Assembly (NCBI GenBank): GCA_029531795.1
Contig: JAPEIS010000010.1
Coordinates: forward strand, 682,001 to 746,000
Direction of reading: 5' to 3'
Length of the DNA: 64,000 nt
DNA from: Sclerotinia nivalis
Taxonomy: Eukaryota > Ascomycota > Leotiomycetes > Helotiales > Sclerotiniaceae
Shown here: one piece after another, positions 1 through 64,000 of the stretch
How positions within the stretch are numbered: position 1 is the stretch's first letter
Layout of the letters: each line of letters begins with the position of its first letter
Notes under the pieces: model-generated
Told to the model about the DNA's origin: nothing
Databases searched by the model: none
Seen by the model: only the letters and a program-made list of their open reading frames with translations
Made by a program: the position numbers and the translations under genes

Positions 1-397
1 GAAAAGTGCGATCGAAAGTTTGGTGAAAAAAGCGCCCACAACGTTGATTACTTGGTAAATGGTATTCCACTTCAAGATCGCCAATACTGAGGTTTCTGGC
101 TCGGGAAGAGAGTCGAGATGACGTCCTACTCCAATATTGAGCATGTTATATATACAAACATCACCAGCAATGAGGAGACTCTGTTTTGTTATGTCAGTAT
201 AGTATCCCAAACTAAGGCTGATATACGAGCCTTACCAGTGTGAAGACAATGAAATAATCATCTCGTCCAAAGCTCTTAGCTATCACAATTCTCACATAAC
301 ATCTCAAAATCACTGCTATGATTCCGAGAGCAAGAAAGAGTGACGTAATAGCACCCAGCGCATAACCTTCGTGGTTAGAAGAATATTGAGATGGCAT
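1..397 (-). CDS. Fungal rhodopsin-domain membrane protein (5' part)
   Basis: The start is the ATG at 397. Exon 1 (397-236) encodes 54 residues with one hydrophobic helix and the motif FGRDDYFIV. A GT-AG intron (235-181) follows. Exon 2 (180 to the window edge) reads on in frame with LLIAGDVCIYNMLNIGVG and then KLSIALF. This order (helix, DDY, an aromatic/Gly-rich loop ending GVGRH, then K-SI-LF) is characteristic of the fungal integral membrane family with a rhodopsin-like domain (PF20684, SAT4/PTH11-like). These usually have seven helices and about 350-400 residues; only the first two or three helices lie here. The exact role is unknown for most members. It is divergent from the UbiA gene, with about 650 bases between the starts. 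Confidence 0.75.
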
Positions 398-1043
398 CGT
401 TCCTCGGTATGCACTATCCACAAGTGTATGCAAGTAAAGTAGGGCAGAGATGTTAAAGAAGAAAAGAAAGGAAAAACAGATCACCATGATGTGTCTACTC
501 GCGCTGCTAATGTATGCAACTCCAGAGCTAAAGAAACCAAGGTTATTAGTCTTATAGTGTACCACTATTCGGCATGTGCATAGAGTTTCAATATTTAAAG
601 ATTTGGGCAAGGTTCCACTTGCCCTAATTCGCCATTAGTACTCATGCGGTCAGAAAGTATTAAAACTTGCAGACGATCTCCACTCCATTCGCAATTGTAT
701 CCTAGCAACTCTGCGACACACAGGAAATAGTTAAATCGGATGAACTAGGAACCTTGCCCAGCGAGTTGCAGTGCGACGCTATCCTTAGTTGGGTAACTAT
801 ACAGATAATATTACTCCGGACATGTTTCTTCCTCAGGTTAACTTGAAAATAGGAGTCTCCGTAGCCATTAGTATGGTATGAAGTCATGCCACAAGAATAG
901 CTTTATGCTCTTCTATATAAGATCACTCGTTGGATTCACTCACCAGAAGATATCAAGCATCTAAATTGTCCTTGCAAAAGTGCATCAAGTTTTCTACCAG
1001 TGCTTCCTTGCTCATAAGCTTGTTGTATTCGTTCTCTATAACA
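398..1043. other. Divergent intergenic region
   Basis: This is shared upstream DNA for the rhodopsin-domain gene (minus) and the UbiA gene (plus). Only short ORFs without family features occur, and I see no RNA gene. Confidence 0.5.
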
Positions 1044-2384
1044 ATGACCACTCAAGTTCATCAAGTAGTATCCTGTTCAGTGGTACCTACAACTGAACAG
1101 AATAGATCAATTCCACTGGCATCATACCATACCCATCTCAAGGCATGTTGATTCGTACTAATATGTACACACAAAGGTTTTGAACGCTAACGCGTCGAAT
1201 AGCTCAACTGGAGTCGGAGCCTGCCGTTTTCTACTCTCCTCTTAGGCCTCGGCGCATTTCTCAAAACATTGTACCTTTTTCCGAGCAACGACGTCCAGAC
1301 CATGATTATACCGGTAACCATCATCGGATTTTTAGGCGCCCTTACAGACTCTTACTCCACCATCCCATCCCCCATGTTACTAGATACTGGCATACTTATA
1401 ACGCACCTGCTTTCTATTCCTCGAACCCTTTTATGGGTTTACCTCAACGTTCTTCTTTTTGCGATTTCCAATCAGCGTTCTCCGAAATCTGTCTTGGAAG
1501 ACAGCATTAACAAGTCTTGGCGGCCTATCCCCTCTGGGCGTATTACTTCCAGTTCCGCCCGCCGGCTTCTTTTCATCTTGATCCCTATCGATTTGTTCGT
1601 ATCTCACTATTTTCTCGGAGCATGTCAAGAGACGGTGTTATGCTTGCTGCTTACTTGGATGTATAATGATCTCGGCGGATCTGATGAGCATTTCATTGTA
1701 CGAAATGCCATCAATTCGCTTGCATACTTCGTTTATGGATCTGGTGCGCTGCGAGTAGCTGCTGGGACATCTACATCCATTTCCGCAGACGCAAGTATAT
1801 GGCTTGGTATAATTTCAGCGATAGTCTTTAGCACTATGCAGGTGCAAGACCTGAAAGATCAAGTTGGCGATAGAGCCACTAATCGAGATACCCTTCCCCT
1901 TTCGATTGGTGACTCTTCGTGTCGATATACCATCGTCTTTGGTGTTTTGACCTGGTCATTGGCTGCCCCTCGTTACTGGTCTATTGACCTTTTTACCAGT
2001 GGTTGTGCCCTTCCAGTTATTCTAGGACTGTTTGTTACCTATCGGGTTCTTCTGCATCGGTCCCCTGAGACGGACATACAAACATACAAAGCCTGGAGTG
2101 CATGGTTGATGTCCGTTTGCTTCCTACCATTACTTCGACACCTCCCGTCCTTCCACTTCCCTGTTCAGGGCGGCCTATTCAAATTCCCTCAAACATGGCC
2201 AAAATTTCATACAAGCATAATACTGTCAAGTATTATTGCTTACGCTATTCTTGTTCGCATACTCCGTCACCGCCGCTCTATCCAATATATACGCCTATTT
2301 GTCTCTACAACGGACTTCGCATGCCACTTTTCTATAAAAAATACTGCTTCAAACTACCTTTCCAGTTGTACCAATGAGGGATAA
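1044..2384 (+). CDS. UbiA-family prenyltransferase / UbiA-type terpene cyclase
   Basis: The main exon is open from 1203 to the stop at 2382-2384. It encodes a very hydrophobic protein with both UbiA signatures: an NxxxD-like region reading NQRSPKSVLEDSINKSWRPI followed by PSGRIT, and the second aspartate motif DLKDQVGDRATNRDTLPL. These bind prenyl diphosphate through magnesium in UbiA enzymes. The spacing and the WRPIPSGR string match fungal UbiA enzymes of secondary metabolism (prenyltransferases and membrane terpene cyclases). For the 5' end I propose ATG 1044, exon 1 1044-1082, intron 1083-1202 (branch-like GCTAAC near 1180) and exon 2 from 1203. The donor GTACCT is weak, so the first 13 residues are uncertain. 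The last 60 residues or so resemble the family less. Adjacent MFS and SRPBCC remnants suggest a former metabolite cluster. Confidence 0.75.
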
Positions 2385-3084
2385 GAGTCAACGCACATCT
2401 TACATTCGGGGTCTCTACTTCGTAGCCCCTACTATTTGGAATCGCTACCTTTCGCCGTTTGCTTTATGGTATCATTTGCTATCCCTTCCTCTTCCAGGAG
2501 ATGGTCAAAGCATGATTTATCGACCCTCTGGCTATACACTTTCGGCTTTAAGATTAACCCTGGGAGAGACTAATTGAGATGGTTTTAATATGGGTGGAAG
2601 ATGTTGTGAAGAAATATGATTCGTCGTGCGCCTGGTTTTGCATATATTATTTTAATTTGAAAAAATGATAACAATTAATTTCCTAGACTGTTGCGTACGA
2701 GCTGGGAGGTATACGAATTTCCATGAGACACTGTACATTGACACCAAACTTTTGCAACTCCCAGAACTTTCCATAATCAATACGCAGGTCTTTTACCTTT
2801 GATATCATCGAAGCAAATGCGATGTAATGATCAAGAAATGCAAACGGAAAGAAATTTATTTTGGGAGCAGATCACGTGTGTCCGTGCATTTCTCGTGCAC
2901 ATCGCCTACCTCCTTGACGTAGAGTCTTTTCAGGATTATCTTGACTCTTATATACCTGTCTTCTATCTACTCTTAATTAACCATATCAAGGAAAAACGTC
3001 CATTCTTGGATATTGTATTCATATGGGCGTTTCATGTTGACAAAGTACCACCAGATGAATGCACCCTACTTCAGAACCTGCTGA
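2385..3084. other. Intergenic stretch
   Basis: I see no supported gene. Short ORFs at 2374-2577 and 2799-3095 have no recognisable features. The second lies opposite the region where the downstream half of the MFS remnant would be. Confidence 0.4.
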
Positions 3085-3480
3085 ATCACGAATAATATTT
3101 AGAACAACACCGGAACAGATGAAAAGTCTAATGATTTGACCACTTTTCCCAGCATATATGACGCCATTGAATGAGACAGTCATTATACCCGATAGGAAAG
3201 CTTCAACGATTAAAAAGGCACCCAAAAAATCAATCTCTCGAAGTCGAGTTTTGAGGCTGACGCCAGGACGAGGATCGTGAGGTAGTAGAAGTAAATATAA
3301 TGGCGTTCCTGATCCTCATACACAAATATTGATACAAAATGATCATCTCCACGTTTCGCCGCTGTCTGTAAAAGCACCGCCAATGATTGAGCCCAAACTA
3401 AGGGATGTCGGATAAGTATTCGTCATGATTCATCTCACACCATTCTGTCGTCCATAAATAATCAAGATGATTCCGACACA
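3085..3480 (-). pseudogene. Decayed MFS transporter fragment
   Basis: Read on the minus strand, one frame gives LSLGSIIGGAFTDSGETWR, then FCINICV, then LYLLLLPHDPRPGVSL, then REIDFLGAFLIVEAFLSGIM and a further hydrophobic stretch ending SGQIIRLFICSGVV. This order (GPxIGGAF, WRW-FYIN, a short acidic loop before the next helix, EIDFxGAFLI) is the middle of a fungal drug/toxin efflux transporter of the major facilitator superfamily (14-helix type). TGA stops at 3343-3345 and 3316-3318 interrupt it, the first at the position of the second Trp of WRW. Neither terminus is recognisable. It is a remnant rather than a working gene. Confidence 0.6.
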
Positions 3481-3829
3481 CACACAAATAAATGCGTCTC
3501 CAGAAAGTACGACAAGTGGTCAGTCACATAATCCCAACATTTTTCATGATTAACTCTAATTTCAAAAAATACAGCTTCTTGATTTCCCAACGTTAGCGAT
3601 TCGCATACCGTGACTCGTAAAGAACATCACACCATTAGGAACCAGTGATCTCCTCGCCGTAGGCAAGAAACTTCATTGCGTCATGGAAGGTTCTGAATTC
3701 GATTCCGTTATTACTGTAATCATCCCCTGCTACTGTCTACCCCAAATCCATGAAACCTCCCCCAAAACCCACACCTCACCCTTCACCACAAACTCAGCCT
3801 GCCCAATCCCACTAACCCTCCACTCCATT

Positions 3830-4074
3830 CGCAAGAGAATATACCCGGAAATTCGCCCGGCAAGGTCCACCCATCATGACCGTCCGGTTTCCACTCCTTT
3901 CTCATTGAACCTAGTACAACCAATTTTGGAGGCACGACATTTAGGCAAATGGAGATTTATTCTAAGGGTGTTTCATTTTTGATGCCGTCTTGGATTTTGG
4001 GACGGACTATTCATGAACAATTCGAGAATTATAATAAAGATGGAGAGGTGCGAGGGCTTTGGGTTTTAGGGTGA
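3830..4074 (+). pseudogene. Decayed START/SRPBCC-like domain
   Basis: The plus strand reads GFHSFLIEPSTTNFGGTTF, RQMEIYSKGVSFLMPSWI and LGRTIHEQFENYNKDGEV before a stop at 4072-4074. The pattern (H-F-x-EPS, GGT-F-Q, a Gly-x-x-FL stretch, then a terminal helix with F-x-x-N) is what I know from the second half of small fungal SRPBCC / polyketide-cyclase-like proteins of about 150-170 residues. An in-frame TGA (3877-3879) interrupts the frame just upstream, and the first half is not legible. Family assignment is from memory, so it is moderate. It lies about 350 bases from the MFS remnant and is probably part of the same eroded locus. Confidence 0.4.
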
Positions 4075-6357
4075 GGATTTTTTTACGGTGGACAGGATGA
4101 AGGGATAGGGGCAAAGGCGTGGATATTTGTGTGAATCGGTATAGATTGTCGTTCCAGGGTTGAATGCTGGGGAAGCTTGGAACGGTAATTAGTATGGTTC
4201 TTGCATAAGATTGAATTACCGTTAATTTAATGTTCCTTTGATGGTTTCGTAACTGTGGCTTCAATCATCAAGTATAGTGGCGTTGACAATTGATGGACAT
4301 GAAACAGCATAGCATGAAAATCCGAAAACAAATGACATTGATCAATAAATGCACTAACTACATCGGAGAACGAGATCGAATAGTTTGGTTTTGGCACAGC
4401 TACGCGGTACATCGGCATGCAACGGCGCGGGTAATTGTGCGTATGGGAAACAAAAATGTGAAAGGTGGTGGGTCTAGTTTATACAGAACGAGACGGCCGG
4501 AAAGTCTCGATTTGGGAAGATTATCATCGCCAGAGAAGTTCAGGTTCACAAATAATTAACTCATGAATCCTGATGAGAAAGATGGAATAGTGAGTAGGTA
4601 TATAAAACCATCCTTTCCTCCCTAAATTTATTATGATATATATCCATCAAATTCGTAAATGCATCGCTTCTGAAGGAAATTCCTCGCAGAAATACTTTGA
4701 TACTGGAGGTACGAGGAAAATTCTCTAGAATAAAGTTGTGTCCTATGAGGATTTTTGGGGACCTTCACGGATATCGTCCCACGGCGATTGTTACATCAGT
4801 TCGACCGTTATTAATTATTACCATTGATTTTTTTTTTCGCCATCGCCATCGCCATCACACTCTCATCTCATCTCATCGATATAATACCACGCCCACATCC
4901 ACAGATCCCACCCAAGAACCACCCCCCACCATCACCCCCATCCCTCCACCATCACTTCAAGACCACTATTTTTCCAACCCGCGTAACGCCCATAATAACC
5001 ACCTTTCTACACTAACCCCAATAACCTCAAAGTAAACTTATCCAACTATCTCAAGTTATATACTTTCCGTCGTCAGAATATTCAGGCATATGAATCATTC
5101 GCACCCAGTTACATAAATATACATTGCCCTATCTGCTTTTGCAAATTATCATATTGATTGCAATTTCATACAAGCTACATACTATATTCCATCCCATTCC
5201 ATTACTTAGCTTTTTAATACAAAGATTAAGATTATTACACATAAATATAATCCACTCAAAATAATCAAGTGAAAAGCTAGGAGTAAAAAATCAAAATCAA
5301 AAACCGAATATATAAACCACCCCAACCCCTTCATTCCCTCCTTCCCACCAAAGTAAACACAAACCAACGAAAAGCCCTGACATGAGCATTTTCTCAAAAA
5401 TGGCTACCTATTTCTGAGTATTGAAGTCTTAGAGTAATCACTAATGCTCGATTGAATATGGGTAATTAATGAAGTAGCAGTTGCACTGACACCTAAAGTG
5501 ACACTGGGCTTACCGTCAATGATTTATCGTTATGGTCATTTTTTGTACCGTTATCCCCATTCCCATATTTCATCACCAAACCCTCCTTTAACTACCATTT
5601 CCCCATCTTTTTCACCAACCCACCCCACCTTCTCACCACCACACCCTCTCACCCATCTACACAACTAAACCTCCCATTCCTCCTCTCTCTCCCAAAACAC
5701 GCTCAGCCCCCAAAAATCTTCTCTATTACCCCAGACTACATACAAAAAAAAAACATGACCAGCCTCAACTCGAGGACCTTTGACTGATAGAGAAAAGGAA
5801 AAGATGGGTTGAATTGAATTCGAATGAGGTTTTTATATAGGAGAGGTAGGTGGTGAGATTTTAGAGATGTATGGAAGGCATGTAGAGGAACGGGGTTGAG
5901 GACAACATTAAAAAAGACACATATAATTTGAACTTAATTATTTGATAATATTTGATGAATTCGCTGAAAAAATGAGAAGAGCGCACTGATGTCTTTTCCG
6001 TTATATATCCCATAAAATAAATGCTGCGTATATTAAAATTATGCCTCGTGGTACATCCTTCATATCCTAAGCGTTGATCACTATTCATTTTGACCCCCTT
6101 CTCATGCTCCATTTATCCCCTTGTAAACCGTCTCAAACAAAGAATTAATGACACAGTCTCAACTTGACCCCACATTGCGAGCTCGTCAGCTTTCCTCGTG
6201 ATACACAGAAGGAATCGCCTTTCAAAATCTCCTATTCCTTTCCAATTTCCAAGCATGGAGTCTGACAAGTCTCTGAATGCCAAATGAGAGTTGGAACATC
6301 AAATTGATAAGCAATCTACGTCATCCATTACGCACCTCTCCCTCCCTCATTCCACAA
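4075..6357. other. Intergenic, low-complexity
   Basis: I find no supported gene. There is a CGCCAT triplet-type repeat near 4842-4857 and long C/A- and C/T-rich stretches (4900-5000, 5560-5720). ORFs here are compositional. Confidence 0.4.
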
Positions 6358-8584
6358 CTACAAGTACCAATTTGCCTCCAAATCCGTATTCAGTAAACTA
6401 TCAAAAAACATCGTATTATCCGCCTGTAAACCCGACCAATCTTCAAATTGTTGTTCTGGTTCCAATGCAGGAAATTGACTACTCTTGAAAGAGACAATTG
6501 GTTGAGCAGCCCATGGACAATTAAGTGAATTAACGAATTCATTCTGAGCTTGTGAGTTGTCTCTTGGTGTCATATTCATAAGAGCTGGAGAAGTGTTCGA
6601 CGAAGATTGGTCCGTATTGATAGAGGGAGTCGATTGAGTGATATTCGTAGCGGGTGTTGAAGATTTTGGCGTACGTGCTATTGAAATAGTTCCGAAATAT
6701 GGGATTGTTAGACGTAAATTTCCGCTGGTGCTAGTGGATGAGAGGAGAGTTTTGATGACTTCGACACTTTGAATGGCCATTACGTCTTCTTCGGAAGCGC
6801 ATTCGCTCATGACATCAAGGACAGTTTCCACGAGTTCTCTGTCGGAACGTTTTTGGTCTTGCACCGCGATGGTATCTCCTCCTACCGGTGGAGTTTCCAA
6901 AATACTCAAGAGGAGAGTTACACATGCCGTGAATGCACCAAAATCGACAACTCTGCAACAGAATGATGCCGCACCGGAGCGTCTAATTGTGAGATAGCGG
7001 CATATGCCTTCTCGTGATGATTTCATACATGCGAATTTACTATATTCGTAACGACGTTCTGTGTCAGCTCGAACCATAAATGGTAGATGCAAGAATGATT
7101 GTAACTGAAAGTAGTAAATTTGTGACATGATTCGATCGAATTTTGCGGCTGAATGCCTATTTTCGCTGATGATTTCAATACGATCGGGTATTTCCCACCA
7201 AGACGAAGGCATTTCTCTTCCAATATTCTCGAGTTTCTCATCTAGTTCTTGAGTACTGGCAAATGCATGAATATGTTCGGATTGATTTCGTTCAATAATT
7301 CCTCCAGCCAAATTTGTAATTTTTCGAATGAAAAGAAGATCATGGTCGATATTAGGATTGCTGAATGTTTCGTGTGGTAGAATAATGCTGTCGCCTGCTC
7401 CGGCAGGCATACCCAAGAGTAAACTTAGATATCTATCTGCCTGCATTAGGCTCCTCCAAAGGTGATTTCCTCCTGGTGGTAAAGGTGTACTACCAAGCTC
7501 TTCACGTCTATGTAGACCCATAAGTTGACCGATATTCATACCTCGACGAAATGTAAGCCATGAACGACGTAAATTTCCAGCATTCATATGGAATAATCCT
7601 TGGAGCATCAAACATTCCAGCCCTTGAACACAAGCCACGAGTTCATCGTCTGAGGTCACGAGTCCCGAGACGGTTGATATTATTTTGTCTGTTCGAGCTT
7701 GAACACTTGTGGTAAATCCAAGTTGACTGGCATCATATCCATGAGGCACTTGCTGTAAGCATACAGCTACGTAAAGAAGTGTCTGTGCTATTGTTGCAGG
7801 ACTTTCTTTTCCAATGCTAGGAATGTTAAATGAATGATTCGGATTGAATCCTGTTGGCTTTAACATAATTTGAGGCGAATGTTGTGATAAAGAATGCATC
7901 AATAGCCAACAATCACTGAAAGAACATAGTTTATTTGTAGCTTCTTGTGATGGAAGAAGTTCTATTAAAACATCTCTGATTCTTTCAACCTTTGTTGGGG
8001 GTCCACATTGCTTAGTTGACTTCTCTCCATTTGACTTCGATTTGGAAGTTATGATCTGACTTTCCTTTTCTCGGCGACCTAACTTTGATGGATGTGAGCA
8101 AATATATCAGTATATGAAGTATTGGACATGGGACATGGGACATGGCAATACTTACAACAGAATTATCAAACAGAGAAAGTATTGGTACAGTTGTTGCACT
8201 ATCATATCCAGTTGAGGTAGTATTTGGGAAAGGTGTAAGAACATCACCAGTACCCATACTTTCTGGAGTATGAATTTTCGTGGCATTTTCTTGCTCTTCA
8301 TAATGATCCATTTTTGCCATCAATCTATCAAGAATAAGCTCTATACGACCAAGGCGTTCACCAATTTGTGGACCACCTGAAGAATCATGTTCTTCTGGAT
8401 ATTCTTGACTTATACAAGTCGTCCCACGTGATAGGCAACCAGAACAAACGCTGACATTTTCAGAACTCAATTGACATTTGACTTTTCTTCTTTTACATTC
8501 CCAACAACTTTTGGTTCCTTTCCTAACACGTTTCTTACGATGTTCTTCATCAGCGAGAGCCACTGAAGCTGGTCTAACTGACAT
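6358..8584 (-). CDS. Zn(2)Cys(6) fungal transcription factor
   Basis: Exon 1 is 8584-8156, the intron 8155-8083 (donor GTAAGT) and exon 2 8082-6358, giving 717 residues. The acceptor before TTAGG was chosen because it alone keeps the long exon 2 frame open. Residues about 27-54 form a complete zinc cluster, CWECKRRKVKC and then C-x2-C-x6-C, with the usual six cysteines and basic loop that bind CGG-type half sites. A short coiled-coil-like linker follows. Exon 2 contains the fungal transcription-factor middle homology region, with a GLECLMLQGLFHMNAGNLR helix and RRGMNIGQLMGLHR. The C-terminal 130 residues are Ser/Thr/Asn/Gln-rich and acidic, which suits an activation region. The target genes cannot be told from sequence. 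The nearest metabolic candidates are the UbiA locus and the CaaX array, and no link is shown. Confidence 0.9.
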
Positions 8585-9719
8585 GTTGAATTATGGATTG
8601 TGGGTTGTTGAATGGCGCTGGAGGCTTGAAGGTTTGACGAAGCCTGAATGTCTCTTGAAGTTTGATGGTACCAGAAGTTCCAAGGTCAGATGTTTCTCGA
8701 AGCTTAGATGTCTCAAGAAAGGTTGAATATCTTTAGAAGTTTGATTTCCCTCAAATCTTGAATGTTTGATTGAGCACAGGGGGTGGATAGGGATATCGAG
8801 CTAGTTCCGGATCAGTGGATAATGTGGTTTTGCGCTATTCTACACCAACTTCAAAGTTCGTTTTTGGGTCGTCTCAAAAGAGTAAAGTAGTTAATTTATC
8901 GATTTAAAAGAAGGAAGAGAACAAGTTCGTATGGATGAGAATTGCGTGAGAAGCTTCTTCCACTTTACCAGATAAAGAAAAGGGAAGAAAAGGGTGGGAG
9001 GGAGCGTTCTTCCTCCGCCGTTTCGACGGAATAATTAAAACAATTCACGTGACTCGTCTTTTCAAACGCACCACTACTCAAGTACCTACTTCGTATCACA
9101 CTTTCCCTATTATGGAATAAGGTTATGAATATATGATTGGATCGATCATAAGAATGGATTGATGAATTGAATTGTTTTCTTCTCCATCCACTTGGTTGAT
9201 TCTTCCACCCCGGACATAGGAATTAACAAACAACTTCTTTTGGTACCGGTATAAACTTAAGTCCGCATTACACTAAACCCTTTTTGAAAAACGGTCGGCA
9301 GTGGGGCTAGGGTTCGGAATCTTTAAATTCCGATGCTTTTTCAACCTCTCCTTCTCCTTCTACTTATATCTTCAACTTCAAAATTATGATATTATTCAAA
9401 TTTATATCGAATGATCTCAAGGTTTGCAATAATGAAGACTTCAAAGTGCTGCAATACCATCTATAGGTTGTTTTTCGTTCAAGTTTATTGAAAATGAGCA
9501 TAACGATAATGATTATAGATATCGACTTGGATTTTTCTTTATATTCCGCATTAGAGAAAGTACAATCCGAAACACTTGAGTTTATAGGTTTGGGGGCTTG
9601 CGGCCATTTAACATGACCTCATTTCTATAGCTTTGAGCGGAATCATTACCTTGGATTAGTCAAGAGCATCTTGAGCGTTGCAGACTTTCACACGGAGCTT
9701 CTTCGAGTACACATTTAAG
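8585..9719. other. Upstream region of the zinc-cluster gene
   Basis: No supported gene. The first part (8590-8740) has imperfect repeats of the theme TGAATGTCTYTTGAAG. The rest is ordinary AT-rich DNA and probably includes the 5' leader of the transcription factor. Confidence 0.35.
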
Positions 9720-10551
9720 TTCAAGTCAAAATGTTTATCCACGTCTTATTTCCCCTCCACATTGTCTTCACATACTCCCATCATTCCACCCCTTAACTTG
9801 GATGTTATGTGAGTGGTTTTTCTGGAAGACTAACGTTTAATAATGGCTCTCATTCATGAACATATCACTAACACTAATCCATAGGCCATTATTTTCCGTA
9901 CAAATTGGTCTACCAAAATCCACAGAATGCGACACCAAAGAACCCCGCAATTTACGTGAACATGAGTTCTCCGAAGACGTGACCGTTTTTCCACTTCTTC
10001 TACCATCGTGAACCAATATAGAAAACACATATAATTGTTACCAGCCAGTAAAACTGCATCATGCGAGCCTACGGCTATGTGCTGAAAAGGGGAAATTGGG
10101 TGCGATTGTTAGAGTGAGAGATGTTTGGGAAGAGATTGCCGGGGGGGGGGGGGGGGGTACTGATGCTAAACGTGCGGTGAGTGTTCTTACGAGTTTGATC
10201 AAAAGGTTAACGGTAAAGGTTCAGAATAATGTGGTGTTGAATTTAAACCTGAATCCGATTAAATAACCTCCTACGATTATTAGTAATAATGTGGATGTGG
10301 AAGCCGATCTCAAATACGGCGCCGATGCATACAATTGTGTCTGTACCACCGCTGTTCAGTCCGGAGACGGCAGATAATGAATATGAGTATAATCCCGGAG
10401 AACATGTTTGATATCGCGGAATCCTTGGGACTTTTGGAGAGCAGGTTGATGTACCGGGATATTTTGACTGGGTGAGTTATAGATGTAGTGGTGGTTGGGT
10501 TGGCGGTGGCTAACCGAAAAACTTTAGGATGCATGGATCAGATCATTATAG
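9720..10551 (+). pseudogene. Unidentified decayed multi-exon gene
   Basis: Several plus-strand segments look like real coding sequence but do not join into an intact frame. One is IIPPLNLDV, followed by a good intron (GTGAGT at 9808, branch-like CACTAAC, AG near 9888). Then come PLFSVQIGLPKSTECD, LREHEFSEDVTVFPLLLP and a TGA at 10009-10011. After that come KLHHASLRLCAEKGKLGAIV, RVRDVWEEIA, a run of 17 G (10141-10157) and DAKRAVSVLTSLIKRL. A TAA stands at 10264-10266. After a frame change comes FDIAESLGLLESRLMYRDI, followed by a GTGAGT donor near 10483. I do not recognise the family. It could also be a live gene with introns I have not resolved or with homopolymer sequencing error. Confidence 0.35.
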
Positions 10552-11063
10552 GTCCACAGACTTCGGGTCATGAGAGGTTTTGATATGCAAACTCGATATT
10601 CCTAATGCCAACTATGGAGTTATCCAAAAACCAACACCAGGACCTGTCTCCCACATATTCATCACCTTTGCATCCCAAACCATGACTTCAAATTCTGGTC
10701 TATCTCTGAAATCCAGTCATTAGCCCTCGAATACACAGAATGACTCCAGGACTCATAAATATCACACCTATGACTTTCTCAAAAATAATTAATGCGATTC
10801 ATACGATGGCCATATCGTGTGTATATAGTTTCGCACCCTCTTGCGGAGTTACACAAAGCATTCGAAATAAAACATTCAAACCACAACGCAACACAACATT
10901 CAGAATTTGAAATAATCCACCATCAATTTTTCATATTTCAATCAATATTGAACCTCTTACGCACCGCACTTACTTCAGTCACAACAGTCCAGCCCGGCCA
11001 CTCAAGCCCACATCGTCATTGCCGTCCACTCATTCCTCTTGTTCACTTTCAAGCATCTCCAAC
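10552..11063. other. Upstream flank of the CaaX array
   Basis: No supported gene. The last 150 bases are pyrimidine- and C-rich, like the leaders of the other array units, and probably form the 5' leader of unit A. Confidence 0.35.
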
Positions 11064-11622
11064 ATGTCAAACCCCCAACACAATATTACATCACGACAAC
11101 GCCGAGTCCCCCTAAATCAAAACGGTCCCAATGCTTTGTGCACGAGCAATGCAATCCCTAACTACACGCCTCAACCAAGTCCCAATGAATACTAAAAAGC
11201 CTCAGAATACAAAAATCCGTTCCAATTTGCTCAAGATTCTCAACCTAGTGCCGATGAATTCAAGCGCGCACTGGAAAAACGACAGCCCCCTACACCAGCA
11301 CGCACACCATCTCCACAACTTAGTATAATTTCGACGGATGGACAAAAGCCTATGCATGAGACACCTGATCATAAAAATGATAGGTATTATGCTCACTTCC
11401 AGCCAGCATCTGGGAAGCCATCGGGGCTAGGATGGGCCGTAGGTCAGGGAGCGGTTCCTTCGTATAATACCACGATTGAGAATGTAAAGCGTATTCCCGA
11501 TCCTCAGGAGAAGAATGAGGTAAGCATAACCACCTATTCTCTTCAATAAATACAGGAATATTAACCCCTGTCGATAGAAACATGACGAAGATGGCGGACG
11601 TTGTGGTTGTTTGATGATGTAA
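11064..11622 (+). pseudogene. CaaX array unit A (in-frame stop)
   Basis: The body frame runs from ATG 11064 to 11519, then intron 11520-11577 (donor GTAAGC, 58 bases) and last exon 11578-11622 encoding KHDEDGGRCGCLMM and stop. The C-terminal CLMM fits a CaaX box, with Met last (favoured by farnesyltransferase), and an extra Cys two residues upstream could be palmitoylated. The frame is continuous except for one TAA at codon 44 (11193-11195), after PSPNEY. The reading frame and the splice signals on both sides are intact. So this is either a recent nonsense change (CAA to TAA is the simplest) or a site of recoding. The body is Pro/Gln/Asn/Ser-rich and looks disordered. I recognise no domain. 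Confidence 0.6.
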
Positions 11623-12542
11623 GCTATTGAGTACGGCGTTATGAGGATGGAGTTAACATCATTGGTGTACTACCTAGTAGTATCATAAGATATACCATAT
11701 ATACGTTAGAGAACATCATACTGTATAATAGATAATCGTTGCTTTCTCTCAAAAGGTTTCAACAATACAAATGAATCTTTTACTCTCAAACCAGCCTACC
11801 CCGTATTGATTTCAAAACGTACATGACATTTCAGAATCGAAGGGTGATGGTACCGTATGAATACTAGTTTCTGTAGTACACATGTGGAATCAATAACACC
11901 TAAATAGTTCGATGCGTGGAGAGTGAATTGTAATTATGGCTTTCGACGGTACCCGTGAAGTTGGGCGAGAATTTCCTGGCAGCAAGCAGGTAGTCTCAAA
12001 TGAACTTTCATTTGAAACATGATGGAAAATACAATATCAATGATATCCACTACCGAACCCAGAATTAATGAAATATCATTACAACCCTCCACAACACTTC
12101 GCCGCAAGAACCTTAGCCATTCTTTAACATATTCACCCACCCTTTCATCCTTTCCCTTTCTCACAACCCAGCCATTCCCCAAAATCAGTCACAGTGACTC
12201 CCATAACCCGGGGACTCATAGCCATCATACCTTTGGCTATACACCCACATTGACGAGACACATAGTTCCGCGCCTCCGTATTTTCCAAGAACTTTCCTGA
12301 ACTCCAAACACGATATCCAAAATTAGAAAATTAAGATTCTTACTTTCAAATCCGCGCATGTTAATAGATATTCATCTTTTTGTGCTTTTCAATTCCAGGT
12401 ACGTCGTTCAATATCTTACTCAAAAATCTTACTCCGCGCACCTCAAACCACATCATCACCATCGCCATCCACCTCATTCCCTGATTCCCACATCCACAAC
12501 CACAACCAGACCCCTCCCAATTAACCAATTAAATTCGCAAAC
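11623..12542. other. Spacer between units A and B
   Basis: It begins with the 3' block of unit A (about 11721-11760). The phrase TGGCTATACACC (12234-12245) has a counterpart in the spacer between C and D (near 14352), so spacers were duplicated too. No independent gene is supported. Confidence 0.45.
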
Positions 12543-12899
12543 ATGTCAACCTCAACCTCAACCTCACCCTCACCCTCACCCTAACCACACAACCAAACTA
12601 AACCCCGGGTCCAAAATCAACACACATGCACCCTCCCAGCCACCCACACACACTCACTTTTCTCATGCACGAAACCCCAACCTCCCCAATCCCCCCACAA
12701 AAACCAAACCCTCACCCCCCAAACCCCAAGTCCTGAGAGTACGAGGCGGTTATAAAACCACCACATTCACCCACTTCAACAATCCCGATATACCCGGTAC
12801 CAATCCTATAGAGGTGGGTAATATACCAGTCTATCGAATAGAGGAAATATGCTAACGTGTGCATAGAAAACGAGTGGATGCTGTTGTTTGATGATGTAG
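12543..12899 (+). pseudogene. CaaX array unit B (start frame does not match)
   Basis: The last exon 12867-12899 encodes KTSGCCCLMM and stop: a CaaX box preceded by two more cysteines, like the doubly lipidated tails of Ras proteins. The intron is 12814-12866 (donor GTGGGT, branch GCTAAC, 53 bases, phase 0). Upstream the body is open in the matching frame and is extremely Pro/His/Thr-rich. The ATG at 12543 stands in the same context as in unit A (CAACATGTCA / AACATGTCA), but its own frame hits a TAA after 12 codons; the body lies in the neighbouring frame. The only in-frame ATG is far upstream at 12358. A one-base frameshift within the CAACCT/CACCCT repeat is the simplest explanation; an unrecognised 5' exon is possible. 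Confidence 0.5.
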
Positions 12900-13368
12900 G
12901 GCAGTAGGAATTATATTGTGAGGATGCTACTTTTTGCTAGATAAATGGCGAGGTGTATTGATGGAATTACCGATGCTGTAGGAATTTCGCACAGGGCTTT
13001 TGGATATGGAAGGTCTGTATAGTAAATAATCGTAGCGTTTCAAAGATGTCAAAAACACAAATGAATTTTTTCAGAAGAATATCACCCATGATAACTATCA
13101 ACAGCCAAAGCACGGAAGATATTGGCCCGCAGAACAATCAACCTCAGCTCCCCTCTTCAGATCAAGGCCTCAGCCAGAGGAATCCCAGAGCTCCGCGTCA
13201 CCGCATATAGAATATGACTAGACGGAATTTGAATATTTAAAGCCTTATTTAGGGCCGGTAGATAATCCTCGTCGTGGGGGGATAAAGTATCAGCAATCAG
13301 CAGCAAAGGCCCACGAGCGGAAAGTCCGCTTCGATCAGCCATCAGTACCGCTTCTTCCAAGTGACAAC

Positions 13369-14026
13369 ATGTTCGAACAACAAAGAGGACCCTACAACCC
13401 GACGTCCTACGCAGCACAACAACCAGATATTACTCGCGGACGCACACGCATTGAAGTCCCCATGTCGAAAGACCCCTCTACACACCAGCCACCAGCACGG
13501 GTAAATCAATCGGTAGAGAAATCTGTAACGCAATTACTCGTAGTACCTGTAAAGAAAGCGAGTAGGGCAAAAGATTTCTATGAGATGACATTCATGCTAA
13601 AATCTGGTGATCGTCGTCATGGGGTTCGGGAAGTAAGATAATGCATAAACCCTTTCGCTCAATAAGCACGAAGCATACTGTGAAAGAAGTAGATCGAGAT
13701 ACATGCGTCCTGATTGCATGTTGCAAAGGGGGAATAGGAATAAAGAACTGATTAGATTACATTGTAAAGGCTTCAAATAGTATAATTAATAGAATTAACA
13801 ATGAATTTAAATTATATATAATAGATATACAAAAAGATTAATAAAAAATGATTGATTATTCAAGAAAAAGAGGGCGAAGCCTTTTCCTTATATCTAATTA
13901 CAAAGGATCATGTAACCTATTGACTATGAATTAGTTACGTATTTAGCTTCAATAATCCAACTTTCTCACAATACTAACACATTTTACTAGGGAAAAAAGA
14001 AATCACCCAGGTGTTTGATGATGTAG
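13369..14026 (+). CDS. CaaX array unit C
   Basis: Exon 1 is 13369-13632 (88 codons), the intron 13633-13990 (donor GTAAGA, branch ACTAACA, phase 0) and the last exon 13991-14026 encodes GKKKSPRCLMM and stop, 99 residues in all. The tail differs from the others: it pairs a single CaaX Cys with a basic patch (KKK-x-x-R), the K-Ras4B type of membrane signal, instead of extra cysteines. The body is hydrophilic, with no recognised domain. The same frame is open upstream to about 13095 except for a TAG (13207-13209), so the gene may once have begun further upstream. The 358-base intron is unusually long and holds an AT-rich, inverted-repeat-bounded segment. Confidence 0.55.
13751..13898. mobile_element. 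Possible MITE-like insertion in the intron of unit C
   Basis: The left end ATTAGATTACATTGTAAAGG (continuing CTTC) and the reverse complement of the right end (13876-13898) match imperfectly over about 23 bases, including a perfect 9-base AAAGGCTTC/GAAGCCTTT pair. The interior is very AT-rich and non-coding. No target-site duplication is obvious. Confidence 0.3.
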
Positions 14027-14621
14027 ATTAATGAGTATGGAAAGCTGCGGATAAAACTTCACATAATGTTGTATTTTTATTATGGAGAGAACATCGCGAG
14101 GTACTACCACGAAGTGTGTATATTGGAGTTCCTGGCGCTATCAAATGGATTTTAAATATTTCTAGCTTGTAGCATAAACACTCTTTACTTTCTCTCAAGC
14201 AAAACTAAGTTTTAAAAACTTTAATGAATCCTTTCACTACACAATTACTTTAATCTGAAAAACATCCAAAATACATCTCAAACAGTCATTCCCACACCAT
14301 TATCTCCAGTCATTTATTCAATCCCTTTCTCCAATTATGTGTCACATCATACTTATGGCTATATACCACAATAACGACTCATAAGCCAAGTAAAAAGGGT
14401 ACGTAGCATTGTATCACCATCTCTTTTAGGAAATGATCAAAGATACCAAAATATCACAGTACATCCAAACTTCAATACGTTTACCACGCTTCAAGCATCT
14501 TACTTTCTGCACTTTGCTTCGAGTACCTCGAAAAGAGTCATTGATTCATATCGCTGTTCCTCTTGCTCACCTCGCTCGCCTCGCCTTTGTTCCACGTTCG
14601 TATTCAAACCCAAAATCCAGC
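14027..14621. other. Spacer between units C and D
   Basis: It contains the 3' block of unit C (14168-14200), the shared TGGCTATA phrase and the C/T-rich leader of unit D. No independent gene is supported. Confidence 0.4.
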
Positions 14622-14932
14622 ATGTCATCCTCGCGAAAAGATATGAATTCGAAAGCGCAGGTCGCCTCGAAGGAGAAGCCACATACTAGTATCTTCACTG
14701 AAGTGAATATCGATGTCGGACCATCGCGAAGACCGCCGCCAATATATGTCAAGGACCCGCGTAATGTATGTTTCGATGATATGGAAGAAGTGAGAAAGTC
14801 TGATGCTCGTCATGATACAAAGGTATTAGGGATGATACATAATCCACACTTGACTTCAACATATTTGGGAAGTTTACTAATTTCTTTGAACAGAGTAAAG
14901 AAAAATCGGGATGTGCCTGTTTGATGATGTAG
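14622..14932 (+). CDS. CaaX array unit D
   Basis: Intact. Exon 1 is 14622-14822, the intron 14823-14893 (71 bases, phase 0) and the last exon 14894-14932 encodes SKEKSGCACLMM and stop; 79 residues. The CaaX box is CLMM with another Cys two residues before it, so farnesylation plus palmitoylation is plausible, which would direct the protein to plasma membrane or endomembranes. The body is charged and Pro-containing, with no domain I know. I chose ATG 14622 because it begins MSSS in the same context as units A and B (ATGTCN after a pyrimidine-rich leader); the frame is open further upstream to 14433. If the intron is retained, the frame continues for 33 residues and ends without a CaaX box. Confidence 0.65.
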
Positions 14933-15769
14933 GTTGCATCATGTACTCGAGTAGATTACCAGCGGATATCTCCTAGATAGGGATAGGGATATGTGTATGA
15001 TTGAAGATGGGTATTATTGGAGACGGGTATTATTGGAGATATATATCGTTGGGAATGGATATCATTAGGAGTGAATATTAATGGAAACGGGCATCACAAG
15101 GAATAAACATTATTGAAAACGGATATAATTAGGCACCAGGAATCATTTTACCTCCATATTATATCCAATTCTTCGGGGGGTAGCTAGTGCTTTAAGAATG
15201 ACTACTTTCCCTGAAGTTATTGCTATCATTAGAACTACCGATGCTCCCGGATTTCCACGTCGATTTTGGATATTTATTGGCTGTATGATAAACAATCATT
15301 GCTTCTTAATCGGTTCCTAGAACGCAATCTAGCTCTTCGCACAATCTTGACTGTAATGAAATAGCTTTATGTGTAAATATGAGTTTCGACCACTCGAGGA
15401 GAAAAGAGATGAGAATATACCAAAGGGTAACCTTTGACTTCAGGAGTCGTAGGTACTTCAGGGCCTATAAGTGTCATACTTATAACTATGCATCCCTAAA
15501 AAAACGATTCATCATAACCTACACTATAGAATATATATTTTTGCATCCTCTTCCTTGCAGGATTCCTCAAGAATTCAAAACCATATACTTCAAGTATTCA
15601 TAAATTTATCATCTTTGATCTTCCTACGCACCAGTGTCGCTCTAAACACTTCGAACTAATAATAATTCGCATCGTCCTTCCCCTCGCGCCCCTTACTCTC
15701 TTTCCTTTTGAGTTTCAAACATCAAAACCCCAACACCTCGAAATCAGTATTTTACCCTCACGCAACAGT
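14933..15769. other. Spacer between units D and E with degenerate short repeats
   Basis: From about 14988 to 15140 a degenerate 17-18-base theme (GGGTATTATTGGAGA-like) recurs about seven times. Related words appear after unit E (16410-16445). The 3' block of unit D lies at 15280-15312. No gene is supported. Confidence 0.4.
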
Positions 15770-16369
15770 ATGCATTCAAGACACCAAGTAACCCCTCAGA
15801 ACCAAGCACAAAACGATGAGTTCGGTATAGACACTGCCGATGCCTGGCCTCAGTACCACTATCCTCGACGCGAACTAGGGGAAAGGCAAGCAAACACGCC
15901 GGTGCGCGCGCGACGCAATTTACAAAGCACCCTCCACTATCCTCCGCAAAAACAACCAGAAAACATAAAAGCCGCGCAGATCAAAACACCACTAATTGCG
16001 GTGACAGGCAATGGACATCTTCGCACGCCGCCAGGAGGATATCAAATGAAAAATCCTAAACATTTTCACGACCCAATTAAAACGTTTGATGAGAACATTT
16101 TGTTTCCGGCAGTAGAGCAAGGTGATTCCAGGACCAACAGGACGTCAGAAGAATATTCCCAAGGGTATAAAAAATATTTCCAGGGAGAAACCTCACGGTC
16201 GGCGGCTCCACGGGCGGGGGCTTCGAGGGTGGCGGAGGCAGAACGTCAGCAGCGACCAAAAAGCCATCTTGTAAGCAAAACATAATCACCAACCCACTCA
16301 AAAACAGAAAGCATACTAACTTCCCCCCCTTCCCCCCCCAAAAAGAATAGCTGCTGTTCGACAATGTAA
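15770..16369 (+). CDS. CaaX array unit E
   Basis: Intact. Exon 1 is 15770-16270 (167 codons), the intron 16271-16345 (donor GTAAGC, long C-run before the AG, phase 0) and the last exon 16346-16369 encodes NSCCSTM and stop; 174 residues. CSTM fits a CaaX box with Met last, and the preceding Cys could be palmitoylated. The body is hydrophilic and looks disordered, rich in Gln, Arg, Pro and Asn, with no recognised domain. It is the most diverged unit: the Leu-Met-Met tail is replaced, but the exon plan, phase and 3' block are kept. Retention of the intron would end the protein four residues after the donor (VSKT) and remove the lipid anchor. Confidence 0.65.
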
Positions 16370-16970
16370 ATTATCAAAGGCATCGCTTGGACGGGGTAAT
16401 ATGACATTGGAGGTGGGTATAATTGGGAATGCGTATCATCATCATTGGAGTTACTACCCAGTAGTTCTTTGAGGGGTACTAGAACTCTGGGAGTTTACTA
16501 ATGGCGTGGAGATTTATCCACACACAAATTCGAAGATCGTTAAACTCTCTGCACAATAATCAAATAATAGTCGCTTTCCCTCCAATAGGTTTTTGTAACC
16601 ATAATTGCAAAAAATGTGCTACTAAACACCATCAAGAACGTGAGCTTTCTGTTGGCAGGCAAACAGGCAAGTAGGCTGGTCAAATAATATCTCACTTGAG
16701 GGTTCTCAAGAAATGTTATATCACATAAAACTGTACTGTACTCAAGTGTTGATCATGCCCACCCCCGAACCAGAACTAATGAAAGAATATTCACATAATC
16801 TACTGAGTGCCACACAAAAATCGTCCAACATCACAACCTCGCAACACAAGGCTCAGTCATTCCTTCATATACATATCCAAATTCACATAACCATCTTCAT
16901 TTTCCATGCATTACTAACATCCCGATCCTCACAACATCGCCTTTTCCCTTTCCCTTATAACCCCAGGCAG

Positions 16971-19028
<2,058 letters not shown>

Positions 19029-21158
19029 ATTTCCTATTCTCTTTCACTTCCGTAATATAATTCGTCCACTTGACCAAAAAGAAAACTATCAAGGTAAAAG
19101 ACCGAGCTCTCAAGGTGTACAAAGAAGTTACGTTGTTGATGTTTAGTGTTTAGAAAGAAGTCAAGTATGAAGTACCGTGTAGCAGTTTATTTGTAAAGGA
19201 AGTTGGTGCGGACTTCTTTCGGACAAGTCGTAGGTGAGGGGCAAGCTTTTACTTCATCTACCCCACCTCTCATACCATTCACAATACGTAAGGTTAAGGT
19301 TAGGTCGGGTCATTCTAGAATCTAAGGTGTATGCTGCAGAGGTTTTCCTAATGGGGTATTATAAAGCCAAAGCCAAAGCCAAAGCTATATGAATTTCTAT
19401 TCTCTTGTAGATGAAGATATCGATATTTGACTCATAGTTCTATGGAGACATTGCTGGGAAATACAAGTATCAATTAATCAATTATCAATTATTACCTAGT
19501 ACCTATGATAAGATACCTACCTACAGACCTCATAAACAAATACCAAGATAGTTCTTTCTACCGGGTACTGCGTATACAAAAAGCTTAACAATGAAATCGG
19601 AGCACATCGGCATTCATCCACATATAAAACAAGTCCCTAAACTATGGACCCCGCACTTCGGGATCTTTTATCTAGATTAAGTAATATGTAGACGTTAAAA
19701 GCTCTTCAAATTTATAGTGAACCACATTCGAATTCCCCTCATGCGAATAAGAGACAGGACGACAGAGTACGGTCTAAAAATCCTATGGTGTCAAGAATCA
19801 TTACTGGGTGATATATCAAACCAATTCCTCGATACATTTTGTCCTTCATCTACCCCTCTCTATCTTCTATCCTCTTCTACTTTCCCCCCTCCCCTCTCTA
19901 TCCTCTTCCCCTCTCCTCATTGCCCCTCTCTGCCATTTCGGCAAGATCCTCTCCATACACATTAACATTACATATTACATATAACTAAACCCCCAATAAA
20001 TACCGAATCAACTCCTCGCAATTCGGAAACTCTAATTCTCCTCACTATATCGCCCAATTTCCCCTCATATGCGTACATCATATCACATCATATAATAACT
20101 TAGCCCTCCCCCCATTTCAAGAACCTACCAACCAACAAACCAAAACACCAAACAAACACCCTCCCCTACCCTACCCTCCTCCTCTCCCACCCGCAACAAA
20201 GCGACAGTAATCCATTTCATAACTCCTCAAGTGCTCCGTACAGTTTGTAACATGACAACATCGTAGAGGAAGGCAGATGCTGTATCCACCCCCTCCCCAC
20301 CGGCTTTTCCCCTCTTCTCTTCACATCCTTCCCACTTCCCACTTCCCATACCATCCATCTCATACAAACCATCACCACCCATCTCCTCCCTCTCATCAAT
20401 ATGCATACATACAAAAACTATAATCAATCTATCTATCTACTCTACCAATCAGTCAATAATATTTTCCCATTACAGCCACAAACCTCTAATTCTCAAAAAC
20501 ATTTTATTGCCTACTGCACCCACCACATATAACTCCCAAGTCTCCTATTTCGATTATTCAATTTCTGGTAGTAACATGAGCATATATACACGCAAGACAC
20601 GGACACATCATCTATTCTCCCTGGATCAAAATGTATCATTTCATTTTGTATATGCCACTCTTCACTACCTAGGTATCTTCCATTCGCTATTGGTATCTTT
20701 CCACAATGACACCATCATATCAAACCTGCCAAGATTCCCTCCCCCATTCCCTCCCCCCTGGCCTGCACTACCCCATCTTCCTTCAAACCCCACTTTCCCT
20801 CTCTCGCCATCACATCCTTCTACCTCGCCTGGTATAAGCGTAAGCAAACCCTCACTTCCATCAAACCACCATCAAACCACCATCAATATCAAACGAAAGA
20901 AAGGCCAGAAAGCTACTTCATCGTAGCTTCTAAAGAAAGAGAAAAAAAGGCCATTCATAAAAGAAAAGAAAAAACGCCATCCACTCCCCCATAATGGTAT
21001 TGTGATATAATATGACTACAAAGCTGTGCCCCGAAGATTCCCTTTTCATTCCCACCGCATATTAAGGAACGGGAGCACGGCTTCCCAAATGAAACTTTTT
21101 ATAATAACGTGTGTGCGTAGATGGATGAAAAAATCGTTACAAATCCCATCCTATTTGA
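19029..21158. other. Intergenic region
   Basis: No supported gene. It contains four copies of AAAGCC (about 19364-19386) and long C/T-rich stretches (19840-19940, 20160-20350, 20730-20830), which account for the ORFs seen here. Confidence 0.4.
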
Positions 21159-22559
21159 TTAAAAGTTTTGTGAAATACCGGCACTTTGTTGACCTGGGTA
21201 ATGTGATGGGTTTTCAATTCGTGTGTTTCTCCTTGCTGATACATCACGTATAACTGGTTGTCCTGAAGCTTCGGCTCGATTTGGTGGGCTTCCATATGGT
21301 GTTGCATCAGTATATGGGTTTCCAGCTCCATATTGATCATAATATTGTCCACCTGCATTATATCCACCTGCACCTTCACCTGATCCATCTGATCGATTGG
21401 CAGCACTGTATGTCGATGAAGCATTCGATAGCCCTCGGTTTATATCGCGATTTCCTCCTGTAGTTGGTCCCATAGCACCCATGCCTTCGTCTTCATGGTG
21501 ATCAACTAAAGGATTGTCAGATCGAGTATCGGAGACTGCATGAGTCGGTGAGTTTCCTTCCGAATAAGCCATACCAATTCCACCTGCGGATTGACCACCG
21601 GATAATGTTGTTGAAGCTTTTCTTCCCGATGAGGCTACCGCTGTGGTACCCCATCCACGATAACCAGATCCTTCTTCTTCACGCATTTCGAATGGTCCAT
21701 CACTTCCTCCTGATCCTACAGCTGGAATTGTTGGATCATTGTTGGGGTTGTATCCATATTCCTCGACTTCCTTTCTTCTCATTTCTTCGGCATCCTTACG
21801 TTGTTTTCGTTTCCTCCAAAAGAATAATCCAGCAGCAATTAAAGCAGCAACTGCAACAATAGGTACAACTACTGCGATAGCAATTGTTCCTCCACTTCCA
21901 ATACCCGACTTTCCCGATTTACTTGTCCCTGTATTGCTAAGACCGGCTGTTCCGGAAGCTGTGGGGGATGATGAAGTCGATGATGCAGAAGATGATTTGG
22001 ATGTAATAGCTTGTGTAGATGTAATATATTCAGTTGTAACTTGTCCAGATGATATACCGTCAGTTGGAGTTACAGTAACAACGGATACAACGACTGTAGG
22101 TGTTGGAGTATCGACTGCGGCTGCTGTTGTGGGTGTCGTCTTGGATTCAGTAGTTTGAGTAGTAGGTGCAGGTACTACTGCAGAAGTAGTGGGAGTTGTT
22201 GCAACTGTTACTGGAGTTGTCGCTGATGGTATTGTTGGCGCTGGCGTTGTTGGGGTCGGTGTAGTTGGCGTCGGTGGTGCTGGGGTTGTTGACGTTGAAG
22301 TCTGTGGAGCTGGAAGTACTACACTACTGCTAGAAACAGGAGTTACAGGATCAGGACTTGTGACTGCAGTCGATGAACTTGTGTTAGCAATTGCACTTGA
22401 GGTAGATGTCGTGGATGTTAATGATTGAGAAGTCGAAGAAGGGACTTCAGCAGAAGAAGTAGCAGCTACAGGCGGCGCACTGGTTGCCATACTTGTATTG
22501 TTAGAAGACATCGTGAATTGTCTGGCGACAAATTTCTCAGGCTTCCTATATGTAGCCAT
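21159..22559 (-). CDS. Ser/Thr-rich single-pass membrane protein, Mid2-like
   Basis: A single exon from ATG 22559 gives 466 residues. Residues 1 to about 215 are dominated by Ser, Thr, Pro and Ala, as in a heavily O-mannosylated ectodomain. One transmembrane helix (about 222-245, AIAVVVPIVAVAALIAAGLF) is followed by the basic stop-transfer WRKRKQRK. The cytoplasmic tail of about 215 residues is Gly/Ser/Tyr-rich and ends RRNTRIENPSHYPGQQSAG. This matches fungal Mid2/Wsc-type surface proteins that report cell-wall stress, although no WSC cysteine domain is present. There is no clear N-terminal signal peptide; either the helix acts as a signal anchor or a short first exon is missed. In-frame Mets at 22514 and 22493 are alternatives. 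Confidence 0.75.
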   Translation of the reverse strand: MATYRKPEKFVARQFTMSSNNTSMATSAPPVAATSSAEVPSSTSQSLTSTTSTSSAIANTSSSTAVTSPDPVTPVSSSSVVLPAPQTSTSTTPAPPTPTTPTPTTPAPTIPSATTPVTVATTPTTSAVVPAPTTQTTESKTTPTTAAAVDTPTPTVVVSVVTVTPTDGISSGQVTTEYITSTQAITSKSSSASSTSSSPTASGTAGLSNTGTSKSGKSGIGSGGTIAIAVVVPIVAVAALIAAGLFFWRKRKQRKDAEEMRRKEVEEYGYNPNNDPTIPAVGSGGSDGPFEMREEEGSGYRGWGTTAVASSGRKASTTLSGGQSAGGIGMAYSEGNSPTHAVSDTRSDNPLVDHHEDEGMGAMGPTTGGNRDINRGLSNASSTYSAANRSDGSGEGAGGYNAGGQYYDQYGAGNPYTDATPYGSPPNRAEASGQPVIRDVSARRNTRIENPSHYPGQQSAGISQNF

Positions 22560-25500
22560 GTTAGTCACCAAACTCTCAATTATTCACTCACGCTACATTC
22601 AGGCCAAATGTAGATGGAGTAGTAGTAATTGATATAATATCTTACCCTCAGCCAATCTTTCCCCTTTATTAACCAACTTTATGTGTTGTTGAAGTGTGGA
22701 GAACTTCGATGCGAAGTAGTTTCGAATTGGTCGAAGAAGGTAGGTATTCAAGCACAAACGAAATGTGCTTCGAAATTGACCGGATGAAGATCAATGGGGA
22801 TTAAATTAAACTATTGGTTTTGGTGTAGTCTCCGTACGATGATTACGGATTACGAACGCTTTGATTATTGTTCTTCGGTGAAAAAGATTTCGACACGTCG
22901 CAGAAATTGTAAAATAAATGGTCGTAAAGTTTTGTGAAAAAGAGAGAAAAACAGTTAATCAAATAGGGTTTCTCTTAAGGCGTCTAAATTTTTGGAATCG
23001 ACAAGAAGTAAAAGGTTTGAAGAAGATCGAGTTTGTTGTCAAGTAACGAACGAAGGGGTAAAGTAGTAAAATGGTTGAATTCGGTAGATGGTTGTTATTT
23101 TTTTGGATGTTGAATGTTTTTTCAGTACTCACCCAGTACCTACTCGTCTATTATCGTTTGGACGAATGAGATTCCAGGTAGGGTAGGTAGAAGAAAAGAG
23201 CCTGTGTAGAAATTGAGGCGTTCCAGTAGTGAGAAGAAAGAAAGAATGAGTGAATTTGTTTTCGAATTGTTTTCAGCCTTTTCGAATATGGACGAATTGA
23301 ATGAATTGAATGAATGAATTGGACCGAATGATAGTTGGTTTCAATGTTTTGTGCCCGTTATGTGAGACAAATAAGTGACATCTCAGACAAGAATTTTCCC
23401 CTTCCTTTTCATTCAAGCTCACTCCACTCAGGCTACACGAACGAACCTCCACCAAGTAGCTTTTTTCCTTCTCTTTTCAGGGTTCAAGGTATTTGTTTTT
23501 TCTAAAGCCCGAGCCAACGTGGTACGAAATTAGATTTCTTGGATGGCGGTGGACTGGGCAGCCTGGGCAGCCTGGGCTTTGACCGTGATATCGGGATTTT
23601 AGGGATAATTCGTGGGTCGAATTGATTCTTGATTTATATCGATATGAGGTATGGTCGTTTGTTGTCTTCTTTGATCTCGAGGAATGTGTTTTTTAAGTAG
23701 AGGACTCGATGAGATGAATCGATGTTACTCCTATGAAAACCATCAGAACAAATATATCTTGAATGGATTTTTGTTGACATGAACAAAACTTGAAGGTATT
23801 AGAAGCGGGAAGTTAGTACTAGGTAGCTGGAAGCTTATACAGGTGCTAAAGTTTTAGGGTAGGTAGTACTCGAATAGTCCTCCGTAAGTAGGTAGTATCA
23901 AGTTGGTTCCTGCTCTAATAAATACAACTAACTAGGTAGGTAATTGACTTCCGAGGTCTACATTTCTAGTTCTTATCTCCTTCTCCTTGATCGCCTTGTT
24001 CTTTATATTCCTCGGTATTTCTCATGGAAATGAGATACGATGTAGATCAGACAACTGAATCGTGAGAAACGAACATCGATAGTCTACAGACTAATAAGAT
24101 CCAAAAAGTATATCTCCCGTACAAAAAAATCATCCCAACTTCAGGACCTATTTCTCATACTCTTTTGTGATATTTCGAGATACATATCGCCTGCACTGCG
24201 CCTGAAATGTTCTCAAGAGGCACAATTGGTGGTTCCCTTTTAGCATGCAGTGTCAATCATGATATCCCCACGAATCAGAATTGATGATATCGTCAAAATA
24301 CGAATGTACGAAGTAAGAAAACGACCGTTTCATTTGTGGCTGTGTTTTATGTAGGTAAGAAAAATTCAATCACATCAATAACAACGGCGTCGGTCAAATG
24401 ATTAATCATATCTTAAGCCACAATCGTATTGCACCCACCTTATTTCATCGGCGCAATCCGCTGGGTTGAGTTATCGACGAGCTTGCCGTCATTCTGGAGC
24501 TCACCATCACCATGGAACTCAACTCATGATTCACGAGCATTCATCCCTTCACAAAGAATGAATCAAACGTTTCCGTCGTTGCTCAAACCTTCTCTTCCGG
24601 GTTGTAACATCATTCGGATCTCTCCTTCCTAATGCATCTTCGTATTACCCAAATTCGGTCAAAACTCCTCCGGATTTGGTGATCACTGTCTCTGTGCGTA
24701 TCAAAAAAACTTCCATCTTGAACTTTTCAAAGTGTCACAATCCCCTTTAACCCCTTGATTAACCTTTCATAAAAATCAAAAGATCTTGCACACAACATCA
24801 AATTCCTCCATCTTCGCAACCAATTCCATTCAGAAGATCTCTCATTTCATCTTAAGATCTAATCCATGAATCCTTACCTTCCATTTCTTCTTTCAATCTT
24901 CCATTCCAGTGAGATTTATTATAGATAATAAGATCAAAAACCCATAATATATATGATTCGTCAATAAATCGGAAATTAAAGAAATACCTACACGGGTGAC
25001 AAAAAACCTTAGGGACATTTCCCCGTTGTTTTTCCAAGTTGGTTAAATTAATAAGCAAGGGGTAGGGCAGGGGCAACATGAAGACCTGTTGAACCACGAG
25101 ATTTCTAGGACCTGGGTTCTTGATTCCTTGCACTTGAGGATTCTCCGATATAAATTTGTATAAACATGGAAGAAAATTGACGTCAGGAAATTATGGTAAG
25201 TATTGTTGTCAAACTTGACACGAAGAAGAATTCGTTGAGTACGAGGAAGAGTAATGGATGTTGCTGGTCTGCAAGTGATTTGGCCAAATCTTTCATTTCC
25301 TCGGGTATTTGGTTCACCTTGAAACCATTTACATATTACCCCGAATTGAGGAAAGTACACTGTACCCATAGAATTAGTTTCGAACAAACATGGAGGCTCA
25401 AAAGAGTGACATGATTTGAGAATCAGCGATTCGAATGAACATCTCCAATTCATGCAAGAATTAAAAACAATGCAAAGTCTCAGCTAGTCAGTTGTGCCTG

Positions 25501-25888
25501 GGAAAATGGTGAATGAATAAAGTAGGGTTTAAGACCATATCACGTGATTATCCTCAAAATTCACCTTCGAGATATCAAAAGACAAAACCAAGGTCCTCGG
25601 TAGTTGAGATCTTTCTTCTTTCTTTCTCAAGCACGCCATTCAACTTATTCGTGACTTCTTTCTTATTTAAACACAACAGTTTAGTAACTGCAGCATTTTC
25701 TTGTCAATTTTTCAATATTGTCTTGCACATTACTCTACACCATCAATCTTGAACAAACCAGAGCATAGGGGTCAAGTTTTTGCGGATGAGTAAGTTGGTA
25801 TTCAATCTAACATCCAAAACCATGCATAGCTATAATAGCTTAAAGTATTGCACACTGAGTTATCACCACCAAGTGGATTCTATCTCGT
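22560..25888. other. Long intergenic region
   Basis: About 3.3 kb without a supported gene. The proximal part is probably the leader and promoter of the Mid2-like gene. Minus-strand ORFs at 24852-25133 and 25043-25453 have mixed composition but no recognisable motif and do not join; they may be relics. Confidence 0.35.
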
Positions 25889-26967
25889 CTAGTAGCCCCA
25901 GCTAGCTCGCATTGTAGCTAACCGATATTCTTCTTCTGCCTTACGACGTTCTTCTTCCTGATGATGTTTCTCTGCTTCACGACGTTCCTCCTCCTTTTCC
26001 GCTCGTTCCACTACCATCAGCAACCTGACTACCTCGATCCTGGCCCTCATAAGCTTACTGAACAATTCTCTCATGGTGTCCCTAGTTTCAATTTTAGATT
26101 TGCTCGGAATGTGTGCTGCTTCCCGTGCTTCTCTGATTAACTTAGGACAGTATTCGTTGCGGAGCTGACAAGAGAATTCGGTGTCCTCGCTCGTGGGGCA
26201 ATGTGGGTTCACAAAATCTGAGCTTCTCTTAGGTAATTCGTACTTGTCATATTTTTCATTAGGGCCAGCGGGTTCCAGATATTTCCAAAAGCCATACTCC
26301 ACGATTTCGTGATGTACGAGCTCCATTTCACGCTGGATGTTATCAGAATCGTATGCAAACTCAGTTACGTCCGACATCCGTTCGAGTATGCGTACGACAT
26401 GCGAATTTATAGTATCAGAAGCAACTTCTCTGAAATTTTTGCGGCAATGGGGGCAAACATCCTTGGCCAGAGGAGGTTTGAGACTACTTGGGCAAGGCTT
26501 TCGCTTATTAGTTTCTTGGAATCTTCGACCGCGGTATCGCTCATTGGGATGGTTGTTGCATCCTGTCCATTCCTGAATGAAGACATATCTATGCTGAGTC
26601 GGCGTTGTAATCGCAGAAAAATTTGGTGGTATTGGCGAGAATGCACATGATTGCAGCTGTAAGTGGAGTCTTAAGGCAAGGTCAGCAATAATTTCCTGAA
26701 ATGCATAAGAATATTACCTGTATCAGAGGAATAGGCTTTGAGATGTGATAGGATAGGAATGGTATCTTCGAATGTCGTATTATGTATGAGCGTCGTGTTA
26801 TTGTAAAGTTGTTGATGTTCGAGGTGTTCATTGTATTGAAGAAGAGAAGTAAAATCGAGAGGGGAATCTCGGGGTATTGGGTAGGGGAACCCAAGACTTT
26901 CACCAGTCATAAAAGAAATGTAATTCATTGTGATGAATGATTTCTCTGGGAAAGCTGCAAGACTCAT
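25889..26967 (-). CDS. Unrecognised protein with Cys/His cluster and C-terminal coiled coil
   Basis: The C-terminal exon is open from about 26660 down to the stop at 25889. It encodes QHRYVFIQEWTGCNNHPNE, VCPHCRKNFREVASDTINSHV, a middle part containing KYLEPAGPNEKYDKYELPKR, and a Glu/Arg/Lys-rich coiled coil of about 40 residues. The C-x-x-C and Cys/His spacing suggest zinc binding. An upstream exon from ATG 26967 (MSLAAFPEKSF) reads to a GTAATA donor near 26720. Joining it to the AG near 26662 puts the next exon in the wrong frame, so at least one junction is unresolved or broken. A decayed relative of the C-terminal exon lies upstream at 27441-27794. I do not recognise the family. Confidence 0.4.
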
Positions 26968-27440
26968 ATTGTAGGTTCGACTCACCTCAATCGCTATCAC
27001 ATGCACTACATGTGACCTTCTGTATGTCGAGTCAGAGCAGAATAAGAAGATCGACTTATGGCGAAGAAAACGGAGTATCAAATACTAGAATTTGAAGTGT
27101 CGAGCATGTGGCTAAGCGTCGAAATTCATAAGTTCGCACAAAAATCAATCCCTAAAACCCCTCCATCAAAGCACTCAGAACAATCAAAAGTCCAAAGCAC
27201 TATATGAGTAGAATAACTTCAAGTATTTTAAACAGAGCACCACGATCAGCCAAGCTTGATCACCGAGAGCCCATGACTTGCAGGTATCTGTCCATCGAGC
27301 CTCGTGCATTACTTCCATGGCCGTGGCAACTCATAATACCTGACTCACATATGAGTAAGTTCATCGAACTTTATTTTCAGATTCTTCTTCCCGATCTTCC
27401 TGTTACGCAGATCGAGCATCACATTAAGAGAATGCGAAAA

Positions 27441-27794
27441 CTATTTGAGAAGGAGCTCATCCGCGTACTGGTCGTCAGTGTTTGCATGCCTCAAAATGTT
27501 GCCAGAATGGGAATCAGTCATTCCAAATGTGAGATCCCTGGCAGGCAAGTTGTGCTGGCGACATGTTTCACTAGGGTTCGCGGGCTCCAGAATTAGAAAA
27601 AAATCGAAGACCAAGAGATGTAGTGACCAAATTTCATCTTTGATTTTCCCAGAGGCAAAAAAATATTTCCAGGCTTCTTGCATGCGTTGCAGTATGTATC
27701 TAACGTGCGAATTTATGACGTTGCTGTATTGGCTACGTATGATAATTGGTATATGGGACAAATCAAATTCGATGGGGCCCTTTGGCGGGTGCAT
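27441..27794 (-). pseudogene. Decayed copy of the neighbouring unrecognised gene
   Basis: The minus strand reads INSHVRYILQRMQEA and later LEPANPSETCRQHNLPAR, matching in order INSHVVRILERMSDV and LEPAGPNEKYDKYELPKR of the gene at 25889. The Cys cluster before INSHV and the coiled coil are not legible. It is probably a degraded tandem duplicate. Confidence 0.4.
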
Positions 27795-28739
27795 TAAATT
27801 ATGGCCTTTTCAGTATATCGACGTACTGCTGCAAATTTGCGGTAGCTTGAGGTCAAAGAAACTTACTAGTCAATCTTCTCCTAGGCAAATGAAGTTCAAC
27901 TCGTAGCTTCCTCTCATCTTGATCGTTCTTATCACGTGGTACACATGTGCTCTTTCCTATTGCAGTCGGTACATTGAGTTCCACGAACAGGAAGCACGTT
28001 ATCAATACTATAGTTTAAACCATAAAAAGCTTACATCTCAGCCTATCCCGTTATCCCACAAGCTCTAGGAACAATCACATAATGTTGATACATCATCTTT
28101 AACGAAAACACCGCGTAAGTATGGATCATGTGATTAGCTTCAATTTTCCGTGTTCACCTTGTATGTCAAATCAAATATCAGATCTTTCGTGATCTTCTTT
28201 TTTTTCCCTTCTTCTTCAAGACAAGCATCTTACAATGTAAGGATATACCCTCTTCTTTATTGATTTTTGCGTCTATTTGAAGTTCTTCTCGCCGGAATCC
28301 ATCAATTGAGTTAAAAATACGAATGTGCCATTGTCTTCCTTCGATGAATTGGAGACTTTGATCGCAGGTCGCGCCATTGACAGCAGATATCAAAAACGCC
28401 ACTCAATCACAATCCCACGATTCTAAGCTTGAAGAACACTTGCAAACCAACCCAAACAATAGAACCTTTGCTAACTTACGTCCTCTCAATAGACTCAATA
28501 CTTATTTTCATAATACCTATTGGTTAAAGTTAGTACCTTTGGCGTGGAACCCTTTGCTTCAGCATTGGGCCCTATAAGCATCGACACTTGCCCCTCTTCT
28601 AACTTCCTTTCGAAGCTAGGCCAGTTGACGAAAGTCTTTCTGGTATTGCCCGATTGGAACTTTTCGGAATTTCACCCCCTCCCGCTTTCGAGCATTTTAT
28701 ATCGGATGCCTTTTAAGGCCCGACTTTTATAACTTCACA
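27795..28739. other. Intergenic / promoter region
   Basis: No supported gene. The last 200 bases lead into the ATG at 28740 and probably include its 5' leader. Confidence 0.35.
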
Positions 28740-29891
28740 ATGGCATCTAATGCTATTACCACTCCTGCCACAGTGCAAACTGCTAACGGATCTCCTGCTG
28801 CAGGGCAAGTTGCTGCAACTGCTCCTGCCACAGGTGCACCTGCTCCGCGAGTGGTGAAGGACCTTGGTGTAAATCAGCAACCAGTGGTTGATGAAACCGA
28901 GAGTCTCCTCATGGCCTTTGATCCAAAGGGCTCAAAGCAAGCTAAAGCTGATGCCTCTAGTGTGCCAATTTACCAGCTTTGGAAAATCCTGGATAAATGG
29001 ACTGTGGATAGTAAATTTGGATCAATTGTATATGAAGTGCAATTTTGGGAAGATATTCATGATAGGAATGAGATTTATCATGTTGATGGAAAACAATTGT
29101 GGGATAATTATCAACAATCGGTCGAGCAATGGGAAGATACCTTTGGCAAATATTGGCAAACTAAATATGGTAAGATTGGACATGTATGGGATTCAACAAC
29201 TGGAAATATAATGCATCTACCTGGGTCAGCCCCAAAGAGAAGATTTGATGATACACCTAGCAAATCTCGATCAACTGGAAAGAAAACAAGAAGTGAAGGT
29301 TCTTCCATATCAGGTGGGAGTGATGTAGGTCTGAATACTCCTAGTACCAACACTCCTCGTTCAGATCATGGGAATCATGGTAATCAATATACTTTATTGC
29401 CTCCATTATTACCAGCATCTGTTAGATCTGCGAGAAGACCTACAACTCGACAGAGTAATGTGGGATTATCTAGTGGATTTTCTATTACTGCACGATCTGC
29501 GAGACGTTCAACCTTGGGATCTCCACCTCTGATTGGACAATCTGCGAGAGGTTTTGCCTCGAGATTTTTATCACAATCCACGAGAAATCAAGCCTCCGGA
29601 GCTTCATCCTTAATTGGACAACTTGCACGGCTAGGATTTTATCGCCCCAAATCCACATCCTCCTCTTTACCTGATCCCATGGATATTGACAAAGATGAGC
29701 GAAACGCGGAAGAGCAACTAAAAGAATCAAGCTACAACCCTTATTATTCGGAATCAGACGATGAACATGATGAGAAACTCGGTTCATTCGACATGGCAGC
29801 CTTTGATGCAACAATGAATGCGATCGCGGAACAAACCGAAGCCGATTTAAGACCCGATGAAGATATAACAATGGTTGGATGTCAAATGTAG
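28740..29891 (+). CDS. Unrecognised acidic/Ser-rich protein, 383 residues
   Basis: An uninterrupted frame runs from ATG 28740. The N-terminal 40 residues are Ala/Thr/Pro-rich. Residues about 70-145 look globular and Trp-rich (YQLWKILDKWTVDSKFGSIV, ending near YGKIGHVWDSTTGNIMHLPG). The rest is Ser/Arg-rich with a basic KRRFDDTPSKSR patch (possible nuclear signal), three or four imperfect copies of an SARRxTxxSxxG-like unit between about 220 and 300, and an acidic C-terminus. I do not recognise the family. Its last 13 bases overlap the start of the next ORF in a different frame. An intron joining the two has not been excluded. Confidence 0.55.
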   Translation: MASNAITTPATVQTANGSPAAGQVAATAPATGAPAPRVVKDLGVNQQPVVDETESLLMAFDPKGSKQAKADASSVPIYQLWKILDKWTVDSKFGSIVYEVQFWEDIHDRNEIYHVDGKQLWDNYQQSVEQWEDTFGKYWQTKYGKIGHVWDSTTGNIMHLPGSAPKRRFDDTPSKSRSTGKKTRSEGSSISGGSDVGLNTPSTNTPRSDHGNHGNQYTLLPPLLPASVRSARRPTTRQSNVGLSSGFSITARSARRSTLGSPPLIGQSARGFASRFLSQSTRNQASGASSLIGQLARLGFYRPKSTSSSLPDPMDIDKDERNAEEQLKESSYNPYYSESDDEHDEKLGSFDMAAFDATMNAIAEQTEADLRPDEDITMVGCQM

Positions 29892-31111
29892 AATATGCCA
29901 AAAATCCTGGTATGATACATGAATCATATTCAAAATTACTCGTTGGAGCACATTCGGAAGGTTTAAGAGAATTGGTGGAAGCAGCCTTGGATTTGAAAGG
30001 TTTACCTTGTGATAAATGGGTAGTTAAAAGGAAGGAAGATGCAACTTTTGAGGACCTGAAACTTGAGCTTCTCTTTATGTCGGCTTGCATTCATCCTGAA
30101 AATTTGAAGCATCTTATACATGGAGATTTACCAAAGGTTTATTCAAATCCTTCAATGCCATCTATGAAAGGATATATGTTATCATTGAAGGATGGAAGTA
30201 AAAAAGAGAAGCGAATTTTCATTTATATTCATTATTTGGCTGATGCAGTTGGAATTTCCCCGACCCCTGAGGAATTGGAAAATGTTTTGGATACTGCTGA
30301 AATTTATATTAGGGGATTTGAGAAACCAAATGATCAAGTGTCATATCGAGTTTCAAAACGAATTGATGAAGTACTTGGTAAGTATGAATCCAAACCAGAT
30401 GGGAAAAGAAGATATATCAAAGGACCTACTCAATTAAAAGTTATATCTGAGTGGATATCGATTATGAGAGGAAGAATTGCATATGAAAGACTTCAAGGTC
30501 GATTTCAGGAGCCATTAGCTCGTCCTATTTCCGAAGTTGGATTTGAATCAAGTCTTCAACGTTTGGAACAACACAAAAAACATGTCAGCTCTAATTATAT
30601 TATGAATTTAATTGAAGCTATCTTTTTACGTGATGGTGGCGTTTATAAGAATGAACAATTTGTCATTTTTGATTGTATTGAGCCTTGTCATGGAACATTT
30701 GGAGAAATTTTGTGTTCAAGGTATGCTCAAGCATATTCAACACATGGTGGAGGATTTTCTTATTGCGATGCAGGCGGAGGTGTTAACAATGCTAATAAAC
30801 ATGATGGAGCACATTGGTCTATGGCGAAAGAAGATTTATTAAAGTCAGATTGGTTCGAACCAACCATTAAAAAGGAAGTGGCAAAGATGCGGAAGGAAAT
30901 TGAGATGATTAATAGACTTTTTACTTCTGCTGAAGAGCAAGATATACAGATTGAAGAAATGAGAAGAGCTATAAAGGAAATGGAAGGATTGGAAGAAAAA
31001 TTTGAAATTAGTCAGAATAAATTGACAGCAGTGGCAAAGGAATATTGTGATCTTATGGATCCTATGTTGGAACTCATAAGATTAGCAAATTCTGGAGAGT
31101 TTGATGATTAG
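29879..31111 (+). CDS. Unrecognised protein, 410 residues, overlapping the previous ORF
   Basis: An uninterrupted frame begins at ATG 29879, with an alternative start at ATG 29912 (MIHESYSKLLVGAHSEGL). The composition is that of a soluble globular protein with a middle segment IFIYIHYLADAVGISPTP, the Gly/His/Asn-rich motif THGGGFSYCDAGGGVNNANK followed by HDGAHWSMAKEDLL, and a C-terminal helical region (KKEVAKMRKEIEM onward) likely to be a coiled coil. I do not recognise the family. Relative to the previous ORF it is in the -1 frame, and the two share only 31 bases open in both frames (29861-29891), with no obvious slippery heptamer. It is a separate gene, a dicistronic product, or the second half of a gene split by an unnoticed intron or sequencing error. 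Confidence 0.6.
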   Translation: MSNVEYAKNPGMIHESYSKLLVGAHSEGLRELVEAALDLKGLPCDKWVVKRKEDATFEDLKLELLFMSACIHPENLKHLIHGDLPKVYSNPSMPSMKGYMLSLKDGSKKEKRIFIYIHYLADAVGISPTPEELENVLDTAEIYIRGFEKPNDQVSYRVSKRIDEVLGKYESKPDGKRRYIKGPTQLKVISEWISIMRGRIAYERLQGRFQEPLARPISEVGFESSLQRLEQHKKHVSSNYIMNLIEAIFLRDGGVYKNEQFVIFDCIEPCHGTFGEILCSRYAQAYSTHGGGFSYCDAGGGVNNANKHDGAHWSMAKEDLLKSDWFEPTIKKEVAKMRKEIEMINRLFTSAEEQDIQIEEMRRAIKEMEGLEEKFEISQNKLTAVAKEYCDLMDPMLELIRLANSGEFDD

Positions 31112-32418
31112 ATTAATGAAATAAAGATTTCCTATACTTGACATGAAAGTTCCATCCCGATAGATGAACCCGTAAATAAAATAATGCCATTCATTTTATA
31201 GTGACGATAGGTTCCTAATTTTTCCATTAATCGGAACACAGTTTTCATTAATGGCTTACTCTCGCTTTTAGGCAAGCCCGCCCATTGGTCGGTTTCAGAA
31301 AGCTGGGATATGCATTTCCATCAACTGTGTTTTTAATTCGAGGGTTAGGGTTTTCAATCTTGAGGTGAGAGAAGCGTGGGGGAATTTTCTCGGATCATGT
31401 GGACCATAAGTGCATCCAATATATCATCTTTCCGCTCGGGCTGAGGAAATCCATTCCCTAAGGCATGACATATTATGCTAGTGGTTCAAAACGACCCGAA
31501 AATTATGATTAAGAAATGTTGCCCTTCTTCAATGTATTCCGAAGACCTGTACGGGATTGCGAAAACGCAGAAGAATGTAGAGCAATGATCCACCCAGACC
31601 GATCGACGCGGATGGTCAATTGCAGCCCTCTAATCGTGAGACGATGTGGAGCTTTCAATGAAGATAGGATGCTTCAATAAGAGTATGAGCTGAAAAGGAA
31701 CATGAGCTATTGCTATTTTATGGAGATAACACGAACCCATTTGCATGTAGAAGTTTGGACACCCCAAATGTTACGGGGGCTGATCCGAGCCGGTGAAAAC
31801 ATTATAATGGAAGTGTCGCTCCCCATACTATGGAAGTAACAACGAGACACCTTCAAATTTGACAGTCTAACTTTCACCGTCATATATCTCCATTGTACGT
31901 AAACAAGTAGAAAACAATCTTTTCCGCCTGGCTATAGGACATAAATGATTCCGGAACACTGATCAATATACCAGTCCGAAGTTGACAATCAAATAGCCTC
32001 TCAGGCTTAAATGACTTGCAAAGTAAATGATGTGCTGAACGAAAATGTACTTATCCTTTGGAGCACTTTTCAATGTCCCCATAGGCATTGAACTTTGACA
32101 ATCGATCGAATGGTGTCGTCGGCCACAATGCCATAATTAGTATGGCAAGCATCATAAAGGAGTCTATATAATCACCACCCTGTCGACAGACTGCTGTGCT
32201 CTGAGCCGCTACCTCCTCTTTCTTCCGTGTGAAATCGAAAAGCAACGGGGAACCATCACCATCGTTCCTTTGGATGAAACCTCGGTATGTCACGTGACGC
32301 GGCCGCATGTCAAAAGTCCATGACGTCCATATTTACTAACCCCCCACGCTGCAGCAGACATCCTCTAGAGCTCGACAAATTTGAGGAAAAGACATTTACA
32401 AATCAATTCATATCAAAA
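31112..32418. other. Intergenic region
   Basis: About 1.3 kb with no supported gene. The region just before 32419 is the probable promoter and leader of the SDH assembly factor. Confidence 0.4.
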
Positions 32419-33502
32419 ATGACATCCTTACGTATTGCTCGTCGGGCATTCCGTGCCTCAATGCTCAATACTTCTCGACCCTTCTCCAGCACAACATTCC
32501 GCTTTGCAAATGCCAATCCCGGTAATGCAGAAGAGCATGTTGGTAATGAAGAGTATCGGAAAAAGCAAAAGGAAAAGCAATTGAATCCTCATATGACGAA
32601 TACCAATTCTACGATTGTGAACGAAATGCCTAATGTTGGAGCAAGCAGACCTCCACCTGAGCTTATTACAAGTGTGGATGGAAATTTTACTCCAAAGGAT
32701 AGTGTACCGGAGAATACGGATAGAATGACTGGTGGTACACAAGATGGGAAAGGAAGTGGTGTTAATAGGGAGATGGCAGTTGGAGAAATGGAGGGGGCAC
32801 AATTTCGAGTTGAACCACTGAGGAGGGATGGAGAGCATGAGGAAAAGATGAGGGCTAGATTATTGTGTAGGTTATTTGACAATTCGCTACGCATTCCACC
32901 AACATATCATTTATTCACAAGATTGGAACTTTGCTAACGAAACCTTTTCCGCAGATCAATCCCGCAAACGAGGAACTCTAGAATCCGATCTTCTAATGTC
33001 CACCTTTGCCGATGCTCACCTTCCTACTATGACCGCTGCACAAATGGTTCAATATGATCAATTCCTTGATGAAAATGATTGGGATATCTACTATTGGGTC
33101 ACACAAGAACCGTCACCAACATCCCGTGAAACAGCTGAAGGCGCTGGTCTTGGATCAGAAGGTGCTACAACCAATGCTATGGGTACAGATCAAAAGAAAT
33201 CACCAGTAGCACAAGGTACAGATCCTGGTAAACAAACTGGACCTGAATTAGAGACAGATGCATGGAGAAATGGAGCACCAAGAAGTGGAGAATGGGCCCA
33301 AACGATTGGAACATTTAAACCTGCTTATAGACCAGTACCAAAGAGATGGCAAAATAGTGAGATTTTGGCTATGTTAAGGAAACATGTTATTTCAAGATCT
33401 GCTGGAGGTGTACATGGAGTGGAAATGAATGATAATAGTGCAACTGGTAAGGGTATGGCATTTATGCCACCTATCTTCCAGACTGATCAAAAGCGATCAT
33501 GA
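32419..33502 (+). CDS. SDH5: Succinate dehydrogenase assembly factor 2, mitochondrial
   Basis: Exon 1 is 32419-32866, the intron 32867-32954 and exon 2 32955-33502; 331 residues. The N-terminus [20 protein letters not shown] is a typical mitochondrial presequence. The family core crosses the intron: MRARLL then [19 protein letters not shown], then [18 protein letters not shown]. These match Sdh5/SDHAF2 (residues about 143-200), which promotes covalent FAD attachment to the flavoprotein subunit of succinate dehydrogenase in the matrix. The 130-residue extension after the core (with [17 protein letters not shown] and [15 protein letters not shown]) is longer than in yeast. Start 32419 was chosen because it begins the presequence; the frame is open further upstream. 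Confidence 0.93.
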
Positions 33503-34313
33503 GATGGGCGGCGGCATTGTTACGTTAACGGGAGAAGGAAATTATATAGCCTTTTCGGTGTAAATAGGAACACTATTCATGTATGATATTAGTCGAGATG
33601 AAAAAAATTATTATTGTTAGTCTATACAATTTTAGCCATACATAATTTGGCTTGAGATCATGCTTTGGGAAGTCCCTTTTCAACCCGTCTATCATATATG
33701 CCACTGCTAACAGCATGTCATCTATCATCTATTTAGACTCTATCTAATCTCTACCTAACCCAATCATATATAAAAATAATGCAAAATTAATCACCCAAAA
33801 TTACCCATCACAACTATAACTGACATTACGAAAATTAGTTTCCACCTCGCCAAACCGATCATCCCCCTATTTCCGCTCCCCACCTCGACCCCTCTTTTCT
33901 CCTTTCACGTTCCCGAAACAAAAGTCGTTGAAAATAAATCCACCTTATCCTATGAAAAAATCACATCCCAGCTCCAACATCTCCTTCTACAAAATCTCCC
34001 AATCCGAGACTTAATAGCGTACATTGGACGAATAACCATGTTCGTATTTGCGCTGGATAATGGATGATGGTGTGGAGGATTAGGGCGATGCTTTCTTGGG
34101 GGAGGGAAAGCATGTTGGATATGGTGAGGTTTGGTTGTATATGTGGATGTGGATGTGATGAGGGCAGGTATGAATAGGTGTGAATTGTTATGATGATGTG
34201 ATCAAGCGAAGGAGTAGTCGTCGATAAAGATAGACAGTGATTTGCGATGAGGTGGTGACGATAAATATAAGCCAACGATTTCCCCTCTCAAAAAAATAAA
34301 ATTTCCCGTGCTA
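33503..34313. other. Intergenic region
   Basis: No supported gene. It contains convergent 3' ends and C/T-rich stretches. Confidence 0.4.
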
Positions 34314-34924
34314 TCAAACTCCCCTCCTAAAAATCACGCGTAAAACCTTTTCACGTCCCCTCCACTTCCTCGCCACAAATTCCTTACTTTTCCTCAACAA
34401 CTCTTTTTCACTCCTCAATAATTCCGCCTCACTCCTCCCTCTACCAGCATTCAACGTATAAGAAGAAGAAAGGGATTGCCAATAAAACCCCTCTCTACTC
34501 GTTCCCCACTGTTTTTTCCACTATTTCCTTTTGAAAAATTAATAATCCCCTGATACCTCTTAAGTAAACCCTCCAACTTCTTCTGAATCCTCTCTGTACT
34601 CAAATTCTCCAACCTTAACGGTGTTTTCGCACCTTTACTAGCGACAGAACTTAATGGTGAAGGTAATCGACTTAATCCAGTTAACTCCGTAATAGTATCA
34701 GGAGTACCAGGTACAATTGTTTCCTCACTAGAGAAAGGTGTATCACCACAATTTTCCGCTTGATAGAATGCTCGTTCAAGTTCCTTAGTACGTTTTTTGG
34801 CTTCGAGAATTAATGTGTGCCAATAGAAAATTAAATCTCGACGGAGACGTTCGGCGTCACGACGTTCTTCGAGAAGTCTTTCAAAGGCGTGGGAAAGCTC
34901 AATTTGAGTTTGGGGACCGATCAT
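34314..34924 (-). pseudogene. Coiled-coil protein gene with an apparent frameshift
   Basis: From ATG 34924 the frame encodes IELSHAFERLLEERRDAERL, RRDLIFYWHTLILEAKKRTK and ELERAFYQAENC, and later LSTERIQKKLEGLLKRYQGI, a strongly helical protein. That frame ends at 34451. The neighbouring frame takes over without a gap with FYWQSLSSSY, SEAELLRSEKELLRKSKEF and VARKWRGREKVLRVIFRRG, and stops at 34314-34316. The change falls at GAGAGGGGTTTTATT, a homopolymer-rich spot, where one missing base explains it. No usable intron spans the junction. It is either a true frameshift mutation or a sequencing error; repaired, the product would have about 200 residues. I do not recognise the family. Confidence 0.5.
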
Positions 34925-36126
34925 GTGGGAGGAACTTGAAGAGGTGGATGTATAAATGTGGGATGTGGATTGGATATGAGGGGTAAGGATTGATGATCAT
35001 CTAATTGAGGGGGATGGAGCGGGGAAATGGAGTCTCAGACTTGCATATGCATATGCACGTACTATGGAAACACTCCGAAGAATGAAGAGAAAGTGGAGTG
35101 GAGTATCATGCAGATGGATGTCATGTCAAATTCCTCTCTATTTTTATATCAACCTCACTTCTTATAATAACCTCAATGCCTCCTCAAAATTCACCAATTT
35201 CTGCATTCAATTTAATAAAAATCGCAGGCTGGAAATAAAAATGCAAAAGACACAAAAACTTCATCTCGCCATCTCGAAGAATTCGCGAAAACGCTCAGGA
35301 ATGCAATACCAACTCAAACTATTCCACCACAAAGAAAAATGCCAGAAAGTCTTCACAGCCAATAATCAAGGAATGATCGACGCCATACATTCCTCGGTCA
35401 CAATGTGTTTGTAGCCGACAGAAATCTCAACATCTATAGATGAAAATCTCTTTATTTTTTGAGAGAACTCCCTCAAGCCAGGTGCATTTTCTTTGACGAA
35501 ATGGATAGCATGATTACTCTAAAGAAACTCCAAATTCATCAAAGAGAAAACTTTTCACGGAGCTAGGGGGGGGGTAGCTATATTATGCTGTAATTTCTCT
35601 ACTCACTTTGAAAGCTTCTTTTCTATCTATATTTAATATTTGAACGTTTGCAGAAGTTTGAAATCTCATCCAAAACCGAGGCGAGGATTTTTCGCCTATC
35701 CATTACGAAGAATGTACCGCATTCCAAAATCCAATACTACAGCAACGCATCGGCAATCTTCACCACAAAATGGTATGAGGTGGTTAGTCTCGGCACGTAT
35801 AGCCATCCCCGGGAATTCAAAAGGATGTTTGAGGACGGTGCAAAGTGCACAATCACGTGTAGGTCACGCAAATATTCTTCATTCCAATGATTTTACTGTA
35901 TAATTTAATGAAGAAGGCTGGTAGACACCTGACCTCTTCATAAATATCCCCTCCTGGACATTTTTGTCATGTTTTGCTTCATCACCTACATCATCGTACA
36001 TCTGGCATTTATCTTGCATATTCTTCTTTCTCCCCCAGCCTATCATACCGGTATTTTTCCTAACTTTACCTGCATACTCAGGCACGTCCATACCATAATT
36101 TACCGCCTCTTCATACCAAAGCCAAT
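34925..36126. other. Upstream region of wetA
   Basis: 1.2 kb without a supported gene. Long upstream regions are usual for developmental regulators. I did not identify specific AbaA-type CATTCY sites with confidence. Confidence 0.4.
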
Positions 36127-37920
36127 ATGTCTCCTTCCATGGCAAATAATGGAAAATCTTCGGAATTATTCACAAATAACTTTGACGAATTAGATAACGC
36201 CTTTTTCGACGAATTTATTACGTTTAGCCCATCCACTGACGGCCTACCTGAACCGAAATTTTCGGAAGAATCAGATAGTAAAGATAGCAAAGATAGCAAA
36301 GATCAATCTTCAGAGACATTATTAGGATCTTTACACGATGCTGATGCACAAGAGATTGAAGACAATTGGCAAGGAGATCCATGGGTTTTCGCCCAAGATT
36401 CAGCCTCACCAGACGGCACGCAAGATAATCTTTTCTATGCAGAACTTTCTGGCAGAGCCGCAATATCTGACTCTGACCTTCTCAGCCTTGAAGATATCTC
36501 TTTACAATCACCTCAAATAGAAGCATGGTCTCACCCATCTCTTCCAACATCACCAGCACCAGCAGCTTCAACAAGAAGAAAAAATCGAGTTGAAGCACTT
36601 GCCAACACATTGAAAAAGGTGAGCACAAAATCGGAAAAATCTCTACGAAGTCCTATTCGAAAATCGTCTACAATACCTTCAAATATGTTACGAGGTTCGA
36701 CGAGCCATGGGAAAATGAGCCGCGAAACATTGAGAAGAAAATTGGCTTTGGATTCTTCGAAATTCGGTTTTAATCCTCAACATCAATCACCAATGTCACC
36801 TCCACAATCAGCTAGAATGTCCAATTTATCAAAACATACTTCATCATCAATGAAGAAAGTACAGAAGACAGAGATTTCTCAAGATTTATGGACCGGAATG
36901 CCACAAGACTTACAATTCCCATCTGTACCAACCGATTACAACACACCATTATCAACACCCAATCTTGATAACAAACATACACCCGAAATGAGATTTCATC
37001 AATCATCATCAAATGGATCAATGTACCCAATGACACCAAAATCTCAACATGTGTCAGCCTCATGGTCACAAGTACCAGGATCATCAAATTTCAGCTCAAT
37101 TGGAGCGTCATCAGATTACCCAGTTGAGGTAGAAGCTGACGGAAATTCCTTATGGTGGAATCACGCTGCAACAACGCCAATGGCACAACCTTCACCGAAT
37201 ACCCTTCACCGAAATTCACAAAGAGCAACCAAAAGCCTTGCTTTTCATTTACAAAATGAACTTTCATATAACAGCAATGAAATGAATATGGCACAAGGGT
37301 TAATGATATCGATGCCCGAAAATATGCCCCAACAATCCTTTGTAGTAGAATCATCACCTATGCTTCATCAAGGATATTTTAATGCAGGTGCCAATGGAGG
37401 TGGACCACAACCACATTCGCCATACCATACCCATAATCATAATGCGGCACCTCGAACACACTCGCATTCACATTACGCTCATCACGCTTCTTCTTCATCA
37501 CGGACACCCCATTATTCGCATCCCCATTCCCATCCCAACTCGAATTCGAATATGAATTCCAACTCCAGTCCCACTTCCCGACCCCGAAAACCCCGAACGG
37601 GATCAAGTGGATCTGAATCCCCCTCACCAAAATCCTCACCCACGTTCCACGTCCGCAAACAACGAAAATCAAAAAATACAAATACATCACCCAGAACTCC
37701 TACATCGGGACGAGGAATGGTCGATTTTGTTAATTATACACCGGATGATAGTCGCAAGATATTAACGGGAGTAGCCCCCAGTGGATCAAGTAAGACGAAA
37801 GCTAGAAGAGAAAAAGAAGCGATGGAGAAGAGAAGAAAATTATCGCAGGCGGCGTTGAAAGCTATTAGAGCTGCTGGTGGAGATGTTGGGAGTTTGGTTG
37901 AAGAGGGTTTGTTTGTTTGA
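36127..37920 (+). CDS. wetA: WetA, spore-maturation regulatory protein
   Basis: A single exon of 597 residues. The N-terminus has the conserved NFDELDNAFFDEFITF. The centre is Ser/Pro/His-rich and low-complexity, including SKDSKDSKDQ and a His-rich HYAHH region. The C-terminal 80 residues carry the WetA signature: VDFVNYTPDDSRKILTGVAP, SGSSKTKARREKEAMEKRRK and LSQAALKAIRAAGGDVGSLV. In Aspergillus and other ascomycetes WetA acts in the last step of conidium formation, downstream of BrlA and AbaA, controlling spore-wall completion and dormancy genes. The conserved C-terminus is thought to bind DNA. Length agrees with orthologues (about 500-600), and there is no sign of damage. Confidence 0.95.
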   Translation: MSPSMANNGKSSELFTNNFDELDNAFFDEFITFSPSTDGLPEPKFSEESDSKDSKDSKDQSSETLLGSLHDADAQEIEDNWQGDPWVFAQDSASPDGTQDNLFYAELSGRAAISDSDLLSLEDISLQSPQIEAWSHPSLPTSPAPAASTRRKNRVEALANTLKKVSTKSEKSLRSPIRKSSTIPSNMLRGSTSHGKMSRETLRRKLALDSSKFGFNPQHQSPMSPPQSARMSNLSKHTSSSMKKVQKTEISQDLWTGMPQDLQFPSVPTDYNTPLSTPNLDNKHTPEMRFHQSSSNGSMYPMTPKSQHVSASWSQVPGSSNFSSIGASSDYPVEVEADGNSLWWNHAATTPMAQPSPNTLHRNSQRATKSLAFHLQNELSYNSNEMNMAQGLMISMPENMPQQSFVVESSPMLHQGYFNAGANGGGPQPHSPYHTHNHNAAPRTHSHSHYAHHASSSSRTPHYSHPHSHPNSNSNMNSNSSPTSRPRKPRTGSSGSESPSPKSSPTFHVRKQRKSKNTNTSPRTPTSGRGMVDFVNYTPDDSRKILTGVAPSGSSKTKARREKEAMEKRRKLSQAALKAIRAAGGDVGSLVEEGLFV

Positions 37921-39787
37921 TTTTTTATTATTTTTGAATCTTGTTTTCGGGAGGTGGGGGGAAGAGGAGTAGGGCAGGTTAAGTTTTTGATTAGTGTTTG
38001 GGTTTATGGGGTGTTACCTACTTAATAAGTTGTATCCACGTAGCTTGAGATCATACATAGACCTAGATACTTATATACATCAAATTCTTCGTCATCTGAA
38101 GTCGGATTTCTTCGTCCATCGTGTGATTACTCTGGCTGTTGTGTGTTCTGATGATGCTGGTGGATGTGCCAAAGTAATCAATCTTGGCTGCTCAATAAGC
38201 AATAGACACAGAGTTGAGGAGGTATAGAAAGTACCAAAGAATCAAAAGGATGATCAAAGTAAGATATTTGAACGATAACAAACTATTAGTTACCTAGTCC
38301 CCAACTACTCACCAACTACTCATAGTTCAGACAGGGTAGATTTTAGCTCATCGGAAATTCCTAACAAAAGAATTTCTCAATCAACATGAATATAATGTAC
38401 ACAACGAGATGGACCGCCATGAAGTATTTATGATGGATGGCGAACAGAATTAATGTGGATAATCCTAGAGCAAGAACATTTTTAAGGAGGGAAAGTTGAT
38501 GATATTACTGCAATTGACTGGCTATCGTAGATAATTTTGAAGGTGGGCGGAGATCTGGTATTTTACCTGTCATGGTCAGGAATGTCACCAACTAGAAAAT
38601 GAAGAAACCCTAAGTGACGGCTGTATACAAACATGACAGTACTAGGTAGTTCTCTCTCTTTCTTCGGAATATAATATAATTTCATATCCATCTTTTTTCT
38701 ACTATCAATTATAAGTTTTGTATTCACGCGTTTTAAGGTTACTTCAATATCATTGGTTTTCTTTACGATCATGTCTCATTTCCCCCTCAACGATCCACCC
38801 TGTACATACATTGGTGAAACATACCACGGGAAGGAGATTGATCTTTATGGTGAAATTTCAGCCCTATAGCAAACTATCGAATATATCAAACAAATCTTCA
38901 AAGAAGATAACTGAAGTTTACCATTTGAACCATCCACTCTAAATCAGTCCCTTGATTCCCCCAATCACAACAAACTATTCCCAAAATCTGAAACGGTCAC
39001 CAACCTACATCCATGGTACAATCATCACTCCTCCGTACGCGCTTACAAAGTTATTTATGTACATGTTCATTCGATTCGATTCCACCTTTCCTAATTCGAT
39101 CTATTTTGAGATTAGATGTGGCTAAAATGAGAGAAGATGATTGGTTTCATGTAGTACAATCCACGTTTTATTGGGGGCGTCTAGGTTCAAAAGCGCTCTT
39201 GGCAATCCAGCCCCAGCTTTTTGGGTATCATCCATCTGAATTATCGGAATTCTAGAGAATGGACGTGAAGGTAATAATACAACGTGGAAAGTCATGGATT
39301 ACCTGCAGGGTTTCTTACCTTGGGTTTGCGATAGTGATGGATGTACTATGAATAGGTATCATCTTTTTGTATCTATCTTCTCGGTCTTCTCTGTTGTAGA
39401 TCTTACATTTTATGTGTACAAACTTCAACAAAAGCCCCGAGAAACACAGCCCATCTATCTCTACACAAACTACGAGCTTATCACCAGGTACGAAAAGGCT
39501 GTGCCGCGAGAAAGCCCACCAAAGCATACTTCTCAAGAGTTGAACCTTTCACATTCAAACAATTAGATTCGGGTTTGAAGATCAATCGTTTGAAGCTCTA
39601 GGCTTCCATCAAAAGTCAAGGGCGAGTGCCATTAGGCCCGCTTTACCATATCATCAGGTAAATTATATATCCCACTCTTTACATATAAAGGAAAACGTTG
39701 GTTCTAACAATTTCCTCGCAGTTGTTTTCTTGAGAGTTTAATATTCGATATATACACCAAAATTTGGAAGATTTAAGGAATTGGGTT
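37921..39787. other. Intergenic region with possible relic
   Basis: Between 38771 and 39100 one plus frame reads MSHFPLNDPPCTYIGETYHG and later LFPKSETVTNLHPWYNHHSS, interrupted by stops at about 38867 and 38912. It could be a decayed gene; I cannot name a family. Nothing else is supported. Confidence 0.3.
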
Positions 39788-42547
39788 ATGGCAGAACATG
39801 AATCTGGGGATACCTCTCCACACAACCATTCCACATCATCATCCTCGAAGACAAACCCAACACATCATATAACCTCAATTGGAGACCACAAACCTCCCAA
39901 GACGCGTATTAAACGTTACACAAGAAATCATTCATCATTAGCATCAACACTCTCACCTACTTCAGAAGCTTCTTTACTCTCTAGTGAAAGTGATGAGATT
40001 GATATCAGTCATGTGCCATTATCTGCACATATTTTAACATCATTGGGTCCTATGGATGCTTCAACGAAATATAATCGAAAATCATCATTTCTACCAGAAA
40101 CTTCACGAACAGGACCAGCTTCTCCAATTCGGAAATCATTCAAACTTTTCTCCAAACGTGCTAGTTATAATCCAGCAACCACAAAATCAGATGTCGATTC
40201 GGGCAAAGATACAACGAAAAGCGACATTACACCAAAGAGGTTTTCTCAAAGAAAATCATTCCTCAAACATTCTCGAGATGCATCAATCCCCGAAGAAGAA
40301 TTTGATCTCAATCTATTAAGTGCCGCCATACCCATGCCCTATCAACGAAAAACCTACGACAAAACCGCCAGCGAAGAAACCGAATATGAAGATGCACCTA
40401 TGGTATCCCCCATGGCCATTCCCTTCGATCTCTCCATGTTCCATGAACCCATGAATAATTCAACCTTGACCCCCGCGATGCGCGAACAAATAAATCGTCA
40501 AGAAGCTGCTGGGATACTTACCGGAGGATTGGGTGCTGGTTTTACTCCCGACAGTACGATAACTAGTACGGATCTCATGGCCGAATCATCACAATCTTCT
40601 ACCACCGCTTCACGCCTCTCTCGACGTCTTACATTTCGAAATGGTGGTTTGAGTAGAGCACCCACACTCAAAGATCTAGCACAAAACGAAGCAAATAGAC
40701 GAGGCGAAGTAATCGAAGTAATCGTCCAAGAACCCATATCCGCACCTGTCGATATAAGTTCATTCGGAGGCCACACCATGGGAACCCATCAACCAAATTT
40801 CGATTTCAAAAGTATGGATTCCTTACCCCTGAGTATCAACAAAAAAAGCACCTTCAAATCTTCCAATATCGAAGTATTCTACCCCCAAGCAAACTGGAAA
40901 CCCTTTTCAATGCGAGCACCCTATCTCACAGCTCTCATAATAATCTCCATCGTCCTCGGAGCCGCCGAAGAATACCTCTATCAAAAATCGCTCAAGAAAC
41001 CTTTATATTCATTCACATCTCCCTCTCTGATGAAAACATGGGATTATTTTTGTTTTAAATATTTACCCACTCTCGTCGCCGTTACCTTTGGTGTATTATG
41101 GCAAATCACCGATTTTGAAGTTAAGCGACTGGAAGCCTATTATCAACTTTCCAAAGAAGGGGGTGCGTTGGCCGCGGAATCAATTAATGTGGATTATATT
41201 ACTTTTTTCAATGTATTGCGTCCGTTTCGAGCACTGCTTTTTAAACATTATGCAGTAGCCGTTTCGTCCATTGCAACTCTAATGGCGGTCTCATTAGTAC
41301 CAACATTACAATCCGCAAGCGTGATCCTAATACCCAACCGCGCGGAACGAAAAGCCGATCCGGGCGTGATGAAGGGAATAGTAATTTCAGGGACCTGGTC
41401 CCGATTATTAAGTTTGACCCTGTGGCTCTGCGCCATATTCGGTTGTATACTACTCTGGCAACTGGAGCGCAGACCCTCGGGTCTCGTCGCCGATGTAAAA
41501 GGAGTAGCGGGCATAGCCGCCATGGCAAATCGCAGTCACATCCTTATGGATTTCAAAGATATGGATACGGCGACGCCGGATATGATTCATCAAAAACTAA
41601 AAGCTCATCGTTATACGCTTCGGAACTCGTCGCTCGCCCCCGAAGATATTATCATACTCACGCAAGCCGATAAAGATAAATACGATTCCCACCAACACCA
41701 CGATGAAAATCCTCATCCATTATTTCTGCGTCTCGTCGCCGGAATCCCATTCGTGGTCGGCATGTTCCTCTTCACAATCCTCATCCCTATAATCCTCTTC
41801 ACCCCCGCAAACATCATCACAGATAAAGCACCCTGGCTCCTAACTCTCGGCGCCGTATCCATCAAACTCTGCTGGGGCAGTCTCGAAACCGCCATCCGCA
41901 TGATCGAACCCTTCTACATACTTTCCCTCCGACACGCCTCTCCCACCGCTCTAACCCTCGACTATACAGCCATGGCATTCGGCTGGTTACCCATCCGCGC
42001 TTTCCTCAACGGACATTACCTCGTCGCGATCGTAGGACTAGGATCCGTATTAGCCGAAATCCTAACCGTGTGCGTCACGAGTTTTAGCACCGTCACCGGA
42101 AACGATTTCACATCTGGACTTTCCTCCTCTTCCAAATCCCGCGACTCAAACATCAACTCCGGAGAAGAAACCTACGCCTCCTTCTGGGCGTCATTCTTCC
42201 TCGCCCTATTCATCCTCCTCTCCCTAATCCTCATCTCCATCATCTCGTACACACGACGCCGCCACGCATTTCTCCCGCGCCAACCATCGAGCATAGCGAG
42301 TATTCTCGCGTTTATATATCAATCGAAGATGCTGTATGATTTTGTCGGGACGGAGAAATTAAATAATCGGGAGATGGAGGAGAGGCTTGTGGGGATTGGG
42401 AAGCAATATGGATTGGGCTGGTTTAAGGGCAGGGATGGCGAAATGCATTGTGGGGTTGATGAGGAGGAGTTGAGTGGGGGGTATTTGCATGGGAGGGATA
42501 AGAAAGCGGAGGGGTTGCCGTGGACTTCGAATTGGCAGGATTATTGA
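39788..42547 (+). CDS. DUF3433-family multi-pass membrane protein
   Basis: An open frame encodes 919 residues from ATG 39788 (MAEHESGD). Residues 1 to about 365 are Ser/Thr-rich and cytoplasmic in character. Then come W-K-P-F-S-MRAPYLTALIIIS and predicted helices at about 377-398, 421-443, 485-508, 540-560, 645-673, 741-763 and 799-821. The repeated pattern (a W-P motif, a membrane-anchored helix ending in E-x-L, then KYLPTLVAVTFGVLWQITDF, EVKRLEAYYQLSKEGGALA and ESINVDY) is characteristic of the fungal DUF3433 family, in which it normally occurs twice. Function is unknown. The last 100 residues are cytoplasmic. A short upstream exon cannot be excluded, since the frame is open for eight codons before this ATG. 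Confidence 0.85.
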   Translation: MAEHESGDTSPHNHSTSSSSKTNPTHHITSIGDHKPPKTRIKRYTRNHSSLASTLSPTSEASLLSSESDEIDISHVPLSAHILTSLGPMDASTKYNRKSSFLPETSRTGPASPIRKSFKLFSKRASYNPATTKSDVDSGKDTTKSDITPKRFSQRKSFLKHSRDASIPEEEFDLNLLSAAIPMPYQRKTYDKTASEETEYEDAPMVSPMAIPFDLSMFHEPMNNSTLTPAMREQINRQEAAGILTGGLGAGFTPDSTITSTDLMAESSQSSTTASRLSRRLTFRNGGLSRAPTLKDLAQNEANRRGEVIEVIVQEPISAPVDISSFGGHTMGTHQPNFDFKSMDSLPLSINKKSTFKSSNIEVFYPQANWKPFSMRAPYLTALIIISIVLGAAEEYLYQKSLKKPLYSFTSPSLMKTWDYFCFKYLPTLVAVTFGVLWQITDFEVKRLEAYYQLSKEGGALAAESINVDYITFFNVLRPFRALLFKHYAVAVSSIATLMAVSLVPTLQSASVILIPNRAERKADPGVMKGIVISGTWSRLLSLTLWLCAIFGCILLWQLERRPSGLVADVKGVAGIAAMANRSHILMDFKDMDTATPDMIHQKLKAHRYTLRNSSLAPEDIIILTQADKDKYDSHQHHDENPHPLFLRLVAGIPFVVGMFLFTILIPIILFTPANIITDKAPWLLTLGAVSIKLCWGSLETAIRMIEPFYILSLRHASPTALTLDYTAMAFGWLPIRAFLNGHYLVAIVGLGSVLAEILTVCVTSFSTVTGNDFTSGLSSSSKSRDSNINSGEETYASFWASFFLALFILLSLILISIISYTRRRHAFLPRQPSSIASILAFIYQSKMLYDFVGTEKLNNREMEERLVGIGKQYGLGWFKGRDGEMHCGVDEEELSGGYLHGRDKKAEGLPWTSNWQDY

Positions 42548-43133
42548 GGGGGTGGAGTGAGTTGGGTGTGGATGGATTGAGGGGTTGGGTGTTTTTTGGA
42601 AACTGTTGAAATAGAATGGGATGAGATGAGATGCTTGGATGATTGTGTATGTATATAAATGATGAATGTAATAAATGAACAATAGATACTTATAATCGCG
42701 ATATATATCCCTATAACAACAAGAACTATAGATAGATAAATAAATAAATGTATAACCATAAATATAAATCATAAACGAATAAACGCGGTCGAATACCCAA
42801 TTCCCAGATATGAAATATAAAACTCCAATGCAATATACATATACAACATGAAATAGCAAGTAAGCCTCCAGATGTCTATCTACCTAGGTACCTTACAGAC
42901 CATGCTCTATCTTTCTTCGTAGCTATCTTCTATATCCAGTTTCCTTGAATGCAGTCGTGAGATCTGCTTATCTCTCTTCTTCTCCTCTAATATGCGGATC
43001 CGCGAACATCATACTATCCTCATAAATGCATCAGAAGTAATCATCTCATACTACCACCTCATCTCAATCATCCTCTCTCTCCTCTCCTATCCCTATCCAC
43101 TCCACAAATTCCCCTTCCCCACTCAAAGAACCT
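42548..43133. other. Convergent intergenic region
   Basis: 3' flank between the DUF3433 gene and the thioesterase gene. It is AT-rich with ATAAATAAATAAAT near 42736; no gene is supported. Confidence 0.45.
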
Positions 43134-45201
43134 TCAACCCCCCCCATCACCCCCCCCCCCTACCACATGCACATGCCCAACCTTCTCCTTACCCACACTC
43201 CCCGCAAGCCTCTCAACCAACACGCCACCCCTCCCCCTACTCCTACTCCTCGCATCAAGATAAACCATAAACTCCCTATAACTCTCCGGTAAAACCTGGA
43301 CTATCCCGTCCACCTCAAACGTATAATTAAACTGACCCGTTGGTTTCGTCTCGCCATGTTCTACATTTTTAACCTTGGTATCGACTCTTATCTGTACTCT
43401 CGTTTTCTTTCTTTTTCCCTCATCCCTCCCTCCTTCTCTTTCTCCTTCTCCCATCGCCTCATCCACTCTTCCCTCCCCCTCCCCTCCAACAAGCGGTCTA
43501 TCACCATAAGCCAAAGTAGCACTCACATAAAGCACACTTCCAACCGGCACCGGATTCTCAAAAGTACTAGGATCCAGTGCAATAAACGTAGGTCTCGAGT
43601 GAGAAATAGCCGATGCACATGTAAAAGCCAATTCGAAAGTGGATTTGAGGAGGAAACCACCGAAGATCATGAAATTATGTCGATTGCGGTATTGGGGTTG
43701 CATGATTTGAACGGATTGGATTGTGGAGTTTGACATGCGAGTGCAGGTTTTTGGGAGGAGGGAGGGTGTATTGGGGTCTGTGGGGTGTTAGTACTGAGTA
43801 GGAAAGTGGTTTGAGGGGTTGAAAATGGAAGAGGAAAACAAACCATGATAATCCAAAGTCTTCAACCACAACCTATGAATTAAATCACTCTCCTCATCAT
43901 CCGGTTCCTTACTCCTTAATCCCCTGCCCATCTCCCTCTTCTTTTTCTCATAACTCTTCATTCCCAGCTCATACAATTTTCTTTCCTCATCATTCTCTGG
44001 TTCAACCCCAGCAATCTTAACTGCTTTTTTCGTAACCGGATCTAATGATACCATTGTAAATGCACATTCCATAAATACATCTTTTTTTCCCGCTTGGCCA
44101 GATGGAACCGCTTTGCATACTTGTAATGATACTTCCATACTAGAACGACCGGTTGCAAAGGTTACTTGACCCGAGAGTTCTAGATCACAGATTTCGAGGA
44201 GGGGTCGGGAGAGAGTGATTCGATCTACGGCTGCCGTGACGGTCATTACACTATCGCCAGTATGTTTATAGGAGATTACTCCAGCGAGGGCATCAAGGTC
44301 CTGGGGTGTGTTAGTATATGGTTTCTCATCCCTCTATAATTCCTTCGCATTCCCTCTTCCATCTTCAATGCCTAACTCCAGTTGAAAACCTACCATAAAA
44401 ATAGCTCCCAACCTAACATGTCCACTGGCCGTAATATAATTATCCAGAAGCCAAGCATCGCTTGCCAAAGGTAAAATCTAGAAAAGCACACATGTATAAC
44501 GTTAGCATTAAACCCTCCTTCTAAATTCCCCTATGTCCTGTTTTTCGTTGATTATAGCTAATCAATAGTAATCCCCTAAGCCCTGAGCAACATTCACTCT
44601 TGTCCTTAACGTGATGAATGAAATAAAGGATATGAAATATTAAATATCGCATGACATCCCTAATTTTCTATCCTGCCCTTCCCCCTTATTATCTCTTCAC
44701 CTCCTCCCCTTCCCTCTCACCTCATCTCCACAACCCACAAACCCCAGAAACCCCACCCTTCCAAAAAAAAAAAAAAAGACTCACCACCCTATGAAAACTA
44801 TCCCCCATCCTCTTAATTTTCAACCCATCTCCCACATCCTTTCCCTCCCCCTTCCCCTCCATATCCCCCACCACCTCTTGCCCCTCCCCTCTCTTCCCCT
44901 CCTTCCCCTCCTTCCCCTCCCCCTCCCCTCTCTCCCCATCCATGCCCCTCCCCCTCCAAGCCTCAATAAACGGCACCCTCGTCCTCATCGCCGTCAACTC
45001 CCTATACACACCATCCGTCTGCTTCCAATTACTCATTGAAAAACCGCGCTTCGTATAAAGATTCCCAAGATTCCCAAGATTTCCAAGATTTCCAGGATTT
45101 CCAGGATTTCCAGGATTTCCAAGATTTCCAATGCGTTTATAATTACCCCATCTCCAAGCGCGCAACTGGATGGAGTTTAATGGGATCTTGAGGTTCGTCA
45201 T
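43134..45201 (-). CDS. Mitochondrial-type double-hotdog acyl-CoA thioesterase (ACOT9-like)
   Basis: Four exons join in frame: 45201-44785, 44477-44394, 44300-43844 and 43777-43134; 533 residues. The N-terminus MTNLKIPLNSIQLRAWRWG suits a mitochondrial presequence and is followed by eight GN-x tripeptides. The first hotdog domain includes RTRVPFIEAWRGR, KRMGDSFHRV, then LPLASDAWLLDNYITASGHV, MDLDALAGVISYKHTGDSV and ELSGQVTFATGRSSMEVSLQ. The second includes MQPQYRNRHNFMIFGGFLLK, then TFELAF and PVGSVLYVSATLAYGD. These are hallmarks of ACOT9-type enzymes, which hydrolyse acyl-CoA to free acid and CoA. Inserts between the domains are Gly/Glu/Arg-rich. The C-terminal Gly-rich tail ends within a G/C homopolymer region (43140-43165) and is uncertain. 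Confidence 0.88.
45060..45132. repeat. 9-base tandem repeat in the thioesterase presequence
   Basis: Eight copies of a 9-base unit (minus strand GGAAATCCT / GGAAATCTT / GGGAATCTT) encode a (Gly-Asn-Pro/Leu)n tract. Because the unit is a multiple of three, copy-number change does not alter the frame. Confidence 0.8.
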
Positions 45202-45969
45202 TATGTAGATAGATACCCAGACTATTGTGAGAATATCTATCTCACAAAGGTACGATTGCAAAGGCCCGGGGAGGAAATCAAATTATAAATATCGATTCGA
45301 TTCGATTCAATCCGATTCAATGATATCAATCCGGTTGGTAGGTAGGTTGATTCAACAGTTGGTTGTTGGTCAGTAGATCGGAAGATTGCGGGGTTACGTA
45401 TCTTAGTTGGAGTTAGCAGTTACCCAGACCAGAAGCGTAAATACTTTTCCGGGGTTCTGCCTCTCCCTAGCTTTAACTGCATAGGGAAATTGTTCTTGGG
45501 ATATTACTCGTAGATGGATATGAGTAGCATATGAATTAAATATTTAAATATTTGCAAGAACCTACATGCCTACATCTATCTTCACAGCTCTACATACAGA
45601 CAGACAAACAGACAGGCCTTCGACTTATTTTATATTTTATATATATCAATTAGAACTACCTACCTACGGTACTATCCAAAAAATCACGTTCAAAACATAC
45701 ACACACATACACACACATCATATATACATCACACATCACATCACACACCCAAAGACCCAACCTCAATTTTTAACATATTCAATTTATTTCCGAACAATAA
45801 GATCAATCTCTATTTCACAAGAAGAATTCTCAGAATTATATGATATAAAACCCCCCTCCCTTCCAGAAGCCCAATTTTTTTAGAAAACAACAGATTTTCC
45901 CACCCCAAATAACACCTTGCCTACAATGAATAATACAACCAACCACGTTCGCTTCAAACATCATCATCC
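45202..45969. other. Intergenic region
   Basis: No gene supported. It has ATTCGATTC-type short repeats near 45292-45325 and an ACACACAT stretch (45700-45740). Confidence 0.4.
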
Positions 45970-47735
45970 CTAAAACTTTCTTTTCTTATAGGTACCTCCT
46001 TGTCTAGGTTGACTTCCATATGGTCTCTTCTTTGGTGCGGTATCCTTCATTCCAGCCGAGATGTTTATATCTACCCTTGGAGGGGCATCGAATCCAAAAC
46101 TCTTGGCTACCTTGATTAGGTCTAACTTTCCTACATCAAAGACGCTTCTTAGAGAATGGCTTGCATATGCTTGCAGGTAACTCTTGTATCCTTCCTTTGC
46201 GCTCTTATTCAAATAGTAGTTTTGTGCGATTAATTTCGAAAGTTGGCTTTGAATGTTGACAATTTTTGCTGCGGGGAATTCGAATTCTACGACTGGAATA
46301 CGAGCAGTCTTAAGATGGGTAAGGAAACCAACTTCGGATGGTTGAAGGAAAAGAAGGGAGCGACCCTTTCCATCATTACCTCGAGCAGTTCGACCAACGC
46401 GGTGAATATAATCTGTTGGGTCATCAGGAGGATCGAATTGAATTACCCAATCTACATCAGGGATCTATTGAGGCAAAGTTAGTTTTGTCAATTGAGAGGA
46501 AAACGAAGAAAACTTACATCAAGACCTCTAGCTGCAACATCTGTACAAATAAGTGTACCTTGTTTAGCATTACAAAATTCAAAAAAGGTATTTGTACGTT
46601 TTTGTTGCTTTTGTTTGCCATGCAAGTCAAGAACTGGTAAATCGATATAATTGAGAAGTTCGGCATGATATTTCACACAAGCACAACTGGAGAAAAAGAC
46701 GATGATTTTTTTCTTAAGGTTGCGCTTGAGGAAAGAGAAAAGTAATAAGAATCTTTTATCGGAATCGCAGACGACGTAACCTTGTTCAAGACCTTCAACT
46801 GTACTGTGTTCCTTCTTATTATCAACATTAATGTAAAGAGGTCCTGGTCGAAGAGAAATTCTTGCGAGATCTTCGACTTTAGTAGTTTGTGTTGCGGAAA
46901 AGAGCATAGTTTGACGATCATCCTTTGGTAAAACCTTGACAATTTGCTTCATCTCATCTTCGAAACCAGCTTCCAAAATTCGATCTGCCTCATCAATAAC
47001 TAATGCCTTTAAGTTCTTGAAGATAAATCCTTGTGTATTTTGTAAATGATCGAGAAGTCGTCCTGGCGTAGCGATCAATAAATTGACTCCTTTAACCAAC
47101 TTTTCCGCCTCTGCTCTTCTATTTGCGCCACCCATAACGATACCATAAGTTTGTGAATGATGAGCCATGAGTTCTCTAGCAACTCCGAAAATTTGCAATG
47201 CCAATTCTCTTGTAGGAGAAACGACAATAACACCAGTACCATTTCTTGGTTTAAATCGCAAAGAATGTAACATCTCAACTGCAGGTATCAAGAATGATAA
47301 TGTTTTTCCAGAACCCGTCTTTGCAGCACCAAGAACATCTCTTCCTGCCAACAATGGTGGAATACCTCTTCGTTGAATTTCGGTCATGGTATCGAATTTC
47401 ATGTCTTCGGTCAGGGCTTTCATGGTTTTGTCGGAAAGCTTGAGTTCTGAAAATTTCTCGACCGATGCATCGTTAACTGCAGGTAAAGACAAATGTTTAT
47501 GTTCGTCTTCCTTCTCCTCCTCTTCGTCCTCCTCCTCCTCTTCGTCCTCCTCCTCCTCTTCGTCCTTTTCCTCCTCAGCCTCTTCCATCGCCTCCTCTTC
47601 CTCCTCAATCTCCTCCTCAACATCATTCTCATGAGTAATCTCCGCCTTTTTCTCTACCGCAGGCACCTCATTTTTCGCATTTTTCGAATTTTTCGCATGA
47701 CTGCGATTTCTCTTTTTCAATTCAACAGAACTCAT
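45970..47735 (-). CDS. HAS1: ATP-dependent RNA helicase HAS1 (DEAD-box)
   Basis: Exon 1 is 47735-46518, the intron 46517-46465 (53 bases) and exon 2 46464-45970; 570 residues. A Glu-rich stretch (about 38-75) precedes the Q-motif region [18 protein letters not shown]. Helicase motifs follow: AAKTGSGKT (about 137), [24 protein letters not shown] (about 248), SAT (about 279), then [13 protein letters not shown], and in exon 2 [13 protein letters not shown] and HRVGRTAR. The C-terminal region with [13 protein letters not shown] and [17 protein letters not shown] and the basic end is specific to Has1. The protein acts in the nucleolus in pre-rRNA processing for both ribosomal subunits. The acidic tract is encoded by a CTCCTC/TTCGTC imperfect repeat (47512-47620). 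Confidence 0.96.
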
Positions 47736-48735
47736 TTTGAATGTCGATAATTATTTCGCACAATGAATTATGTGATGTCGTAGAAATGGTAGAAGTCGTA
47801 AATAAAATATAAAGTCAAACCTTGACGAGACCTCTTAGAAAATTATTTTTACACGCTAAGGAATCTAGATAAGGGTTGCAGTTAGGGCTTATCTATTGGT
47901 CCAGACTAGATCCACCATTAGCTGGATGGAAATGATCAAGTGCTCACTCTACGGTCACATGACACAACCTCTTCCCTCTTTCTCCCAAAACAATCTCCAA
48001 TTTGCCCCAAAAGTCCTTCATTACTCAGCAATCACTACTCGCCCGTCTGATTGAAAATCCGCTGAATCCCAACATTTCAAAAAATCCATAGTTTTAATAT
48101 ACCATCAAATTAATTGATCTACCTAGGTACGTGCCACCCTTATTGATTGACTGTGTGTTTTTGTGTGTGTGGGTGGGTGTGGGTGTGGGTGTGGGTGTGT
48201 TTGATTTTCTTTTATACAGGTTTGTTTATTCTCCTTCCTATCCACTTTGATATCCATCTTCTCTTAACCCCTCTATCCACCCCTTTTCCTACCCTCTCTC
48301 CAGTCCTTCCCCCCTTTATCTCCGTCTCCCTTCCGAGTTCCCAACCCTCCAAGCCCCTCTCTTCCTCCCCTCCAACCTCACCTCCCCATCCCATCCCCAA
48401 CGACACAAAAGAAACCAATAACCTTCCACCGATTCCCAACACAAGAAAAACCCAAAATTCAACTCAGAAGACAACGAGGCAAAGAAAAAAAAAGAACTCT
48501 CCTCGAGTATATCACTCAACAGGTAAGATTGTGCATGTCACTATTGACTAGGTACCGATCCTAATGCAACAAAAAAAAGAAACTCGAGTTGCAGAAAAAA
48601 GAAAAGAAAGTTACAAATAACACCTTCCAACCCAGTAATTTCCCTCTTAGTTGAAACATGTTTTATGTGTCGAAACAGGTTTTCAACTTCGATCAACCAA
48701 TATATTCTCAACGCCTTTTTATGAAAGCCCCCTCA
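47736..48735. other. Intergenic region
   Basis: No supported gene. A GT/GGGT-rich microsatellite (48158-48200, GTGTGGGT units) and long C/T-rich stretches lie here. Confidence 0.45.
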
Positions 48736-51144
48736 TTAATGGTCATAACCTGCTCCACGCTGCCAAGGACTATCATATTCGTAAGCTTATGCACGTCATC
48801 AATCATCAGTAAATTCTTACCTAGCATTGCTTTGGTTCTGATTCTGATTCTGATTCTGAGGTCTGAAACCCCCAGGTGCAGGACTACCACCGTTTTGTGA
48901 TCTATATCCTGATTGCGACAAGTTTGATGTCGAAAGATTGTCTTGGTATGGAGCTGGTGATGCATTGTTCGATCTATCATTTCCGTAAAATAAAGGAGCA
49001 TTACTATTGCGCCCTCCATCTTGATAATTTGGTGGTGGACCTCGAGAACCACTTGCTGGGAAAAGAGGAACCGATGGATCAACAGGTGAATGAGGTGCTT
49101 CTCTAACTGATGGGTTTGACTCTCCATATGTTCCTGTACCTGCTGTAGAAGGTGGAAGAGGCATATTCGTTGGATGTCTCATAGAATCAGATGACCATGA
49201 ATCATTGTCATCATCTAAATCGAGGTTGTGTTTATATCCAGCCTTATCTCCTCTAGCAGTAGCTCCCAAAGCATCCAACTCAGTGGTCAAGCCCGTATTT
49301 GACTTGATGAATGATGCACGATCATCAGTCATTGGTAAGTAACGGCTATCTGGGTTCTTGCGAACAAAAGCATAGACGGTAGCAAGTAAAACAAGAATGA
49401 GAAGAACCAATGAGAAAACTGCGTTGATAATGAAGAAAACAACGCCCATAACACCAGTGACGATACCTGGTTGATTGAAAATATCCGTGAATACCAAAAG
49501 GAAAATGGTGTTTAAGAAGTTGACGGCACAAATGGCGATATTGAAACTATTGGTACTTTTGTCCATCCATGGTCGAATAACACTGGCTCCAATCAAAGCA
49601 GCTGCTTCGATTAAAAGAAGAGCAATAGCTTGAACTGTAGATGAGTTTTGTCCAAATGCGATAAACATTCCCTTAATAACAATATAAATTAGAGTCGGAA
49701 GAATGAAATAATAAGCCGTTGCTCTGAATTGGACGTAGAGGAAACCCCACTTGTTGAGAGCCGAAGGATCTGAGTAGAGAATGTATGCTGGATTTTTGTG
49801 CATCAAAACCGATCGTTTGGCGATTCGAACAACTTTCATAGCTGCCCAAGCGAGAGTCCCTGTCATACCAAAGAAGAAGAAAATGGCCAAAACAACTTCT
49901 GCTGGAGAATCATTTTGTGTGAATTCCCAAAGACATAGAATGGTCATCTGTGGGTAACCAATAAGTACCATACGGAACATAATACCCTTTAAGACAGTGA
50001 ACCATCCATTGCGGAAATCCAAGAATTTATCCGATTTCATCCACTTCACTTTAACTGCAAGTTCACAGAATCCTTTGAACAGTGCAACAAATAAGATGGT
50101 GAAAACAATAAAGATACAGAAGAAAGCCAGACCAGTCAAGAATAAATTGGTAGATTCGATACCGGCGCGGAATGCTACTCGTTTAATTCCTTTGACGAGA
50201 TATGATCCAGTTGTTGTGGTAGTATCGGCTCGTTTTGTCAGGATTTCATGTGCTCGAGTAAGAAGTTTAATGGTATGTTCGACTGATCTCTTTCCCATGG
50301 AACGTTTCTCGACTTGAACAGATGTAGTGGTCAAAGTATTCAAGAGTGTAGCTGGAGTTCCACCAGTGGACTTTTGATACCAAGTTGCAATGCTTTGCAT
50401 GAAATCGACCTCAATTATACCCATACTCCAATCGAAATTTTGAGTCCATGATTGAACGATAGGTGGAAGAGGAACAGAGGTGAGTCCGATTATGGCTTGA
50501 GCTTGAAAGTATCCAAAGAGTGACAAGGCATTAGCTGCTACATGAGCAGCAGTGTTCGAATGACCCAATCCAGAAGTTACAGCAGATGCTACCAAAGCCA
50601 ATCCAGCAATAACGGCAGTCGCCCATCCTACGCCCTTTTGATCGACGGTTTGCCCGTTTGATAATTGAGCTTCGACACATGCCAAACTAACATCGGGGTT
50701 CGCTGTACCATTGATAATAACTTTGACATTAGCATCCAAATCCGGTACTCCGTATGCGATCGATGGAATGCTATCAACTGTAGATTGAGGAACAGCAATG
50801 TTAGATCGAATATCGATTTGACCAGTACTCATTGGGCAAAGTCCCGAAAATCCAGAAGAACATGGATCGATGACTCGATTTAAAATGGGATATCCATAAG
50901 CCGTGACTTCGACATCGAAAGTAACATTCCCTTGAATAGAAGAAACACCAACTACATCGAACGTGAAGGTTAAATTTCCAGGTGTGAAGACGACATCGAA
51001 TAAAGTTGCCGTAAAACTCGAATTATCCTGACACGCGTTCAAGGACTTGGATTCAATTAATCGAGTTGATGCTGAAGCGAAAGAGAAAAGAGTAAGAAAT
51101 GAAGTCAAAAGGACCCATGGTGTTGATGAGAACGTCGGTCGCAT
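48736..51144 (-). CDS. TRP-like ion channel / flavin carrier (Flc) family protein
   Basis: Exon 1 is 51144-48821, the intron 48820-48770 and a 34-base last exon 48769-48736; 785 residues ending SPWQRGAGYDH. An N-terminal signal peptide (about 1-25) precedes a lumenal ML-like TRP_N domain (about 27-165) with paired cysteines (NACQDNSSF, DPCSSGFSGLC, SLACVEA) and N-glycosylation sequons. Helices begin with GWATAVIAGLALVASAVTSG. The multi-helix TRP-like core spans about 330-600 (FIVFTILFVALFKGFCELAV, PQMTILCLWEFTQNDSPAEV, LFVFTDIFNQPGI-like). The tail is Pro/Ser/Gln/Asn-rich. Flc proteins work in ER and cell-surface FAD and calcium homeostasis and cell-wall integrity. The short last exon was deduced from the typical C-terminal end in this family. 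Confidence 0.9.
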
Positions 51145-52156
51145 GTTGCAAAAACCGTATATTAAAAGAAGCCTGTGAAGGCTTTAATGTAGAAGATTTG
51201 ATTCCGTGACACCCCAAAGCCTTTTATTGTGCGAAGAAGAAACCTTGTACCGAGTTATGAATCGTATTTTCCTTCCTTCAATATTTTCTTAATCGCAACC
51301 CCTTTGTATTTGTCCTTCTTTCGATGGGATAATTCAACTGATTGATCGCGTTGTAATAGGTGTTTAGGATTTGTTTCGCCACTATTCTTTCTTCAATTCT
51401 CCAAAACGGCCGACAAAGATCAATTAATGAATCATTGACAGACTTGGAATGATTAGCGACCGTGGGTAATTTCGTAGATCCAGCTCACGAGGTTTGTTAA
51501 TAACGAGGGGAATGTATCTCTGCGAGAGAGATAAAATGACGAGTTTGTCGAGGATTGGGAGAAATAACGAAAGGAGGTCGACGACTAGGTTTAGGATCTG
51601 GGTCTGTTGGTGGTCGTCGATTCGGAAGTTTTAGAATAGGAGTAGAAGGGTATTTTGGGGGGAATTGTGATTGTTAGAAAAGGTTAAAAAAAGGAAAATG
51701 AAATGGAGGAGAGGCGGAGGAGGGATGGAGGCGGGAGGCGTAGTAGTTCGTAGTGGTTAGGTTTTCAAGGTTTAAAGGTTTAAAGGTACGGGTATCGGTA
51801 GGTGAATGTTATTATTATTATTATTTTTTCCCTTTCTCGTTTTTAGCGGTTATTGTGACGAGTAGGAATTGTTGTTAGGGGAAGAATGAAGGGTCTGATA
51901 CCCAATGGATTTAGGCCTTGCAGCTTTAAAATGCGTAAGTATGAAAGAAACAAGTTTAAGATATTCGTAAATTCGTGAAATATTATACTGTGAATAAGAA
52001 CAAAAGCAATAATGATAATGATAATGACAATTATAATCAATTATTTACTTGATGATAGAAAATCATTCAAGGAAAACAATTAATCATGAATTATTAATTG
52101 ATTAGCCAAGCTTAACTGATTGGTTGAAAGTCCCTTGAGCTCTTGAGTTCTCACCA

Positions 52157-52187
<31 letters not shown>

Positions 52188-55100
52188 ACTTGTTGCTCAA
52201 ACGTACTCGTATAATCTCCCTCTTTCTTGTCAAGATTAGAGTGATTAATCAGAGGTGGCTGAGCGTAAAATGAGATGAGAGTATCGTCCGCCGTCTTGTG
52301 TGTTCGGAATGTTTAAAATTCGATTCGTATAAGTGGTATGAGGTTGAGTTATGAATGATGTTATGTATTGAACATTGAATGTACCGGATATAGTATCAGA
52401 ATGAATTACCGGTATGATTCAATAAGGACTTTTGTCAAGAATAAGGATCCCGTTTCCGGTTTCCCGTATGATTGACCACAATTAGTTACTTTACTTTCTC
52501 TTCCTTCTCTTCCTTCTCTTCCTTCTCTCTCTATTAGCTTTTGAAGAAGGTCCTCTTGGCTAGACCAGAATATCGCTTTCGGAATATGGGGATTCTCTTA
52601 AATTCAAGACCCCAGGGGTTAAAATAAATCGGGGCAAAAGTACATTGAATGGTTACTCTAATAACTTAACAGGGGAAAATATGCAGAAAAACTCTGGGCG
52701 CATGGAGGACTTTCAAAAATGGAGAATTAAAAATGGATCAAAATGTATTTCGAATTTCATACATGGTATGGATGGGATGGTTGACTTGGATATGAAGTTC
52801 ATGGATATCTCTCATGAATTTGCGCAATTTATGAATCATTGTTGAATGGATTTGGATTTGGATATGGAATGAAAATCTAATCAATTGATTACGTGTATGT
52901 TTGTTTGAGTTTTTCTTAACTAATTATGGATGGATCCAGTTCTCTTGTTCTCTCAAACTATTCAGCCATCAGATTTTGTTTTGTAAGTGAGGTAAGTGAG
53001 TCCTTTTTACTTACTGAAAACAGCATGAAGAATGATACTTAGGTAAGTGATTTCAGGTTTATTGTACCGCTTGCAGCTTACAGCTTACAGCTCACAGCTC
53101 ACAGCTTCCTTTCAAAACCACTCCTACACTGACTGAATCAGCTTGAAAATCAAAAAGGATCAACTATTTGCCTATCAAAACCCTCAAATTTTAAAATAAA
53201 CGAAACCTATGAATGAAATGATCCATACTATTCATCTCATTTCATCCAATAAAAGCCCGGCAATGTCTCTTAAATTCAAATAACCCCTCGATACTTTTCT
53301 CGTATTAATCGGATCGCATCAAAACTTCCTTGTCCCTCATATCACTATGAACACCCCTCAATTTATCTTGGCATTTCTATGTACACCTAGGTAATAAATA
53401 CAACTCATCTACTTAACCAAGTCAACATCACCAGATCTTACATCTTGCCATCTTACCATCTTACCAACCTCAAAGCCAACTTATTACTGCTTTTCAGCCT
53501 CTTGAATTTGCAAAAGCCGGATGATCAATGATTACATCAAAGTCACCATACAAAGATTCCAATCAGCATGCAACGCCCTATGCATCATGACATCCGTGTT
53601 GCAGAGAACTTGTAGTTTCTAGACCAACAGCCCCAAAATAATATCAATCAACCAACCAACCCACCCACCGAATCTCTCTGCCAACAAGCCCCCAATAATA
53701 CCATCAAAATATCTTGAATCCAAGAAATCATCTCTAGAGATACGGATAAAATGTTTCCAAAAAATATGCAAGTGTTACCTAATCCATACACTCAAAAATG
53801 CCATACACAAAGGAAAACATCCCGAACTCTTAATGTCACAGCACAGCCTCCTTACCATCATCCATACAAGGATGCATTACTTAATATCATCTCAATGCAC
53901 CAATTTTGAGACATAAATGTCCACGAGTACTGTGCCCATATGGTTCCAGAGGTCAATGATCCCACAAGGTCTGTTTTAGGTTTGGGGTGTTCTTATTTTG
54001 GGCCTTCTTTGGGCCTTTGTTGTTATTATTTTGGAATGGAGTTGAGGTATTTAGAAAAGCTATTGGAATGGAACATGACCTATTTCAGAAGGATATTAGA
54101 TAATCCATCACCATTTCGAGAATCAAGAATCCAAAAGTAAAGTAACTACCTAACTCCTCCGGTATATCCCATCTTTCAAAAACCCCAGGTATTTTTATAC
54201 TTGAGTATCAAAGTTACATCTAATATTAACTTATTTATCCCAATTATACCTCAGGATCTAACTTGTTTCACCCCTATACTACATGAACCTTCTCATGATT
54301 CCACCATACACTTGATATACCGGTACATGAATAAGCAATTTTCTCTATAAATTCATCTAAACAATACCTACTACATAAAACTTCAAAAAGTCCTCATAAC
54401 TAACTATTGTCTCTATTCCTACACTCAAATACCGCATCCCAACAGCTAGGTAATCACAACCCTCACAACGCCTCTCAGCTCACCCCTGAAATTTGGCGAC
54501 AGATCAAACATCTCTCAAACCTTCTCACTTCCCCCTTCTCCTCCTATCTTTCAACACAACTCTTGTATCAAAATCCCCTTCGTCCATGAATCACTCACGC
54601 ATCACTCATACTCCGTGCACTAAACACATACTACGAGTATATGTACCTTGTAGCTTTTCCATACCTACAAAAATAAATCATGCCTAACACTCACCCCGCG
54701 CACAGTTAGCAACTGGAAAATCGAGTGGTCGAGATAAGATTCGTGGGCACGCATAATTCCAGATCCCATCTCTCTCTATTTATTTATTTCTCGATCCTGA
54801 TGTGAAGGAAGAGAGAGATATGTCGGCTAGTCTGAGGGGTTTGCGAGGAATGTTAGTTCCTTCTGTTTTTGATGACATTGACATATTGATTCTGTATCAC
54901 TGACTAGTAATCTCTATCTATATCGAATTTTTACGTCGAGTTATCTATGGGTCAGGGAATTTTGGATGTTGATCATGTCTGGCTGTGTTTCCTTCTAGAC
55001 TTCTTCCACAAATAGATTTATCTTCTAATGATTAATCCCCATTTATTCCTCTCAATTGCTACTCTCAGAATATCCACCATATTCTTCAGGTTTTACCATT

Positions 55101-58100
55101 CCTTGGATTGCACAATGTTCAATCTTCAATTCATGTGCTCGGATTCATACCATACTCTCCCTTTCGTTGTGTCATCGAATTCTCGATCTGAATTACCAGC
55201 ACAAGCTTCTCGGTTCACCAATGACTACCCATTGCAAGCTGGTAAGCTAAAGTTTCCTGCCTCTTATCTGTTTCATGTTTATCTGAAAAGATGCATCCTT
55301 TTCCTAAAACCCCAGGCTCTCATCCGTTTAATCTATGCAGTCATAAGTGCACGCTTGCCCCAGTGACCAAGTTTGACATCCTAGCTTTAGACTAAAGCTC
55401 AACCATGAGCACATCGGCATGCTTACTTTCCTTCAGTCATCATGCTGTAGTTATTAGTTATAATCGAACGTATGAACGGCGTCTTTTAGAGAAAGCCCAC
55501 ATCCGGCATTGTCTCCCAAATTCTGGACGAGGCGGCACGCAACCACCCTACTTTTGGGAAATGGAAAGAGGTATGTACATCCACGATGAATACAAGTAGT
55601 ATGCTTATGTACGATGTTGGATGGATCAAACACAATTTCAATGGTATTTTTAAGCATTGTTGATGTTGGAGCGAAACCAAGTGAACCTCAATATGGAGCA
55701 CTGCGCGGTTCTCGATCCCGAGGCACTGCAAGTAAGCAATTTTGGAATCGCCTTGCTCATTAACATTGAAAGGAGCACTTGTCATGGCTGCCACTCAGGA
55801 CAACGCTCAAAGGTGGCTACCCCCCCCCCCCAAAAGAAACTCTCCTTCACAACGCAAACCGTAAATGTATTGGCGTCGATTCGCAGGCATAACACCGTGG
55901 ACGAGCATATCTCGACGGGCCATCAAGCCTCCAATTATTAGGTGAGAGTCATACATATATGTACCATTACTACCATATGGTTTCCCCCACCATACATCGC
56001 TTTCTTGCAACAGGAGTGTTCCAATTAATCCCTGCTACCGACCTCATACGAACATAACAATCCCAACACGAAAGAGAAAGCTTTGAATGAGATGATTGGC
56101 GAAAATACAACGTTTGGTTTGGAATGCAATGATACTCTTAGGCTATTCGGTACACTCTGCTCATCTACAACATATAAGGAGTACCACCATCTTCATACAT
56201 CATCTTCACAGCCAATGGCAGATGCCAAATGCTCCAAAAACCCCAAATCATTGCTCTCTCCATCCAACATTTGGAGACGCACGACGACACTTCACATGGT
56301 GGTTTTGCTGGAGTTCGTAGCCCGTAAGGTACTCTAGATGTTGTTCGTTTCTTTCCCTTTGCGTTAATCTTCCAAAACCTGATTTTGAACTACTTGAACA
56401 ATCTTATACCAAATCTTAGGACTGAGCTGCGTTTCTAGGAGACCATGTTGATTTCCTAGCACAAACTGCATACAGTAGAAGTGCTTCACCTAGGATATAT
56501 CAATAAGCGAATATATGTGCTAAGAATGGAGATGTAGAGGTACAGGTGAATATCGCAGCTACCGAGATAGAGGTTGTATATTTATAGGTATCATTATGAG
56601 AGGAGATGGGATGGGATGACACTGGCTGGTCTCGTCTTAGGTAAAGATTTGCTATATTTTGTGTATTCGGGAAGTAACTATTATCATTAGTTCCTCAAAA
56701 CTGCATAAACCTCATTTCTCCACAGAGAATAAATCAACATAAATCAGCAATCTACCGTGTTCTACAAATCCCTTCTTCCATCCCCCATATTTTCTTCAAT
56801 ATCTCTCATTCCGGCTACCTACCCAAAATGGTAACGAGGTGATATTCTTACGCTGTGCAGCAACAATCCAAATACCAACTTCTTGCTATTTTCTCATACG
56901 GTATTTATTAGACTTCTGTAGAATATTGTGTTTTCGTGCAATGTAATTGTAATAGTGTGTGCTTGTCCTTTTCTTTAACAGTTTATAAACGCCTCGTCTT
57001 TCGCATATCAGATATACTCAGCTCCAGAGGATATCACATGTTCACTATATCCTCACTTACAATCATACCGCGCAGTTTTTGGAATAGGTCGTCGAAACGA
57101 TCAAATGAGGGATAGATGAAACTGTGAGTTCATACTACATGAGTCAGGAGAAAGTTCCTGCGATTGATATCTATTCACACCACAATTATGATAATCCTCG
57201 TGTGAGGCTCCTGAAGCTGTGATGTCAATTCTTTTAGGTATTCTTTGTACTTCGATTCTGGATATCTATATCCTATTATGTCTGTTTCTATGCCTATTTC
57301 TCACTATTTCTTAATACGTATATGAGAGGAGATTATTGACGGTAGGGATATTATAATAGAGAATTTCGAGGTGGAATTTCGGGGAAGTGTGGGAAGTGTG
57401 GGAACCGCGGGTGGAGGTCGTGGCGGGGTGGGAGTAGAAGGAGTGCTAGAGGGAGGAAGAAGAAGAAAAAGGGGATTCCGGCAACTAATAGTCGAAGGAG
57501 GGGAGTCGATTTGTAGGGATGGTTGAGAGGATGTATTATGGAAGAATTAAACTTAGTCTTATCCCCACCTCAATGTCCATCCAGGTGTCACCCATAACGG
57601 CTCTTCCCATCTACCAATCCTTGTTCGCTGCCCCCTCTCTCCCATTATTACGTTACCCAATTCTTTAATCGCAAAAGTACACTGTCGGAATCGTTGCGAA
57701 TGATCTCCAGCATGCGAAGCTGGTACCGATATAGCGGAGCGGAGAGGGCTGGGAAAAGGATTTCGAGGTTGTAAGATAGGAAATGGGGGTTTAGCATTAG
57801 TTTGACGATTTTATAATAATGAGCGATACACTCTTCTGTACATAGTAGTTATTAGTTGTGATATATATAAGTTAGTAATGTTGTTAAGTGACCAATAACC
57901 TTGGCGAAACTATAGTGTCGCATCGAGGTTTGTGATCGAAGCTTGAGCTAATTATAAACTGCCCAAAAACCACTATGCCATAGGTGTAGAGTATACAGCA
58001 TTACTCAGTTGCTCAATACGAGATATATCGTGTAGGTTGAGTACGAGGCAAAGAACGATAAGTGTATGGTCTCAATATAATTTTCCGATGATGAACCCCA

Positions 58101-58639
58101 CCAAATCTCTGCTTTCGTTCACATCTTGACAAAATCGCAATCATTTCTTACCTACTCGACGTCTTGTAAATTTTTCAACAATACCTATACCAATACTTCT
58201 TTGTTTTTATCAAACCGAAACTCTGTCTCTAATTTCACGGTTCGAAATCATCTGTTTTGCGCAAAATAAGCTGTCTTTTTGCGTCTCAAAGCCCTCTTCT
58301 ACTGTTGAAATTTAGCAATAAACCAACCACATCAAGCTATCATCACTACCTCGAGCCTCCAGCCTAATTATATCAATAAGTACTTGTAAAGTGGTATATG
58401 TTCCTTTATATATCTTTTCTGGCATCGCTAACTATGATAGTCCGTCAAGTTGAGCAATCCTATCTCGAGTCTTCAACAAACGTACCAGAGTTCGTCCTTC
58501 ATCTTGCTCATCTGCCTATATTTCAGGGAAGAGGTTGAGCATCCCCTATTACATTTCTATGCTATCGCTGATCTTTATGCTAAAGGACAATCTTGAAACC
58601 TGCTACGAACGAATCCGGCAGAAAACTTGGTTTATAATA
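51145..58639. other. 7.5-kb gene-poor interval
   Basis: No ORF here shows convincing coding character. Notable content: ATT repeats (51811-51827), TAATGATAATG repeats (52009-52030), a (GA)n tract (52158-52186), TTCCTTCTC repeats (52500-52530), TTACAGC/CTCACAGC repeats (53080-53108), a C-run (55821-55831) and a G-rich segment (57380-57440). The first 1 kb is the likely promoter/leader of the Flc gene. Untranslated RNAs cannot be excluded. Confidence 0.45.
52158..52186. repeat. (GA)n microsatellite
   Basis: An uninterrupted GA dinucleotide run of about 28 bases after CCAGGT. Confidence 0.85.
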
Positions 58640-58956
58640 ATGTCTGAAGTGAGATTATTTTCGACCAATATCTTTACGAACCCTGCCTGATGCGACGAAC
58701 GCAGCCCGAGCAAACCGAAAATGAAGACTACGAATCTATCAGGTACAAGACTTTTGCCGCAGTGGACTATGACAGATATATGTCATGGGAGGCTGGGCCT
58801 GATGGACAGGTAGAAGGTCGTATCAGTATTGGACAAAATTTTGAGATTTCTAGAATATTTGGAACAAAGGTAAAGGAAGAGAAGAAAAGTCTTCCTAAAG
58901 GGTGGTTTGTAATTGTGATGGATGCGAAGTTCAAATTGGTGGCAGCGAAACCCTAA
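58640..58956 (+). CDS. Small unrecognised protein, about 86 residues
   Basis: The proposed model is exon 1 58640-58648 (Met-Ser-Glu), a 56-base phase-0 intron (58649-58704, donor GTGAGA, acceptor GCAG) and exon 2 58705-58956. It reads MSE then PEQTENEDYESIRYKTFAAV, YMSWEAGPDGQVEGRISIG and SLPKGWFVIVMDAKFKLVAA. The alternative unspliced start is ATG 58690 (88 residues). The composition is that of a compact soluble beta-rich protein, with no signal peptide and no family I recognise. Its stop overlaps the stop region of the convergent gene at 58953 by four bases. Confidence 0.45.
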
Positions 58957-60754
58957 GTAAGCTCCGTGGGATATATATGTTTGTAGATATCTCTACCTAC
59001 GTTGAAATTCAACGTCACTTCAACTTTGCAATCGCTGCTAACATCGCTGTCAGGAAATGATATATGGACAGCGTGAGTATATAGTAGCATCCCCATCTCA
59101 ACCTCCCTCATTCTCCAATTGCTGGCGTTCATACCCTCGAAGAGATAGTTCCCAAGTATGTTCTTCCAGTCTTCGACCGATCCTATAGCTGTTTCGGAAA
59201 TAGCTTTCCCGACCGATGAACATATCCAGATCTCCAATGTGCAATCCTCTTCATAAAAAGGAAGGCGCAAACGTACAGTATCGGTTAAACCCTTTCCCTC
59301 TTTATATGGGTTGCATCAACATCTTTGAACAAGCAGCTAGCAAGAACACTCTCGAGCTTGTGCACATGGGCTGGGCCGATATTCGTATTCCCCGGAGTAG
59401 GAGTTTCAATCGTCCCTCCTTGTCGATTATATGTGGTTCCACTTGATGGACGGGGGATGGATGAATCGGGACTTGAAGATAAATCAATACGCCTTCGTTT
59501 GCTAGACAAATCTTGCACTTCGATCTGTGGCTCCAAATCTCTCCTTTTCCCTTTACTCCCAATCCCCGACAACTCACCAACGATAACATCGTGGCTACAC
59601 TCATTGAGCACCGTTTCACTGGTAATTTGAAATGATGAATTTTCGATCGATGACAATTGCTGACCCTGCGTAGGCTCCACTGGATTCAACAGTGTATCTA
59701 TCGAATTGCAATTGCTGCGAAAAGTACTTGGTCCTGCTTCGGTGCCACCCTCTCCACGCAGACCTGTGCTACCCCCAGTATCTGTCGAATCCCGGTACGA
59801 GCTTGAATGCGTATTTTGTGTGAAGGTCGAAAGATTCCATCGAAATGGTTGGAGTATAGCTTCTCGAATCTCCGCTCCAAGAGCATCTGCACCAAGTTCT
59901 TTCGACTTCTCGCGGAAGGATTTGGATTCAAGATGCTCGACAGTACTCGTGTAAATAGGACCCTTAAGAGGCAATTTTGTTTCCCATCTGAGAATGTGAG
60001 AAAGCTTCGATTTTGGAAAGAAAGAACTACTCACGTATTATCTGCAACGCTCAGTGGCAATAGAAATGGAGCTCCATAACCCAATGAATTCGATAGCTGG
60101 GCATAGCGAGATCCAGCAGAAACCCAGCGTCTGAGGTTCTCCCGTATTTTTGTATTCGTGTCCTGTATTGACGTCGTGGTGGAGGCGAGTGTACAAGCAA
60201 GTTGGTTTTCAAATGATGCCGTGAGATTCTTTCTGCCCGAAACCTTTACAAGGTCGTAAAAGAAAAGTACAAAAAATCTCCAAATGATGGTATCCCATTG
60301 ACGCTTGGTTTCAAGCCGTCTGATACCCATATATGCCTGACTAAAAAAGATTTCAATCGGTTTAGTTTTATCTGCCGTAAGATCAACTTGGATCCCTGCC
60401 CATGACCAGAATTTAAACGGATATTGCTGGCATTCTCTGTATTTTTCCAGAACTTCACCAGTCAGCTCGATGTGCGTAATTTTTCGAATGGATTTTAAAA
60501 CTCGGTTCGTATCTTTTTTTGTTGGTAGTTTTTGCTTGGGTTCTTGATTAAGTATGATTTCGGATACATTGGTTTTCGCCTTCGCCAACAACTTTATCAA
60601 TTCTGCAATCTCTTGCACAAACTTGAAAATATATTAGTTATATTCTTATGGTGTTTTGTTATTTTCTTACTTCTGAGTTATCCAATAAGTCTTCAATTGT
60701 ATCATCTTCGTTATAAGCTTGAAGCTTTTGGATAATTGAACGAACAGTAGTCAT
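58953..60754 (-). CDS. Unrecognised multi-exon protein
   Basis: Exon 1 is 60754-60671 (MTTVRSIIQKLQAYNEDDTI...), exon 2 60621-60035, exon 3 starts 59987, and the last exon ends 58953. Junctions 1 and 2 keep frame with good donors (GTAAGA, GTGAGT). Exon 2 encodes a helical, basic segment followed by FKFWSWAGIQVDL and TIIWRFFVLFFYDLVKVSG. Exon 3 is Ser/Thr/Glu-rich with a likely nuclear signal SSKRRRID and the tail PGNTNIGPAHVHKLE. The frame of exon 3 runs into TAA at 59285-59287, while the next frame continues with TVRLRLPFYEEDCTLEIWI to the stop at 58953. An intron from about 59356 (after PAH, weak donor GTGCAC) to about 59295 would restore frame but is not convincing. The family is unknown. 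Confidence 0.45.
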
Positions 60755-61511
60755 TCTGAACACAAAACAAGTAGAGAACTTTTGATGAGGAGGTGATGAG
60801 GAGATGATGAGGAAATGGTGAGGAAGTACAAAATTCCCGTATGGACTTTCACATTGTGTTTGGCGGCGCTAGGCCAAAAATATAGAGCTGACAGCAAAAA
60901 GCCTTCAGATTTCCAGAAATGGATTTCAGCACCGGGGGTTTTCAAATCCCCGCTTTCTAACCCTTTTCTTGTCCAGTTAATCTAAACCTGCACCTCGCTT
61001 ATAGATAGATAGGTAGTATTCCCTTCGACCTAGCAATTAGACCAACGCAGGTCTTTCGACAAGAGCGGAAACGTCCCACTGCTTTTCTTATCCTTGCGTG
61101 GGCGGCTATGAATGACGGACGACATGTAGATATTGCCGAATTTCCGAGATGTGTCGGAACCCCTCTCATCTGATGTTGCATGCTGTATAATTTTCTAACT
61201 CTTTTGACAGTTTAGGGTATTGCTGTATACCTATGTTATTTCTCAGTATACGCATGTAATTGTTGTTCTCTTCGGGGACGGGAGGGGTGCGCAAAGGCCT
61301 CAGCAATGAAGCATATCAATCGATGTATAAGAACAAGCTGTAGAACGAGACAACCAGTGTATACTCGTCTCATCTCACAATACTACAAATTCATCTACCT
61401 CACTTCATCCTTCACTGTATTCTCTCTTTTATCTTATTAGCCTTTTTCGGCTACAGCTTTTCTGCATCTTTCTTCGTTTTCGGCGACTCTTCCACTGCTG
61501 ACACACATACA
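60755..61511. other. Intergenic region
   Basis: Upstream of the minus-strand gene; GATGAGGA-type short repeats near 60785-60822. No gene is supported. Confidence 0.4.
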
Positions 61512-62160
61512 ATGGAACATCCCATCATCACATTAGGCAACTTAAATCCTTCTAAGATCAGAATTACCCGTGAGGTGGCTCATAGTTTCACTACAAAAAT
61601 TAATGACACTAAGGAAAAATTGACTGTACATATACCACTCAAAATCTTTTTGTACTCTACGAAAATAAAGTAATTCAATTTCTAGAACGAATTTGGCATT
61701 TCTTCAAAGATATCGACTGGTTTCTTCAGAATACCAGGGGATCGCCAAACTAATGTGATTAGTATAGAACGTCTGGGAAACCACCCTAGCTGGGACTGTA
61801 CTTCTTGCCGAATACGACGGTCGTTATCGAAGAATATTTACCTGGTTATGGCGGTATGGGTTGAGCAGACGTATACACAGTACATTTCCAGTCGAAGCCG
61901 GAGAGATCGAAGCCCCAGATCCCTTTCGAATAGATGGTGAATTCCCTGATGTGTTTCGGTTTGAACGATGAAGTCTGTTTTCGATGGCTGGAAGTTCTCC
62001 TTCAGTTTCGATCTGTGAATCGGTTTTGGAAAGGAGATGGTCAGGAAGGTTGTATATCGCAAAATGGAGACAGCAGCGTTCGGTACTTTGTTGAGTATCT
62101 CTGGATAGATATTCGAGAGGGATTTGCTGGTCTAATCAATCGCTAGATATGGTATCGCGT
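61512..62160 (+). pseudogene. Coding remnants of unknown family
   Basis: Three separate frames look like former exons of one plus-strand gene: MEHPIITLGNLNPSKIRIT from 61512; then QNLFVLYENKVIQFLERIWH; then, from about 61780 to the stop at 61969-61971, TVLLAEYDGRYRRIFTWLWR, GLSRRIHSTFP and EIEAPDPFRIDGEFPDVFRF. Stops and frame changes separate them without clear introns. I do not know the family. Confidence 0.3.
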
Positions 62161-63840
62161 GAAAAGATTTGCTTGGGTTTCGAAAGCCCTGTAATGCAGA
62201 GGGTAGGTCTCTAGATTAAATGAAGTTATCAGGATATGAGAATATGGATCTTTCGCAGAGGTTTCATTTTTCAATGATTGAAGAAGCTGCACGGAAGTTA
62301 TTGATAAACTGGGCTGCCAAATTACCGAGTTCTACATATATCTTGTCCTGATGGGTATTACACTTTGATGTAATTTACGACGACTTCTACGCCACCAACA
62401 AATAGTACGTACGATGCCCAAACGGTGTGGAATATATCTACTGTGCCGTGAAGTATTACGCATGATTGAGTTTCTAACCTGTTTACCACTATGATCATTG
62501 GGTATATGGGGAGGGCGAAGACTCAACACCTGTACGTGGTGCCCTCTACGAACCTCCAGCTCTCTATTGAGAGTCTGCAGAGCTAAGATTGAGTCATTTG
62601 ATGGAATCGGATACATTGGAAGAGAAAGAGAGAGTTTCCCGATTGCGATATTCACGATGGAAGGGTTATTACGATTTTACAGCATCAATATCTTCGAAAG
62701 GATGAACGAATATCAACCCAAAATACGGACGATGGCTACAGAAGCCCTGGTTAGATTCAACATCTGCCATCGACTATTACCTCAATACAAGGTATGATAC
62801 GCCTAGTAAATCCCTTCTATTCCAGAAGGGTCTTTTCGATATGGAATTTGCTATTGTTTTATTCGCATTTTATACCTTTTTTCGACAATCGACTATCGAA
62901 AACACATTCATTTTAACACTACGATTATCACAAAACAGAGAATACTATCATCTATCAATTAATGTTATGCTCTAGGCATCGATACGATATTACGCCTTTT
63001 CCTCGATTTTACGAAAATATTTTTTGTATGTATATGGGTAGGGTTAGGGCCACGCCCCACTATCATTACATTCAAACGACCGATATTCCATTCGGCGATT
63101 TCGATTATTTACATTCAAATAAAGCTGGAGATCATCACACCTAGGAAGGCATGCAAAGGAGCTAATGAATGAGTTCGAGCTGAGGAGAATGGTACCTCCC
63201 AGTTGCTTTTCACTAGTATGAGGACCCTTTTGCTGTACTGGAGGTAATCTTGACGGAGATGACTCTTGACCTTTGTGGAAAGTGGGTATCGGAATAACAG
63301 ATTGGATCGAAGAAGAAGATTATATCAATAGGATGCTTTAATTAGCAAAGGATAGAGGGAGAACGAGAAAGGAAAGGTCTTAGAGGATAAAGATATCGGG
63401 CTTTGTTCCCCAGTATTAGTTTTCACTTGCCCTCAATCAACATTTCAAGGGTTGAAAAGAAACCCAAACTATACAAACTGTATACTAGCTAGCATACAAC
63501 TCCCCATAGCATCAACTAGGAGCTCATAGAGCCCCTAGCCGTCCTAGATAGTCTTAGACTCAGTGTGGACGTTAAAATCAATCAATCAATCAATCAATCA
63601 TTGGGTATATGGATCTTAGTTCTATTACAACGGTTGGTTGGTTGGTTGGTTGGTAGGGAGCACATAAGATAAAATATGTATGTCAGATATCGACGTATAA
63701 TTATTTGAAGATAAAAGCCGTGTTTTGTTCTTCTCCCTTCAAAGTTCTTTTAATTCGAAACCAGTTTCACTCCTCTCACTTCCCGTCTCAGCTATTAACA
63801 AGTTTCCTCAATTTCCCCCTCTCAATCCACCCCAAACACA
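62161..63840. other. Intergenic region
   Basis: No supported gene. It holds an (AATC)n tract and a (GGTT)n tract (63576-63652). The last 100 bases, C/T-rich, form the leader of the hydrolase gene. Confidence 0.4.
63576..63652. repeat. Paired tetranucleotide repeats
   Basis: Six copies of AATC (63576-63600) are followed after about 30 bases by six copies of GGTT (63632-63653). Confidence 0.8.
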
Positions 63841-64000
63841 ATGCCCCGTCTCCCCTCGAAAACAGTATTCGTACTCGTACCAGGAGCCTCTCAATCCCCA
63901 GCCCACTATGGACTGCTAATGCATCTCCTCCTCACACGAGGCCATCCCGTCTATTCCGCCATTCTCCCCAGTACCGGACCAGGACTTGCAGCTAAAGATG
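63841..64000 (+). CDS. Alpha/beta-hydrolase, 5' part
   Basis: ATG 63841 opens MPRLPSKTVFVLVPGASQSP, then AHYGLLMHLLLTRGHPVYSA and ILPSTGPG, running off the window. The order (a beta strand of small hydrophobics, VPGA, x-x-PAHY, a helix, then a strand and LPS) is the start of the fungal alpha/beta-hydrolase group related to salicylate/aliphatic ester hydrolases (AB_hydrolase_6-like). The catalytic Ser, Asp and His lie beyond the window, so activity cannot be judged. Confidence 0.75.
   Translation, partial: MPRLPSKTVFVLVPGASQSPAHYGLLMHLLLTRGHPVYSAILPSTGPGLAAKD

Follow-up and report, generated by a model that had tools for sequence, protein, structure and literature searches.

What unites a tandem row of small genes in Sclerotinia nivalis whose coding bodies look unrelated and whose C termini read as lipid-anchor signals? 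The row comprises five units, U1 to U5, arranged head to tail on the plus strand of contig C10, between a Zn2Cys6 open frame (8015–8590) and an alcohol-dehydrogenase-like open frame (17207–17911), both on the minus strand. Coordinates are positions in the window, the 64,000-nt stretch of this contig that was analysed (C10:682001–746000), and the genome searched consists of 50,322,193 bases in 31 contigs. We favour, at a probability of about 0.58, a family of small, hydrophilic, probably disordered and farnesyl-anchored proteins that is tandemly duplicated and subject to birth and death, as read from the sequence. The feature is largely real, though smaller than first claimed.

Four units end in CLMM and a stop codon, encoded on a last exon of 10–14 residues that follows a phase-0 intron. 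On the plus strand, these tail exons lie at 11578–11622 in U1 (KHDEDGGRCGCLMM-stop), 12867–12899 in U2 (KTSGCCCLMM-stop), 13991–14026 in U3 (GKKKSPRCLMM-stop) and 14894–14932 in U4 (SKEKSGCACLMM-stop). The introns preceding them, of 58, 53, 358 and 71 nt in U1, U2, U3 and U4, respectively, end in a YAG acceptor, and in each the branch-like motif, TAAC or TAAT, begins 15–17 nt ahead of the tail exon. The annotated S. nivalis model OCU04_008830 has the same U1 junction, as do the models of two other species. The U3 intron contains a dispersed repeat of approximately 299 bp (13675–13973, plus strand) with at least 39 further copies in the genome at 81–88% identity (40 of 210 candidates scored); minus the repeat it would measure about 59 nt, similar to the other tail introns. 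The putative tail exon of U5 (NSCCSTM-stop, 16346–16369, plus strand) has 11–12 of 15 bases in common with the other tails and requires an AAG acceptor (AAAAAG), since the TAG acceptor (AATAG) 5 nt further on puts the tail out of frame; the branch-like motif is 30 nt away. An earlier note had proposed five neighbouring units with a lipid-anchor tail exon behind a phase-0 intron, which holds for U1–U4 by acceptor, branch-like motif and frame, and is weakened for U5 by its unusual acceptor.

The CLMM-stop end is encoded by the 15-mer TGTTTGATGATGTAR, whose four exact matches in the 50.3-Mb genome all lie inside the array (4/4). In the comparison between units, its letters are the same in U2–U4 and differ at the last base only in U1, and the flanking bases are poorly conserved, with 1–6 of 12 upstream and 2–10 of 15 downstream positions shared across the ten pairs. 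Allowing one mismatch, the 15-mer occurs at 37 places genome-wide (41 matches less the 4 exact ones); the control, a reversed 15-mer pattern, gave 17 matches at up to one mismatch. Among 26 of the 37 places, 10 code for C-x-x-x-stop, and none of these 10 combines an in-frame YAG acceptor within 60 nt with a branch-like motif, the acceptor alone being present in two.

The units were first described as sharing the tail exon only, which is incorrect: sequence models show that blocks on the 5′ and 3′ sides are homologous too. The 5′ block is present, on the plus strand, in U1 (10745–10850), U2 (12209–12294), U4 (14331–14431) and U5 (15458–15567), the four copies from which model R2 was built. Because R2 matches at these units and nowhere else in the window, U3 is without a 5′ block. 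The 3′ block, also on the plus strand, was modelled (R1) from U1 (11702–11781), U2 (12996–13072), U3 (14146–14235) and U4 (15261–15327); R1 also matches U5 (16548–16605, E = 0.00074), which therefore is a paralog. With the 5′ block, tail exon and 3′ block in common, the units as a whole are paralogs. A weak 3′-block match at 22906–22953 (E = 0.2) was taken as chance. Genome-wide searches for dispersed copies, with the U5 body, the leader of U1, the piece of U1 after its stop and the whole of U2, each matched the query itself only, and were insensitive enough that the U1 leader missed even the leaders of U2, U4 and U5; the stretch of U3 and U4 matched itself and the repeat of the U3 intron.

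The copies differ in condition. The body exon of U1 (11064–11519, plus strand) has an in-frame stop at 11193–11195, after 43 codons, and the Stromatinia cepivora and Sclerotinia trifoliorum orthologs are open across that stretch; OCU04_008830 starts downstream of this stop and is spliced to GGRCGCLMM, all of its 70 residues being identical to the end of U1. In U2 (body exon 12543–12813, plus strand), the homologous ATG (12543) and the tail are in different frames; since the tail's own frame is open from 12301 and contains an ATG at 12358, this unit is ambiguous and not proven dead. The body of U3 (13222–13632, plus strand) is an open frame without a clear start; its 5′ end is missing, together with the 5′ block, and a stop immediately precedes the open frame. 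U4 (body exon 14622–14822, plus strand; 79 aa) is intact and is the sole unit that is clean from ATG to tail. U5 (body exon 15770–16270, plus strand) is open, and would encode 174 aa with the CCSTM end. The array in S. nivalis thus looks like one fully clean gene, one gene with a doubtful tail (U5) and three damaged or ambiguous copies, and is smaller than the earlier note took it to be.

Relatives were identified by three word-based protein searches, which can miss distant or unannotated genes. In S. cepivora, orthologs were found for U5 (EAF04_002863, 82% identity), U4 (EAF04_002864, 87% over 67 residues), U3 (EAF04_002865, 74%) and U1 (EAF04_002866, 78%), and these consecutive locus tags suggest that this species has the same array. 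No U2 ortholog was returned by these searches, for which the query held part of U2 only. P0008 of S. trifoliorum is an ortholog of U1 (61%), and P0003 is a relative of U5 (69%) with an open frame, though shorter at its end. The word-based searches returned no protein from Botrytis or S. sclerotiorum and, judged from these matches, the family is confined to date to the genera Sclerotinia and Stromatinia.

The tail can be compared across species in the U1 gene models, which end in CLMM in S. nivalis, CLMV in S. cepivora and CSIQ in S. trifoliorum, with Cys-Gly-Cys invariant in all three. Between S. nivalis and S. trifoliorum, identity is 49/86 in the first body part, 42/57 in the second and 8/13 in the tail exon, so the U1 tail as a whole is not the best-kept part. 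For U3, U4 and U5, the S. cepivora models have no tail; those of U3 and U5 continue beyond the donor and that of U4 ends exactly at the exon end, an absence compatible with conserved splicing and with its opposite alike. The earlier note would have been refuted by tails missing in close species; this check went in its favour for U1, where the models of three species carry a tail, and those of the other three S. cepivora units do not. For farnesyltransferase, Met and Gln are suitable last residues of a CaaX box and Val is a poor one. The proposal that Met is the last residue applies to U1–U4 of S. nivalis, and fails for U1 of S. cepivora (Val) and S. trifoliorum (Gln); the Val end disfavours a strict constraint on this residue.

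The bodies were compared in ten pairs against shuffled sequences, giving a best p of 0.02 as protein (U1–U2, both proline-rich; not significant for ten tests) and of 0.095 as DNA. At the level of sequence comparison, the bodies of U1–U5 are shown not to be alignable with one another, and four of the units to have orthologs in S. cepivora. All bodies are hydrophilic (GRAVY −0.96 to −1.40). AlphaFold models of P0008 and of the U5 relative P0002 have a mean pLDDT of 51.0 each and a pTM of 0.14 and 0.11, respectively, which suggests that the array proteins may be disordered; each model rests on three sequences, and shallow alignments alone can give low confidence. Of the original description of the bodies, the hydrophilic character and the lack of mutual relationship are borne out, and disorder is suggested by these two models. 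None of eight family proteins has a Pfam match above cut-off, GTPase and GGL domains included, so the family is without a Ras or G-gamma domain, in agreement with the statement that no GTPase or other domain precedes the tails. Sub-threshold Pfam matches, of the long P0005 leader to DUF4495 and of P0001 to UL135, were taken as chance; searching the PDB with the P0005 sequence gave no match.

The main rival to an anchored family is decay, in which the units descend by duplication from a CaaX gene that was once useful and are now drifting, the divergent bodies reflecting relaxed constraint and the tails being relics. The stop in U1, the out-of-frame ATG in U2, the missing 5′ end and inserted repeat of U3, the doubtful acceptor of U5 and the drift of the last residues in relatives would all be expected from such a history. 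We nevertheless regard it as doubtful: four 15-mers have been retained though their flanks diverged, the frames of U1, U3, U4 and U5 are open in S. cepivora, that of U5 also in the shorter-ended P0003, and U4 is intact in S. nivalis itself. Alternatively, the retained 15-mer could be an element that acts as RNA or as DNA, such as one like box C, instead of coding for a tail. It contains TGATGA, which resembles box C, and is the same in U2–U4 with a single difference at the end of U1, but this nucleotide identity adds little, because CLMM has just three synonymous sites. With no Rfam match in the window, nor in 10500–17000 at E values up to 5, and with relatives whose ends change yet keep the Cys and the spacing of the stop, an RNA element such as a box C/D snoRNA was rejected and an element of any kind is very improbable.

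It is also conceivable, if quite unlikely, that the units encode precursors in the manner of a-factor, from which the farnesylated C terminus would be cleaved and released as a lipopeptide signal, for mating or otherwise. Small genes with a C-terminal CaaX and a rapidly changing remainder fit this role. According to PMC10569646, a-factors have no strictly conserved character other than the CAAX/CPAX end, and that paper doubts a classical mating role for its own candidate, which may not act in mating. By the C-terminal criterion, U1–U4 qualify with CLMM, and U5 would with CCSTM only via its AAG acceptor; by the length criterion of less than 100 aa, U4 does with 79 aa, and neither U5 nor the U1 relatives (159 aa and longer) do. 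The putative Leotiomycete a-factor of that paper is, however, another gene (Botrytis cinerea BCIN_13g03330), conserved in Sclerotiniaceae, 45–64 aa long, ending mostly in CTVM and carrying a GY motif in 87 Leotiomycete species. It resembles the array as a small fungal protein with a CaaX box, a final Met and, in many families, fast change outside the tail, but the array has another sequence and another plan. The five array tails are polar, differ from unit to unit and have no GY near the C terminus, GGY being found in U2 and U5 inside the body only. The single STE3 pheromone-receptor gene found in the genome (two exon matches) is on C6 and is not linked to the array on C10. A pheromone role is accordingly less likely. 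The same paper counts small CaaX proteins (100 aa or less, with a terminal CAAX/CPAX) at 11 genes in S. sclerotiorum and 12 in M. fructicola; these belong to the same class of object as the array and may include relatives of U4, and no tandem array among them is described in the sections of the paper considered here.

A farnesyl-anchored family is favoured because the 15-mer is confined to the array (4/4) amid poorly conserved neighbouring bases, the introns are splice-like and have branch motifs, three U1 models carry a CaaX-like end and an invariant CGC, the S. cepivora orthologs have consecutive tags and R1 recovers the U5 3′ block, and the bodies are hydrophilic, without domains and with low-confidence folds. 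Counting against farnesyl anchoring are the Val end of S. cepivora U1, the doubtful U5 tail and the absence of a tail from the U3, U4 and U5 models in S. cepivora; the apparent damage in U1, U3 and perhaps U2 also fits plain decay.

In the mechanism that we propose, the body would be spliced to the CaaX tail exon, and the tail would then be farnesylated, trimmed and carboxymethylated via the ordinary fungal route. Cysteines or lysines near a CaaX box serve as a second membrane signal, a part that would be played here by the extra cysteines of U1, U2 and U4, through palmitoylation, or by the lysines of U3. The body would thus be tethered to the cytosolic side of a membrane, where it would offer a rapidly evolving surface for interactions, and the family would turn over by birth and death, some copies being already damaged in this strain. 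That conflict, with non-self or with a parasite, drives the diversification is a guess, and the roles named in the earlier note (adaptor, allorecognition, secreted lipopeptide) are speculative. We consider unlikely a more elaborate version in which the array is a modular lipid-anchor cassette: duplication would preserve the leader, the CaaX exon and the 3′ region, and the body exon between them would be exchanged or hyper-diversified, so that conflict such as self/non-self recognition would give each lineage its own membrane-tethered disordered proteins.

Two further known systems resemble the array. Ras-type hypervariable C termini combine a CaaX box with nearby cysteines or lysines as a second signal; this tail plan is alike, but the eight array proteins scanned have no GTPase domain. 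G-protein gamma subunits are small and have a Cys-CaaX end, as has locus L021 of this genome (GGCCLVM), which is probably one and whose counterpart of the 15-mer is one base away from that of the array; the array proteins differ from such subunits in their bodies and in having no Pfam domain. The earlier statement that no described family has this plan stands, in that no description of such a family was found in searches of an open-licence PMC library. If the tails work, the family would be united by a lipid anchor and a gene architecture, not by a domain, and ordinary homology searches would therefore miss it. It would then be well suited to studying how disordered coding sequence diverges faster than the surrounding non-coding blocks, and a warning for hunts for a-factor genes that rely on CaaX ends alone.

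The intron that separates the body of U3, the third of the five tandem units, from its CaaX-like tail exon contains a dispersed repeat of approximately 299 bp (window 13675–13973), with at least 39 further copies in the genome at 81–88% identity among the matches listed. By eye, both ends of this repeat resemble inverted repeats, and the element is perhaps a MITE. Short imperfect repeats, GGTATTATTGGAGA-like on visual inspection, occupy positions 14995–15120 in the 3′ region of U4, and part of this stretch matches the 3′ region of U5. Beyond U5, positions 16650–16800 look similar, by eye, to the spacer between U1 and U2 (11970–12080); this segment may be the leftover of a sixth unit.

Upstream of the array lie open frames for a UbiA prenyltransferase-family protein (1203–2381, forward strand) and a Zn2Cys6 regulator (8015–8590, reverse strand). 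The known substrates of UbiA enzymes are small molecules, not CaaX proteins. The window also carries ordinary fungal genes encoding a DUF3433 protein (39734–42544, forward strand) and a TRP-like (ML-domain) membrane protein (48820–51183, reverse strand). Elsewhere in the genome, locus L021 (C6:2311008–2314022), presumably a G-protein gamma gene, has the predicted end GGCCLVM, with a sequence one base away from the 15-mer encoding the CLMM-stop tails of U1–U4.
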